Below are positions 1 to 64,000 of a DNA stretch of 64,000 nt, one piece after another. Numbering within the stretch: the stretch's first letter is position 1; every line of letters starts with the position of its first letter. The notes under the pieces were generated by a model. The model was not told the origin of the DNA, ran no database searches, and saw only the letters and a list, made by a program, of their open reading frames with translations. Where the stretch lies: positions 73,046,002 through 73,110,001 of the forward strand of contig OX439039.1 of assembly GCA_949317995.1 (NCBI GenBank), given 5' to 3'. The translations under genes and the position numbers were made by a program. This DNA comes from Acholoe squamosa (Eukaryota; Annelida; Polychaeta; Phyllodocida; Polynoidae).

Positions 1-1039
1 GTTTCAATTTACATGACATGCAAATAAAGTGCCCCAGACATGTTCTGATTTACGCATGTACAGTTGACCTAATTTGCCTTGTACAAAGATGTTTGCATAA
101 CACCACGTAAATTATATGCAGGTCATTTGAAACTAGCCATATTCAGAGTTCTTAACTTAGACTCTAGACGTTACTGTACTAGCATGATTAACCACAGTGC
201 CCAGCACAAGCACAAAGAGCTGTGCATTTAAAGTTTGCTTTGAAGCACTTGCAGCATCATTTACATCCAGTGTGCATCAGTTTGTAAGGCGCCTTACTGG
301 CTTGGGGAAGTTCTGTCCATTTATATATATTTGCTCCATTGTGCTGGTGATGGTTACTCAGTTTGCATTACAATATGTAACAATAAGATTCAAATATTGT
401 TGTCACTTCTGGAAATACATACCAAATTTTCCATAGGGCTTTCTTACTGAAAACGTTTGCCATTTCCAAATGCAATGAGCAACTACTCAGCTACTTAAGA
501 GCTGTTTACAGGTCATTTGTAGTTTTCTTTGTAGATCAGTAAATTATGAACATAAGATGAAATATTTTAACATTACTAGATTTTGTCAATAGGATTTCTA
601 TAGGGGTTGTATCTGAAACCCATTACAATACATGACAAGATACAGTTACGGCTGTACCTCTCAGTGGGCCGGGCTGAGGGTTACAGAGAGCGCTGTCAAT
701 TTCCCTCTGGTCTTGTAGATTTTAACTAATTGTTTGGCCTTGATAGGTATGGTCCACCTATGTCTAGTCCAAAGAAGGCACGCTACCAGTGGCTGTCTTG
801 ATTATGTGAGGTGAAATTGACAACTGGGTAACTAAAGCTATGGCTAGACCAATTAACAGTTTCACCCATCGGGGCAAAGGATCAAAGTGATCCAATGTGT
901 AGAATTGAAATACAATTTAGAAAATTATGAAGCTACATACAGAATTTGAGTTTAATCCATGCAGTATCAAGTTCATGGTAAGTAGAATACAAACAACCTC
1001 ATTTTCCCAAAGCTTTAAAACCTAAACCCACAACATCAG
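1..1039. other. no gene recognised
   Basis: AT-rich sequence with only short chance open frames. No splice-bounded exon, RNA gene or bounded transposon was recognised on either strand. Confidence 0.5.
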
Positions 1040-1984
1040 TACCCATGGGTATTGCAGGCTGAACTAGACAGGATAATACCTGTCTAATGTCAAAATGTAT
1101 GATTCAATACTGATCGCAAAAGTAACCTACATAATGAGACATCAACATTGCATATCTCTTGAAATGTAAAAGTATGTAACAAAGTATGTCTGGACCAAAA
1201 CTGCTGATTCTATCGCAGAGAGGAGTGTGTGACTTAAATAAAGACAACAATATGCGAATTATGCAAATGGGGCAGAAATTGGTCAAATCATGTAACGTTA
1301 CAAAAAGGGATTGTTAAAACACACATAGGGCTTGAAATAGTTCATTAATACAATAGAAAACTACACAAGTTAATGCCTGTTAGGTACTTAATGTATATTT
1401 CCATTGTTGTCATCTGACCTAGTTAAGGTAATAAAAACTGACCTGAAACATAAAAAGTTGGCATGGCATCAATCCTGAAATGTAAAAGTATATCATAAAG
1501 TATGTCTGGACCAAGACTGCTGATATTATCAGAAAAAGAAATATGTGACCTTTATTAATGACATAAATATGCAAATTATGCAAATGAGGTAGAAATAGGT
1601 CAAATCATGTAAATCTAGCAATAGGGATTATCAAAGCACAAATATAGCCAGCAATAGTTCATTAATACAATACAAAATGGCACAGGTCAATGCCTGTTTT
1701 CATTTGATCTAATTAATGTTGTCAAAACTGACCCCAAAAAAACAAAAAATAAACAGTATGGCACCCATCCTGAAATGAAAAAGTAATTATAAAGTATGTC
1801 TGGACCAGAACTGCTGATTTTGTCACAAAAAGAAAACTATGATCCATATTAGTTTTATTACATTATTAGGGACATATATGCAAATGAGGTAGAAATAGGT
1901 CAAATCATAAAATCATAGATAAATAAAACCATAGTGTTGTAGATTTTAATACAATAGTAGAGAATAGTCCTGTGAGATATGGCG
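1040..1984. repeat. degenerate tandem array, units about 295-316 bp
   Basis: The phrase AAGTATGTCTGGACCA recurs at 1182, 1498 and 1792, each time after a 'CCTGAAATG..AAAAGTA' context and followed by 'CTGCTGAT' and 'ATGCAAATTATGCAAATGAGG'-like text. Spacing is 316 and 294 bp. A fourth unit continues at about 3075-3260 (same phrase at 3211, GGCCCA variant) after an inserted block. Units have clearly diverged. No coding potential is seen. Confidence 0.75.
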
Positions 1985-3066
1985 CGGCGACTTGTAATCT
2001 TGTGTCTAGTTTCAGTTGGTGAGACAGATAGGGCATACTATCATCTGGGCTTTTGGTAGTATATAGCATAAATTCAACCTGAACTACCCACAGCAGCTAA
2101 GTACTAATAGTCTGTAGACTGTCCATTCTGCATGCACCTCACTCAGCTGCCACAGGGACCTGTCTTATTCAATGTTCAATGCCATAGTCAACAGGTGTGT
2201 CATTATGAGTGTACACTGTCTCAGATTGCCAGGAGCCTGCTCTGCCTGCCCACCCCCCCTCCCACACACACACACCCAACTGTCAATCACTTGTAATAGT
2301 CTGTACCTCATCACGGGCCAGTGGTCAGCAAACCGGCCAGATCACTCCACCTCTCTATAAAGGGGGAGCACAGTGTAAGTAACTCGGTGTACATACATGT
2401 TTTCAGTGTTCCACAAAATCGTTTATATAATGAAAGGAGTAATCAAATTAATCTTTCATCTTCAATAGTAGATACATATTCTGAGATAGCATTATTTCAA
2501 TGTAAACTAAAAATTTTACACAGAAAAGAATGTAGCAGTTCCACAAGGTGGCCTTACACTTCAACCTCCTCTGATTTACAAAAATGCACATAAAATTATG
2601 GCAACACACACTTTAGCACTGATTTCCCCATAGAGATCTTTGACAGTGAATACTTTGTTCAAATACAAAAAATATGATCCAATTGTACCATAACCCACTG
2701 AGATAAAACCTGTACTACATATATATAGTAGTTTCAAAACGAACAATTCTAAAACAAAGGCTACAGGGATGCATTTCTGAATCTTAAAATGCTCTAATGC
2801 TATCTGCCATAGGGCTCCAAATGATGAAATGTCTTATCTGCGAATAAAATCAAAAGTATGAGATATATTCTGAAAATTCCTTCACTGATAAGTAAAGTTC
2901 ACACACTGTTGTTATTACATTAGAATAGTGAGCAGGAATAGTCCATAGCAGAGGAGCCACAAACAAAAATAGATTGCAAGGCCTCCCTATCCTTTACACC
3001 GTGGCGACTGTGAACCATACACTAGTCTACTCATCTCACGAGTAGTACTCACTAGTCGCCGCGCTA
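1984..3066. mobile_element. possible inverted-repeat element inside the tandem array
   Basis: GCGCGGCGACTTGT near 1983-1996 is the reverse complement, with one mismatch, of ACTAGTCGCCGCGC near 3051-3064. The block separates the third and fourth array units, as an insertion would. No transposase was seen, and no clear target-site duplication could be fixed. Ends are approximate. Confidence 0.4.
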
Positions 3067-3260
3067 AAAACAAAATGACACAGGTTAATGTCAGTTAAAT
3101 ACTAATGTGTATTTCCATTTTTTTATTTGACCTAAATGAGGTCATCGAAAGTGACCAAAAAAATAGGAAATCACCATGGTACCCATCCTGAAATGAAAAA
3201 GTACATTACAAAGTATGTCTGGCCCAAATCTGTTGCTTCTATCACAAAAGGAACGATTAG
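3067..3260. repeat. fourth unit of the 1-kb-region tandem array
   Basis: It resumes with 'AAAATGACACAGGTTAATG', matching 'AAAATGGCACAGGTCAATG' at about 1674, and carries the AAGTATGTCTGG phrase at 3211. It is the downstream continuation of the array that starts near 1040. Confidence 0.65.
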
Positions 3261-4677
3261 AACTCTATTAGAATTTGAAAGAACCCTTATTCACGGGGTG
3301 AGGGTCAATGTAAATTCATGAAGCGAAGTTAGGGAAGACTTTTCAGTGTTCTACCGTTGTGGACCAGCTCCTTTCCCGTGTATTTATCCTTTATTTTATT
3401 TTTTTTGTGTGTGGGGGGGGGCTGGGCATGTCCTCTAATCTTTGTCCTTATACTGCCCGGCTGATATAGTCCCAGCTGATGTATAGTGATGCTACACAAT
3501 AGATAGACATATACAAAGGAGAGAAAAAAAAACTACCATAAACCACTAAGTACAAACTGCATAAGCCACACCCTAACTTTGGGAGAACATAAGCCACGCC
3601 TGAGGACATGAAAGGTTGCCATTTCCCAATTACTATAATAGTCTAACTATAATTTCGCATATAAGCCACTTCCTTGTTTCAGGAAGACTATAAAAAAAAG
3701 TATATTGTAGCCGCCTCTGAAACGGTGTATGAGCTGAAGCTTATATGCAGCATTTTACCATGTCTGAGTATAATGGAACCAGACCTATAGATGCAATCAA
3801 TGTGTCTCTGTAGGGGAGTCATTTTGGTAAAATGGGAGGATGATGGGATGGTCCAACGTGTTTCCTGGAGCATGTTGCTCCTATGGTAAAAAGAGCTTTT
3901 TAGTAGGTACCCTCTTTTCAAAAGAAGTCACGCTCTGCTTCACCATTCAACTTGCACTCACCACATTAGTCTGAAAAGTCACCTGCCTTGTTTAAAACAG
4001 AGCTGCACTATCAGGTACCTACTCATGTCACACACTCTATAGTATATTATACTGACTGACTTCTCCCAACTAGGTACCTACTCAAATCCCCTATTTTGAG
4101 CACCGTACTTGAATGTCCACTTGTGAGCAATAAAAGGGACAAGTCATAGCTACATGAAAAGAAAGGACTGGAAACAAGGGCATTTTTAGCCAGCTCTTCC
4201 TTTTACTATAGGAGCAACACCCTCCAGTCCTCTATGATTGTGCTATGTAATGAGAGACATTCTTTAAAGGTGAATATTGCATAAATGTATCATGCCCAAT
4301 TGGTCGTCATAATGTGTGAGTGCAACCCTGTAAGGATGGCATGCAATCATCATGCCGTAACTACTGGGTTTGTAAATGAGAAAGAATAAGAAAGAAAACC
4401 TGACCAAACCTCATAATAGTATGAACAAAAACCCCATATCCTACCTCATAGGCTTACATCAGACCAGTATGGTAGTGGGATAGGGGGTTGGTGGACCTCA
4501 ATTCAAAATTAAAAGTCACAAAAAACAATGATTAGGCGTTAGTGAACTGAAGCCAATGACCAAATGTGACTGGGTCCCCTGCCTCTCCCCCCAAAAAAAA
4601 GCCCAAGAAAAAAAGAACTTACAAGAGATATTCCACTTGATGTGCAACACGGTTGATACATGATTTGTTTAACTCAC
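3261..4677. other. no gene recognised
   Basis: Short fragments resembling the 'ATAAGCCAC' repeat class occur near 3560-3680. I see no exon, tRNA or bounded element in the rest. Confidence 0.45.
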
Positions 4678-4755
4678 CTGAACCGGTGTCTACCAATACC
4701 AGTGCCAGCTGAAGAATCCCACCTGAATGAAAAAGTGCATTTTGAAAAGGTGCAT
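4678..4755 (-). pseudogene. broken copy of the channel gene's first exon
   Basis: On the minus strand this aligns with the possible signal-peptide exon at 13097-13160. Both have ATGCACTTTT, then CTTCAGCTG-CACTG-TAT, then a GTTCAG|GT donor. The similarity extends upstream on both copies (about 4760-4915 versus 13161-13320), so promoter-side sequence was duplicated too. A 1-nt deletion shifts the ATG out of frame with the hydrophobic stretch (ILQLALVLVDTGS), and I found no in-frame replacement ATG. No transmembrane exons were found below 4.6 kb. It is probably a decayed tandem copy, though both could be fragments of one dispersed repeat. Confidence 0.5.
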
Positions 4756-4915
4756 TTTGAAGAAATCAGTGAAACTCGAGAGGATGGTCTCAAGTTTACT
4801 ATACGAAAATGTATTGGCCGCCTAGAACCAGAACTGGCTGTCTCCAATCCATCACAGTGTCCAGCTTTAGTGATGTTGTGGTACCAGTGGTATGTGTCAT
4901 AGCTTCACTACATAG

Positions 4916-5547
4916 GGTACATCGCCCCTGACTCGACCACTAGACCCCTTGGTACCTTATGTGGACAACTAATAGACCCTAAAAACTGTGTTTTATAAAT
5001 CCTTTATCCATAATCCTTGATACAGGAGTATAAGACCAAGTAATGGTGCATTGCATACCTGTTTTTTCTTAAAGTTATAAGTTATAGTACCTATTATACA
5101 GTGGTTAACATAATATGTTTTGTTTACTTTTTACCTAGAATGTGTGCTGGTGTTCAGAGAGTTGACCTCCTACTACCCCTTACTGTGGTTCCTAGTCATA
5201 ACACACATTCAAATTTATGATTGATTCCTTGTATGTACCTTCTGTCATATACAATACGAGGCTAGTTATACAATATATTCATTTATTTTATGTCATTTCA
5301 GGGATTTATTTCCACATAGTTAGTGGTACCCTATGTCAACCACCAACAGTGTGATGACTGAACCACTGAAAGTGTGTGGCAAATTATATACAAATCTATG
5401 TAGTTACAGGCCCACTCAGGCAGAACACCACTGACCTATTATTATCAGTACCTTTCTACACATGCAAACAGTTAAGGTAAGAGTGGTTGAGTCATGGTAC
5501 CAACTCTAGTCTAACATGGCTGGCAATTTTGATAGGCATGTTCTGCC
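4916..5547. other. no gene recognised
   Basis: No coding exon, repeat boundary or RNA structure was recognised between the broken first exon and the MITE at 5551. Confidence 0.4.
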
Positions 5548-5550
5548 TAA

Positions 5551-6178
5551 AGGCGAAATCCCACTACATGAAAAATGGGTCTGAAATGTCTGTGATTCTA
5601 GATATCAGCAACATTGGACTCTTGCCAATTTCCTAAATCACAAGGGTACTCACTGCACTTCTTACCACTCCAAATCCGACTATAGCTGATAGTAGCAGGG
5701 GAATCTCTGTGATTTTCATTACTGCATTGATGAGTTGCTAAAATGATTCACAGAGATAGAGTATTTGATATTAAAATCACAGTTGTCTCTGACTATTTTC
5801 TATGGTTTGCAATGGTCTCCTGCATAGCATAAACAAATGTAGCTTGCATAAATCACAAGCAGAACCCCATTATGATTGTAGTATATGGAACTTGGCTCCT
5901 GATTTATCAAAGACACACCTCTTCTGATTTCCTAGAACTGTTGTTTTCCTCTAAATCACAGGGATTTTGAGTCTATCACAGAGATTTCAAGCCCTTTGTG
6001 AAGAAAATATCAAAAAGTTTTGATGTACTATACTTCCTAAATACCAGCACTATGACAGGGATTCTTAGCCTTTATAGGTCTTCCCTAGACAATATTACCA
6101 CCCCAATATCAGCTAAGCACCCACATATCCTATTTCACAACGATTTCCTGACCATTTTCACGTTGTGGGATTTGGCCT
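5551..6178 (+). mobile_element. Harbinger-like MITE, copy A (628 bp)
   Basis: The terminal inverted repeats are AGGCGAAATCCCACTACATG on the left and, read inwards from the right, AGGCCAAATCCCACAACGTG. Both ends are flanked by TAA (5548-5550 and 6179-6181), a 3-bp TWA-type target duplication typical of PIF/Harbinger elements. No transposase is encoded, so it is non-autonomous. It is an inverted near-duplicate of 10044-10670 (627 bp). The short open frame at its 3' end is a shadow of the repeat. The superfamily is inferred from target-site size and sequence. Confidence 0.88.
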
Positions 6179-6181
6179 TAA

Positions 6182-7775
6182 TATGATATCTAAATATGAA
6201 ATGTTACATATGGATTGTAACCTCAATGATGCCACCAATGGTATCAAGTAGTGATGAGGTCAGTTGAGGTTTCCTTCTACATGAAATATCTTGGCAAAGT
6301 CAATGCCATATGGTATTTTAGAGAGAAGTCAAGTGGTAGAGTCAGGGGCGACTTACCCTGGGTACTGACCGTGAGCCGACCATGTATCTTGAAAACTACA
6401 CCCCATCTTATTGCCCATTCAAATCAGCGTGGTGCTGTGAAAGTTGGATGACATGCATTGGTTCAACCAGTTTGCTATGTTTATACAGTTCCAAACTGAC
6501 TCAAATGGCCGATAAGTGGGGTGGACCTACCACGGTGTGTGGTTGGCTCAAGGCTAATCTGCCTTACTAGAGAGCACCAGTGTCATGTTTATAGAGGGTT
6601 GAAGAAACCGGTGGTCTTCATACTCTGACATCCTGTACCATATACACGGGAAAGGAACACCCGAATTGACCCCTCCTCTCCCACCAATCCTCTCTCAATG
6701 AACAATAAATGCCACCTCTGGAGGGGACTTCTCAAGATGGACTGTACACAGCCACCAAGATTTGAAACCCTCGAAATCAGAGTGGTTGATCATAGGTAGT
6801 GCTCTATGACTGCCCTGTACAATCAGGACTTGTTGTCGTAATTACATAGCATTTGGTAGGGCAGCAGTTGTGTCAGTAAAATCATTAGTAACCACTAGGT
6901 GTTTTAATGTAATGGTCTTAGAGTAAGGGATCCTACTACGATTCCAATGGGCCTAATCGAACCATCTTGAAAAACGACTTCTTGTCATGCTTGTTTCAAT
7001 TTCAAGGAAGGTTACAGGGACTTGATGATGTATTTGCACAACAACAATGTAGTTTTTATGAAAAATGGTTAATTATCAGTGCAAGTATGTTCGCTAGTAT
7101 TATATATGTGTATGCCTCACAAACATCTGTACCATAAAAGTTGTACAACATTACTTACCTACATTTTCCCTGTATCAGGTTTGATTATGTATGAATTTCC
7201 AAATCTTTACTTGATGTATACATTCAGGGCAGGAATAATCTACCAGAATCACTAAGTCATGGGTTGGTATAATTATTGTGTACCTTTCTTGAATGTCATA
7301 GATACATAAAGAGTGAGCAATAGTCTTTTTATTGCCAAAATACCTCAGTTCACTCCTGTAAAATAATAATGCCTTCTATGACTCCTCATAAAGTGAGAAT
7401 ATGCAAGTGAATACTCAATTTTGGCTATTTCTGCCAAGCCTGGAGTGGATTCGACTCTCCCTGTCGATTAAAACTCTTTCAAAACTAATTATGAGACAAA
7501 ATGACCAAAGAATTTTCAATCATAATGTTGCTGAACATCGAAACACATGGTTACGTCATTAAGCAATATACTTAAAGAACACCATGGCAATACTTCTTTT
7601 TTTTAATCACTCACAATAACAATACAGGAAATGCTGTGGTCTAGCCAATCAATTTCCGATGGAGCATCCTTGTGGAATATTGTTCCTGGATATTGAGGAA
7701 ACACGTTGACCTGCATAAAAAGAACATAGTGAGAGCAAACTACAACAAGAATCAATTATGAGGTGCTAGAGAAAC
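6182..7775. other. no gene recognised; one diverged dispersed repeat
   Basis: About 6785-6945 resembles 60235-60395: both carry 'TGTACAATCAG', 'TAATTACATAG', 'AGGGCAG' and 'TTAGAGT.AGGGAT' in the same order. Nothing coding was identified in the remainder. Confidence 0.45.
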
Positions 7776-7777
7776 TA

Positions 7778-9946
7778 CCCAGCAAATTGGAGTCAGTGTG
7801 AGTCATAATGAGCTGCTATGTGTGAGCACCTTTCGGGTTATAACACCAGTGCGACAGCTCATGTCACAAGATGTCAATACTCACACTGTTTGACTCATTA
7901 TGACACTTAGTGACTCATCTCCACAAGACATAATGTGGCACAAGTGTGAGCATGTGTCAGTCTGTGTCAGTAGTCACACAGTGTGACACATAGTGACTCA
8001 TTTCCTAACCCATTTGAGCTAACATTGCGTCAGTATGTGCCAGTATGGGTGAGTAGTCACAGGGATTGACGCATAGTGACTCATTTCCTTATTTGCGTGA
8101 GGTGACACTGAGTGAGCATGAGCCAGTCTGTGTGAGTAGTCACACGGACTGACCCATAGTGACTCATCTTTCAAAAGATAGGTATTGACACTTGAGTGAA
8201 CATGGGTCACTATGTGTCAGTACTCACCCGCAGTGACTCAAAATGGCATCAGTGTCAGTATGAAGAGACTGGGAAAATTGTATAGTTCCACTATATACTT
8301 GCACTTTGGGTTTGGGCCAAATTAGGGAATTGCTGTTTCTATTGATGCTGCCTTATAAATCAAAGTGTTTATAGATGATATCTATCAATATGTATATAGG
8401 GAATATAATGGTGACTGAAAACATGGGTTTATATTCTCTTTTGGTGTATTTTAAGACAATTTTCTTTGTCTATGGGAGATAACACTGAGTTTCAATTATC
8501 AACCTCCTATGTGGTATTCAGGCTTACATTAGTCTTGGTGTAGTAATTCCTTGAAAGTATGGTGCATGCTGCCCAAGGTGATGCCATATTACCATGGGAA
8601 ACAGGTAAGAATTCATAATATGAGGTGAATTATAATGTTGTTTTGGGTGATAATAGGAGGAAAGTGCCTCACTTCAACAAACACAACAGGTTCTGACACA
8701 TGCGTCAGTATGCGTCACTATGTGTCAATACTCACACATATTCACACACCTTGACTCACAGTGACCCATCCTGAAATTTTCTCTCCAGGAAGTACCTGAC
8801 ACATGTGTGACCATGCATCAGTGCTGCGTCAGTATTGTGTCTGATTGGTTGATTTCAAACTCCTGGTCCCTCATTGGTCCATTTCAAAGTTCCCGCTCTT
8901 TTCTTGGTTTCTTTGTTCTCAGTATTTCACAACACACAGACACAGAACAGCAAGGAGAGAAGACAAGGTGGGTAATCCTACAGTCCTACAGAACTCCAAG
9001 TAACCTACAGTAATATATCATGGTATCTTCTTTTGTGCCCACTTTAATCTTTAGAGTCTCTTACAGTCAGTATTGATACAGTTGATATAGCATATGTCAG
9101 TAACTTGCAGGTTTGGGGGCCTGGGAGAGTGGTGGACTAGGTTGTGGTCAGTTTGAGGGGCAAGAATTTTATTTTTGTTTCGGGGGGGGGGGGGGGGATT
9201 TTGTCTCCAAATAATTTTATCTTCCCCTGCCCCCATTAAAGGTCAGCTCATTCAGGGAGAGGGTATGTACTTGGCTCAGGGGAAAATTCTAGCCCCCCCC
9301 TCCAAAATGATAATATCTCACAACATATTTTGGAGGGAGGGGAGGAGGTGAGGAGGGTAAAAAATCTTGTGCTGATTATATTAAAGGTATTTGTGTAATG
9401 CATTATTGAACTTAAATGTTTAATTTTTATTTGACAGGCACAAAGAAGGTATTTTGAGGAATGGAAAAAGTGAACAAAGGAATCTACAGGAAACCCTTCC
9501 ATGGACATAGATATGCAGCTCAATTGATGACATTGATTCAGAATAAAAATGAATGCAGAATAAAGTCATACCCCAACCCCCCCCCTCCCCCAATCCCTAT
9601 CCCAGGGGAAAAAACCTGACGCATTTGTCAGGATGAGTCAGTATGTGTTATAGCCCAGGTGTCAGTATGAGTGTGCATGTGCCATGACACACATGTCAGG
9701 CCTGAGTCAATATGCGTTATAGCTCAGGTGTTAGTATGAGTGTTGATTTGCCATGACGCATGTGTCAGGCCTGAGTCAGTATGTGTTATAGCCCAGGTGT
9801 CAGTATGGGTTTGCATGTGCCATGACACATGTGTCAGCATGCGTCAGTATGGGTCATCAGTCACACCTGGTGGCGCATTTTTTTTCTATACAGCACCAGT
9901 GTGAGTACTCACACACAGTGACTCAGAATGACACCAATTTGCTGGG
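7778..9946. mobile_element. 2.17-kb inverted-repeat element rich in GTGACTCA motifs
   Basis: The ends are CCCAGCAAATTGGAGTCA (left) and TGACACCAATTTGCTGGG (right), inverted repeats with one mismatch, flanked by TA on both sides (7776-7777 and 9947-9948). Three internal blocks (about 7790-8260, 8690-8840 and 9610-9930) stutter through variants of GTCAGTATGTGTCAGTACTCACAC and TAGTGACTCAT on both strands. No transposase was recognised, so it is probably non-autonomous. A TA duplication would fit a mariner-like mover, but the TIR is not one I recognise. Poly-G and poly-C tracts lie near 9180 and 9580. Confidence 0.75.
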
Positions 9947-9949
9947 TAA

Positions 9950-11052
9950 AGGCCAAATCCCACAATGCGAAAATGACAATAGAATCCTTGTGATTTATGC
10001 ATGCAGTGTTCCTTAGCCAATATTGGAGGGTAATATTGTCTAAAGGCCAAATCCCACAATGTGAAAATGGTCAGGAAATCGTCGGGAAATAGGATATGTG
10101 GGTGCTTAGCCGATATTGAGGTGGTAATATCGTCTAAGTAAGACCTATAAAGGCTAAGAATCCCTGTCAAAGTGCTGGTATTTAGGGAGTGTAGTACATC
10201 AAATGCTTTTGATATTTTCTTCACAAAGGGCTTGAAATTTCTGTGATAGACTCAAAATCCCTGTGGTTAAGAGGAAAACAACAGTTTCTAGGAAATCAGA
10301 AGAGGTGTGTCTTTGATAAATCAGGGGCCAAGTTCCACATACTACAGTCATAATGGGGTTCTGCTTGTGATTTATACAAGCTACATTTGTTTATGCTATG
10401 CAGGAGACCATTGCAAACCACAGAAAATAGTCAGACAACTGTGATTTTAATATCAAATACTCTATCTCTGTGAATCATTCTAGCAACTCATCTGTGCAGT
10501 AATGAAAATCACAGAGATTCCCCTGCTACTATCAGCTATAATCAGATTTGGAGTGGTAAGAAGTGCAGTGAGTACCCTTGTGATTTAGGAAATTGGCAAG
10601 AGTCCAATGTTGCCGATATCCAGAATCACAGACATTTCAGACCCATTCTTCACGTAGTGGGATTTGGCCTTAAAGGAGGACTATAACGGCTGAGAAGCCT
10701 TGCCAAAGTCTTGATTTTTATAGAGTAGAACATATAAAATATTTTTGATATTTTCTTCAGAAATTGAATTTGTCTGAGGTCATGATTTACCAGCAAAGAG
10801 ATGTATTTCACAATGCTTTACTGCCCAATAACAGCAATTGAATCAAAATCACAGAGATCCAGCGGTCAAAAGCAGCAATAGAATCAAAATCACAGAGATG
10901 TACTGCCCAATATTGGCTAGCGGTGGGAATTAGAGTAGGGAGTAGTGGGGTGAGAACCCTTGTGATTTAGGAAATTGACAAGAGTCCATGACTGCCTATG
11001 TCCAGAATCACAGACATGTCAGACCCATTTTTCACGTAGTGGGATTTGCCCT
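9950..11052. mobile_element. outer Harbinger-like MITE, split by a nested copy
   Basis: The left part (9950-10043) begins AGGCCAAATCCCACAATG. The right part (10674-11052) ends CACGTAGTGGGATTTGCCCT. TAA flanks both outer ends (9947-9949 and 11053-11055). Copy B sits between them with its own TAA duplication. Removing it joins 'GGTAATATTGTC' to 'GGAGGACTATAACGGCTGAG', which matches the contiguous interior of the full-length copies. Without the insert the element is about 473 bp, so it also has internal deletions. Its right end overlaps the 3' end of the ion-channel frame (stop at 11032-11034). Confidence 0.85.
10044..10670 (-). mobile_element. Harbinger-like MITE, copy B (627 bp), nested
   Basis: It has TAA at 10041-10043 and 10671-10673, with TIRs AGGCCAAATCCCACAATG and CGTAGTGGGATTTGGCCT. 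It is the reverse-oriented near-duplicate of copy A, about 4.5 kb away. It inserted into an older member of its own family, so it is the younger element. There is no transposase. Confidence 0.88.
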
Positions 11053-11435
11053 TAACACTATTTCAGATATTGCTGCAATCATAAATAAACAGAAAAGGAT
11101 CCTGTCAGCAGCAGACATAATCTTCCTCCAACCACTCTCTGCACTGGTCTGATGATGTCGGGAAATCACCTGCACACAATCATCTGGAGTTGACACACCA
11201 ATTTTATCCTTCCCAATCTGAATGTTTTCAGTCTTATCTTAAATCCTATTTTCTGGATAGCCTGGCCTTCTTTGTGGACATCTTGAAAACGATGAAGACT
11301 CGATACCCTTGGCAATCTTTAGCAGCCAAGGTGGTGGGGTACCAAATTGAGACAGCCGGTAGTGGGTGTGAATTATGAAGACTGACCACATTATGGCAAC
11401 CATTGTCAAGGACATGTTGATAAGGAAGAGGATTG
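11032..11435 (-). CDS. channel exon: TM3, intracellular loop, TM4, stop
   Basis: The acceptor CTGTCTAG precedes 11435. The split codon joins T from the previous exon to CA, giving PLIS then ILFLINMSLTMVAIMWSVFI (TM3). HTHYRLSQFGTPPPWLLKIA follows, like the HHR..PPW segment after TM3 in nicotinic receptors. The same frame continues past one TAA (11239-11241) into GWRKIMSAADRILFCLF, the MA-helix/TM4 signature, and stops at TGA 11032-11034. A GT-AG intron at 11184-11306 (123 nt; donor AAGG|GTATCG, acceptor ACTCCAG|AT) would remove the TAA and keep phase, but its donor is weak. The loop is about 75 residues unspliced and about 35 if spliced. The last codons (ANPTT) and the stop fall in a MITE end. 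Confidence 0.78.
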
Positions 11436-11645
11436 CTAGACAGTTGGGAAAAAAAGTAAATTGCAAATCAGAATGAACAGTTGTGATAAAAGGAAACTTG
11501 GTAGGCCTACATATCATATCAAGGTTTTTAGGCATGTGCTTAATATTTATTGAGAAATAATAATAATATGAGTGTTCTTTAGATGAGATTCTATTTGATA
11601 TGGAAGTCAATTATGATTAGACAAAGCAAGACATCTCACACTTAC

Positions 11646-11985
11646 ATATAAGAGGCAAAACCATTGTTGATTCTGGTATTTTGTCTGCCATCATCATGAT
11701 GAAGACAGAGTAGGCAAGGAATGATGTCAGTCCAAGTGAAACTCGTTCACGTTCCTCCGGAGGTAGGAAAAAGCTACACGAGATGATCATATTCAAGATC
11801 ATGAATGGTAAGATGAGGAAGGTTAAGTGGAAAAGGGGTTTACGTTCAAGAGATAAGGTGAAGACCTGATAACTGTAGTTAGTCAGTGGTAGACTGTGCT
11901 CATACAGATATATAAGTTCTTTACCAGTGAGGTCCAGTATAGGGTAAAGGCACCCTGAGTCAGACAGATACCTATAGTCGGACAC
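11646..11985 (-). CDS. channel exon: pre-TM1, TM1, TM2
   Basis: The 3' boundary is CTTATAT|GTAAGT. The 5' acceptor is uncertain; candidates are CTATAG at about 11972 and GACTCAG further in. The protein runs from the last extracellular strands (ILDLTGKELIYLYEH) through YQVFTLSLERKPLFHLTF to TM1, a short FFLPPEERER linker, and TM2 (VSLGLTSFLAYSVFIMMM) ending ADKIPESTMVLPLI. This matches the R+PLF, VSLG, IP.ST..VPLI pattern of nicotinic subunits. The vicinal CC pair of alpha subunits is absent before TM1, so it resembles a non-alpha subunit. Confidence 0.82.
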
Positions 11986-12559
11986 CTTTTGGATTGGATT
12001 ACATAATGAATAGGATGGTTTCAGCTTTCATATGAAGTAGACATGAAAACTGAGGTATCATACTCTCTAACAAATACAGCATAACAAATACAGGTCCCTT
12101 CCTACATAGTTTTACAACTGTGCAAACCCAGGGTGTTTCTGTTATATTTTGATGAAAAAGAATGGTGAGTAAAAGGAAAACCTGGTTTGATTCATCAATC
12201 TGTTGTGTCTTCACAGGAATGTTCATATAATCTATCTATATATCATTGAAAACATGTACAATCGGACACCAATTACACCCAGTCCTGGACACAATTATAT
12301 CATGATTCATAAACTTTTACAATGGACATTTCATCACAATGAGAAACTCTTGTAATATACCTTTACTCTCATATATGGATATTTAATCTGTATTTGTTTT
12401 CCCCCCTATCAAAATTAGCATAGCTAAAACCAACAGAATAAATCTACCTGAATCTAAGTAAATCAACTCCTCCAGCGTGTGAAATTAGTTTTATATTCAA
12501 GGGCAGTCACCCCACTATCAATCCCCGAAAAAATCAATCGATCCCATGTATTGATGGAA

Positions 12560-12675
12560 ATTCACCTTTACTTGACCGTAACAATTTCACCATAGGACGA
12601 ATATCGCAATATTGTGGCTGGTAGTTATATGAGGACAAGCTATAATCAGCATACCTCTCAATACATCTTGTAGGC
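12560..12675 (-). pseudogene. weak candidate remnant of the channel's ligand-binding N-terminus
   Basis: An acceptor TTATAG|GC at 12675 would continue the phase of the signal exon and give LQDVLRGML before a stop. A second frame over the same bases reads SSYNYQPQYCDIRPMVKLL, recalling the 'NYNP..RPV' start of nicotinic receptors, and ends at AAAG|GTGAAT. The two halves are in different frames, so this is either a frameshifted exon or coincidence. Confidence 0.22.
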
Positions 12676-12815
12676 CTATAATACAAGTCTGTGTAAAACC
12701 AATTAAACCACAGTGGGCACTGAGAACAATGGATTTCACACCTGTTATATATTGCATACAGACTGAGGTTTAAGCTGGTTATTATACTTGGACAGTATTG
12801 AAAGGGGTGTACAGC

Positions 12816-12982
12816 TATTCAGAGGTAGCAGGTTGTCCCATGGGCGCCGCCATTGCGGGAGCTTGTTACCAGCGATTTCTACTGATAAGACCTATCCGAT
12901 GGGTACCAGTTGGCCCCCAAAGGACCGCAGTGAATAGATTCGAGTTTTCTCATTGGCTAATAAGTAAACCTGCTAAGCCCCT
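12816..12982. mobile_element. truncated copy of the 34.8-kb foldback element
   Basis: It begins TATTCAGAGGTAGCAGG and matches the left arm of 34794-35082 through GTTGTCCCATGGGCGC, GCTTGTTACCAGCG and TCATTGGCTAATAA to AAACCTGCTAAG. The right arm is missing. It lies within the channel locus. Confidence 0.75.
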
Positions 12983-13096
12983 TGTGTTATATATCGCTTA
13001 CAATACTGTCCTCGTACAATAACCCCTACATATCTTAAGAATTACAACATCCAATCAAATAATGATTTACTTGACAATATTATGTGTTGAACTTAC

Positions 13097-13160
13097 CTGA
13101 AACATTCTGTATCCATAGCAGTGACAGCTGAAGAGTCCAAGCCAGAATACAAAAGTGCAT
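13097..13160 (-). CDS. possible signal-peptide exon of the channel gene
   Basis: ATG at 13160 opens 21 codons, MHFCILAWTLQLSLLWIQNV then S. A hydrophobic core gives a plausible signal peptide. The exon ends TTTCAG|GTAAGTTC, a strong donor, in phase 1. It lies 1.1 kb upstream of the transmembrane exons on the same strand, where a receptor's first exon would be. The diverged copy at 4678-4755, donor included, shows this segment was duplicated. Its membership in the channel gene is inferred from position only. Confidence 0.45.
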
Positions 13161-13320
13161 TTTGACAAAAATCAGTGAACCTCAATTGTTTGGAGATTAC
13201 TGCACGAAAATATGTTATCCACCCCGAACCAGCACCGACTGTCCTTCGTCAACCTCAGTGCCCAGCTTAAGTTAAGTACCTGTGGTGTGTTGGAGCTACT
13301 GAATATACTAGGGATGTATT

Positions 13321-14223
13321 CAATATAACTGACGATCTTAGAAATCATTGACGATCAGGTGATCTTACTGGTGGTGCCTGCTGTCATTAGTTTTCCTACC
13401 ATGAATGGGAATTATATCTTGATCAAGCAAGGTTTGGCAGAGCAGTCGTAGCACTTCAGGCAGAAATAGATGTCACTGTGAGTGGCACATACCATAGATT
13501 CTCGCGTAAAAGCCGCAGCTAGTACGAGTACCAGAACAATGTGGGTGAAGGGAGGCTGGGGGTAGGGTTTAGATCTGACACCCGACTCCCTGACACACAA
13601 CCAATGCCTGCTATTTTCCCAAGCGTTCCAGGGTGCAGGGTTTATAATCCCTCACGACAGCATAGGCCTCATATACTTAATATACCATTATGTTGTCGTC
13701 AGGGATGTTAAAATAGACCCCTGGGGATCAATACACACGATACTTTAACTACCCAGCCTCCATTACTGCCGTGTGAGGCACTCTACTGAATGATGCCATT
13801 ACAGATCTACATTTAATAGTGGCCACTTCTTACACCCCTGCGGTTGCTCTACAAAGCCATAAAGGCATAAGGCTCAAGCTTAGAGTACAGGGTAATAAGG
13901 GTAGCTTGGAGGAAATCAGTTCAAGATTACCCCTGCACTATTTACATGCACTGAATATGATGGGCCCATATTGAATTGCGAGCCACTTTATCGCATACTG
14001 TTGGCATATATATATCTATTGCAAATGTTCTTGCTCCATACTTTTTCTGTCCCATGTTGATGAAACCGGAGAGTAGTGCGGGTATTTTTATAGATTCATA
14101 GACCTAAATCTTCCTGTTCCTATTAGTATTTTATGCTACACAATTAGGGAACTTTTCTTCTTCGATCTGGTGGTGAAGGATATGACAGTTTCTGCTGCCT
14201 TCAAATAGATTTTATTTAAGATG
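13321..14223. other. no gene recognised between channel and COG1 loci
   Basis: Neither strand shows a splice-bounded exon that I can place, and there is no tRNA-like or tandem structure. Confidence 0.45.
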
Positions 14224-14599
14224 TTAAAGTGGCATAGTCCGATGGTTGGGGCCAAAAAATCAATCTTCTCAAAAATGACACAGGATGTTCACATAGATCA
14301 AACTTCCTATGGGACCTACTTCATTTGCTCTCCTTTCTCATAATTCAGCTTATATTTGAAAGAATTGTTAGATTTATACCCTATTTCCTACTTTTGGAGT
14401 GCACACCAAAACTCCATCCATTGGAAATACACTGTAAAATGCCTATGGGAAGGCCCATGGGACCCCCTTTCTAAACGTGTATGAGCTAAAGATAACAATA
14501 AAATGGTCTCCAAATGCCTAAATATGGTGTTATTACATTGTGTAGAATACATTTGAACAGGATTTGAAAAATGAAAAAAATCGGACTATGTCACTTTAA
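14224..14599. mobile_element. TTAA-flanked MITE
   Basis: The element spans 14228-14595. Its ends AGTGGCATAGTCCGAT and ATCGGACTATGTCACT are inverted repeats with one mismatch, flanked by TTAA at 14224-14227 and 14596-14599. A TTAA duplication fits piggyBac-like or Kolobok-like movers. There is no transposase. It lies just past the likely 3' end of COG1. Confidence 0.88.
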
Positions 14600-14633
14600 A
14601 GAATCAAAGTGCTTCCAGTTGATTGTATAGACA

Positions 14634-14639
14634 TTTATT
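14634..14639 (-). terminator. candidate COG1 polyadenylation signal (distal)
   Basis: AATAAA on the minus strand, 415 nt after the COG1 stop and 35 bp before the TTAA-flanked MITE is reached. Confidence 0.4.
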
Positions 14640-14736
14640 CAATACTTATAATTACATGTGTATTGAGAGGGAGAAGTTTTACATCCATCTAAAGTACAAT
14701 CACCGATATCCAAATGCCTTCTTCAAAATTCAACAA

Positions 14737-14742
14737 TTTATT
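14737..14742 (-). terminator. candidate COG1 polyadenylation signal (proximal)
   Basis: AATAAA on the minus strand, about 312 nt after the COG1 stop. The sequence alone does not show which of the two signals is used. Confidence 0.45.
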
Positions 14743-15054
14743 TTGTGCCCTCATACCAAAACATACCATCTGTACATCACCATTTAACACATAACTTTAG
14801 GTGTTGATTGTAGTAGTCAAATAATATACATAACAAGAATGCAGAACCAGAATATTAATCCCAGTGCTGCATTTGTGCATCATGCTGAAAAAGGCTTTAA
14901 GTTACTAAGCTTCCCTTGAAGGGTTAAATCTCGGTATGTCTGTGTTACATAGGCTCAGTTAAGGTTTAATTATCACAGTGCTATCATATTACAGCCCCTA
15001 TATGTTCCATCAGCGTGCCAACTTATTCCAGCTTCTATACCCTCTATGACAATC

Positions 15055-17899
15055 TCACTTCTTGGAGACATTACTGAACCACAGCGTACTCATGTTAGCC
15101 AGGAAACTACTCGATTCATTACGCGGCATCGACACCTGAACCGGAGCCTCCGTCGTCTCTGTGGGTGACTGTAAGATAATAAAAAATAATGTTATCACAA
15201 GTGGCATTTTAGGATATTTTTAAAAGTCTATAGTCAAATCATGTTGAAAGGGCTCCAAAGTAGGCATCTACAAGTCATCATGTCATTAAAACTGTCCATT
15301 GTCTCAAAAAGATAGATAGTGGTTCACAAGAATCTATCTATCCTGAAAGGTGGCCATGGGCCAAATTTGTCAAGGCAGAGCAAGCGGAATGTCGCCCAAG
15401 GACCAAGGATTTTCATGTTATGTCTGGATTCATCTCTTTGCTGATATCACAGGAAGGAATAAAGCTATAAACAAAAAAAAATCCAATTTCAAACTAGTTC
15501 AATGTTTCCCGAACAATAAAAACACTAACCCTAATGAACCCTAAAGGATCAGTAAGAGGTGCCTCAGGGATACAAGTTTATTTTGAACATCAAGTAGAAA
15601 ACTAGATCAGATTAGATGACAAAGGCTTATTTGGTACTGGATCAGCCCATAAATATAAATCGAGAAACTAAAAGGGATCTTAGCTAGGGACCTCCCTTTC
15701 AGCTTATTGATCTACAAATATCAAATATCAAAGAAACGCCCCACCAGTGTCCCCACCATTTTTTTCTGACATTTGAACCGACTTTTAGCTGATTTTAAAT
15801 AACATTTAATGAATCTAGGGCTCACAAAAAAATTCATCCACTTCCGAGCAAGGTTGAAAAGAGAATATTAGACGAAATCTTAACAATCCCTGTCAGTCAA
15901 TCACTTTGTTGACCCTCTAAAATAGTCAAAATATTTATAAAAACTGACATTACCTTGGGTTTAGGTGGTTGCATGATGGGTGGTGCCATGGAGGGCCTGT
16001 TCTGGACGCTGAGCGGGAGGAGCGGGAGGCGCGTCTGTGAGCTGCTCAACATGAGCACATTGTGCTGCTCCTGCTGACTCGTCGCGGCTGGCCGCGTCCC
16101 CAGGAACACACCGTGCTTATCTAGACTCATCAACAGCCCCAACAATACCTGTAAGAAGGGAACGAATGGGTTATAGGACACCTTGATGGCTTAAGGTCCT
16201 TTATGTTTTGTAGGTAGAAAACCTTATGAGCTATTTTTTTCAAATGCTCATAAACCATAAACTAATGCATATAAGCTGTGGCTTTATGACACAAGTTACA
16301 ATATTCATTACAATTTGTCGGTATTTACCCCTACAGAAGTACACTTCCAATTTCCAAGCCCGAGATGCAGCTTCTAGCATTGTTCTGAACTCAAGGTGTG
16401 GCTTATACATGAGTACAGCTTTAAAGCTGGAGTTTATGGTTAATATATAAAACCTGATATGAGATACTTACACTAAAGCGCTGTGACTGCCGAGCGATGT
16501 GGGTGTTCATGTATGGCGTGAACACATCAAGGTCAAACGGGTCAACGTGACCTTCTAGTATGTCAATGACCTTCTGTATTCTCTTTTGGTAAACCTTGTT
16601 TTCCTGTTATCAAAAAATAACTCCATAATCAGCACATAATCAGAGTGGATATTCATTAGGGCCTACAAAACTGAACTTTCCTGCTAAATGTCTTATTAGT
16701 TTATATACGTATCTGTAATAGGCAGTCTTTACCCTTCCCCCGAATGAGCCACACCACGAGGCATATCTGCCAACACCTACACAGAATTCCATTGTATCCT
16801 ACTTAATATAAAAAATTACTTGTAGTGTTTACAATAATTTCACATACCTTGGTGTCGTCCTTTCGGGGTAGTACGTTGACCAGGAGTCTAACATCAAAGC
16901 ACAGTTGGAGTGCCTGACCTTGGTTCATGGGAAGCACACCGCTCCCTTCCTCGTCCCGTCCTGCCGCTTTCTTTGGACGCCGACACAGTTCCTCGTAGGA
17001 ACCGATGATACTGTCAGACATCTGCTGTACTAAGCCAGTCAGGATTGACCTGGATAAATATATACAGATTACTAGTACATGTATACAGATTTATAGGTTA
17101 CATCGTGACAAACATGCAAGCTCAGTATGAGTATATATATTTGATTGATTGATTTGTTTAACATCCAGAAGTGGGATCCCCACTTCATGGGACTGCCTCA
17201 TTAGTTTACTGACATTCAGTCCTTTCTTTCTCAGTCTGGGCAGATTTATTTAAAAGCTGCTTGTCCAAAACAGCTTGACAGGTATTTGATTAATTTTTTC
17301 AAATTCTCTACACTTACATACTGATAAACTACTGATTTCTATACATTCATTCTCATTGGTGTATCAGAGATGCCACTCACTGGCCGACAAAAACCAGGAA
17401 AATTGGACTTTGGACACATTTCCCCAGGAATTTAACATAATTTAATACAGAAATCCCGTGAATCAAAACCAGGAACTCCTGGTAAACCAGGACAAGTGGC
17501 ATCTCTGGTTTATGAACCGTACCCTGATTTTGTAAAGAAGATAAAATTTGCTCTTGTGGTTAAAGAAAATTTTTCATTCCTTATATTCTATATTTACGTG
17601 ACACGCCTTGTATTAATAAACCAGTAGAGGGTTTAGGTGACCATATTACTCACAGTAGGCCTCTGAAATAGCATAAACTATAGGTTATATCATGGAGGTA
17701 CAGTTCAATGGATATATATAGGATTCTGTGGTAATAAGACATACTTATTGATCGTGTGGCCGCCAACCCGGTTAATCTGCTGACAAAGGCTGTACAACAA
17801 AGATGTCACATAGCTTGATGTGTGTGTCGGGACTCGGATTTTAGATGTCATCTTCTTTCCATCCTCTGTCTCCTCCTCAATGTCAATCTCTCCCCATCG
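15055..17899 (-). CDS. COG1: COG1 exons 21-25 (C-terminal region)
   Basis: Exons are 17745-17899, 16848-17049, 16472-16603, 15954-16148 and 15055-15168 (residues 683-947). Exon 21 has KMTSKIRVP and LCQQINRVGGH. Exon 22 has MNQGQALQLCFDVRLLVNVL. Exon 23 has DPFDLDVFTPYMN. Exon 24 has NVLMLSSSQTRLPLLPLS. Exon 25 ends SSFLANMSTLWFSNVSKK then TGA at 15055-15057. This is the best-conserved part next to the N-terminus. Confidence 0.95.
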
Positions 17900-20800
17900 C
17901 TGAAGCAGTAAATATTTTTATCTTTAAGAACTGCTTAATGGATTCATTTGCCCCCTATATGCAATACAGAAATAAATAATCATCTACCGGTACTCAAGGA
18001 TCCCAATATGCATTATATTAAGGATTCAGATTCATTTGTCATCATGCAGTTCTAGTGAATAGTTATTTTGACCTTTGAGAACATGTTGAGTGAGTGAGTA
18101 ATGGTTGTTTAACACCAAGCCGACAGCTAAGGTCATATTCATGGCGGAAAAAGTACATCAGACATCACGTCACAAAGGAATACATGTGCCTGTGCCCGTG
18201 CATATGGACACCAGACACATGTAAGAAAGAGGGGACAGGAAAGAGGAGATTCAAGGAACGAATATGTGCCAGTGCCCGCGCATATGGACACCACCCACAC
18301 TCAGAGAGGATAGAAAAGCAAGACATAGACCCCTTTTAAAGATGGCCTGGGGCTGGGGAGGCCCGAGAGAACATGTTGACAGCATGAAGTCCACTCTACA
18401 TGATTCATGATGAATGTATCAACCATGAAGTTCAGCATGAAGCATGAATGCAGCATCTCATACAAAAAGGGGAAAATGGAAAAAAAATCAATTACGGTGC
18501 TGGCGCGGAGTATCGAGTGGCCACACTGTTCAAGTAGAGCCTCCTTGTACTGGTGACAGAGGTGGTTAGATGTGTGCTCGGCCCAACACCTGGAAGTGGA
18601 TGTGTCAGTGATGAAATTATTCCATGATCCTTTTAGCAACATTATATATGAAAAAAATATTCATCACCATCAGAGAGAGAAGATATTATGGTATGCATCA
18701 TGCTCACAAAGTGAACTAAAGTGACCAACATTGTACACTGCAGACGTGGGGATGGTGTATTATTATATTTGGATCTGATAGTTATATGTCACTGTTCAAA
18801 ATAGGACATACCCAAAGGCTTCATTACTGAAGTTATGAAGCTTGGACTTGACATTTGTCCAACGAGGGTCATCAGTGGGCTTAGCAGATGCCTTTCCTCC
18901 TGGTTGCCGCTTCCCACTTCTAAAAGACAAAGATGGGAATACAATTAAATTAGTGACTGGTCTGTGTTTGCTAATTCTGTATACCTTTAAAATATAACCT
19001 TCTTTTTTATGAGTGAATTAAGGTTGAATTTTGTGTTGTTATCTGCAAAATTATTTGTAGCAACCTTTAAGATTTCCATCAATTTTTAATAGTTTGAATC
19101 TCACATCCTCAGAAGTTTGAGTATTCGTGCTAAGTTTGTAAACTAAATTATAATGTCGGAGATCTAACTTTACCTGGTGGGTTCCACTTTTTCAGTTGTT
19201 CCCATCATGCATTTTTGGAAATGCACGCTGAGTTCACAGAGAGCACCACTTAACCGTCCCAGTAGCAGAATCCTGGAATGGAAATAAATCTCAAAGATTT
19301 TAAAATACCATGTATTTCTTGATCCTCTTGATTGCTCAATATTGCGTCATCACTTCTTGACAAACAAATTGGGAGACTGGACTGTAGTCAATTGAGTGCA
19401 TTTAGATGGATACCGTAAACTCTTACATATAAGCCGCGATTTATGCATACTCGATAATATGGGAGGATGTGTGCACGCAGACATGACGCCATCCGTCTCG
19501 CCGAATGTTACCAGCCTGACACAACACCTCTGTTGTTCATTTCGGGACAAAGCGGCGCCCGTGATCTGTGCTAAGAGATTGGCACCGCGTTCACTGGGAA
19601 GGGTGATTGGCATGTAAATTTTATCACCATACGGGCACCGACTTTCACGCACCACATGTCCTGTGTCCTCGCTATATATCCTCTACTGCATGTGGGGTGT
19701 GACATATATACATGTGCATCATTATATCAAGCCCACAAACTCAGGATGCGGCTTACACAATGTATTTCACAGTAACTTACCTGTCCAGGATGAGAAGTTT
19801 GGTGGCATGGTCTGCAGTCTTGTCCAGCTCCTCGCGGCACACATTGAGTTGTCCCTGCAGGAACTCCAGTAACCTATCGACACATTGGCATCAGGGTTAT
19901 GAAAATCATTATTGAAATACATTTCAAACGGCATTTTTAAGCCAAATTACCCTTGGGCTCTGTGAACATGTGGGATGGTGGGACACTTGTATGCAACTGG
20001 TGAGGTGATGTTTCCTTTCTTCTATTATAATTTTGAGAACATCACATTTTACCCTTTAGCCTTAGGAAATTACTTGCAAATCAGACATTTACTATTATTG
20101 AATTCGAAAACTTGGATCAGGTTATTAGATACTTTTTTCTTTGTTTCCTCTAATTTGAATACTTAGAGAAGATACTTACTGAATGATGGAGGATTCACAT
20201 GACTCCTGCAGGAAGGCCAGTATAACCGGTGTGTCAGCATACAGGTCAAACGGGCCCTTAGTCTCCACAGCCCCCGGCTTCAGGTAGTGCCCCGCATCCT
20301 CCACCAATGTACGCAACTTACCGTCAAACCCTCTACACAAACTGCAAGACAAATGACATTGAACTTAGAGCTAAAATGTCTTTTTATCCAACATATCCCT
20401 GAGAACTGAGGTAGTGACGTGGCCTTGTACTTACAATTCTCAAATGAAAATATTTTGCCCATATATGGTTCTTGACAGTTTAAATGACAGATGCAAAAAT
20501 CTGCCTATACCCTACCTTTGTATGGCTGGAGTGTATGCCTTGGCTTTCATAGACAGCGTTCCTGTGTCGGCAAGTGTCTTAGACCCGACGGTCACCCATG
20601 CCATATTGGTAGGCATGTCGGTCGCGCTCTCCACCCATACGTATCCTGCCACATCACGCTCCACAGCCACTGACCTGAAGCCACAATTAGGATAACCATT
20701 ATACACATAGTTTCATTTTGGTTAGGTAAGACTCATCAAGCTGAAATTATGTCATATATATCAAAGTAATTTACTCACAATGGACATTCAATATATAAGT

Positions 20801-23800
20801 AACTCCAAACCATTAACAACTGTTTAATTTGTTTCTGCTTTCCCATTTTGAATATTGATTTGTCTTCAGACATAAATATCATATCATATTTCTATTGAGG
20901 AAAACAAACTACAACATATAGACTTACTTATCGGTTGAGGCAAGGTCAGAGAGGACGCGTGTTACTTGTTGCTTACATGAGGACAGCGCTACGTCATACT
21001 GTGCCTGCAGCAGCTCCTGTATCAAGAACACAATTCACAAACTTAAATAGTATTTGGAGCATGAGAAAAGGGTAATTGATGATAGGCTTTCAGCTATTTT
21101 TGCCCATTTTCGTTATTTTGTAATATTTACGTAATTCAGAGGGAAAACTTAACACTGTTTCTCATGATGTTAACACACTCCTATACAGAAATCTTTACAA
21201 AACTTCAGGAATTCCTAACTTAATAATAACGGTAGGAAACGAGTAAAAGTGGCAGCTCTGCTAAACTTATTACTGTTATGTGTTAAGCCCTAAGGGTGAA
21301 AGTTAAATATTCCAAAAAATCCTTGAAATGAAGCCGCCTGAAGGCCCCTGAATAGCAGTTCTCTAAAGATGATTATAGCTGTTTGGAACTTTAGAATCCT
21401 TGAAATCAAGGAAGACACTGAAAACGTTCATCCCTGTGGGCTGTAACTCACCTTGGTTCTCTGCAGGAAATGTTTCTGGAAGAACTCATCCCAGATGTTG
21501 ACATCACGGTGCAGGGTGGCTGAGCAGACCGCGCCCCAGGTGGCCATACGGGGGTCAGCAGCGAGCTGCTCCCACACCTTGGTGCGTATTGCAGCCAGAC
21601 CGCGCACTGTTGTCACATAACCAAGCAGCTCAAGTAGACCGTGACTCACACTCTGCATACACCTTAGGAAACAAGGAGGGGAGGGGAAAGATTAGAACAC
21701 CGTGTCTACAATGGTTAAGTATCGTAAGCTTATCAGTATAGGAAGTTACTCTTTTTTATTTGCCAATTTATCTAATTATTCATTTCCTTTAAAGTTGCAT
21801 TGCTGGAAAAAATTATTGGCACTTCAATTTCAATTCATAGGCAGATTTCCATTTTTAAGTTGTTATCAAACTGAGGGAGGGGCAATATAGCTCATAATCC
21901 TGATTTAGAAATGACCTCAAATTAAGTAAGCAGAAACCCTGCAACATAAATTATTTTGGCAGTTTTTCCATAAATTCAAGGCTTGAATGTGTAAATATTT
22001 ACAAATGGACTCAGGAGTAAGGCCTACTTACGACTTGACCCACTGCTGGCAGTTCTCCTGGAGGTTCTTCTCTGCTATTGGTGTAGCATGATTCCGCAGG
22101 GTCGGCCTGAAGTCTACAAATTAAGGGCAGGATCGATAACCCCACTATATATGTTATTGTTCTAATTGTTGCATTCTTTTTCCAATTATGGCATTTTAAA
22201 GAAATCGAATGATTCAAGATATTGTAACGGTTCGTATCGACTTATATGTTGGGTGGCTCTTTGGCTCGCTTATCACTAGAGATACCAACACAACACGAGT
22301 AGTTCGGGTTGGGCAAAGCCCCAGACTCCCTACCGCTCGGGTAGGCCTTTATTCAAGATGTCAGAACATACGTCTGGACTGGACCATGTCCAGTCCCCTT
22401 CTGCGGATCATCCGGCTTCTTAGTAGAAGCTGGACGCGAGGCATGGTGCTGCCCCCTCTTGTACCAAACGGGTATCGTGAAGCGACACCTGGTTGGCATA
22501 GAAGGAACGAGTACCACACGAGCACGTCTCTCGGATGAAGCGCACTAATATATATACAACGATGCCAGCCCCTACAATATAATACCAGTAGTAGATTCGG
22601 CACTTGCTTACCTCGGATATTGGCTGGTAGGAATTTCATTGAAGAGGATCCATTCACATCTATGAGGATTGAGCCTAGATTTAAACAGATCAAGGGGGAC
22701 AGGTTTAACCCGAGGATACATGGTAAATACATGTGTACGTCAAACTGGTTCCCCGTGCTATTTCTTAGGTACACATAGGAATTTATACTGGGTTAAGTCC
22801 AACCTGGTTTGGTGAAAACATGACAAAGAAATTTACAAATAAATAGGTCTTCCTTTATTATCTACCGGTAATATCTACGTGACATGATACCAATGTGGCA
22901 GTCTTACCTGGTTTGCCCTTATCAGTAACCTTGGAGAGGGTGGCCATAAGCAGGTTACTTTGTACTGAAATGTATAGATTGTAACCATGGTTACCAAAGG
23001 CTAAATAGTATTATCTTTATCACTCTATAATTTTAGATGATCAAAAATCTCCCCTTGTGCCAACGGGTCCTTCAGTAATGGTCATACAGCGTTAATATAA
23101 AGTTAAAGTTAATCTTAAAAGATTTATTTTAAACTAAAGTAGTAATGGATGGTGGGAAAAAATTTACATTTTGGTTTAACAAGATTTTCTGCACTATAAG
23201 AAAAATATTTTTGAACCGAACCATGATCAATCTTGAAGACATTGGTGCTTACCATCTGAGGAGCTTGCATTGCTGGAGAAGACAGCATAAATCTGGTGAA
23301 TGGTCCTGACAATGACTTGTACGACAGCGCAAACCTGATCACGGATACTCATTGAGGACTGGTCTGCTGTGAAAAGGTGTTGTACTGCGGACTGGTAGAC
23401 ATCAAGCAAACATGACATTAGTAGGCGCCCATTAGTAACTCCACACCATTTTAACAATGAAAACTATGAGACCATTACGGGTATTATAAGGAGTATGCAT
23501 TAATGAGGGACTGGCATACTGAAACCGCCAGTCCATGGACCACAGTACAATTGGAGACGTTGCCTGAATAGATACTCTACTACATAGAGCCTGTTGAGGT
23601 TCCCGAAACTGTAGCACTTTCTCGCCTCCTTTTGCAGAAACAGTTGAATTCCGGTGAAGTCACCCATGCATTTCAGTCAGATTGGAGATTGTCATAAAAG
23701 CTTTAATTTCCTTCCTGTACATGAATTACTGATTGATATCAATAAAGAAACCACCATTCATTCATATATAATTGCTGCAGGGTCTAGATATATGCTGTTA

Positions 23801-26800
23801 TTTTGTAATAATGGGTGTAAATAAACATGAAATGTGTGGGCGATGTCACCGGAACTCACTGGAACTCAACTGTTTCCGCGAAAGGAGGCAAGAAAGTGCT
23901 ACGGTTTCGGGAATCTCAACAGGCTCTATAGAATAATCAACACCACAGCAATGGAAACGGAGGTTCTGACATGACTCTCAATAGTGGAAAGAATTTTGGA
24001 AACTTTAATTTTGCGGTTTGAATACAGATGTAGGGTAGAAATTTAACCAGAACCTACTTTTGGTATCTTTTCAAAGGAAAGTACCAGTAAACTTACAGTG
24101 CTTAGAATAAGGAAGTCGTTGAAGACTTGTCGCGGGGTGCTGTCCTCCAGTAGCAGCAGAGAACACAGGCACTGAGCTGCCTCACCGTCCTCAATAGTCG
24201 CCACTTTTAGCATATCCCGACATGACTGCAATAAATTGGAGTAATATGAAAATACTGGTTCACTCAGATGACGATGCATAACCTTATCTTCAACTTTTCA
24301 TGAGTATTTTGAGGCTCGCAATTTGAATTGAATTTCTTTACCATCTGCTTGGGTGAAGTAATGAATGGACAATGATTATTATCTCCCCAAAAACCTCCTG
24401 TAAGACAACCTGAAACTCCATTTGGAGCAGGCTAAGCTTTAAGTTCAAGGCAGCACAGCAACCCTACGGTATGGGTGTTTGGGGCCAGCTTGCACCGCTT
24501 ACTTTTAAGACGGATTGAACAATCAATACATCCAGCTCCCCTATACGGTGTCATGGCTTTTTGGGCAATACCAGAAGCGCGGCTGCGCCTCGTTAATAAT
24601 AGAGAGTTTTAGCAGCCCCGACGTGAACGTATCCGTACTGCGTAACCTAGCAACCATGTGCGTTACATCATCAAATCGTGTGCAGCCCAGTAGATCTACG
24701 TACGTCCATGACGTAGCAAAGCAGTTAGATACGTTCTGTACGTACGTAGCTCCGTAGTGGAGGTGCGTGTACGGATATGTCCACGTCGGCTTTGCTAAAA
24801 CTCTCTAATCTTTAAATGGTTAAACATGTGTTGCTTGCTAAGATTCAAACAAAGAGCACATACCTTGAGGATGACGTCCCTGAACTGACTGATGGTGGAC
24901 CAGGTGCGTGCGAGGACAGGGAGACAGGAGAGAAGACGACTGGTCTGTGTGCCAACCCCCGCCTGCAGCCCTGCGTGGACATGACGCGCCAGGAGGTACA
25001 TCTGTGTAGCACGCAGGTACTCCTTACTGTCCAACGCACTCCAGATCTACAATTATAAAGTTTATATCATGTCACTGAGTCAATCATTCCTACAAACATT
25101 CAGCAACACTTTGTCCACTAAATAAGCATCTGAGTAGTGCCTAGATCAACACGGTATGCATAAGTGTCTGGGGAGAGCTCAAACCATGATCCATGGGGCA
25201 TGCACTCAGGTGTGGATGTTGGAGAAGTTTCATCCCCTTAACCCTTAGCTCATATTCCCACTCATTTACATTTCGATACATCTTTTATATATGATCTTTT
25301 GTTCTGTTAGTGCAAACCGTCCACACTCACTAGCCCTTGTTGAAAGTTTCTACAAAGAGTACTTTAATAATACGGTTGTGAGTAGAGTGGCAAAAGTTAA
25401 AGTGGATTCACACTTACCTTTTCTGGCATGTCCAATAAAAGTTTAGTTTGCACAGCAACACCATAGAATTGGGTCTGCTCTCGGCGTCTGCAATAGGCAC
25501 ATTGGAATAAAATGGTTAAAACAAGCATTATCATTCATAGGTTGAATATGTACTATCAGCTTTGATCAGAGATGTTATAAAAAGTTTTCACTTTCGGTGT
25601 TTTGATTCATTTTTTGATTATAGTTTGTGGGCTTTTTTTTCTCCTCCCAGTTTCTTAGTTTTTGTCTCTTTTTGATAGGACGGTGATGTGGTCTCCTAGA
25701 AATTCCAATTTTCAAAACTCAAAACCAAATATTTATCAAAGACTTACTTGCTATCATCCAGTTTGGGTTTCTGAACAACATTGAATCCCTTCACCATGTG
25801 GTCTTGCTTCATTTTACCGCAGAGTTCTTGCATCCAGTTGATCGATTGCGATACCTATAATGGAAAAAAAAAAGAAAAAGTATATGAATACCTAGAGAGA
25901 AACAAATCTTACTCTAATTTTGCCAAAGGGTACTCACTAGGGCTGCAATCATACATCATCACTATCAGTCTTTGATAAGTCATAATGATGAGAGTGCTTA
26001 AAGATATACCGAGAGTTAACCTTAGTCTTGCTCTGAGTGGATGAGGTACATACATTTTCAGCGCTGTGCTTCATTTCTGTTATTGTGTCGGCCGCCTCAA
26101 TCAAGTCCCGGTAACGCTCTCTGTAACATGCAAGGAAAACACATTGTGAATGCAACATTCATACTTTTCACACTAGCAAAAAACAAACAAAACAAATCAA
26201 ATTGCTACCACAAATTTAATGATCTAATTGACATCAATGGACTACATGAAGGGCATAAATCATTTAGGTTTGATGAATGAAGACACCATTTTGTCACATT
26301 TAAGCGCTGGGTTTTACTAAGCGCCAAGAGTAAGAGGGTCTTGAAATAGCATTAAAAATAGACCTTGAATAACTGTCTGATAAATCAAAATGGACCAGAG
26401 GCATACATCATGTTGCATTGAATTGTTTGAGGAGTACAGAATGGAGTGCTCATCAAGAGGTACATCTAGGCCTACTTACCCTACCATGACTCGGAGCTCC
26501 TCCTTCTTCTTTTCTATGTCAGACCTATAGGGAAAATAAGGAATTGTGTTTTGTACAATTCGTATACATGTAATCGAATTATCTTACCTTACCTTGAAAA
26601 AAAAAATCTTGTTTTTTTTACCTACCGTAATCTCCCGCGTCCAGGGGGCTCAAGCTACACATAGGTTTTTGAATTTTGAAAATTCATTCAGTAGAACCAA
26701 AGTTATTAATTTTTCATTTTTTTGAGAATTTTCCAAAACTCTAGGTGCGTCTTATACGCGCACTGCGTCTTATACGCGGGAGATTACGGTAATATCAAAA

Positions 26801-29221
26801 TCGATCGTTCTCTGGCTAAGAAATCCATTTTTTGTGTGAATGATTTTATTTCTGCTACAGTCGTCATTTTATTCAATGTGCATGTATTACCGTAATCTCC
26901 CGCGTATAAGGCACGTCTTATACAAGAGGTTTTAGTTCTTCCTGGATCCACAAGGGTGAGATCAAGACCTTCATTTTGATATCTTACACTCCCATATAAC
27001 CTCATCGGCTGAATATGGGGTCCAGGGCGGTCTGGGGGGTCTGTGCAACACATAGGTTTTAGAATTTTCAAAATCCATTCAGTAGAACAAAAGTTACGAT
27101 TTTTTTTATTTTTCTCGTCAAATCTCTAAACTCTAGGTGCGCCTTATAGGCGGGGTGCGCCTTATACGCGAGAGATTATATAAGCCACACACACGTATAA
27201 GCCAGACCCGCAGCAGCAGGACTCTAAATTTACCTATAAGCCAAGGCTTACCGGGAGCATGGACTTAAAACATGTGTTTCAGGTCTGTGCCGGGTAGTTG
27301 TGCCCCAACTCAAATCAATCCAGAAAGGGGTCGACAGTGGTGACAAGTGCCGGGGGGTTTACACATAGTGTGATATGTTATTTCCATAAGACATAGCATA
27401 CATGGCATATTGGACAGGTACAAGGACATACATTGCAATGGACTTACCTTGTTTTCTTCTCAATATCCCGTATTTCATCGATGGTGTACTTTTCAAACAG
27501 GACATTCGTGTCCATGCCATGGTTGACCACTCCTAGGAATATATAGAACATGCACAGCTACATAAAGTACAAAATATACCAGTTTGCAATATTACAAATT
27601 AGAACTCGTGTGCTGATCTATGAGTATGGTATGTTAATAGACAAAGGTCCATGAATATAAATCATTGTGAGGTTTGTTGCACTTTATTGCCACCATGCAT
27701 TATACACATAGGGTAGAGTAGAATGCAGCAGCCTGGGGCCAGTCTGAAGCTTTAAGATAGTACATTGTATTTAGAGAATCAGGAAGGTGTAAAAGAAAGT
27801 GCTCTGAAAAATTCAATTTTGCAATTCAAGTGTAGTCACTGTAGGTCTGTGTAGGACCGCAGACGGGACAGACTTGTATCAGTCTAACCTTTCCTTGAGT
27901 TTCAAACTGCAGCTTTCTCAGCCTCTCTTTCCCCATAGAGAAGCCAAGAGTTTCAGCCTGTGTAAGGGCCGAGTCATTTATTGCCAGGTGGGGGTATAGG
28001 GAGGTGGGGGGTCATTTTGAAAAAATGAGTAGCCCTGCCTGACGGAGACCATGGAGAGACGATACTCGGTCAGTTCTCAGTGGGAGGCGGAAGGCCATGA
28101 TAACTTTTATCATAAGCTGCAGATCCACTGCCGCAAGTCTAACTGCGAATGTTGTCGTGTGTGTGTTCTCGCGGGAGACGTTCCAGCAATGGATCTGCTG
28201 CTGCGAGGAACTTCATGCGACATCCGAGCGGCGTGCGACGACATTTGCAAAATTGAAAAATCAAAATAATTTGATATTTGTGAGTGCTCTGCAAGGACAT
28301 ACGCATGAGAACAATTCGGAACAAACTCTCCGCAGTGGATCCCTAGCTATAGGGCCTAGGCCCTAGCTATTGCCTGGTGCCAGTGGCAGTGGTGGGGGGT
28401 CGGAACAAATATTGTAAAATCCATCAAGCCCCAGCTGTCAATAAAATACTTGGCCCTAAGCTTCAGGCTGAACATATGTGGCCCCCAAGGGGTAAAAAAC
28501 GACATGGTGACATTTGGCCATTTTGAGGTGACATTCCGACATTGTACCCTTCTAACAGTGACAAGTGACATGTCCAATCCCTAAAAAAGTGATATGTCAT
28601 CTGAGGCCTTGAATTTTGAGATTTTTAGACATGCTATTTTCCCTAAAAAGGTGACATGTGACCTGAAGCCTTGAATTTTGGCGACATTATGACATCAGGG
28701 GGGGTCCCCTTGGGGGCCCCAACATATGTATGCACAGTTTGGCCTGTTCATGCAATTTGCATTTTTTTGTAGATCTAGGGCTAGGCCTTTCTTTTGGACT
28801 TTTCGGACACCATTGTCCCAAAGTGACAAAATCAATTTCATATCGAAGGCCTTGATTGTGTTTTGTCTGTAATGTCTCATATTGATATTGGACGATGACT
28901 ACTGCACCTCTTCCTTTCACTTCCTGCTCTAGGCTTCCAGTAAACAGAGTGGGCTAAAATTGACCCCCCCCCCCCCCTCACGCCCACGGCCACAAACACA
29001 CTTACACGGTTGAACTTGACGTGGCAAGAACCTGCTCGCTGTGAATTGTGACCTAAATCATGATACTGACCTGTTAAATACAGTGAATATTTGTCCATTT
29101 CTGCAACAAGGTCAACACTAGGCATCATTCTAAGGGAATGCCGGCGAATATAAGTGCTTCTGGTACTAGAAATTCCTAAATATACAACATTTGTTTACTT
29201 ACCCTGCACCACTCCAGCCAT
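15055..29221 (-). CDS. COG1: COG1, conserved oligomeric Golgi complex subunit 1 (25 coding exons, complete)
   Basis: COG1 belongs to the eight-subunit COG tether on the cytosolic face of the Golgi, which captures vesicles in intra-Golgi retrograde transport and so supports glycosylation. COG1 helps connect the two lobes. Twenty-five exons join into 2,844 nt, giving 947 residues plus TGA, against about 980 in the human protein. All junctions are GT-AG and every phase matches. Landmarks are the N-terminal Vps51-like helix (LFEKYTIDEIRDIEKKTR), GERYRDLIEAADTI at residues 50-63, LRATQMYLL, a TSKIR..P/INRVGGH block, DPFDLDVFTP near 822-831, and LPLLPLS near 888-894. The start MAGVVQ at 29221 is the only ATG in the short first exon and puts the Vps51-like helix at residue 17. 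No frameshift or internal stop is seen, so it should be functional. Confidence 0.96.
17140..17300 (+). mobile_element. partial SINE-like repeat in a COG1 intron
   Basis: It contains TTGATTTGTTTAACATCC, 'AGTCCTTTCTTTCTC' and 'AAAAGCTGCTTGTCCAAAACAGC', matching in order the copies at 43833 (+) and 30972 (-), but diverged and shortened. Confidence 0.5.
18080..18345 (+). mobile_element. SINE-like repeat fragment in a COG1 intron
   Basis: It starts 'TTGAGTGAGTGAGTAATGGTTGTTTAACACC' and holds the phrase GCCCGTGCATATGGACACCAG twice (about 18193 and 18276). A close variant, GCCCGCGCATATGGACACCAG, occurs near 44240 downstream of the 43833 copy. It lies between exons 20 and 21. Confidence 0.5.
18496..21016 (-). 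CDS. COG1: COG1 exons 14-20
   Basis: Exons are 20928-21016, 20516-20674, 20180-20341, 19781-19873, 19174-19272, 18812-18919 and 18496-18589 (residues 415-682). Exon 15 has MAWVTVGS and LSMKAKAYTPAIQ, aligning to 'AAWVSVAN..LSMKAQAISP' in human. Exons 15 and 17 each have a tempting later AG; the earlier CTTCAG|G and CGATAG|G keep the reading frame open. Exon 18 contains ILLLGRLSGALCELSVHFQK. This is the least conserved third of the protein, so its calls rest on phase and splice sites more than on identity. Confidence 0.9.
19412..19776. mobile_element. 'ATAAGCCGC' class MITE next to COG1 exon 17
   Basis: It begins TACCGTAAACTCTTACATAT followed by AAGCCGCGATTTATG, and ends in a degenerate inverted copy, GCGGCTTACACAATGTATTTCACAGTA. 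The right end lies within about 5 bp of the exon 17 donor (exon ends at 19781). The boundaries are soft because the right arm has decayed. Confidence 0.5.
21452..25046 (-). CDS. COG1: COG1 exons 7-13
   Basis: Exons are 24864-25046, 24097-24225, 23253-23391, 22908-22964, 22612-22659, 22032-22113 and 21452-21662 (residues 132-414). Exon 7 carries YLRATQMYLLARHVHAGL. Exon 8 carries CLCSLLLLEDSTPRQVFNDF. Exon 12 uses the acceptor TTTGTAG|AC rather than a nearby downstream CAG, because only the former gives DFRPTLRNHATPI in frame, as in the family. Exon 13 carries LLGYVTTVRGLAAIRTKVWE. Exons 10 and 11 are only 57 and 48 nt. Confidence 0.93.
24601..24806. mobile_element. 206-bp ACGT-rich MITE in COG1 intron 7
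   Basis: Left end AGAGAGTTTTAGCAGCCCCG and right end GGCTTTGCTAAAACTCTCT are inverted repeats, and AAT flanks both sides. The interior has many CpG and ACGT steps (CTACGTACGTCC, TGTACGTACGTAGC), in contrast to the AT-rich intron around it. Confidence 0.75.
25418..29221 (-). CDS. COG1: COG1 exons 1-6 (N-terminal helical region)
   Basis: Exons are 29203-29221, 27448-27532, 26480-26524, 26054-26120, 25748-25854 and 25418-25487. They encode residues 1-131. Exon 1 holds only 19 coding nt. Exons 2-4 carry the family's most conserved N-terminus: EIRDIE, KKKEELRVMVG, then ERYRDLIEAADTITEMKHSAEN. Exon 6 ends VQTKLLLDMPEK, matching the human 'AAQIKLLLEIPEK' segment. Donors are GTAAGT except exon 4 (GTATGT). 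Confidence 0.95.
26623..26791. mobile_element. TACCGTAATC MITE, 169 bp, in a COG1 intron
   Basis: The two ends (TACCGTAATCTCCCGCGT and its inverted copy) are perfect inverted repeats. Subterminal 'GCGTCTTATACGCG' blocks follow. The internal 'CATAGGTTTTTGAATTTTG' and 'TAGAACCAAAGTTAT' are shared with 37427-37712. Confidence 0.82.
26888..27180. mobile_element. TACCGTAATC MITE, longer copy
   Basis: It opens with the same 18-bp end followed by ATAAGGCACGTCTTATAC. It continues through 'TTTTAGTTCTTCCTGGATCCACAAGG', as at 37465. The right end (GCGCCTTATACGCGAGAGAT) has lost its terminal bases. It lies 97 bp from the 169-bp copy in the same intron. Confidence 0.7.
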
Positions 29222-29420
29222 TTTTAGTTCATTTGATTGGAGGGCCATCTCGTGGAGAGGGGGTTATTTGCACTCACAGTCACACAAGGCGGCGCTAGCG
29301 CGCCGATGGGCTGGAAACATACCCCTGAATTTCGTTCCCGCTTCTCTCTCACTACTGTATGGGGCAGGTGGAAGCCTTGGCCAACGTGTTGGAAACTGTT
29401 AGATGTTCATGAGTGAGCAC
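29222..29420 (-). promoter_or_regulatory. probable COG1 5'UTR and promoter-proximal region
   Basis: This is the sequence just upstream of the COG1 ATG. It contains a CpG-rich core with GGCGGCGCTAGCGCGCCG near 29288-29305, unlike the AT-rich surroundings. No clear TATA box is seen at a fixed distance. The transcription start cannot be placed from sequence. Confidence 0.4.
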
Positions 29421-30175
29421 ACTCTCCCAGCAGATGTTATCACTGATAGGTTATCTGAATATGTGGGGGAGAGTGTGAAATAAGACTGAGACAGATACAG
29501 GCGTTCGGGGTACGGTTTTCTAGGTATACCCAGTGCATTATGGGTAGGGGTGACCTCGAACGCTAACTACACAACCTTAGCTTGTTCCCTCTCCACCCCA
29601 GCCATGTCTGGGTAGGTACCAGTCCCTAACTATGCTTGGGAGGGTAGTAAGTTGACTCAGGGATCAACATTGACCCACATGGGGTAGACCAATAGGGGGT
29701 GGCCTTACAAACCAGCATTGATCCCTCGGCCGTACTCCGAACGCCTCGCATGTTGGACCTTCCAACGCAAACCTATGTGTTTTGAGTTGGACTGCACTGT
29801 AGTGTCAGTGTTTGAGACTGCCAATCTCAGCATGTAAGGCCAGACAGAAGTGGAAAATGCTTTGTTTACATGCGCTTAGTTTGTATATTTAATGTTGAGC
29901 CTGAGCTTAACCAAGTTAGGGAGCCATTGTTAACATCAATCTCTAGCGATGTGGAAAAAATTGAACACAAAATCAATATATTTTAAGAGCTACATGAGAT
30001 TTAAAATTGCTGACATCCATGCAGCGATCTTACGGGCCGCCATGTTTGTTTTGATAACATTCTCAGTGATCGGCAGCATGAGGACTTTTAAAATGTCATT
30101 TTGGGTAGGTTAGCATTTTAGGTATACTGCAGATGCCCAGCGTAGCGCCGATCATCTAATGGGTCTAGACCCCTA
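29421..30175. other. intergenic, nothing recognised
   Basis: No exon with splice sites, tRNA or bounded transposon was identified between the COG1 promoter region and the GACATG repeat. Confidence 0.4.
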
Positions 30176-30390
30176 AATTCGACATGGTGACATGGCCATT
30201 TCTTAAAATCGACATGTGACATGTTGCTTAGTGACAAGGACATGAAGAAGTAGAAAGTTAGTGACATGGGACATGGCCTTATCTTAAAATCGACATGTGA
30301 CATGGAGCTTAGTGACAAGGACATGGGGAAATAGAAATTTAGTGACATGTGACATGGCATTTTCTTAAAATCGACAAGTGACATGGGGAC
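30176..30390. repeat. 81-bp minisatellite (GACATG repeat)
   Basis: The unit start TTAAAATCGACA.GTGACATG recurs with CGACA at 30210, 30291 and 30372, a period of 81 bp, about 2.5 copies. Each unit contains 'AGTGACAAGGACATG' and 'TTAGTGACATG.GACATGGC'. Shorter related stretches lie at about 28490-28700, 30756-30850 and 32120-32290. It creates a spurious repetitive open frame on the minus strand. Confidence 0.8.
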
Positions 30391-30971
30391 CCCCCATCTA
30401 GACCCCCCATCTAGCTTCATCTGGTGAGCCTTTTGGGGGTAGGGTAGGATTAGGAGTCATTATTTTTTTTAAAAGGGTGGGTCGGAAGGGGTTTTTTTTT
30501 GGGGGGGGGGATTCAGATACGGCCTTGGGGGGGGGACAAAAAAATCACCCTATTGGGCAAAAAAGCCAGCAGGCTACTGCGGAATATTTAATATTTTCAG
30601 ACCCCAAGGGCAAGGGGGAGGGGCCCGGGAGGGGTTTTAGGGCCGAGTCATTTATTGCCAGCTTGGGGGGCTTGATGCAATTTGGCGGATTGGCAGATAT
30701 TTTTCTGACCCCCCCCCCCCACCACTATGACCAAAATGATCGTGACCCCCCCCCCTCTTAAAATCGACATGGTAACTTGGGCATTTCTTAAAATCGACAT
30801 GGGACATGGCCATACTAGTGACATGTGACATGAGACTTTAGTGACATGAAAGATAGGGCATGGAAAAGATAAAACATACCTCAGCTCTGATAAAAGAAGC
30901 TTCAGAATTCACCTTTTGGTCTTACAATGTACAAAGGTTTTCTGGAGAGTCCAAATAAAAGAACACTTGCT

Positions 30972-31213
30972 AGCGGTTTCCCCCCTTAACCCTCCTCATG
31001 GATGCAGTCATTCATCTCATAGATTCGGTCATTCATAGATTCGGTCACTGCTGTGTTGGGCAAGCAGCATATAAATACCTGGCTAGCTGTTTGGACGAGC
31101 AACTTTTAAAAACCTGTCCAAAAAGAAAAGAAAGGACTTGATGTCTGCGAACCACGGAAATGTCTGCTAACTTCCAAGCACTATTAGTGGACGTAAAATC
31201 AACCGAACCAAAC
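30972..31213 (-). mobile_element. SINE-like repeat, minus-strand copy
   Basis: In reverse complement it reads GTTTGGTTCGGTTGATTTTACGTCC, AGTTAGCAGACATTTC, AAGTCCTTTCTTTTC, then CGAATCTATGAATGACCGAATC and ends AAACCGCT. It matches 43833-44080 (+) nearly base for base. No coding capacity. The SINE nature is inferred from length, dispersion and lack of TIRs. Confidence 0.7.
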
Positions 31214-32589
31214 CCCCAGACCCCTTATACTTGCCTTATTCTAAGGCCCCAAAAAATATTGTAAGTTTCCGGGAACAAGGTCCAAAATGTTGAGGTAGTA
31301 AGGTCAGTTCTTTTTTTCCTTTCTTTTATATATCTGAAGCACATTTTGGGCTATGTATTGAACTGCTATTATTGATTAAGAACCCACAGATGAGCGAATT
31401 CATCTCTACCACCAGCCAAAACATAGGATCTTGGGCAGAAAATGCTTGATTCTAATGCAAATGTTTTCTTTCAAAGTGTCACTTTTCCATCTGAGGTCTA
31501 CACATGTATAATTTCTGCAAATCTCAAAGTTACGCTACCCAAACCGGTAAAAAAAAACGGGATATTAATAAAGAGGGGCCACCAAAAGGGCCATTTATCA
31601 ATTCCTTTTTGGTGGGTGGGGTGGGGGGAGTATGCTACAAGGGACATAGCTGCCTTTATGATAGCAATTTGCCAAATGTATTATAGATTATGTCAGAATC
31701 ATTTTACTCAATATAAAGACTACTACAAATAGTCATGATAAAAATAGGTTTTTGCTGGGCTGGGTAGGTCCATTATCTAAATAAAAGAATAGCCATGCCC
31801 TATGAATCCATGCCCTATAAAATCACCATGCACTATAAATTATGACAATTAGTCCCATATAGGGCTACCCCAAAACCCCTCATACAAACCACGGCTTATA
31901 AACCATTTGAAGCCCCTGGTGTGGCTTATATAGCTCCTTCAGGAACTCAGAATGTGACTTACACACTGGATTTTACTGATATATATTGAGAACCTTTTCA
32001 GACCCCTTGTGCAGCTTGTACTAAAGCCTTGAACTCAGGTTGAGGCTTATGTGTGGGTGCAGCTTATACACTGGGTTTTATGGTAATGGGATGAAATGTA
32101 GGCCTAGCTATGTTAGGGACACTAGTGACATGGGTTTTTGCTTAGTGACATGGGACATGGACATTTCTTAAAATCGACATGTGACATTGGGGGCCCCCAT
32201 CAAGGGCCCCCATAATGCACTAGATAAAAAATGACACGGCGACACAGCACACTCAGTAAAAATCGAAATGCCGACACGGCCTTCATTCTCGGCACCCATG
32301 TAGGGGCACATACAAGGGTAGACATTAATGCTGTCCCGTAATTTTCTTAATAAAGCCATCATTTTACTCTAAAGTATAAGCAAAATAATTTACCTGGGTC
32401 TACAGGTTTATGAGCGAGCCCATAGATTTGTCAATGGACCATTCTGGGTATTATTATTTTTTTTCATATTTACTACATTCTTCGCCATATAAAGCCTAAG
32501 CTCTGCCCATGATCCACACTCAATAATCTCCTGTATTCCTCAATAGGAACCAGGATCCTTTAGTCATCACAAACACACTTCCTCTATTA

Positions 32590-33135
32590 GACTCTGTGAC
32601 ATAAGGTACAAGGATGTAATAACATTCCAACCCTATCTACTCAGTCCAACTGGAGGAAGTGAGATCCACCCGTGGTGCCATATTTGGAATGAGAGGATAT
32701 TTCACAATCTCCTCTCAATCCTCATTAACATAATCTACCCACAGGTGACACTCTCTCCTTATGACATGTGTCACTATTCTATTGAGCCACATGTACAGAA
32801 CATTTCACAACACTGTGAGCTGCTCAGGCCCTCAGTATATAAGGTAGCTTGAGCAGCTCCCAGTCATCTATTCCAAGCTATCTTTTCCAAGCTATCTATT
32901 CTAAGCTATCTATTCTAAGATCATCTCTCCTAACTTACACCTTACACCTATACCTAGAACCTATGACAGGTTGAGCTATAGGATCAGAGGCAGAGCTTAG
33001 ATCTTGGCGAGTGTTATCATTGTTACCACCTTTATGAAACACTCATGTCAGCTATGCAATAAAAGGATCAACTGAACTTCCCTGGATTCCGTGTACATTC
33101 ACTTCACCACATGTAACCGTCCGTTGACAGATTTC
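32590..33135 (+). mobile_element. possible solo LTR
   Basis: The block has an LTR-like promoter and polyadenylation layout. A TATA box (AGTATATAAGG, about 32837) is followed by four copies of a 14-bp unit CTATCTATTCTAAG (about 32868-32922), then AATAAA near 33058 and a short tail ending ...CACATGTAACC. TGTAA occurs on both sides (about 32615 and 33110), a possible 5-bp duplication, but the ends would not be the usual TG..CA. No gag or pol remains. It could instead be a host promoter. Confidence 0.35.
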
Positions 33136-33854
33136 TCTAGCTATGGGCCTGGGTCCAGGGCCCGGGTGGCCCTTGGCTGAAAAAGTTAATGTCCACCCCT
33201 GTCATATGAAACTCATAACTACGTTTATTGTTATCAGAGTTCTTTCTTTTGATACCCAATCATAGTTTCCCCATTGTGATTGGCCTGTCCAAGTTTTCTT
33301 TTTCTTTGTTTTTTTTTTCTGCTCTGAAATAGGTAGGCCCTGAACTGTTCTCATAACAGTCTAATGTCATTATGTGTTTATTTCCACCTTTTCTATCTTT
33401 AATTTCAGAACAAACGTGGGGGATATTTTTAATATCACAGCTGATATGACTCTGATACATATATCAACGTTTTCAGGTAGGCTATAATGGTAATTTCTAT
33501 AGTAATCATCTAATACATAAATCAGGCCCTAGAACTTTGATGCTTTTATTTTACCAACAACGTTTCATTTCTTTCTTCTTTTCTTCAATGAAAGGGAAAA
33601 ATGATAAAAATACAAAACTACAGATATAGGACATAGGGACCAAGCTATTAGGGGTTGGAAGAAGGGTTATTGAGTTTTCAGTAAACTTGGTATTACATAC
33701 ATAATTCACACGATGTTAGATGTTGGGAAAAAGATGACCATGCATTTACGCCATTGCGATGTATTTTTAGTCATGTCTAGCCCGAAATAGACTCCCAAGT
33801 CTAAATATAGCCAGCTATAGTTGCCCACGCACTAAGACTCCCAGGGTAGGGTAC

Positions 33855-34754
33855 ACTGCAAAAATGGTGTTTAGATTTTAAACATGTTTAGGTCTAAACA
33901 CGTTTAAAACCTAAACATATAGGTCAGTTAGGTGTCTCATCGACTACACATTTAGGAAATAAACACTTTAATTCTAACTACATAAACGTTTATGCTAAAC
34001 ATGTTTAGATGTTTAGAGTTGAAACAGTTGAATAATAGGTGTTTAGATTTAAACATCAATATGTTTAGATACTTGGATGTCGAATCCACACCAGGTAGCA
34101 GCACTACCTTTGAATGGACTATCTGCACACAGTTATAAACAATTGTTGTGTCAAATGTCCCCAAGTCCCATGTTTATCATGGTTTCATTTCATAGAGTGT
34201 CATGTGAATAGAAAGGGCGATAGAAAATTGACTAGATTCACCTTACACCACCATCATTAGCATAAAATAAACAATAAGCTCCATGACTGACACCTATTTG
34301 ATGTTATTCTGGAATAGATAAGGCAATGTTCTTCCTGCCAAGCTGTTGTACTTTCTCAAGTCTCTTATTCTGATGCAGTGTGTAATACATGTACTCGTAT
34401 ATATAGCTGTGGCTGACATCTTTGGAGACTTTGACAAGTAAATACCTGCTGATGTCCCCCAAGTAAATGAGAAAACAAACAAAATATATCTCTTTTTTTA
34501 ATGCAAACATGTCTGCAAACCTTAACTCTCCATCAAATCATTTAAACATCTAAACACAAAAATTCATAAACACCTAAACACAAAAAATCATAGATATCTA
34601 AACACAAAGTTTTAACCTAAACACCTACATTTCTAAACACTTGAGCTAAGCACATTGTTTGGCTAAACATGTTTAGGAAATTAATGTGATTACAAAAACG
34701 TTGCAAGAATAAGTTTAGAATTGTGTTTAGGATCTAAACACCATTTTTGCAGTG
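33855..34754. mobile_element. 900-bp inverted-repeat element with CTAAAC/GTTTAG arrays
   Basis: The ends CACTGCAAAAATGGTGTTTAG and its inverted copy (CTAAACACCATTTTTGCAGTG) are perfect, flanked by TA. Both subterminal zones are crowded with GTTTAG/CTAAAC hexamers and the palindrome TAAACATGTTTA. The core has no recognised transposase. It is a non-autonomous DNA transposon of uncertain superfamily. Confidence 0.85.
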
Positions 34755-34793
34755 TATTTGTCAGACGGGGCAATATCCCTAGAACACAAACTG

Positions 34794-35082
34794 TATTCCG
34801 AGGTAGCAGGTTGTCCCATGGGCGCGGCCATTGCTGGAGCTTGTTACCAGCGGGGCCAACTGGTTCCCATCCGCAGTGAATAGATTGGAGTTCTCTCATT
34901 GGCTAATAATTAAACCTGCTAAGTCCGTATACGGACTTAGCAGGTCTAATTCACTGCGGTCTATTCACTGCGGTCCTTCAGGGGCCAACTGGTTCCCATC
35001 TGATAGGTGTTATCAGTAGAACTCGCTGGTAACAAGGTCCAGCAATGGCCGCGCCCATGGGACAACCTGCTACCTTGGAATA
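34794..35082. mobile_element. 289-bp foldback element with a perfect central palindrome
   Basis: Arms of about 55 bp starting TATTCC(G/A)AGGTAGCAGG are near-perfect inverted repeats. A 30-bp perfect palindrome lies at 34915-34944, centred on GTATAC. The phrase GGGGCCAACTGGTTCCCATC occurs in both halves as a direct repeat. Related copies lie at 12816-12982 and about 49875-50091. No protein is encoded. Confidence 0.85.
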
Positions 35083-36325
35083 GGAGCCTAGACCTAGACG
35101 TAGTGGGTCCATTATTTTGAATTTCGCTGGTTATACCAAAGGTGGCAATACACACTGATAAGGCATTGTCATGATGGGTACTTTATCCCTGGAAGTGGAT
35201 GTTATCCAAGGACATGTTGATTGTCATCTTATCAGCTTATCAATGCATGCCGCCAGAACCAGCTCCACTCCCGCCTACACCCAATACCTACCAGTTTGCT
35301 ATTTAAAGCACATCAGGATGTAATTTTATCATGTTGCCGGGTCCTGCACCTCACAAATCGTCCATACTTTAGCTACCTACTAGTTGGTGTAGATCGTAGT
35401 GTACATGTATGTGAATAGATTATTATTTTCATTGGGGGATATGGGCCTGTAGGCTATGCCGATATATGTAACTGTTCTTTTCAAAAATGTGTTCAATTTT
35501 GCACATAAGTATTGGGCCTATAATTCATAAATAACCTATAGAGATGATATTTCACACCGGTCCACAATAATATTTTGCAAAATGATAGGTAGCATGCAGT
35601 TGAAAATGTCTCAGGTATATTTCTCGAGGCCTATTCATACTTGGGTGTAAGCCTACTTTGTTTATATTTGATTTTAATGTGCTTTGAATTGTACATGTAG
35701 CAAAAGAGACTTTTGGAGTATGTCTAGCCTCGAGTGAGCAACTTCATTGCACCAAATTCACAGTGCAGCCCTAATGATACTGGGGCCTAGCATTAATTAT
35801 ATGAATTGTTTCTTGAGGCTTCCCCAGCAACGTCAATACACAGGTTGGACGTCATGGTTGCCATGGAGCTCATAGTAACAGTCATATGAATGATGTGAGT
35901 CATCCCAAATTGAAAGGGGGGGGGGGGTGATTGCTCAATACCTGGAGGGCCCATCCCCTTTCACCAGCCCGAGATTGCGCAATAACTATGGTTATAATAG
36001 ATATCCACTTTCTTTATGAATATTCCATTCGCATATGCCAATTATGTATGCAAAGTGCCAGAATATAGTATCTGTATGCAGATACTGGTGGCAGATTAGT
36101 GGAAATTGTGGTTGCATTGAGCAAAGTGTGACATTACCCGGTCTGTGGCGGGAATTGGGAGTGGAAATCTCCACTGCGGAGGTACAAAAGCACCTGTCAC
36201 ATCCGGGTACCTGCAGAAGAAAATGGGCCACGAGACATGCGCTCTGCACACCACAACAGACACTGTGATAGATTGAGTGGACCGTATCGAAATAACCTTT
36301 TATTGTGCTGATCCGAATTAGTTTT
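35083..36325. other. intergenic plus probable NEDD4-like 5'UTR/promoter
   Basis: Up to about 36100 nothing was recognised apart from a poly-G run near 35919. About 36120-36290 is less AT-rich, with CpG-containing stretches (ACCCGGTCTGTGGCGGGAATTG), and precedes the first coding exon, so it may hold the promoter or 5'UTR. No TATA box position is convincing. Confidence 0.35.
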
Positions 36326-36584
36326 ATGGCTAATAATCAACACTATTACGGTCTACAGGAGATCTCAGTAAGTGCAACTTCCCATTTAGGCTATGCTTGA
36401 TTTTGAACGTTGTAGATTTATGCCGATTTGGTGATGTATTTGTCGTGTTTACATTCTGAGATTCTCGCTCAAATCCACTCCTGTCTTTTCCACTGCAGAC
36501 AGATCGTCCGGGGACCACCCGATTACTTCGCATAAAGGTTATCGCCGGAGTAAATTTAGCCAAAAAGGATATATTTGGAGCAAG
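36326..36584 (+). CDS. NEDD4: NEDD4-type HECT E3 ubiquitin ligase, first two coding exons (5' partial gene)
   Basis: Exon 1 (36326-36367) reads MANNQHYYGLQEIS and ends TCTCA|GTAAGT in phase 0. Exon 2 (36499-36584), after a pyrimidine-rich CACTGCAG acceptor, reads TDRPGTTRLL then RIKVIAGVNLAKKDIFGA, ending GCAAG|GTGAGT. The second stretch is the first strand and loop of the NEDD4/NEDD4L C2 domain (human 'RVKVVSGIDLAKKDIFGAS'). Family members follow C2 with WW domains and a catalytic HECT domain and ubiquitinate membrane proteins; none of that is in view. The next exon should begin with the rest of an S codon and DPYV; I did not find it up to 64000. The match favours NEDD4/NEDD4L over ITCH/WWP or SMURF. 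Confidence 0.85.
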
Positions 36585-37426
36585 GTGAGTGTTGCGTAAA
36601 ATATTTTGTTTCCCTCAATGTCCTGTTCCTTGTATGTGCGCCAATGATTGCCCCAAGTCTGTTGAAGTGAAGGGTTCCCTGACCCAGTTTCTTGGGCAGG
36701 TCTGTCTCGGTGCTCTGCAAAATGGGCGGGTCACGATGACACTTTTGGGTGACAGGTGAGTTTCAAAACATTAGCTTGTCAAGAGGATCCACATCAAATC
36801 ACACCTCAAGATTGATACCTCACACACGCATTGCCAATTAGATAAATAGACAGTTTCAGTCCATTAGTTTTAAGTGTGACATTGGTGTTGTCAGTGTAAA
36901 TGAAACCACTCACGGAACTGTCAAACCTAGACAAATTTGTTAAAAACAACCTGTCAACTGCACCACTCCACCTGCAAAGCCTTTGTCAAATCATGAAATG
37001 CCTAGCCTGTAACATAAATAGTAGGACATTGTCTTTAAGTCTTCCCCTAAACATTATCCCTTTAAACTTACTAGGCGAAATGTGTCTCATCAAATGCAAA
37101 TGTCTTGTTCTTTAATTTGAGTCTAATTATAATGTCAGAGTGACGTTTAAATCAGTAAAAGTCTAGAAGTCTAATCATGTAGCCCCCCCCACCCCTTTCT
37201 TTTAAATTGATTTTGCCAATATTTTAGGCCTAGATATATAGCCTACAGATTAGAAATTATATACGTAGTGTAATTTAACCTGTTATTCAGCTAGGCTCGC
37301 GCTAGCCATTCACCAGATCGCCAGTGGGGAATCAAATAGCAATTTGGCTAACACTTTTCCCATTGGATTCGCCAGACTGGCTAATCCTTCTACCAGAACT
37401 TAAAAGTCACAAAGGGAAATATGATA
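36585..37426. other. probable NEDD4-like intron, start
   Basis: It follows a consensus donor. No further C2-domain exon was recognised. A poly-C tract lies at about 37183. Confidence 0.4.
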
Positions 37427-37712
37427 TACCGTAAGCTCCCGCATATAATGCACGTCTTATACGGGGGGTTTTAGTTCTCATCGGATCCACAAGGGGGACA
37501 CCAAGACCTTTCTTTTGATATCTTACATGCCCACTTGGTCATAATAGGACAAAATGGGGCCCAAGGTGGCCCAAGCTACCCATAGGTTTTTGAATTTTGA
37601 AAATTCATTCAGTAGAACCAAAGTTATGAATTTTTCATTTTTTTGAGAATTTTCCAAAACTCTAGGTGAGCCTTATACCCGGGCTGCGCCTTATACACGG
37701 GAGATTACGGTA
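37427..37712. mobile_element. TACCGTA MITE, 286 bp
   Basis: Left end TACCGTAAGCTCCCGCAT and right end CACGGGAGATTACGGTA are inverted repeats. The interior shares 'TTTTAGTTCTCATCGGATCCACAAGG' with 26888-27180 and 'CATAGGTTTTTGAATTTTG' with 26623-26791, so all three belong to one family. Confidence 0.82.
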
Positions 37713-38419
37713 TGGAGTGTAGCATACTGTTGGAAAGCTTATAGCATGACAAAAACAGACACCCATCCCCTCTTCATTCGCAATGAATCTGATTTTTTTT
37801 TTATAACTTGCAGAAAACCCAATGTTTTCTTACCTACCATTGCTCATATATCTCTTTGGGACCATACAACATTTGAAATTATGCTGTGACAAAATTTTCA
37901 GAAACATGGAGTATTAACTTTACAGAGAATACACACCTAATCATGTCTAGATGTTCACTTCATTTTTCCTGAAAGGAGCAGGGGAGCAGACAGGAAAAGT
38001 ACTTTTTTTGTGGGGAGCTCTCCCTGCCACCATACTGGCTCAGAATTTGCTGCTATCTACCAGACGTATGAAACAAATGGTGCACTTTGTGCATTAGGAA
38101 CATGGTGCAGGGTACTGCATATTTAGAGACTTCTGCACCTACTTCCTGCCAAACCCAACACCTTGGTCTCCAAAATAGGGAATTGAATCTTTTTCTAGTC
38201 TTAATAAAAAAGACTCCAAAGAGGGGATAGGCACATATTAGGGGGAGGATGCTTATAAGGTAGAATACGGTATCTATCATTTTCTCACATGAAAATTAAG
38301 TGTCACTATTTTATCACATCTGGTCATTGGTATATCTGGCTAATCAATATTATATCTGGCTAATCAAAAATGATAAAAATTCGCCAGACTGGCTAACCAA
38401 AATTAAGTGCTAGCGCTAG

Positions 38420-39935
38420 CCTAATATTGTTCACTGGATTACCTAAGGCTTTGTTCTTTCATTTATGTTAAATGTATTATATTCAAAAAGATAGTGAGAC
38501 CCAGACCACACAGTGAAATTTACTAATGATTCACAAATTATTGAAAAAGTGAGATCTATAGATGATCTAAATACCTCCCTGTTATAGATGGCAAATGTTG
38601 ATCTCTAACCTGTAGAACCATTATGCCCAATGACCATACTCCTTGCCTATAAGGACCTGCATTAACCATGTGCTAACAATTTAGAGTATTTTTTTTTCAC
38701 ATAGACGCCAGCGTTCTTAATGTTAGCAAAGGGAATAACGAATTTGAAATGCTAGTTCTCCATGAATTACAATATCCATTGAATTATTATGCAAGCCTCA
38801 ATATGTCTAAAATGAAAAAAAAAAAAAAAAAAAAATGGTCAGCACTATTATAGTTACCCAATTTATTATTCTAGAGACGGAAATTCCTACACGACTTTAT
38901 AGTTTGAATATTTCACATCATAATTAATCTCACCCCTGTCACTATATGTAGTTATGTATCCAGCCAAAATGTTATGAATGACACCTGCATCGTTTTATGT
39001 TAAAAGGCAGAAGTCGTTCCTAAAGGTAGAATTATATAAGTTTTAGGTGATGTTGCAATTATTCTTGATTATTATAATGTGCCAGGTTTTGATGAATTGC
39101 AATGAAAACAGATTTTGATGAAAATTATCCAATGCTAGTAAGAATGGACTAATGTGGTTTATTTCTAGAATGTATGTGTTCACAAATCACTTGTTGAATT
39201 AGGTAGGCATTAAGTAACATGGTGTAAGTCAATATGTGGTACATTTCAATCAGCTCTCCATGAACTCATTTAAATTGTTCTTTCTAATCAGATTATCTCC
39301 TCACGGATAGATAACCAGCGGTGTCATCTACACATCATGTATGCTTAGTGGATGTTTAATAGATTCCATGTCCTAGCTATAATCCGTGCTATACATATCA
39401 CGCTATGTGTCTTTCTCTTTAACATTCTAAATCCTTGTTAATTTGCTATGAAGACGCATCTGCCAAGTTGTTACAGAAAAAGAAGAAGAAAAGTACAACA
39501 GATGCATGTATAGAATAAATTAACACAGGATGACGCCTCCTGCTAACCATTTCTTCAAGCTACTAAAGCGCCTCTGTATTAGACGTGTCACGTTAACATC
39601 TCCAGATTTTTGTGATTTTGCTCTTTGCCTCTCGATGTGCGATCCTTAAGACTTTTGTTTGTCTTTAGGTCGGGGATAAAGCGTTCGCCGTGAGTGTCCT
39701 TTTTATAGATCCCTGCTTGGATGTCCCTATTGGCTGACACCATTGTGCTAGCACGTAACTAAGAGGACAAAGTTAGACTTGTCTAATTTGTTCAAGTATG
39801 TGTTATAGTCTAGATACTCCAGGGGGCAGCACTGTGTAGTAGTCAAGCATTCCTGTGTGTAAGAGTCTAAAGTAACAGTAACTTTTGATGCACTATTAGA
39901 GTGGGAGGGGGTGATTACAGTGGGAGATTGCAGCT
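38420..39935. other. no gene recognised
   Basis: AT-rich, with a pure A run near 38817-38835. No exon, hairpin family member or bounded transposon was identified. Confidence 0.4.
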
Positions 39936-39938
39936 GTT

Positions 39939-40170
39939 AACCCTTTAAAGAGGGCATCATGCCTCATCATGCCTCAAGTTCATTTGTCATTGTGATGCAC
40001 CAATGGAGCGTTTACGTATGACTCGCTCGAGCTGTGTTGACGCATCATGCGGATTCTTCGCAATTGTATCAACCCATTGGGGTCATCATGATGCATAAAT
40101 TCAGCAGTGGCGACTCACTCACCCAGAGACAGCTGCATTCATGCATTATGATGACAAATTACATTTAAGT
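39939..40170. mobile_element. CATGATGCA hairpin element (member 1)
   Basis: It opens TTAACCCTTTAAAGAGGGCATCATGCC and carries GTGATGCACCAATGGAGCG and a mirrored AGCTGCATTCATGCATTATGATGAC arm. It belongs to the family described under 56333-56583 and is the first member seen from the left. Confidence 0.6.
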
Positions 40171-40775
40171 ACCCTGGGTCGCTTCAAGGTTTATAAACGC
40201 AGTAACTGTTTGCCATGGCCTCTGCTTTGGAAGTGTACTAGTCAGCAGATTAATACATTTCCTTTATATGGCGATAGTGATTAGTGTCAAGATATTGGAA
40301 AGACTGACTACATCATGATTCAGATGTCATACACCGCGGGTTTGTTCCTTCAATCAAAGCTTTAAGTTTAAGAGGAATACAGCGGGCCAATACAGCAATT
40401 GCTATTATTGAGTATGGGTAGTGCCCAACTGTGTTAAAGGTGTAGTTAATTCTATACATACAGGAAATTTGGAAAATAAGATATACTTAATTATGTATGT
40501 AAATAATATACATATTAAAATCAAAGGAATTATGCTGGTGTATGTAGTGCTGCCCCTACCAGCAGATAAGCTGCGTTAGTCATAGTGAAAACTGGTGCTC
40601 TCATATGCATGTAATTTCTTACATAAATCAATATAACCTTCTGTTTCTTGCACTCTTTCGTTATCTTAATTATTATCCAAGTCACATTAGTTTAACAAGA
40701 AATCCTGCCATTGTAGAACTAGCCCCGGTGATGGGTAAAATTTTAGTGTAGATTGACTTAATTTTGGTTAGGTCT

Positions 40776-41003
40776 GACCCTTTGAGGATGGCATGATGTC
40801 ACAAGACTTTTTGTTGTCGTGATGCATCAATGCAGCGCCGATACTGCATCAATGCATCATACTTACCTTTCAGGAGCATTGGGTATGAGCGGTCTGCATA
40901 ATGTGCAAAACCGGCGAGTTACTTACTCACTGGTACTGGATTTTACGCATCAGGACAAGAATAGGACAGTTTGAATTAAACCATCATGCTGCCCTTAAAG
41001 GGT
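40776..41003. mobile_element. CATGATGCA hairpin element (member 2)
   Basis: Ends GACCCTTTGAGGATGGCATGATG and CATCATGCTGCCCTTAAAGGGTC are inverted repeats. The interior includes GTGATGCATCAATGCAGCGC and GGCGAGTTACTTACTC. Confidence 0.7.
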
Positions 41004-41383
41004 CAGTACAGTAGGCCTACTACGGCCCCATAATAGTCTGATGACATTTGATTAATAAAAAATGATAGAAAAAATATTTTGACATTTTTGTCTGGTTCCA
41101 TTTTCTTTAAGATTATATTTTTATATTTCTTATTATTGATTGATCTGACAGTGGTGAAGCATGGCCTGATTACACGCTATCTTACTTGTAGATAGCAGAT
41201 GGTGGATTGTTGTGACTCAGATAGACCAGCCTCTTGGTGGATGACATTGCCTGATTGTATGTACTATATTTCAGACATTTCTAGTGACCGTCAGACTACG
41301 TGCCGTCCAAATTTATATATCGACTTTTGTGAAAGCATTCCTTTTTAGGTTTTAGCATGGGAAATGTCTACACGTTATCAGTT

Positions 41384-41625
41384 TAACGCTTTAAGGGCGG
41401 TTAATTCAGGAGTGCATCAAGTGCAATGGTCGGCAAGATGCAGCATGCTGCACCAATGAAGTACTGGTGGGTCTGCTCACCAGCGCTGCATCATGCGTAT
41501 CAGCCCGGTAGGGTCTGCATGGTTCATATATACAGCCGTGGTGAGTTAGTCGCCAGGGCTGTATTAATGCGTCAAGCCAGATGGTGACAAACCGTCCCAA
41601 TGGCATTAAGTCGCCCTTAGAGGAC
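41384..41625. mobile_element. CATGATGCA hairpin element (member 3)
   Basis: It starts AACGCTTTAAGGGCGGTTAATTC and ends near GTCGCCCTTAGAGG. The interior has GCACCAATGAAGTACTGGTGG and CAGCGCTGCATCATGCG arms. Confidence 0.65.
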
Positions 41626-41949
41626 TAAATTCGTCAGAAATTGATTTCAGCCTAGAGCCCACTGATATCGGGCTGCTTTCATCATGTTATTAATGAAATG
41701 TTCATCTATTTTAGAAAGTTCATCAATTAGAGTAGATCCGAGTAACTGATGGCTAATGAACAGTTGATGACAGCATCATGCCAATAATCCATCAAGGCAT
41801 CATGCCCTGGGAATCATGCATATCTAGTTTACCGACTTTAGGCCTAAAAAAAAGGTTGTGTTTCTGGTTGCCCTACCTAATTTGAGAAACCCACACAAAA
41901 AAAAAAAAATTGTTGAAAATACCAAAAATCTCACTGCCAGATCCATAAG

Positions 41950-42221
41950 TACTGTTAATTCCCCCATGTAAGCCACACCCTCGTATAAGCCATGCCCTAA
42001 TTTTGTGGAAAATTAAAAAAATTCACTATGGTAAAACATTTTCCCTTATGAATGGATCTTCAAAATTCAAAGAGCTATGGGATCCTAGGGGACCCCCAAA
42101 TCCCTCTGTGGTGCTGAAACAATTGGGAAAATATAGGGAATATGTCACACCTTACCTCTGCCCCCCACCCTCCTGGGTTGGGTTCTGGAGCTGTGGCTTA
42201 TATGCGAGAGAATTTACGGTA
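41950..42221. mobile_element. 'ATAAGCCAC' class MITE
   Basis: Left arm TACTGTTAATTCCCCCATGT then AAGCCACACCCTCG, and right arm GTGGCTTATATGCGAGAG then AATTTACGGTA, are imperfect inverted repeats. It shares the terminal TAC.GTA with the 26.6, 37.4 and 55.1 kb elements but has a different interior. Confidence 0.6.
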
Positions 42222-42755
42222 ATTTTATGTAAAAGGCCCTATAGGAATGCTCCAAACAAAGGCTGTGCCTGTGGCACAAGAATAGGCATCTAACACATTA
42301 GAACAGCACTCAAAACTTTAGATTTGTATGCCCAAGCTGTTGCTTTTAGTTCTTCAACTCATGGAGTGGATTATAATTATGCAGGTGTGGCCTTCATCCT
42401 CCTTGACCAGATCTGAACACAGAGCCCCAAACATGAGCCACATATTTAACTGGAAACCAAAGCCCATACATGTGTCCTCTAGGAAGTCCTTGAACCCAGG
42501 GCGCACCTTATATATGTGAGGTATAACTATTTAAATTCTATTAGACAGCTCACAATCGACCCCCAGCTTTGCCCTAGAGACTTATATGAAAATCACATTT
42601 TGCCTCAAGCGATAATGCCTTACTGAACAAAACAAAAAAATTAAAGAAAAAAAAATTACCCCCCTCCCAACCTGGTTTTTTTGAAGCCCCAACCAGAAAC
42701 ACAACATTTTTTTTTTTGGACTTTGAATAGAAAAAAAGTACCTAAACCAACCTTA

Positions 42756-42924
42756 ATGTTTATTCCCTAAGGACAACATGACGACCCCAAAATGTCAGGT
42801 TATTTGTCATGATGCACCGATGCAACAACAACAATGAAGTACCTAACGTTGCATTAGTGTATCATGCCAACTAGTCAGGAGAGTCAAATATCTTGCCGGT
42901 CGTCATGCTGCCCTTAAAGGGTTA
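42756..42924. mobile_element. CATGATGCA hairpin element (member 4)
   Basis: It contains TTGTCATGATGCACCGATGC and ATTAGTGTATCATGCC arms and ends CGTCATGCTGCCCTTAAAGGGTTAAG. The left boundary is soft. Confidence 0.6.
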
Positions 42925-43832
42925 AGTAAGGAAATTTTCATGAATCAAAATCTAGCCATACTACTGTTCTGGTTAGAAATGATATAGAGGTATTGGAACC
43001 TACGCCCCACAGTGATTGACATTAGATGGTATACCTGGAAGTTAAACCTCCCCCCCCACGTTCACGCTATATACCTGTAGATCTGGCACAGTTCACATAT
43101 TTAAGCAGTACATTGAAGGATGAAACACACCATTCAACACTTTTATCATAATGCCCCCCATGGGATATTCTCTGTATCCATCTGAGTGTGTCATTCATCT
43201 TTTTTGAGAACAAGAATAGTCTTCAATTGAAGTCATCTAGAGCGGACAGTAGTGAGCTCCTTGTGTGAACCAAAAGTGTTATTCCATTTGAAAAAAAGAG
43301 GGAGTCATAAAGGGATTCGACTTGTGAGGAGTAGACCGTTTCAGGGCAATACAGAATTTTTAATCCTCATAAAAAGTGGACCAGGATTTCTCTGCAACCA
43401 TTGCTGTCTATTCCATCAAATATATAGTAAAGCATTGTATAGTTAGCATAGCTATTATCTGAATTGGACTAGTGTTATTGTCTATGGCATCCCCTATCTG
43501 AGCTCCTCTATTGATAACATGTGATTGTTACCCATCCCCTATACAAGCTACCTTATCAACATATGATACTATCATACTATCCCACGTATAAGGTGCAGCT
43601 TATATACGAGGATAGACTTTCATATTTTGCGCCCATAAAAGCAGCACAACTTTAAAGTGTGCCTTATAGGCAGGGTAAAATTGCTTTAGATTAGTACTAC
43701 TAAAGTGCTCAAATCAACCCCAGGTGTGCCTTATATGATGTGCCTGAACTCGGGATACGTCTTGACACATATTCAAGTATGAGTGGAAGATTTATTTCTA
43801 GAAGGAGAAAAAAGTTCCTACACAGTATCTAT

Positions 43833-44458
43833 GTTTGGTTTGGTTTGGTTGATTTTACGTCCACTAATAGTACTTAAAAGTTAGCAGACATTTCTGTGGT
43901 TCGCGGACAACAAGTCCTTTCTTTTCTTTTTGGACAGGTTTTTAAAAGCTGCTTGTCCAAACAGCTAGACAGGTATTTATATGCTGCTTGCCCGACACAG
44001 CAGTGACCGAATCTATGAATGATCGAATCTATGAGATGAATGACCGCATCTATGAGGAGGGGTGAGGGGGAAAACCGCTACAGGGGCTTCATTCCCCTAC
44101 TCTTTTCGAAGGATAGCAAGTGTTCTTTTATTTGCCTGGTCCCATAGACAGGGCCAGACAAACCACGGCCTTTGATCACTCAGATGTGGTTCACTGAGGG
44201 GGAATCCCATGGCAAAAGGCAAGCATGTACGCCCGGGCCCGCGCATATGGACACCAGCTGCCCACATGCTCACCCCAAGACACAAGAAACCCCAAGTTTG
44301 TCGCCTTTTACGAATCCGGTATGCCCACTGGTAGAATGGAAGGAGGAAAATCCCTCCTTCGTGGACTCCCAATGAAGTTATTCTGCTCCTCCATGCCCTC
44401 ACATGAAGGTCCCCACTCTACAGGGGGAGAGTATCTATGTACTTTAAGGAGGATCTGA
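43833..44458 (+). mobile_element. SINE-like repeat, plus-strand copy
   Basis: 43833-44080 matches 30972-31213 in reverse orientation. This copy continues through GCAAGTGTTCTTTTATTTGCC, the CCGCGCATATGGACACCAG phrase also seen near 18276, and a purine-rich tail, so it is the most complete copy here. No transposition protein is encoded. The open frames across 44097-44458 are on both strands at once and do not look like genes. Confidence 0.65.
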
Positions 44459-44475
44459 GTACATGGTATTACTTT

Positions 44476-44510
44476 TTGCCACTCAGTATATGTATATGTA
44501 TATATATATG

Positions 44511-44559
<49 letters not shown>

Positions 44560-44578
44560 AGTATATATATAAGTATAC
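44476..44578. repeat. TA / TATATG microsatellite
   Basis: Alternating TATATG and TA units run for about 100 bp. It gives a spurious Tyr/Ile-rich frame on the minus strand. Confidence 0.9.
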
Positions 44579-44699
44579 CTGTCTAGTGTGAAGAGCGGTA
44601 GATGAGATATGTATCCCACTATCACAAACACCAGGAAGTTAACAATTATTTGCAGGATATTGCATTTGTACAATGAGAGCTAGATAGGCGTGACAAATA

Positions 44700-47600
44700 G
44701 TGCACAGGTTGACCCCTGTAACCCCACCTTCCATTCCCAACACACTCCTTTAAGATACAACAGGAAAAAATTCATTTCCTCTGTAACCTATCAAGATTCT
44801 AACCTTTGTGCCATGATACAATAGAGATTTGTCAGTGATCATAATGTTAAAGGTTGTTACAGGTTACTAAAATCTTGGAACAAGAAAAATGTGGCAAGGA
44901 CCACGGACAGGAGTTGACACTCTGCGGCCGACGTGTGACGTCACAAATTGCGTCACAAGGTGACCTTGACATCACTGATAAACCGAAAACATAATAAAGT
45001 TGCTAGGGTCGCTGCGCTCCCGGTCGCTAAGCGGCAAGCAACTCCAAATAAATAGTCATTATTATAGTTACTATGAAGGATGATACACCACACAAACGAT
45101 TAACTCACAAAATACTGCCTGAGCTATTTATGCCAATCCTACATGTTTGATACATACGGTATCTGTGAGGTCGGTATGATGCACCAATACAGTGCTGGCG
45201 AGTTACACATTGGTGCTCTATTTGTGCATGGCACAATAACAAATATGAAGCCTGTAGGGATAACACAGACTTGAAAGGGCTCATTCGAAAAGGGTGTGAG
45301 AGGTGTGAAGAATTGTGATACCTCAGATATAAGGCGCACCCCATGTATTACTATAAGGCGCATCTTGAGTTTAAGAAGTGCTATAAGGTGCTGGTGAGAC
45401 TTAGTTTTCAACACTTCAGTACTGTTCTTTAGTTTAGTATCCTCACCTATCAAGTGTAACTATAACCTTTAGTCAGCCTTATAACACTGCTGGACGAAGT
45501 CAGAGTGCATTATCCTGAGTACTGCGTTCTGATTGGCTGATTGACCGTGCATTATCTAGATGGATAATGCACTCCCAGCACAGGAGGTCAACTTCATCTC
45601 ACATTTAGACTTCACAATTGATATTCATATGTTGTCAGGTGGCTGATGGGTTATTTTTCTGTGTTATAACGGGAATAATGCACTTGGTCATGGCTGCTGT
45701 TATGCTCTAGACTGTATTGAGACATCGAGGGGCCTTATATGCCACACCCTGCCGCGCCTTATGCGCAGGGTATTATGGTAGATGAGATCCGGGTTCAATG
45801 GCACACTCAGTCCTACTAGAGTCAGTATGCACATCATAATCAATGCCTTCAAAGCTGACAGAAGGCTCAGTACTTGATACCCAAATCTATGCAGATGTCA
45901 ATAGCAGGCTTGTGATGTTTCTTTGCTAGTAGTATGTGTAAAAGTATGTGGTGGGTGCTTGTTTACGCCTCACAATAACACACCCATGTATGCCTGCTGT
46001 ATAGTATACACAGACTGTATTCACTTTAATGAACGTCAATACACAAAATGGCACTCTTCCTTCTTTTCCTCAAATTTTTTTCTCAAGTGTTTTAGGAGAA
46101 ACCAAAATTTTGACTTTTGGAGAAGGTCAAACCAAAGCGCTAAACTGCCATTCAAATAATCTCTGAGTTCCCAGAGCTCCAATGCAATGATTACTAATAC
46201 AAACTGATAAAGCAGTACTTAATGGAGTGTTTTTTTAATCCCCTTGGAATTGATTATTTGGACACCTTGAGTTAGGGAGGGGTGTTGGCAGCTGTGACTT
46301 CTTATACAAAAAGCGTCTGTGTAACTTTACATATTGATAGAGTAACAGGGCTGCAAGTAGTCATGCTAGGGTCCTGGGGCAAAAAATATGTAGCAGCTGC
46401 CTAAAACATACCGGTACGTACTCATTTCCACCCTCACTCCTGACCCCCATGGTTAAGAATTACGTCTCCTGAAGGTATCGGGCGCCCTTTGATGCAGAGA
46501 GCTTGGTCAGCAGAAAAGAAGCTTCCATTATAGGTACCCGCAGTAGTTATATGCCTAGGGACGTACATCTGTATCATCAGGACGACAACTGCTCTTTGAG
46601 TACCGTATTACCGTAGCACATCCGGGACTATATCAGCCCTGTAGGATCAATGGTGCATTCAGACTCAGTGAGGAGCCTGATGAGGTGGAGACATAAAATC
46701 TTAAGAGTTTTCCCGCTGATTTCAGACATTCCAATCAACCTGTATTTTCAGGGGTTTTAGTTGGGCATTTCGAAGACGTTTCGTTCACTTTCATCCCTGA
46801 GACATTTTTTAAGTAGGTTTTTAAAATAACTACAGTAAAACGTCTATAGTTAAGATTTAAAAAAAAATACACATGAAGCGTGAGATTTTCCGTATTTTGA
46901 AGGCTAATATCATGGGGGAAAAGGGAATGCATGCTTTACAGTGAGTGCGAACCAGAGTAAATACGGTGTACCACGATCCTCCTGATACCATCGCCATCGT
47001 CAATAAATTACCAGGTATGTCGGTAAGTAGAGATAAATAGGGCTTGTGGTCGGCCTGACAGCTGTACCTGAGGGTGTGTTTCTCCCACTCCAGGGGTGGA
47101 AAATGTCAAGAGCATAAACTCACTCTATGTTATCTCTCAGTCATTGTGATAGCAAGCTTTTGAATGATGGAAGAAAATAAAGAAATTAAACATGTACTCA
47201 GGAGAATGAGGGTCACTAAAAGGACCTGTGTTGTATGCTTTAAAGGTTTTAGAGATTCTGATTTCGCAGGAATACCGGCTGCGGTGTATCATGGAATTCC
47301 TTCCCCCTCCCCACTAATTCAATTATGTGCTGACAATACTGCTTTTAATAGCCTATATGTAAACAGAAGACGAGGATCCATATATTGGGTGGCTCTTTGT
47401 GTAGTGCTCGTTACTTGTCTTAACGCCCAGATGCCTCACTAATGAGCCAGTCCAGGCTGGGTGTATAAATCATTAAGCTGCTCGTGAGCAATTAATTGAG
47501 CAGCTCACCACCACCACCTCCAGCGCAATCACCTACCGTAATTACCCATCTAAGCGCACCTGCACTTTGATCAATATAAATGTCAGCTATCTGTTACCTA

Positions 47601-48940
47601 CCCCCTGAGCCCTGATCTCATATGGCCCGGACTGTGCTTTTTGGTTACATGTATCAGAGTGGCCCTATCCCCTGAGCTAAACAAATAAATGAAAAGCTGA
47701 GCTCATTTGAGACTGCCCTTAAACATACAATTATGGTAAATACATGGTACGCCCACTGTGTAAGGCTGACACTGTGACAGGTATAATTATACAAACTGGG
47801 CTCTTGGTAGATTACATTTACAAACATGGATACCGTAATTGCCTATATGACAGTGGCGTATCCAGGATTAGGAAAAGGAGGGGTGCGCCCTACATATTTG
47901 GGTGAATTTTGAGGGGCAAAATAAGCAAATAAAAGAACTAACTAAGAGGAGGGGGCATGAGGACCAACCCCCAACCCCTATAAATCTGTCACTGATTATA
48001 CATTCTGTATATATACGCGCCTGATCGTAAAATAGCCACTGGTTTTGAATTAGCACCAGTACTGTTTTGATGCCAGGCAGACTGACCGACAGGTGTATGC
48101 AAACCTGGATCGTACTGGTAACAGATAAGGCACTTTGTCCCAATAGTTGACCCACATACATGGCCCCTGCTGAAAAAAAGTAAGGAGGAATTTAAATGTA
48201 AACAGTGGTGGATGTAGAGGGGGCGCGGGCGGGGGGAGGGGGGGGGTGCGGGCCCCCTTTTCCCCTGTACTTAAGAGTTTACCTTACTCTTTTTACCCTA
48301 GAATTTAGCCAAAATTAGGTGCTACATGAGGGGCGCCCCCCCCCTCTTTTTAAAGTCCTGGATCGGACCCTGATAAAAGAGTTTCCCTATACATGTATAA
48401 CGTCTCTAAAATCCTGTTGCGTCTCCTTAGGTTAGGTCATTTGGACCCTTTACAATTTCGACCCTACCCTTATGGATCCTATATTTTCGGGCCCAGACGC
48501 TATAGACCCCTTGGCCCTATGACTAGTTCCCTGGGTAAAGGAAACTTTAGCCAAGTCAAATTGTGCATCCTCTTTCATGTCTATGACCTGTGCCCCTTGG
48601 CCTCGGAACCTGGTTGCCTCAGAACTCTTAGAGATGATAGCAAAGTGGACAGCATGTCGGCTTCTTCAGAATCTTCCCCGAAATCATTACCCGGGAAGTC
48701 GTAGAATAGCGAATGGCGGTGGGCTGCTGCGGCTACTCTGAGCGGGCCCAGCATAGCAGGGCTAAGGCTTGCAGTAAATCTTGTCCTGTTCTCTTAGATA
48801 CTTGCCAGTGTTTGAAGTGGGAAGACACTGCTACAACAATCATGGCTTTAAATGTCAATGTTTTCTAATTAATCATTGGCAGTTGGCTCATTCAGATAAT
48901 ATCTTCACTGTCCCTGGCCGCTGTGAGGAATGCAATAGCC
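44700..48940. other. no gene recognised; scattered degenerate repeats
   Basis: It holds short 'ATAAGGCGCA' fragments (about 45330-45390 and 45730-45780), a foldback at about 45509-45583 (GTGCATTATCC / GGATAATGCAC arms), and G-rich and C-rich tracts near 48220-48350. I found no exon with a family match. An open frame at 48393-48704 (103 aa) is not recognisable. Confidence 0.4.
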
Positions 48941-48948
48941 ATATTTAA

Positions 48949-49205
48949 ACCATTTAAGGCTGCTAATTGCATTATTCCCAATTTGGCTTTGCTTGTCATG
49001 ATGCATGAATGCAGCCCTGGCGTGTAACTTGCAAGGTCTTTAATAGACATGCATCATGCTGATCCTCCTTGGTTGAGTGTAATCGCAAAGAGTTGGCACA
49101 TTACACCATTACAGTGCTTGCGAGTTACTCGCCAGTACTGTAATAGAGTATCATGACGACAGTTCAATATTAAGCATTGAGGATAAGACACCTCTTTAAG
49201 TGTTA
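48949..49205. mobile_element. CATGATGCA hairpin element (member 5)
   Basis: It starts ACCATTTAAGGCTGC and contains TTGTCATGATGCATGAATGC and GTGCTTGCGAGTTACTCGCC, a near-palindrome typical of the family. Confidence 0.6.
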
Positions 49206-49874
49206 AGTTCCCCAATGGTTAAGTAAATAAGTGGCAAGGAACATCAAAAATAGAATACTGAAGGGCCCTGATGTAGTTTCAGCCAAAAACACCCAGTATT
49301 ATCCATTTACTCACCAAAGAAAGGTCAACTAAAACTGGTTTTGTCACTCAAGAGTCAGACACTGAAGGATGAAATTGCTGTCTCAGCTCCAGATACTCGT
49401 CGAAGAGAAGCAAGCAGTTAAAATTCATCTCATTGTTGTGCATCAATTAAGTAAGGATGAAAAAAAAGGACTCTTGTGTAACAGATAAAGATGGAAATAA
49501 CTTGGAGAGCAAACTGAATGGATGGCCAGTGTCTCAACTCGAACCAGTCTAGATACATTGTTAAGAGTCCACGAATAATACCATTTTATTCAAACCCTCA
49601 GAAAATCCCTATATTAGAAACTTGAGAAAGACTCAGAAATCTCAAGTTTCAGAAAGATTCCTGAAGACTTATAACCAGACATCTACTGGAACATGCAGAC
49701 CAGAGGCATGTTTGAAACAATGCAGAGGGGAGATATTTATAGTTATACATACTGGTGACCCTTCAATAAGATAGACATGGCGGCCATAGTATGAGATAGA
49801 CACAGATAGTGTCATCTCAGTTAGTCCTGCTCATTCCTGACATGGTGCAGATATATCGGTTAGGGGCCTTCCAT

Positions 49875-50091
49875 AAATGATGCCACGCGGCAGGACGGAG
49901 TGAGGGGGGGTGGGGCTCCATGGCTCCTATACTGACTTCGCGGGATTATCAGCCAATGAAATAATCCCAACTCTTCACTGCGGGCCTCTCCTGGGGCAGG
50001 TGGTACCCATCTGATAACTGTTATCAATGATAACCACTGGTAACCAGCTTCAACAATGGCCGCACCCATTGGACAATCCGCCACCTCGGTA
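49875..50091. mobile_element. partial copy of the 34.8-kb foldback element
   Basis: The right arm ACAATGGCCGCACCCATTGG then ACAATCCGCCACCTCGGTA matches the arm of 34794-35082 (inverted). 'GTACCCATCTGATAACTGTTATCA' and 'TCAGCCAATGA' match its interior. The left arm is not clear. Confidence 0.65.
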
Positions 50092-50902
50092 TGCGTTTCT
50101 GTTGAAAAGTGTGGTGAAGGGGGACGGGGTCAAATAGCCATGATATCATTTATAGATGCCCCCACCTACCAATATGTCCCTCAGAGTCGGTAGTTCTGCA
50201 GACTGGGATGAATCTGTAGGGGGCAGTGTCTCTGCACTAGACAGTATTAGGATTAGTGATATGTGTAAAGATCATTTACAGGAAGAGTCGGTAGGTACTC
50301 TTTCAGACCAAGAGCCAGACTAGACAGTCTGCAAGAGCTGTCAGCTGAACATTGACAGTATATGCTTATAAATAATTATCACAGGTAGTCTCATATGACT
50401 ATAAGTTCTCAGAATAGTGGTGCTTATTTTCCTGGTAAAAAGAATTGTGATTTCTCCCGTTAAATTGTTGCAACAAACTGACCAAAATTATAAGATTTGA
50501 CAGGTGAGTGGCATATCTGGGGTGAAGAAGGTGCAGCGATACCATTCTGGTAACATCTGCGTGTGTTGCAAGCTGGCCCCTCCTCGACAACTACCATCGG
50601 TCGTTACTGGCTTACAGGGACTTTGGAGATAAAGTAGTTCTGCCCACTAGTTGCTGTAGTAATATCATGTAGGCAGGTATCATGCGTAGTAATATTCCCC
50701 TCTAAATGGGGACCCATAATGCCTAAACGCAAGAGTATTCCCTAGAATGCGGCTCGCAGCGAGGTTGGCTGTGTTGCTGTAAATGTGGGTGTGGGCCTGT
50801 CCTTGACCAGCATGACACGGCTAGAGACGTGGACCCCCCCCCCCCCCTACACACACCCAATTGAGATGGACTTATCTATATATAAGGGCTCTCTAGAACT
50901 TA

Positions 50903-51189
50903 GGGAGTGATCATTTTTTAACAACATGGGGGGGCGGTGGGTTTGAGGGGGGGTCAGAATTTTTTCAACCCCTGACCGGGGGGGTCAGAATCTTTTTCAA
51001 TACCTCTGATGGGGGGGGGGGTCAAAATAATTTCACCTGTTTTCAGTGGAAAACCCTGCGCATTACTATAGGCTAAAAGGGGACATTCGCGCGTGATTTT
51101 TGTCCCTTATGGGGGGGTCGAAATTTTTTTCGCGCGTCCGCACGCAAACCCACCAGCCCCCCCCCTGTTATTAAAAAATGATCACTCCC
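50903..51189. mobile_element. TTA-flanked MITE with poly-G/poly-C interior (287 bp)
   Basis: Ends GGGAGTGATCATTTTTTAAC and its inverted copy are perfect over at least 16 bp. TTA flanks both sides (50900-50902 and 51190-51192), a TWA-type target duplication. The interior has several GGGGGGG runs and 'TTTTTTTCGCGCGT'. A second member lies at 59231-59550. Confidence 0.85.
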
Positions 51190-51348
51190 TTATGTCCTTT
51201 TGTCTGTGTGACTGCAGCCTATAATTATGATAAAATTGCCATTGCTGTTTTCATGTATAACAAGGAAAACCACAGCATTGCTACATTCCCAATCAGCACA
51301 ATGCACCTAAGCACCTAATGGAGGCATTGAAGCATCATGCCTCCTTAA

Positions 51349-51467
51349 ACCATTTAAGGGCTGCAGAGTGAATTAATGCACAATGCTCAGTGGTCTTCAT
51401 TAATGCAGCCTCGGCGAGCAACTCAGCAAGGCGGCAATAAAGCATAGTGTAAGCCTTAAGGGATTAA
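51349..51467. mobile_element. CATGATGCA hairpin element (member 6)
   Basis: It starts AACCATTTAAGGGCTGCAGAG and ends near GCCTTAAGGGATTAAT, with CCTCGGCGAGCAACTC inside. Another fragment ends at about 51595 (CATGCTGCCCTTAAAGGGCC). Confidence 0.6.
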
Positions 51468-51599
51468 TACAGACCTGTAGGCTTGACCAGCATGACGCGG
51501 CCAGCAATGTAGTTCACATTCACTGCATTGTTGCATCGTGCTGCACAAAAGAGCATGAAAATAAAAAAATAAAAAACATGCTGCCCTTAAAGGGCCAAG

Positions 51600-52750
51600 A
51601 GATCCAAGAAGATGACTGTGGCGGCGATGATGCTAGTAATAGAGAGGGGCAGCCTGGTGCTTATACCTATGGACAGGCCCCACAGGGAGTGAGTATAAGA
51701 TTGGTGGGTGGGGGGGTAGGATCGCTTACCTGTGTGTGTCTGTGTCTGCTAAATACAAAATCAATACCGTACACTAGCACCTCCCCCCCCCCCTCCACCT
51801 CTCTCCCTTTTTTCCACCCCTGGTGCCACCCCACCTACCACATAGGGACGCAGCGGGGGAGGTGACTAGCGTGATCCACACCTATCCTACACCTTCGTAC
51901 TGCTCACATACACATGGAGAGAGACACAGAGAGTATCTTCTCCAATTACTCTGGTTTTTTTTTTAAACAATAAGGAGTGGTATCATTTTCTGTGCGATAT
52001 GTTTAATTATGGGGTATTTTCATAATTGTTCGGAATCAGTAAAGCCTAAGGAAGGTGGTAATGCTGAGATGCCGTTCTAAGAAGGGCTGTTTTGATACTG
52101 GCGATTACTTTAAAATTCATTTATGTAAAACCCGTAGCCTAAAGACCATTTCAGACTCGGGCAGCCTGAACTCAGGGTGCGGGTTGCAAGAAGGGTTTGA
52201 CACAGAACACTACTAAACATGAAATTTACAGGTGCACTTTGTAGCTCAAGTATTCCAAAGTTTGTGGTGTGTCTTATAAGCAGTGTAGTTCTGAGTTAGC
52301 CGCTGCATGTATTGATGACAAATGATCAGGGCCATATAGGGCCGCTAAAAGCAGGGATGAAAGTCTTCAGGTTTTATCAGGATTTCCCGATTTGTGAAAA
52401 TTGTTAACTACATGTATTTTCCTTATATGAGTGGTAAGTAGGGCTGTTTGGAAAAATAGAAGGCTTTTTTGTCAAGTAAATGTATGGCTTCCTGATTTTT
52501 GTCCATGCCTGACTTACATCCCTGTAAAAGACAAATAGTATCATACCCAGGACAGGAGAAAATTAGTCGAACTGAGACCAACAATATGGCTGGTTTTCTA
52601 ATTAACTTAACACGGCATGATTCTGAACCCAAAGCTATGTGTTTCTGAGAAAGAACTCCTACACTGAAAGAAGCTGAAACATATAGCCTATAGATCTATA
52701 CTTCACATCACGGCATAGGGCCCTAAGCTTTAACCATCCATGAACCGCAT
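51600..52750. other. no gene recognised
   Basis: Poly-C and poly-G tracts (about 51700 and 51780) and AT-rich sequence. No splice-bounded exon or named element was identified. Confidence 0.35.
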
Positions 52751-52946
52751 AGTACATGTACTTGGGAGTAGGCGCACTTAGGCTGCATTGATACATCATG
52801 CGGACCCTTACAGGGTTGATACACTCACAAATGGTTGGCATGATGTGCGAGTGTAGTGCTGGTGAGTTACTCACCAGTGCGCTGAGATAAAATCAAGACG
52901 ACAAATGATCATGAACCATTAACCATCATGCGGCCCTAAACATCCT

Positions 52947-53158
52947 AACCCTTTAAGGGCCGCTGATGCAGGAGTGTGTCATGCCCATTGATTGTCATGA
53001 TGCACCAATGAAGTGCTGGCGAGACTGCTCACCGGCACTTCAGTGAAACGTCATTCTGACCCTCCGGGAGTACGATGCTTGAATGCAGCCCTGGCGAGTT
53101 ACTCGCCAGGCCTGCATTCATGCATCGTGATCGACGATTAGCGGCCCTTAAAGGGATA
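52947..53158. mobile_element. CATGATGCA hairpin element (member 7), well bounded
   Basis: Ends AACCCTTTAAGGGCCGC and GCGGCCCTTAAAGGGAT are inverted repeats. Inside are two tandem hairpins. One is built on CACCAATGAAGTGCTGGCGA with a mirrored CCGGCACTTCAGTG arm. The other is TGCAGCCCTGGCGAGT-TACTCGCCAGG-CCTGCA. A related fragment precedes it at about 52780-52930. Confidence 0.78.
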
Positions 53159-53337
53159 ACACTGGAAGCTGCACCCAAACTAGCCCTATCTGTAGCAGTG
53201 ACTACCTGTATCAGCTGCTCGTCCTGCAGGCTATAACTGCCTATCTCTGCACCACAGACTGGGGTCGTGACGACATGTGGTTTGTAACTGTCATCTCTCT
53301 CTGCTTCATGCAGCTCTTTGTGGCCATGGAACTTGAC

Positions 53338-53480
53338 GATTTAACCATTTAAGGGCAGAATTATGCATAAAAAATTCATCTTCCTTGGTCACCATGATGC
53401 ACCAATGCAGTGCTGGTGAGTCAATTACTCCAGCACTGCACTAGTCCATCCATCATACTAATCCTTCAGGATCAGCCCAT
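53338..53480. mobile_element. CATGATGCA hairpin element (member 8)
   Basis: It starts TTTAACCATTTAAGGGCAG and contains CACCATGATGCACCAATGCAG then TGCTGGTGAGTCAATTACTCCAGCACTGCA arms. The right end is decayed. Confidence 0.55.
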
Positions 53481-53675
53481 TTGTTCCGCATGATTTCAGC
53501 CTGTCACTCACTTCATAGCAGTTTAATAAACTATACCCTTTGGCATCATAATGCATGAATTCAGCCCTCGCGTGAAACTCATCAAGGATGCATTTTACTT
53601 ACTCAACAGGTTCAATACGCTTCAAAATACAATGTATGATACGCCAGCACAGCACCAGTGGGCAATTGTGAAAGC

Positions 53676-54010
53676 AGAGGCATAGGAAGAAAATCTTCAT
53701 TGGGGGGGGGGGGCAGCGGGTCCCCACCATGGCCACCTTGTATTGTCAACTCAAGCGCAATAGCACCTCATAAAATTTGTATAAAAATGTAATTTTTGAT
53801 GAATTTTAGATCTCATTTTAGGCTCAGGCCCCCATTTTCCCTATCCCATTACTGTATCAATCTACTTTGATAATGCAAAGATTTAGCTTCTAGTTCAATC
53901 CATAATGAATTCTTGACAAATTTTGGGGGGCCCAGACATACTCAGGCCCCACCTGCTTTATGATTGGGAGGGCCCAGGCCCCCCTGCCCCCCCCTTTTCC
54001 TACGCCCCTG
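53676..54010. mobile_element. GGCGTAGGAAGAAA-class G-rich element
   Basis: Left arm AGAGGCATAGGAAGAAAATC followed by a 12-G run, and right arm CCCCCCCCTTTTCCTACGCCCCT, are inverted repeats with mismatches. A shorter copy lies at 57139-57288. Confidence 0.65.
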
Positions 54011-54049
54011 GAAAGTGAAGTAATGCGTCACGACTTGAATATAAATGCA

Positions 54050-54840
54050 AAGGTTTCTCTCCAGCCCTAAAGAGTTATCTGTAAAGTGGCTATTTCCTGT
54101 CTCTGTGCGTGACAGGCGTGTATCTGTGATTTTTTTTTCCTTGTATTAACTTCCTCAAAGAACACCTTCCAGAAAGGTGTGAGCCCCATTTTCTCTCTTC
54201 AAATACAGCTGTGTGAGAATCAGGCAAAAAATCATGCTGTTTATTTTCAAAATTCAAAATGTGAAGTACATGGTGAATGTTCAGTCATATTGGGTCTATG
54301 TAAAACTGCTAAACCTCATGGCTGTAGAATGACCATGTTAACAATGAATTCTGGTAAATAGAAATATCGTTATATGGAATAAATACGAATATAGTCAGCT
54401 GTTGATGACATGGGGTCCGATTTCTCTTTACTTGTTTAGTAGCAGCCCATATTGTAACTTGCTGCACGTTATGAATTATGCCCAGTGCCTACTTACATTA
54501 AAAGGCTGAGAGCTTTTAGTAGGAGTCGTGTCAACCTCTGACATATCCATGTGCCATTGTCTCGTTGCCTTAGTACAACAAGGTTGTAACTGCATTTTTG
54601 CAGAAGAGGCAATAGAAGTGTTCCAATTACTATGGCACCAGATTGACACAACAATATTGCATTGATGCCTGTGTGCACACATAGACAAAGCTTCAGTAAT
54701 TTCATAGTAGATAGATAAGGGTCAATATAAGAAGAGATCAGGAACTCAGGTTTGCCAAAATGTCAGTTACAACCTTGTTGTATTGAGTCGAGGGTGTGTC
54801 CAGATGCCGCTGACAGCAACTTTACCGATAACAGCAGCAT
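54050..54840. other. no gene recognised
   Basis: Short inverted homology exists between TACAACAAGGTTGTAACTGCA (about 54575) and GTTACAACCTTGTTGTATTG (about 54766). Nothing coding was identified. Confidence 0.35.
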
Positions 54841-55057
54841 ACACCTGTTGTTAACCGTTGAAGTGCCACATTCTGCATTAAAGCATCATGCACATTCTTT
54901 CGTCCTGAAGAAGAAAAGTAGCCCTACCTGTCAATGCCACATCCCTGCATCATTCCTACCCTACAGGCTTGATACCCTCCCAAAGGATCAGATGATAAAT
55001 GAATACAGCCCTGCTACACTGTACTCTCCAGTGCTGCATTCATGTATCAAATATGAC

Positions 55058-55320
55058 TACCGTATTCATTCTAATAAGCGCACATGCTCTAATAAGCGCA
55101 CACCCCACCTTTTGGACCTCAAATCATGCAAATGCAGTGCAATAACAGATTTTGAGGGCAAAAACAACGATTTTGAGTGCAAAAACAACGATTTTGAGTG
55201 CAAAAACAATCATTTTTAGGCTTTAGGGGGTGCGCTTATTAGAATTAATTTTGTATTGATGTTTTAAGCATCTAACAATTAAATTTCCGCACATGTGCGC
55301 TTATTAGAATGAATACGGTA
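55058..55320. mobile_element. 'AATAAGCGCAC' MITE nested in a hairpin element
   Basis: The 26-bp ends, TACCGTATTCATTCTAATAA then GCGCAC, are perfect inverted repeats. A tandem run of a 21-bp unit based on TTTTGAGTGCAAAAACAACG lies at 55149-55214. Flanks on both sides (GCTGCATTCATGTATCAAATATGAC, then CGGCATGATGCATGAATATAG) belong to the CATGATGCA family, so this MITE probably inserted into a member of it. Confidence 0.85.
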
Positions 55321-56332
55321 ATCAAGTATATATCGGCATGATGCATGAATATAGTCCTGGCGAGTTACTTACTAGGGGGGGCTGCATTCATGGATCATAA
55401 CGACCACTGAGCATGATGCATTATTGCATCAGTGACCCTTAAGTGTTTAAAATAGTATGCTGCCTTTTAACCACACAAAAGGTGTGTACCTGTTGTAAAC
55501 CTTTGTCTGACATGTTGTACAGGTTCCTTCTAACCAGACGCTTAATTGATATAACCCGAGTAGGCCATTGAACTATATCACCTGGTGTGAATAGGCCTCC
55601 AGTAGCCAGGCAAGTCTGTATCGGCTGCAGGGGATGGATAAATTGCTCATATCTCTACCATTAAATAGCTTTAACCACGAAAGTGGACTCCCAGGTTATG
55701 GAATTAAACCTTAAAAGAGCAGAGAATGCACAGTCATTTCATGTTCGCTGCCATTTTGAATTCTCGCTAAATGAATGCAAGACTAGCAAGAATTGCTTGC
55801 GCTAATGTCCGATTGATACACTGTCAATCGGTGTACATAATGCTGAGTCCCATGCTAGCGCTGCGAATCTTTATCATGACAAGTATAGACTATATGCACA
55901 TGAATAGCGAAGTGTCTGTCAAGGCTTAAATAACATCCTGTCCGTATAAATGGAGTTCTTCCGGCGACGACCACAAAGCATTAGTCAGGTTCTATAAGGT
56001 ACAGCTATTAGCTCGGATGTGGCTAGTTTTTAGAGGAAAATATACATATGACAGCTTGATAGAAGTAGGATTGTAGGTCATAAAGAATCAGGTGTGGTAG
56101 GATGGTAGCTGAGTGGTACCTGTGTATTGGTGGAAGTAGAATCACACAGACTTTGACACTTAACCCTTTAAGGAACACATAGTGCATTACTACTTTTGGT
56201 CGACCAGCTACCCATTGGTCAGGTTCTGCAGCCATAATGAGTGAACTTGCCAGGGCTACATGATTATGGAACTTAATTTCCACCGACCTAAGCCCTTTTC
56301 ACAGGGCCAAAGGTCAAAGCCTGGGAGTTAAT

Positions 56333-56583
56333 AACCGTTTGAGGGCTGCTGATGCATTAATGCATCATGCCCATTAGTCAGCATGATGCACCAATGGCGA
56401 GCAGTCTCACAAGCATTTCATTGGAGCATCATGCTGACCCTCCGGGAGTTTATGTATCGACCCCATAGGGTCGTCATGATGCCCCAATAAAGTGCTGGCG
56501 AGCAGTCCCGCCAGCACTTCATTGTTGCATCATGACGACCAATGGGCATGATGCACTCCTGCATCAGCGGCCTTTAAAGGGTT
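56333..56583. mobile_element. CATGATGCA hairpin element (reference copy, 251 bp)
   Basis: Ends AACCGTTTGAGGGCTGCTGATGCA and TGCATCAGCGGCCTTTAAAGGGTT are inverted repeats. Two inner modules carry CAGCATGATGCACCAATG and GAAGTGCTGGCGAGCAGTCCCGCCAGCACTTC, the latter a near-perfect stem with a short loop. A central TCGACCCCATAGGGTCG is also palindromic. It encodes no protein. The single strand should fold into a multi-branched structure. Confidence 0.8.
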
Positions 56584-57138
56584 AAAGGTCAGAGTTTCGT
56601 AGAGGAGAGCACTTAAGTATTTCCATGAGTTACATAAGTAACACATTCAGGTGCTAAAGGTAATATTCCGACCTAGCGGAATACATTATTGACCAATGAG
56701 AAAATTCCTTTCATTCAGTGCAGACTTTTCAGGGTGCATTACATAACACCTGGAACCCATCAGCTGGCTGTTAATAGTCCTTATCTCGCAAGGTATTAGC
56801 TTCAGCAGGGGTCGACCCACTAAGGAACACGCTAACCGGGAATAAACACAGACATGTGATGTGAAGATTACATTGAACACTTCTGTGCATTAATAGAGGA
56901 GCTATTATCCTTTACGGATTTCATAGTTCTTTAATAGAGTGTGCATAGGTCTGTTAGAGGTTAGATATTATGGTACCGTGTATTAACGGGGGATATAGGA
57001 CAAAATGATCTCGATAGCCCTGTAATATGTGCACTGGGGAAATGCATCCTGGCTCGGGGGGCGAGCATAAAAACAAGGGAATTTAAAATAGAAATTTTAA
57101 TGGGGGGGGGGGGGGGCTGCAGAAAGGATAGTCCATTT

Positions 57139-57288
57139 AGGGGCGTAGGAAGAAAACTTTTATTGGGGGGGCCCAGGGGTCTCGGTTGGGGGGCCTGCTA
57201 TATTTTTATATAGGCTTGTATAGGGAACCTCCTCATTATTGGGGGGGGCCCAGCCCCCCTGCCCCCCCCCCCCCTTTCCTACGCCCCT
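57139..57288. mobile_element. GGCGTAGGAAGAAA-class G-rich element, short copy
   Basis: Ends AGGGGCGTAGGAAGAAAAC and CCTTTCCTACGCCCCT are inverted repeats. The interior holds poly-G and poly-C tracts. It pairs with 53676-54010. Confidence 0.72.
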
Positions 57289-57828
57289 GTCCATTAGAGG
57301 CTGCAAGAGGTATCCTTTCTGCTCATGATTACATGTCAGCTGCTATTATACAGTAGCTAACATACAATGCTGGTGCCTTGTCATGCATTAATGGGTGTGG
57401 CCACCACCACTTTTAGCCCTTCAATGGCAGCATATTTCTGGGTACTTTCTTTCAAGATGCATGAATACAGAATCAGTGATCAACTCACCTGTGCTGTCTC
57501 TGTTGCAATCATGCATTATGCTGACAACATAAGGGTATATAGTACTGAAACTGGAGGTCTGTGGGATGAACCCATGGAATATGAATTAAGACAACCCCGA
57601 TTAAAGGGTTAATTACTATACTGTCCTAGAAGATGTACTCATCCCAGTCCTCAATAAAACCCTGCATATAAGGGGATTCTCATGTATAAGGCGCACCCTG
57701 AGTTGAAAAGAATGCTATAAGCCATACCTGAAGCCTGAAAAGGTTGTCATTCCTTATTATAATCTATATAATGCAAAACCCCTCATATAAGCCGACCCTG
57801 AGTTGGGTTTTAAGGTGCTCATTCTTAC

Positions 57829-58918
57829 TATAGCTTGTAGCAGCAAGTTGGGAACCTGAGTGTTTTCCACTTTTGGAGGCAGCTGTGCATGTAAAATGCC
57901 TTCATTCAAGCAACATTTTTGCATATGCTGCAGAAGACAAGTCTTGTGTATGATTCTATCTCAAAAATCATAACAAAATATGAAAATAGAATCATTTGCT
58001 ATGCATTATTCCCTCATAATACATGTCAGACTAGACAAAATGCCCTCTGTAGGGTCCATACGGGCTGGAAAAGCACCATTTTTGTAAATGTCTTTATCAT
58101 TTTCAAGATAAGAATATTTGAAGACCTGAACAATATGAACAGGTCCATGGTGCAAAACCCTTTTGTTTCTATTAAATTCCATCATCAATTGTTGTTTTGA
58201 CCTGATGACCCATTGAAAACCATATTGAAATGCTATTAGAACCCCACATTAGGCATGTGAGGCCTATTATGATGCACTATTGAGCTATTTAGCAACAAAA
58301 GCGTTGTTGGCACCAAAGACTAGAATCATAAGATGTGGCTAATTCTTCTCACACTTATTGTATCACTTGGATATTTCACATGCCTTTGAAGATGATGAAG
58401 TAGAACATAAAAATGGATAATTCTGGTATCAGTGGGTGATCACACGTCCATATATGGTGATCTATATGGTACTACATCAAAAACCAAGCAGAAATTTTGC
58501 TGAAAATCACAGTTTTTGCAAACTAATAAAAATCACATGTTCCCCATAGTGTTATGAGCCACCATAGGTAGGAAAAAAAGCATACACATTCATAAACTTG
58601 ATGGGTCAGTATTATGCACTATCTATGAAAAACTGATGGTTAGAATATTTTTTCACAAAATATATAGGGCCAAACTTTGAAAAACAGCATTTTTTTTAAA
58701 CTAATGATTTTTAAATTTATAATTTGTACTTCAGTGGTAAACTTTGCACTATATTAATGTAATACTATCTACCCTGGCCTGAAAGCAATGAGTTTCATCT
58801 TTCACTTGCTGCAAATATTGTGTAAATCGGATAATTTTTGGCTAAACTACAGCATTTCTTAGTGAAAATTCAGGAAAAGCTAAGTTTTAGGTTCCCAACT
58901 TGCTGCATCGAGCTATAG
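57829..58918. mobile_element. 1.09-kb inverted-repeat element
   Basis: Left CTATAGCTTGTAGCAGCAAG then TTGGGAACCT, and right AGGTTCCCAACTTGCTGC then ATCGAGCTATAG, are about 30-bp inverted repeats with a few mismatches. The interior is AT-rich and includes a 93-codon open frame (57919-58200) that I do not recognise, so no transposase can be called. Confidence 0.7.
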
Positions 58919-59194
58919 GAGAGTGCCAGTTTTGCTGATACATGAACACTATGCTAACCATCAGTGAGCTGCACTTAAGTCACCTCTTGAACCCCAACGA
59001 CGCCCCACACCTGCACGTGAATTTACCGTGTAACAAATTACACTGTCACTCATTGATACTCGTCATACACAGGTGCTGCAAAATAGGACTCGTGACTAAT
59101 GATAAGATTGGACCCAATCTATAATAATCTATTATCAGCATCGAGTTGAAATTTGGCAGTGACTGCCCACTAACTTGAGCCACACTCTTAATCC

Positions 59195-59650
59195 TTTAAG
59201 GGCCATATGATGGAGCAGAGCCAAAGGTTAGGGAGTGGTCATTATTTATCAACAGGGGGGGAGGGTGGGTTTGAGGGGGGGGCGTAAAATTTTCAGACCC
59301 CTCCCGAGGGGGGGCTAAAAAAATTTTGACCCCTCTTGAGGGGGGGGGGCTAAAAATATTCACCCTCTTTTTAGCAAAAAAGCCCGCGCGCTACTATAGA
59401 TCAAAGAGGGACGCGAAAACTCTCCGCGCCTCCAGCGCGGGGGGGGGGGGACAAACAATTTTGACTGCCATCGAGGGGGGGACGTAAAAAAATTCCACGC
59501 GTCTGTGCGAAAACCCACCACCCCCCTGTTGATAAATAATGACCACTACCTTAGTTCCTTTGTGTTAGTGATGCATCGATGCATCACTGGCAACATAGTG
59601 ATTCTTCAGGAGTGCATCAATCCCATAGGGTTTGGTATGATGCATGAATG
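59195..59650. mobile_element. CATGATGCA hairpin element split by a G-rich MITE
   Basis: TCCTTTAAGGGCCATATGATGGAGC precedes the MITE at 59231. After 59553, 'GTGATGCATCGATGCATCAC' and 'GGTATGATGCATGAATGCAG' continue the hairpin pattern, which suggests an insertion into an older member. The far end is unclear. Confidence 0.5.
59231..59550. mobile_element. TTA-flanked G-rich MITE, second member (320 bp)
   Basis: It starts GGGAGTGGTCATTATTTATC and ends GATAAATAATGACCACTACC (one mismatch to the inverted end). TTA lies at 59228-59230 and 59551-59553. The same family as 50903-51189 by ends, poly-G runs and the 'CGCGCGCTACTATAGATCAAA' versus 'GCGCATTACTATAGGCTAAA' interior. Confidence 0.83.
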
Positions 59651-59829
59651 CAGCCCTGATGAGACCCAGGCTCTGACCCCCCCACCCGACACCTCTCCGC
59701 TCTTCGGGCTGGGACCACAGCTTACCGCGACTTTTGTGCCAGGCGAGTTGTGCAAACTCTCCTGGGGGGAAGGAAGCCACTCTACCACACCCTACCACTG
59801 GGTGGCTGTACATAGATTATATGTATAGG

Positions 59830-61380
59830 CACGTGTAACAATACACTTATTCTCCAATACCTCATTTTAGGGAGGACCTTGGGAAATGTATGTTTGCTCC
59901 TTATAAGCGAGGTCTCCTTATAAGCAGGGTTCACCCCTATATGTAGATATTAGTTTGTCAGGGGACCTGTTTTGCCCCTACTATTAATACAAAGTGAACC
60001 ACGACTTGATATTTTCTGCACACATTGACATTGACTTGGTTGAATAATTTATGAAAGAAAAATATTACATAACTTTGAGATCAGTGATTATTTCACTCGT
60101 CTAACCACGAGTATCCACTCGAAACCGAAAAACTGGATATTTGGTGTGTGATACTGATGACAGTAGATAATCTGCAATGGTTTAGAAGTCGCTCGGGGAG
60201 GCATTTCTCAACATGGTATGACTGTGAACTAGCTAATGACCTACAACCACTGTGTACAATCAGCACTTAATGTAATAATTACATAGGGTTCGTGAGGGCA
60301 GTCATACTGGTCATTGCAACCATATTATAGTGACCCCTAGATACAGGGAGGTAATGGCATTAGAGTGAGGGATGATCCCACAACAAATTGAAGATGTTCC
60401 AGGGATGTCATCAATATCCACAATATCGAAGTATTGTCATTATTGAAATAATGACTATCGTATCGACATTGCTCTTATATCAATATATAGCAGGGTCACA
60501 TTAAAAAAAAAGAATTTTGGGTTGAATCCTCTGACATGTTTACACCCCTATTGACATATTCCCCCTACCTATAGATATATTTGGTAACAGATTGAAGCTA
60601 TTGATCTCAGGAATGCACTGGGGCATGGTTTATCTTCATTTCACAATTTCGTAAGGCCAGTAAATCCTCAAGCAATAATTTGGGAATTTTTCCTAATAGG
60701 TTTAAAGGCCCCCAAACTTATAGGCCCCTATAGCATACTTGGTTTCACCTCTATGATATATTTGGTATAGAATTAACCTGAAAGTAAGTAGAATTACATG
60801 ACTTTCTTTTCTTCATAAGGGAAACTTATCCCTATGAAATGAAGGTTATTCTATTAGGATACCTGTGCATGATATATTATATTTTAATTATGAATTCCTT
60901 GTATTGCTACAATTTCCTTTAAAATATCAAGTGGATCATAACTACATCTTCTTTGTTCAAAAATATCGATTTGGGACGGGTATTTGGCATGTCTGCTTGC
61001 AAGTCACATTTGACTCCTATTCCGACCCCTCGATCCCAACCCTAGTTTCTTGACATTTTATTTTCTATCATCTCATGTTAAAACATGGCTCCACTGCATC
61101 AGAAAATCGGGAAAGAATCGGAATATCAAGACTAAAATTCGTCATAATCCGAGTTGACAAAAAAGATGTTCAAAGAAGCTCTGCTGCCTCCCAATTCTGC
61201 CCACTACTCTTTTGTGGGCAGAATTGGGACGTTGGTGTGACTAAGAAGTCCTCCCAATGCCGCCCATCCCACCACTGACCACTGGTAGTCGACTGCAGCG
61301 CCACCCGCATGCAGCAGTCGTGAGTCAGGTGTACATCTGGTCCCAGGCTATCCACCTGGTAGGATAGACGTGGACTGAGG
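59830..61380. other. no gene recognised
   Basis: It includes the diverged repeat at about 60235-60395 that pairs with 6785-6945, and a foldback near 61190-61230 (CCAATTCTGCCCAC / GTGGGCAGAATTGG). Nothing coding was identified. Confidence 0.4.
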
Positions 61381-61830
61381 GCTGCAGGACACTAATTATT
61401 TTCTCACTGTTGGCTTATATAGCATATGGGCGAAAATAAAATATTTGTGCGAATTTCTGGGCTTAGCCACTGTCATTTTCATGTAGGCACACATTTTTCC
61501 CATTAATTTAGGACCATGAGATGTGGTACAATGTAATTAACTTTTCTGCTATTGTCCGTAGAGTGCGGACATACCCAGATTTGGGGGTTTTGCAGTGAAT
61601 GATTACAATAAATTCTGTAATTGAAAAGAGTGCACCCCCCTCAACTTACCCTCAGATATCAGCCTAAATAACACTTAAATCGATTAATATACATCCTAAG
61701 GATTAATTTGATGCCTGGTTTGCCTACCCACTGTCAGATTTTAGACCAATAATCATTGTACAACACCCTTCAGTGCGGACCTACAAAGTGTCTCCTGCTG
61801 CCACCTCCCGTCAATTGGTGTTCTGCAACC
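61381..61830. repeat. block A of the terminal duplication
   Basis: It starts GCTGCAGGACACTAATTATT. The same text restarts at 63648 (offset 2267 bp) and matches to the window edge with only scattered substitutions. Confidence 0.92.
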
Positions 61831-62736
61831 TAAAGGCCTGGGTTGGAATCTTGGTGGTCAATGAAATAGCTTGGAAAGCTTATATTCACTGGCCCAGTAA
61901 TGTCTTATCCGGAATCTTTTACTTTTATGCCCCTCAGGCCCCTCAAATCTCTCTGAGAATCAATTCCCAGAGCGGGTATCAGTCTGTGCGCTCTCCGTAG
62001 ATTTCATCGATTTCTAGCATTGACATGGAGGTATGGTCCTTTTCCATAGAAAAAATGGTCACAGGGCCAGGAAATTTGACATGCTGATAGCCAAGGGGCA
62101 CCACCTGAGGTGCTGAGTGTTATTCTCTCTCTAGGTGCTATAATTCACAGAAATATCTGGCTAAAATGTATGAAAAACCCTCAGAAATATAATGTTATAA
62201 AGGAATAAATTCAACAAAATGCATCTTAACTCCATGTGTAATGGCTTAGATGGCCCTATTTACACATTATTCAAGCTCCCCCATGTGAGGACGAAAAAAT
62301 AAACCAGATATGGTGAATACAAGGACATTTTATTAAGTGTCAGTAGACATTCATTGGCTGCATAGCTCGGGGAGAGAAAAATGATGTTTTCCCCCGATGC
62401 ATGAAAAGGCCTCCCATAGAGCACTGAGAACGATAGAAATAGATGGAAACAGCTGAGAATGTAAAATTTAGGTCATTCTGACCCTGAAAACCATAATTTT
62501 GGTTACCTGGCACCCCCAAGAGAGAAGTATCAGGCTTGCGGATTGACACCAGAATATTTCTCATAAACCTCTCCAAGGCCGAAACTCCGCTACTACGATT
62601 TTCAGTGATTTCTTATTAATTTTATTGATTCCCTTGCCCTTTCTCACCATAACATTGTCAAACTGACTTACCCTAAGCAAAATAAACACATTTTAGCAAA
62701 ATTTGACAAACTTGGTAGAAGGCCCTATATAGCCTG
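61831..62736. repeat. block B, first copy (906 bp)
   Basis: It begins TAAAGGCCTGGGTTGGAATC and ends ATATAGCCTG. A directly adjacent second copy at 62737-63642 differs at only a few bases (for example C/A near 62396 versus 63302). On the minus strand both carry an intact 78-codon open frame (62340-62576 and 63246-63482) with one residue changed. I do not recognise that frame, and it may be non-coding. Confidence 0.93.
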
Positions 62737-63642
62737 TAAAGGCCTGGGTTGGAATCTTGGTGGTCAATGAAATAGCTTGGAAAGCTTATATTCACTGGCC
62801 CAGTAATGTCTTATCCGGAATCTTTTACTTTTATGCCCCTCAGGCCCCTCAAATCTCTCTGAGAATCAATTCCCAGAGCGGGTATCAGTCTGTGCGCTCT
62901 CCGTAGATTTCATCGATTTCTAGCATTGACATGGAGGTATGGTCCTTTTCCATAGAAAAAATGGTCACAGGGCCAAGAAATTTGACATGCTGATAGCCAA
63001 GGGGCACCACCTGAGGTGCTGAGTGTTATTCTCTCTCTAGGTGCTATAATTCACAGAAATATCTGGCTAAAATGTATGAAAAACCCTCAGAAATATAATG
63101 TTATAAAGGAATAAATTCAACAAAATGCATCTTAACTCCATGTGTAATGGCTTAGATGGCCCTATTTACACATTATTCAAGCTCTCCCATGTGAGGACGA
63201 AAAAATAAACCAGATATGGTGAATACAAGGACATTTTATTAAGTGTCAGTAGACATTCATTGGCTGCATAGCTCGGGGAGAGAAAAATGATGTTTTCCCC
63301 CAATGCATGAAAAGGCCTCCCATAGAGCACTGAGAACGATAGAAATAGATGGAAACAGCTGAGAATGTAAAATTTAGGTCATTCTGACCCTGAAAACCAT
63401 AATTTTGGTTACCTGGCACCCCCAAGAGAGAAGTATCAGGCTTGCGGATTGACACCAGAATATTTCTCATAAACCTCTCCAAGGCTGAAACTCCGCTACT
63501 ACGATTTTCAGTGATTTCTTATTAATTTTATTGATTCCCTTGCCCTTTCTCACCATAAAATTGTCAAACTGACTTACCCTAAGCAAAATAAACACATTTT
63601 AGCGAAATTTGACAAACTTGGTAGAAGGCCCTATATAGCCTG
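62737..63642. repeat. block B, second copy (906 bp)
   Basis: Direct tandem copy of 61831-62736. After it the sequence returns to block A rather than to a third B. Confidence 0.93.
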
Positions 63643-64000
63643 TAGAGGCTGCAGGACACTAATTATTTTCTCACTGTTGGCTTATATAGCATATGGGCAA
63701 AAATAAAATATTTGTGCGAATTTCTGGGCTTAGCCACTGTTATTTTCATGTAGGCACACATTTTTCCCATTAATTTAGGGCCATGAGATGTGGTACAATG
63801 TAATTAACTTTTCTGCTATTGTCCGTAGAGTGCGGACATACCCAGATTTGGGGGTTTTGCAGTGAATGATTACAATAAATTCTGTAATTGAAAAGAGTGC
63901 ACCCCCCTCAACTTACCCTCAAATATCAGCCTAAATAACACTCAAATCGATTAATATACATCCCAATGATTAATTTGATGCCTGGTTTGCCTACCCACTG
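63643..64000. repeat. block A, second copy, cut by the window edge
   Basis: It matches 61381-61733 from 63648 onwards. The repeat evidently continues beyond the window. Confidence 0.9.

Follow-up and report, generated by a model that had tools for sequence, protein, structure and literature searches.

The nicotinic-receptor-like gene on the minus strand of the window (the 64,000-nucleotide stretch analysed here, 73046002-73110001 of contig C5 in a genome of 1.48 Gb and 63 contigs) is very probably a decaying tandem copy, recently lost, the last exon of which contains nested DNA transposons. Most likely, an ordinary copy of the gene is dying here, and no new tail has been gained. A Cys-loop channel gene with introns points to an animal as the source. 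In the last turns of M4, a TAA-targeting MITE, which contains a nested MITE, and a TA-targeting element with terminal inverted repeats (TIRs) lie side by side at a single TTA codon. These insertions have pushed the apparent original last seven residues and stop codon to 7775-7752, and the M4 frame now closes within MITE sequence. Translation is predicted to end at a TAA codon, 28 residues past the PPPW tryptophan behind M3; neither M4 nor the MITE-coded tail would be made, and a full channel subunit would no longer be produced.

The 5′ part of the gene model is a signal-peptide-like exon (13097..13160, minus strand; MHFCILAWTLQLSLLWIQNVS-G, donor CAG/GTAAGT), assigned to the gene by DNA similarity only; related stretches are present at 4660-4842 (probably belonging to P1, see below) and at L007:5218-5275 (probably P2). 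The second part is a remnant of exon B encoding the pre-M1 region, M1 and M2 (11646..11954, minus strand; donor TAT/GTAAGT), of which the start, 11954, is only a proposed acceptor. This remnant matches PF02932 (E 9e-9) and a nAChR beta subunit in the PDB (E 5.1e-15). The last exon (11056..11435, minus strand; acceptor ...CCCAACTGTCTAG) covers M3, the M3-M4 loop and M4 up to ...SEIV. In the copy as a whole, the Neur_chan_memb profile PF02932 scores 52 bits against a cut-off of 28.1, and the match stops after M3. The identity of M4 is supported better by paralog DNA than by the PDB search. Over 73-75 bp, the M4 DNA is 91% (75 bp), 88% and 86% identical to P3, P4 and P2, respectively; the match to P5 covers 44 bp (77% identity) and that to P1 only 20 bp. 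A 49-residue M4 piece, a query that included the recovered tail described below (the PDB alignments stop short of that tail), retrieved nAChR alpha as the first six of seven matches with E values of 0.47-3.1, which are not significant. Within the longer protein, M4 falls outside the Pfam match, and each of the five displayed alignments gains between -1.1 and 3.1 bits from it.

Sequence similarity places the window gene in a tandem array of channel genes of the Cys-loop (nicotinic-receptor-like) type. The last-exon query matched itself (the window copy, L001) and at least five further places on the same contig and the same strand, within about 83 kb; the paralog counts are lower bounds given that only the best candidates were scored, and L011 contains no family match. 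Paralogs P1-P4 encode, according to tblastn, exon A of the ligand-binding domain (LBD) and an exon B that comprises the Cys-loop half, M1 and M2; LBD profile matches were found in P3 and P4, the two paralogs that were profile-scanned. Several members of the array carry damage of their own. The body of P1 (L007:6205-6331, C5 about 73042706) sits immediately outside the window, ahead of its first base; its LBD exons and M1-M3 are open and its frame stops at the beginning of M4, after SAADM; the remainder of this M4 was sought in L007 and was not found, and P1 is a second M4 loss in the same array. The stretch at 4660-4842 of the window is a first-exon copy, 68% identical to 13079-13243 and probably the first exon of P1; from the first ATG, its frame (read by eye) gives MHLFKMHFFIQVGFFSWHWYW and then a stop. 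Exon B of P2 (L007:2590-3113) matches the others in two frames, switching just before M1, and a frameshift at this point is therefore probable. P5 (L010 about 2223-2631) contains several in-frame stops and is another dead copy, for which neither M1-M2 nor the LBD was found in L010.

In the window copy, an in-frame TAA (11239..11241, minus strand) lies between M3 and M4 at a place where P1-P4 are open; in all four of these paralogs the M3-M4 loop is open and has no intron. An unspliced reading accordingly stops ahead of M4 and of the MITE codons, and the open frame through M4 that a Cys-loop subunit should possess is interrupted. The other defining feature of such subunits, a ligand-binding domain with the Cys-loop, was found in P1-P4 and not in the window copy. 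Here, blastn picks up homology to paralog exon B from 11941 onward only, and tblastn from 11946, which indicates that the Cys-loop half of the LBD is missing. When the paralogs' exon A and the portion of their exon B that encodes the Cys-loop were compared with the window, no match better than E 1.6 was obtained. An LBD located further upstream was considered and rejected: the read-through Pfam scans of the minus strand (11035-27001) yielded none and one sub-threshold VPS51 match, and the PDB scans upstream to 17036 yielded none and one chance nanobody match (E 0.089).

These findings bear on the two fates that the first-pass annotation had offered for the gene, exonisation or the scar of gene death. 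Gene death is the better option, whereas exonisation is unsupported given the upstream TAA, which the annotation had overlooked while reading the last M4-frame codons correctly, and given that the Cys-loop half was not found. True exonisation would imply expression of the gene, loss of the TAA through a small intron or a polymorphism, and a channel that ends in MITE-coded RANPTT. The M4 frame is indeed open into the MITE, the stretch examined contains 24 frame-preserving GT-AG pairs (>=40 nt) that enclose the TAA, and deletions of 1-11 residues at the M4 end are tolerated in the human muscle nAChR alpha subunit (PMC5832824). However, the best of the six candidate donors agrees with five of nine consensus positions, compared with 7 and 9 for the donors of the gene model (hand count), and P1-P4 carry an open exon across the stretch that contains the TAA. 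An intron removing the TAA, with such weak splice sites only, was accordingly rejected. The frame that enters the MITE starts after the TAA and is thus not continuous with the rest of the gene. Together with the missing Cys-loop half, these observations make exonisation highly improbable.

The MITE at the M4 end is itself genuine. The minus-strand M4 frame translates as ADRILFCLFMIAAISEIV-L-RANPTT-stop and closes with the letters GAA ATA GTG TTA AGG GCA AAT CCC ACT ACG TGA. The last seven codons, from AGG to TGA (11032..11052, with the TGA at 11034-11032), are the terminal repeat of the outer MITE, the end of which, AGGGCAAATCCCACTACGTG, occupies 11052-11033 of the minus strand. The TTA (Leu) codon preceding them is the gene-side target-site duplication (11053..11055, TAA on the forward strand). 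In letters and frame, this agrees with what had been proposed from the first reading of the sequence, namely that the frame ends ...EIVL-RANPTT-stop in a MITE terminal repeat (11052-11032), with the TAA duplication directly upstream in frame. The attribution of these codons to an outer Harbinger-like element likewise stands. This outer element (9950..11052, flanked by TAA at 9947-9949 and 11053-11055) consists of about 473 bp of its own sequence and a nested insert, the inner MITE (10044..10670, flanked by TAA at 10041-10043 and 10671-10673). An independent copy of the inner MITE is present in the opposite orientation at 5551..6178 (flanking TAA at 5548-5550 and 6179-6181) and shows 94.5% identity to it over 631 bp. 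Pieces of the outer and inner elements align at 73-79%, which identifies the outer MITE, at the level of sequence similarity, as a diverged relative of the inner one. A TIR pattern allowing <=3 mismatches, composed once the ends were visible and hence partly post hoc, had six matches in the window, compared with a mean of 0.19 and a maximum of 2 in 100 shuffles; the six ends form three element pairs, with TAA at both flanks in 3/3. The TIRs are complementary at 82% over 28 nt in the outer element and at 91% over 23 nt in the inner one.

The target preference of PIF/Harbinger elements is TAA/TWA. The elements described here possess the corresponding 3-bp TAA (TWA) duplication and terminal inverted repeats, and the longest listed frame in the MITE region is <=121 codons. 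With the TAA duplication, TIRs and a size of about 470-630 bp, they resemble PIF/Harbinger MITEs, for which 3-bp target-site duplications and TIRs of 25-50 bp have been described (PMC9179366). An exact TIR scan of the viral contigs and genome contigs gave 0 matches, and a search for relatives in the viral contigs gave 24 pattern matches with 0 confirmed; in L007-L011 and the first 6000 bases of the window, the only copy of the MITE or the TIR element was the one at 5551-6178, which is the window's own.

The first-pass annotation saw the MITE end correctly and overlooked a second TIR element abutting the MITE. This element (7778..9946, 2169 bp, ends CCCAGCAAATTGGNGTCA) is bounded by a TA duplication (7776-7777 and 9947-9948), the right copy of which falls within the left TAA of the MITE. 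The inverted arms, 7776-7805 and 9919-9948, are 30 nt long including the TA and 90% complementary. The end pattern, which was taken from the ends themselves, has two matches in the window, exactly these two ends, with 0.20 expected. A TA duplication combined with TIRs fits a Tc1/mariner-like element, these features being not unique to Tc1/mariner; a Pfam scan of the minus strand of 1-9902, which bears on a DDE/D transposase for this element on that strand, gave no match. Arrays of imperfect repeats with units of about 83 nt and 69 nt are found near both ends of the element, and its core is largely non-repetitive.

The two elements share one TTA codon and together insert 3277 bp. Insertion of the MITE first and insertion of the TA element first give the identical final structure, so that the order of insertion is not readable. 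Because both elements have matching duplications at each side, the gene flanks are expected to be contiguous once the elements are taken out. The predicted empty site is a TTA directly joined to GTTTCTCTAGCACCTCATAATTGA. With both elements and one TAA excised, the sequence runs ...GAA ATA GTG TTA GTT TCT CTA GCA CCT CAT AAT TGA, and the joined flanks translate as ...SEIVLVSLAPHN followed by a stop (that is, ...SEIVL-VSLAPHN-TGA). The last eight codons of this frame, VSLAPHN-stop, are now located at 7752..7775 (7775-7752 on the minus strand), 3.28 kb from M4. The original ending of the gene, as reconstructed in this manner, is displaced and still present beyond the second element. The earlier proposal that the transposon replaced the ancestral C-terminus just after TM4 fails in both of its parts: the last eight codons survive, and in length, final N and stop they match two of the five tandem paralogs; and the insertion lies inside the last turns of M4, the two intact paralogs, P3 and P4, carrying about four further hydrophobic residues.

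The tails of the paralogs are as follows. P3 (L008) ends in SEIVLIFLVSAN and P4 (L009) in SEIALIFLSSAN, each with seven residues after the L, a final N and TGA. The decayed P5 (L010) reads SEMV-stop-IFVASTN-stop, which fits the seven-residue length, and the tail of P2 (L007) is longer, SEIVSVLIIAVYDSGSGTQAGYIVL followed by a stop. Thus, two of the five paralogs are intact and matching, one decayed paralog fits, and two (P1 and P2) do not. The recovered tail is identical to those of P3 and P4 at 15 and 16 of 27 bases, respectively. Among 2693 TTA sites of the window (both strands) used as a control, 2 match the tails of P3 and P4 as well as the joined flank does, and neither of these 2 is followed by seven sense codons and a stop, a pattern that on its own occurs at 105 of the 2693 sites. 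Hydropathy and stop position alone are equalled at 45 of 1318 minus-strand TTA sites (3.4%), and by this measure the displaced-tail reading appears weaker than by base similarity to the paralogs.

The limited base identity to P3 and P4 and the frequency of equally hydrophobic tails (45/1318) also speak for the alternative that an insertion combined with a deletion truly replaced the C-terminus, with the VSLAPHN reading a coincidence; so does the distal flank, 7000-7775, where comparison with the paralog loci gave a single chance match of 14 bases. This alternative is nevertheless extremely unlikely, given the matching duplications that flank each element and given that the length, final N and TGA of the tail are as in P3 and P4, with 0 of 2693 control sites combining equal similarity with seven sense codons and a stop. 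As another candidate for the old C-terminus, the sequence beside the MITE, from 9946 downwards, was rejected; it would read PSKLVSF-stop and is the end of another TIR element.

The decay of the window copy seems to be recent. The dN/dS ratio of M1-M3 to P1, the nearest paralog, is 0.158 (129 codons). When changes were assigned to lineages by the majority of the three outgroups P2-P4 (with about 15 codons of P2 out of frame), the window lineage received 15 nonsynonymous and 20 synonymous changes and P1 received 9 and 8, 13 being unassignable; the departure from neutrality is significant for both (binomial p 1.3e-5 and p 0.025, respectively). By these counts, M1-M3 have been subject to purifying selection, so that the decay looks recent: the damage looks recent relative to the duplication, or else part of the gene is still selected. 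Furthermore, M4 has kept 86-91% DNA identity to P2-P4, which makes the TAA look young.

The constraint on M1-M3 counts against the decay reading; it fits a recent death and also fits a retained short product. Such a product would be a short living protein of 189 codons, consisting of the signal peptide, the pre-M1 region and M1-M3, with neither the LBD core nor M4, and it could perhaps act as a regulatory or dominant-negative subunit. The phase 1 donor of the signal exon fits an acceptor-like CTGACTCAG, also in phase 1, just before 11954, which links this exon to the remnant of exon B in one frame that stays open up to the TAA, and P1, the nearest paralog, is likewise devoid of most of M4. However, the acceptor is a consensus-like match a short way beyond the edge of the homology (11941), all of the constraint may predate the loss, and the similarity of the M4 DNA to that of P2-P4 points to a young stop. 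We consider this protein very unlikely, and equally so the fuller reading that the copy was reshaped into a selected 189-residue signal-peptide and M1-M3 protein in which the transposons fixed the loss of M4; were that reading true, the ending of P1 after SAADM would be a parallel step. The product of CHRFAM7A, dup-alpha7, retains M1-M4, and the window copy differs from it in that M4 is also cut off. As a nAChR copy that lacks part of the ligand-binding domain, dup-alpha7 is a distant precedent for truncated subunits and a model for the short protein considered here, although its described origin is the fusion of a partial duplication with another gene (PMC8196834, PMC7949125). The decay reading, which we prefer, must also accommodate other observations that count against it, namely the two of five paralogs that lack the seven-residue tail, the identity of just 15-16 of 27 tail bases and the insignificant PDB matches of M4.

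The insertions need not have been the cause of death. In the human muscle nAChR alpha subunit, the deletions of 1-11 residues from the M4 end that are tolerated are accompanied by a progressive drop in surface expression, the 11-residue deletion causing an about 3-fold loss of function, and removal of the last 12 residues of M4 abolishes surface expression (PMC5832824); conflicting results between expression systems on the need for the M4 end have been reported (PMC9116227). By analogy, the MITE insertion alone might have been survivable, whereas survival of a stop before M4 combined with the loss of the LBD core would not be expected, and the MITE is thus not necessarily what killed the gene.

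Comparable insertions are known from other systems. The miniature element Mariam, located in a 5-formyltetrahydrofolate gene of wheat (exon 6), resembles the MITE at the M4 end in that it adds a stop inside a coding exon and gives a shortened, altered C-terminus, which is a prediction there too; the differences are that Mariam is described as devoid of TIRs, whereas the window gene has TIR/TAA MITEs, a stop ahead of the insertion and a second transposable element in the same place (PMC6824096). Exon 4 of Xenopus dm-W, the coding sequence of which is derived from a hAT-10 transposon, similarly represents non-coding transposon DNA turned into last-exon coding sequence; that exon is reported to act in DNA-binding and transfection assays, whereas here the frame is blocked upstream and is known as a sequence reading only (PMC9250109). 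Transposons in a decaying tandem copy are ordinary in kind, and this instance is unusually well documented via the paralogs and the paired duplications. It appears to be a clean case of a tandem channel-gene copy dying: two independent target duplications allow the site to be reconstructed as it was before the insertions, and intact neighbouring genes of that genome serve as a check on the result. A frame that enters a transposon does not by itself show that a protein has gained a new tail; the remaining gene has to be checked as well.

Two further repeats were observed in the window. A dispersed repeat of about 165 bp at 12815-12977 has copies at 34960-35083, 34794-34926, 49946-50087 and L007:1551-1713. 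On the minus strand, two near-identical open frames of 90 codons (EITENRSSGVSALERFMRN...), at 62343-62612 and 63249-63518, form a direct duplication with a spacing of 906 bp.
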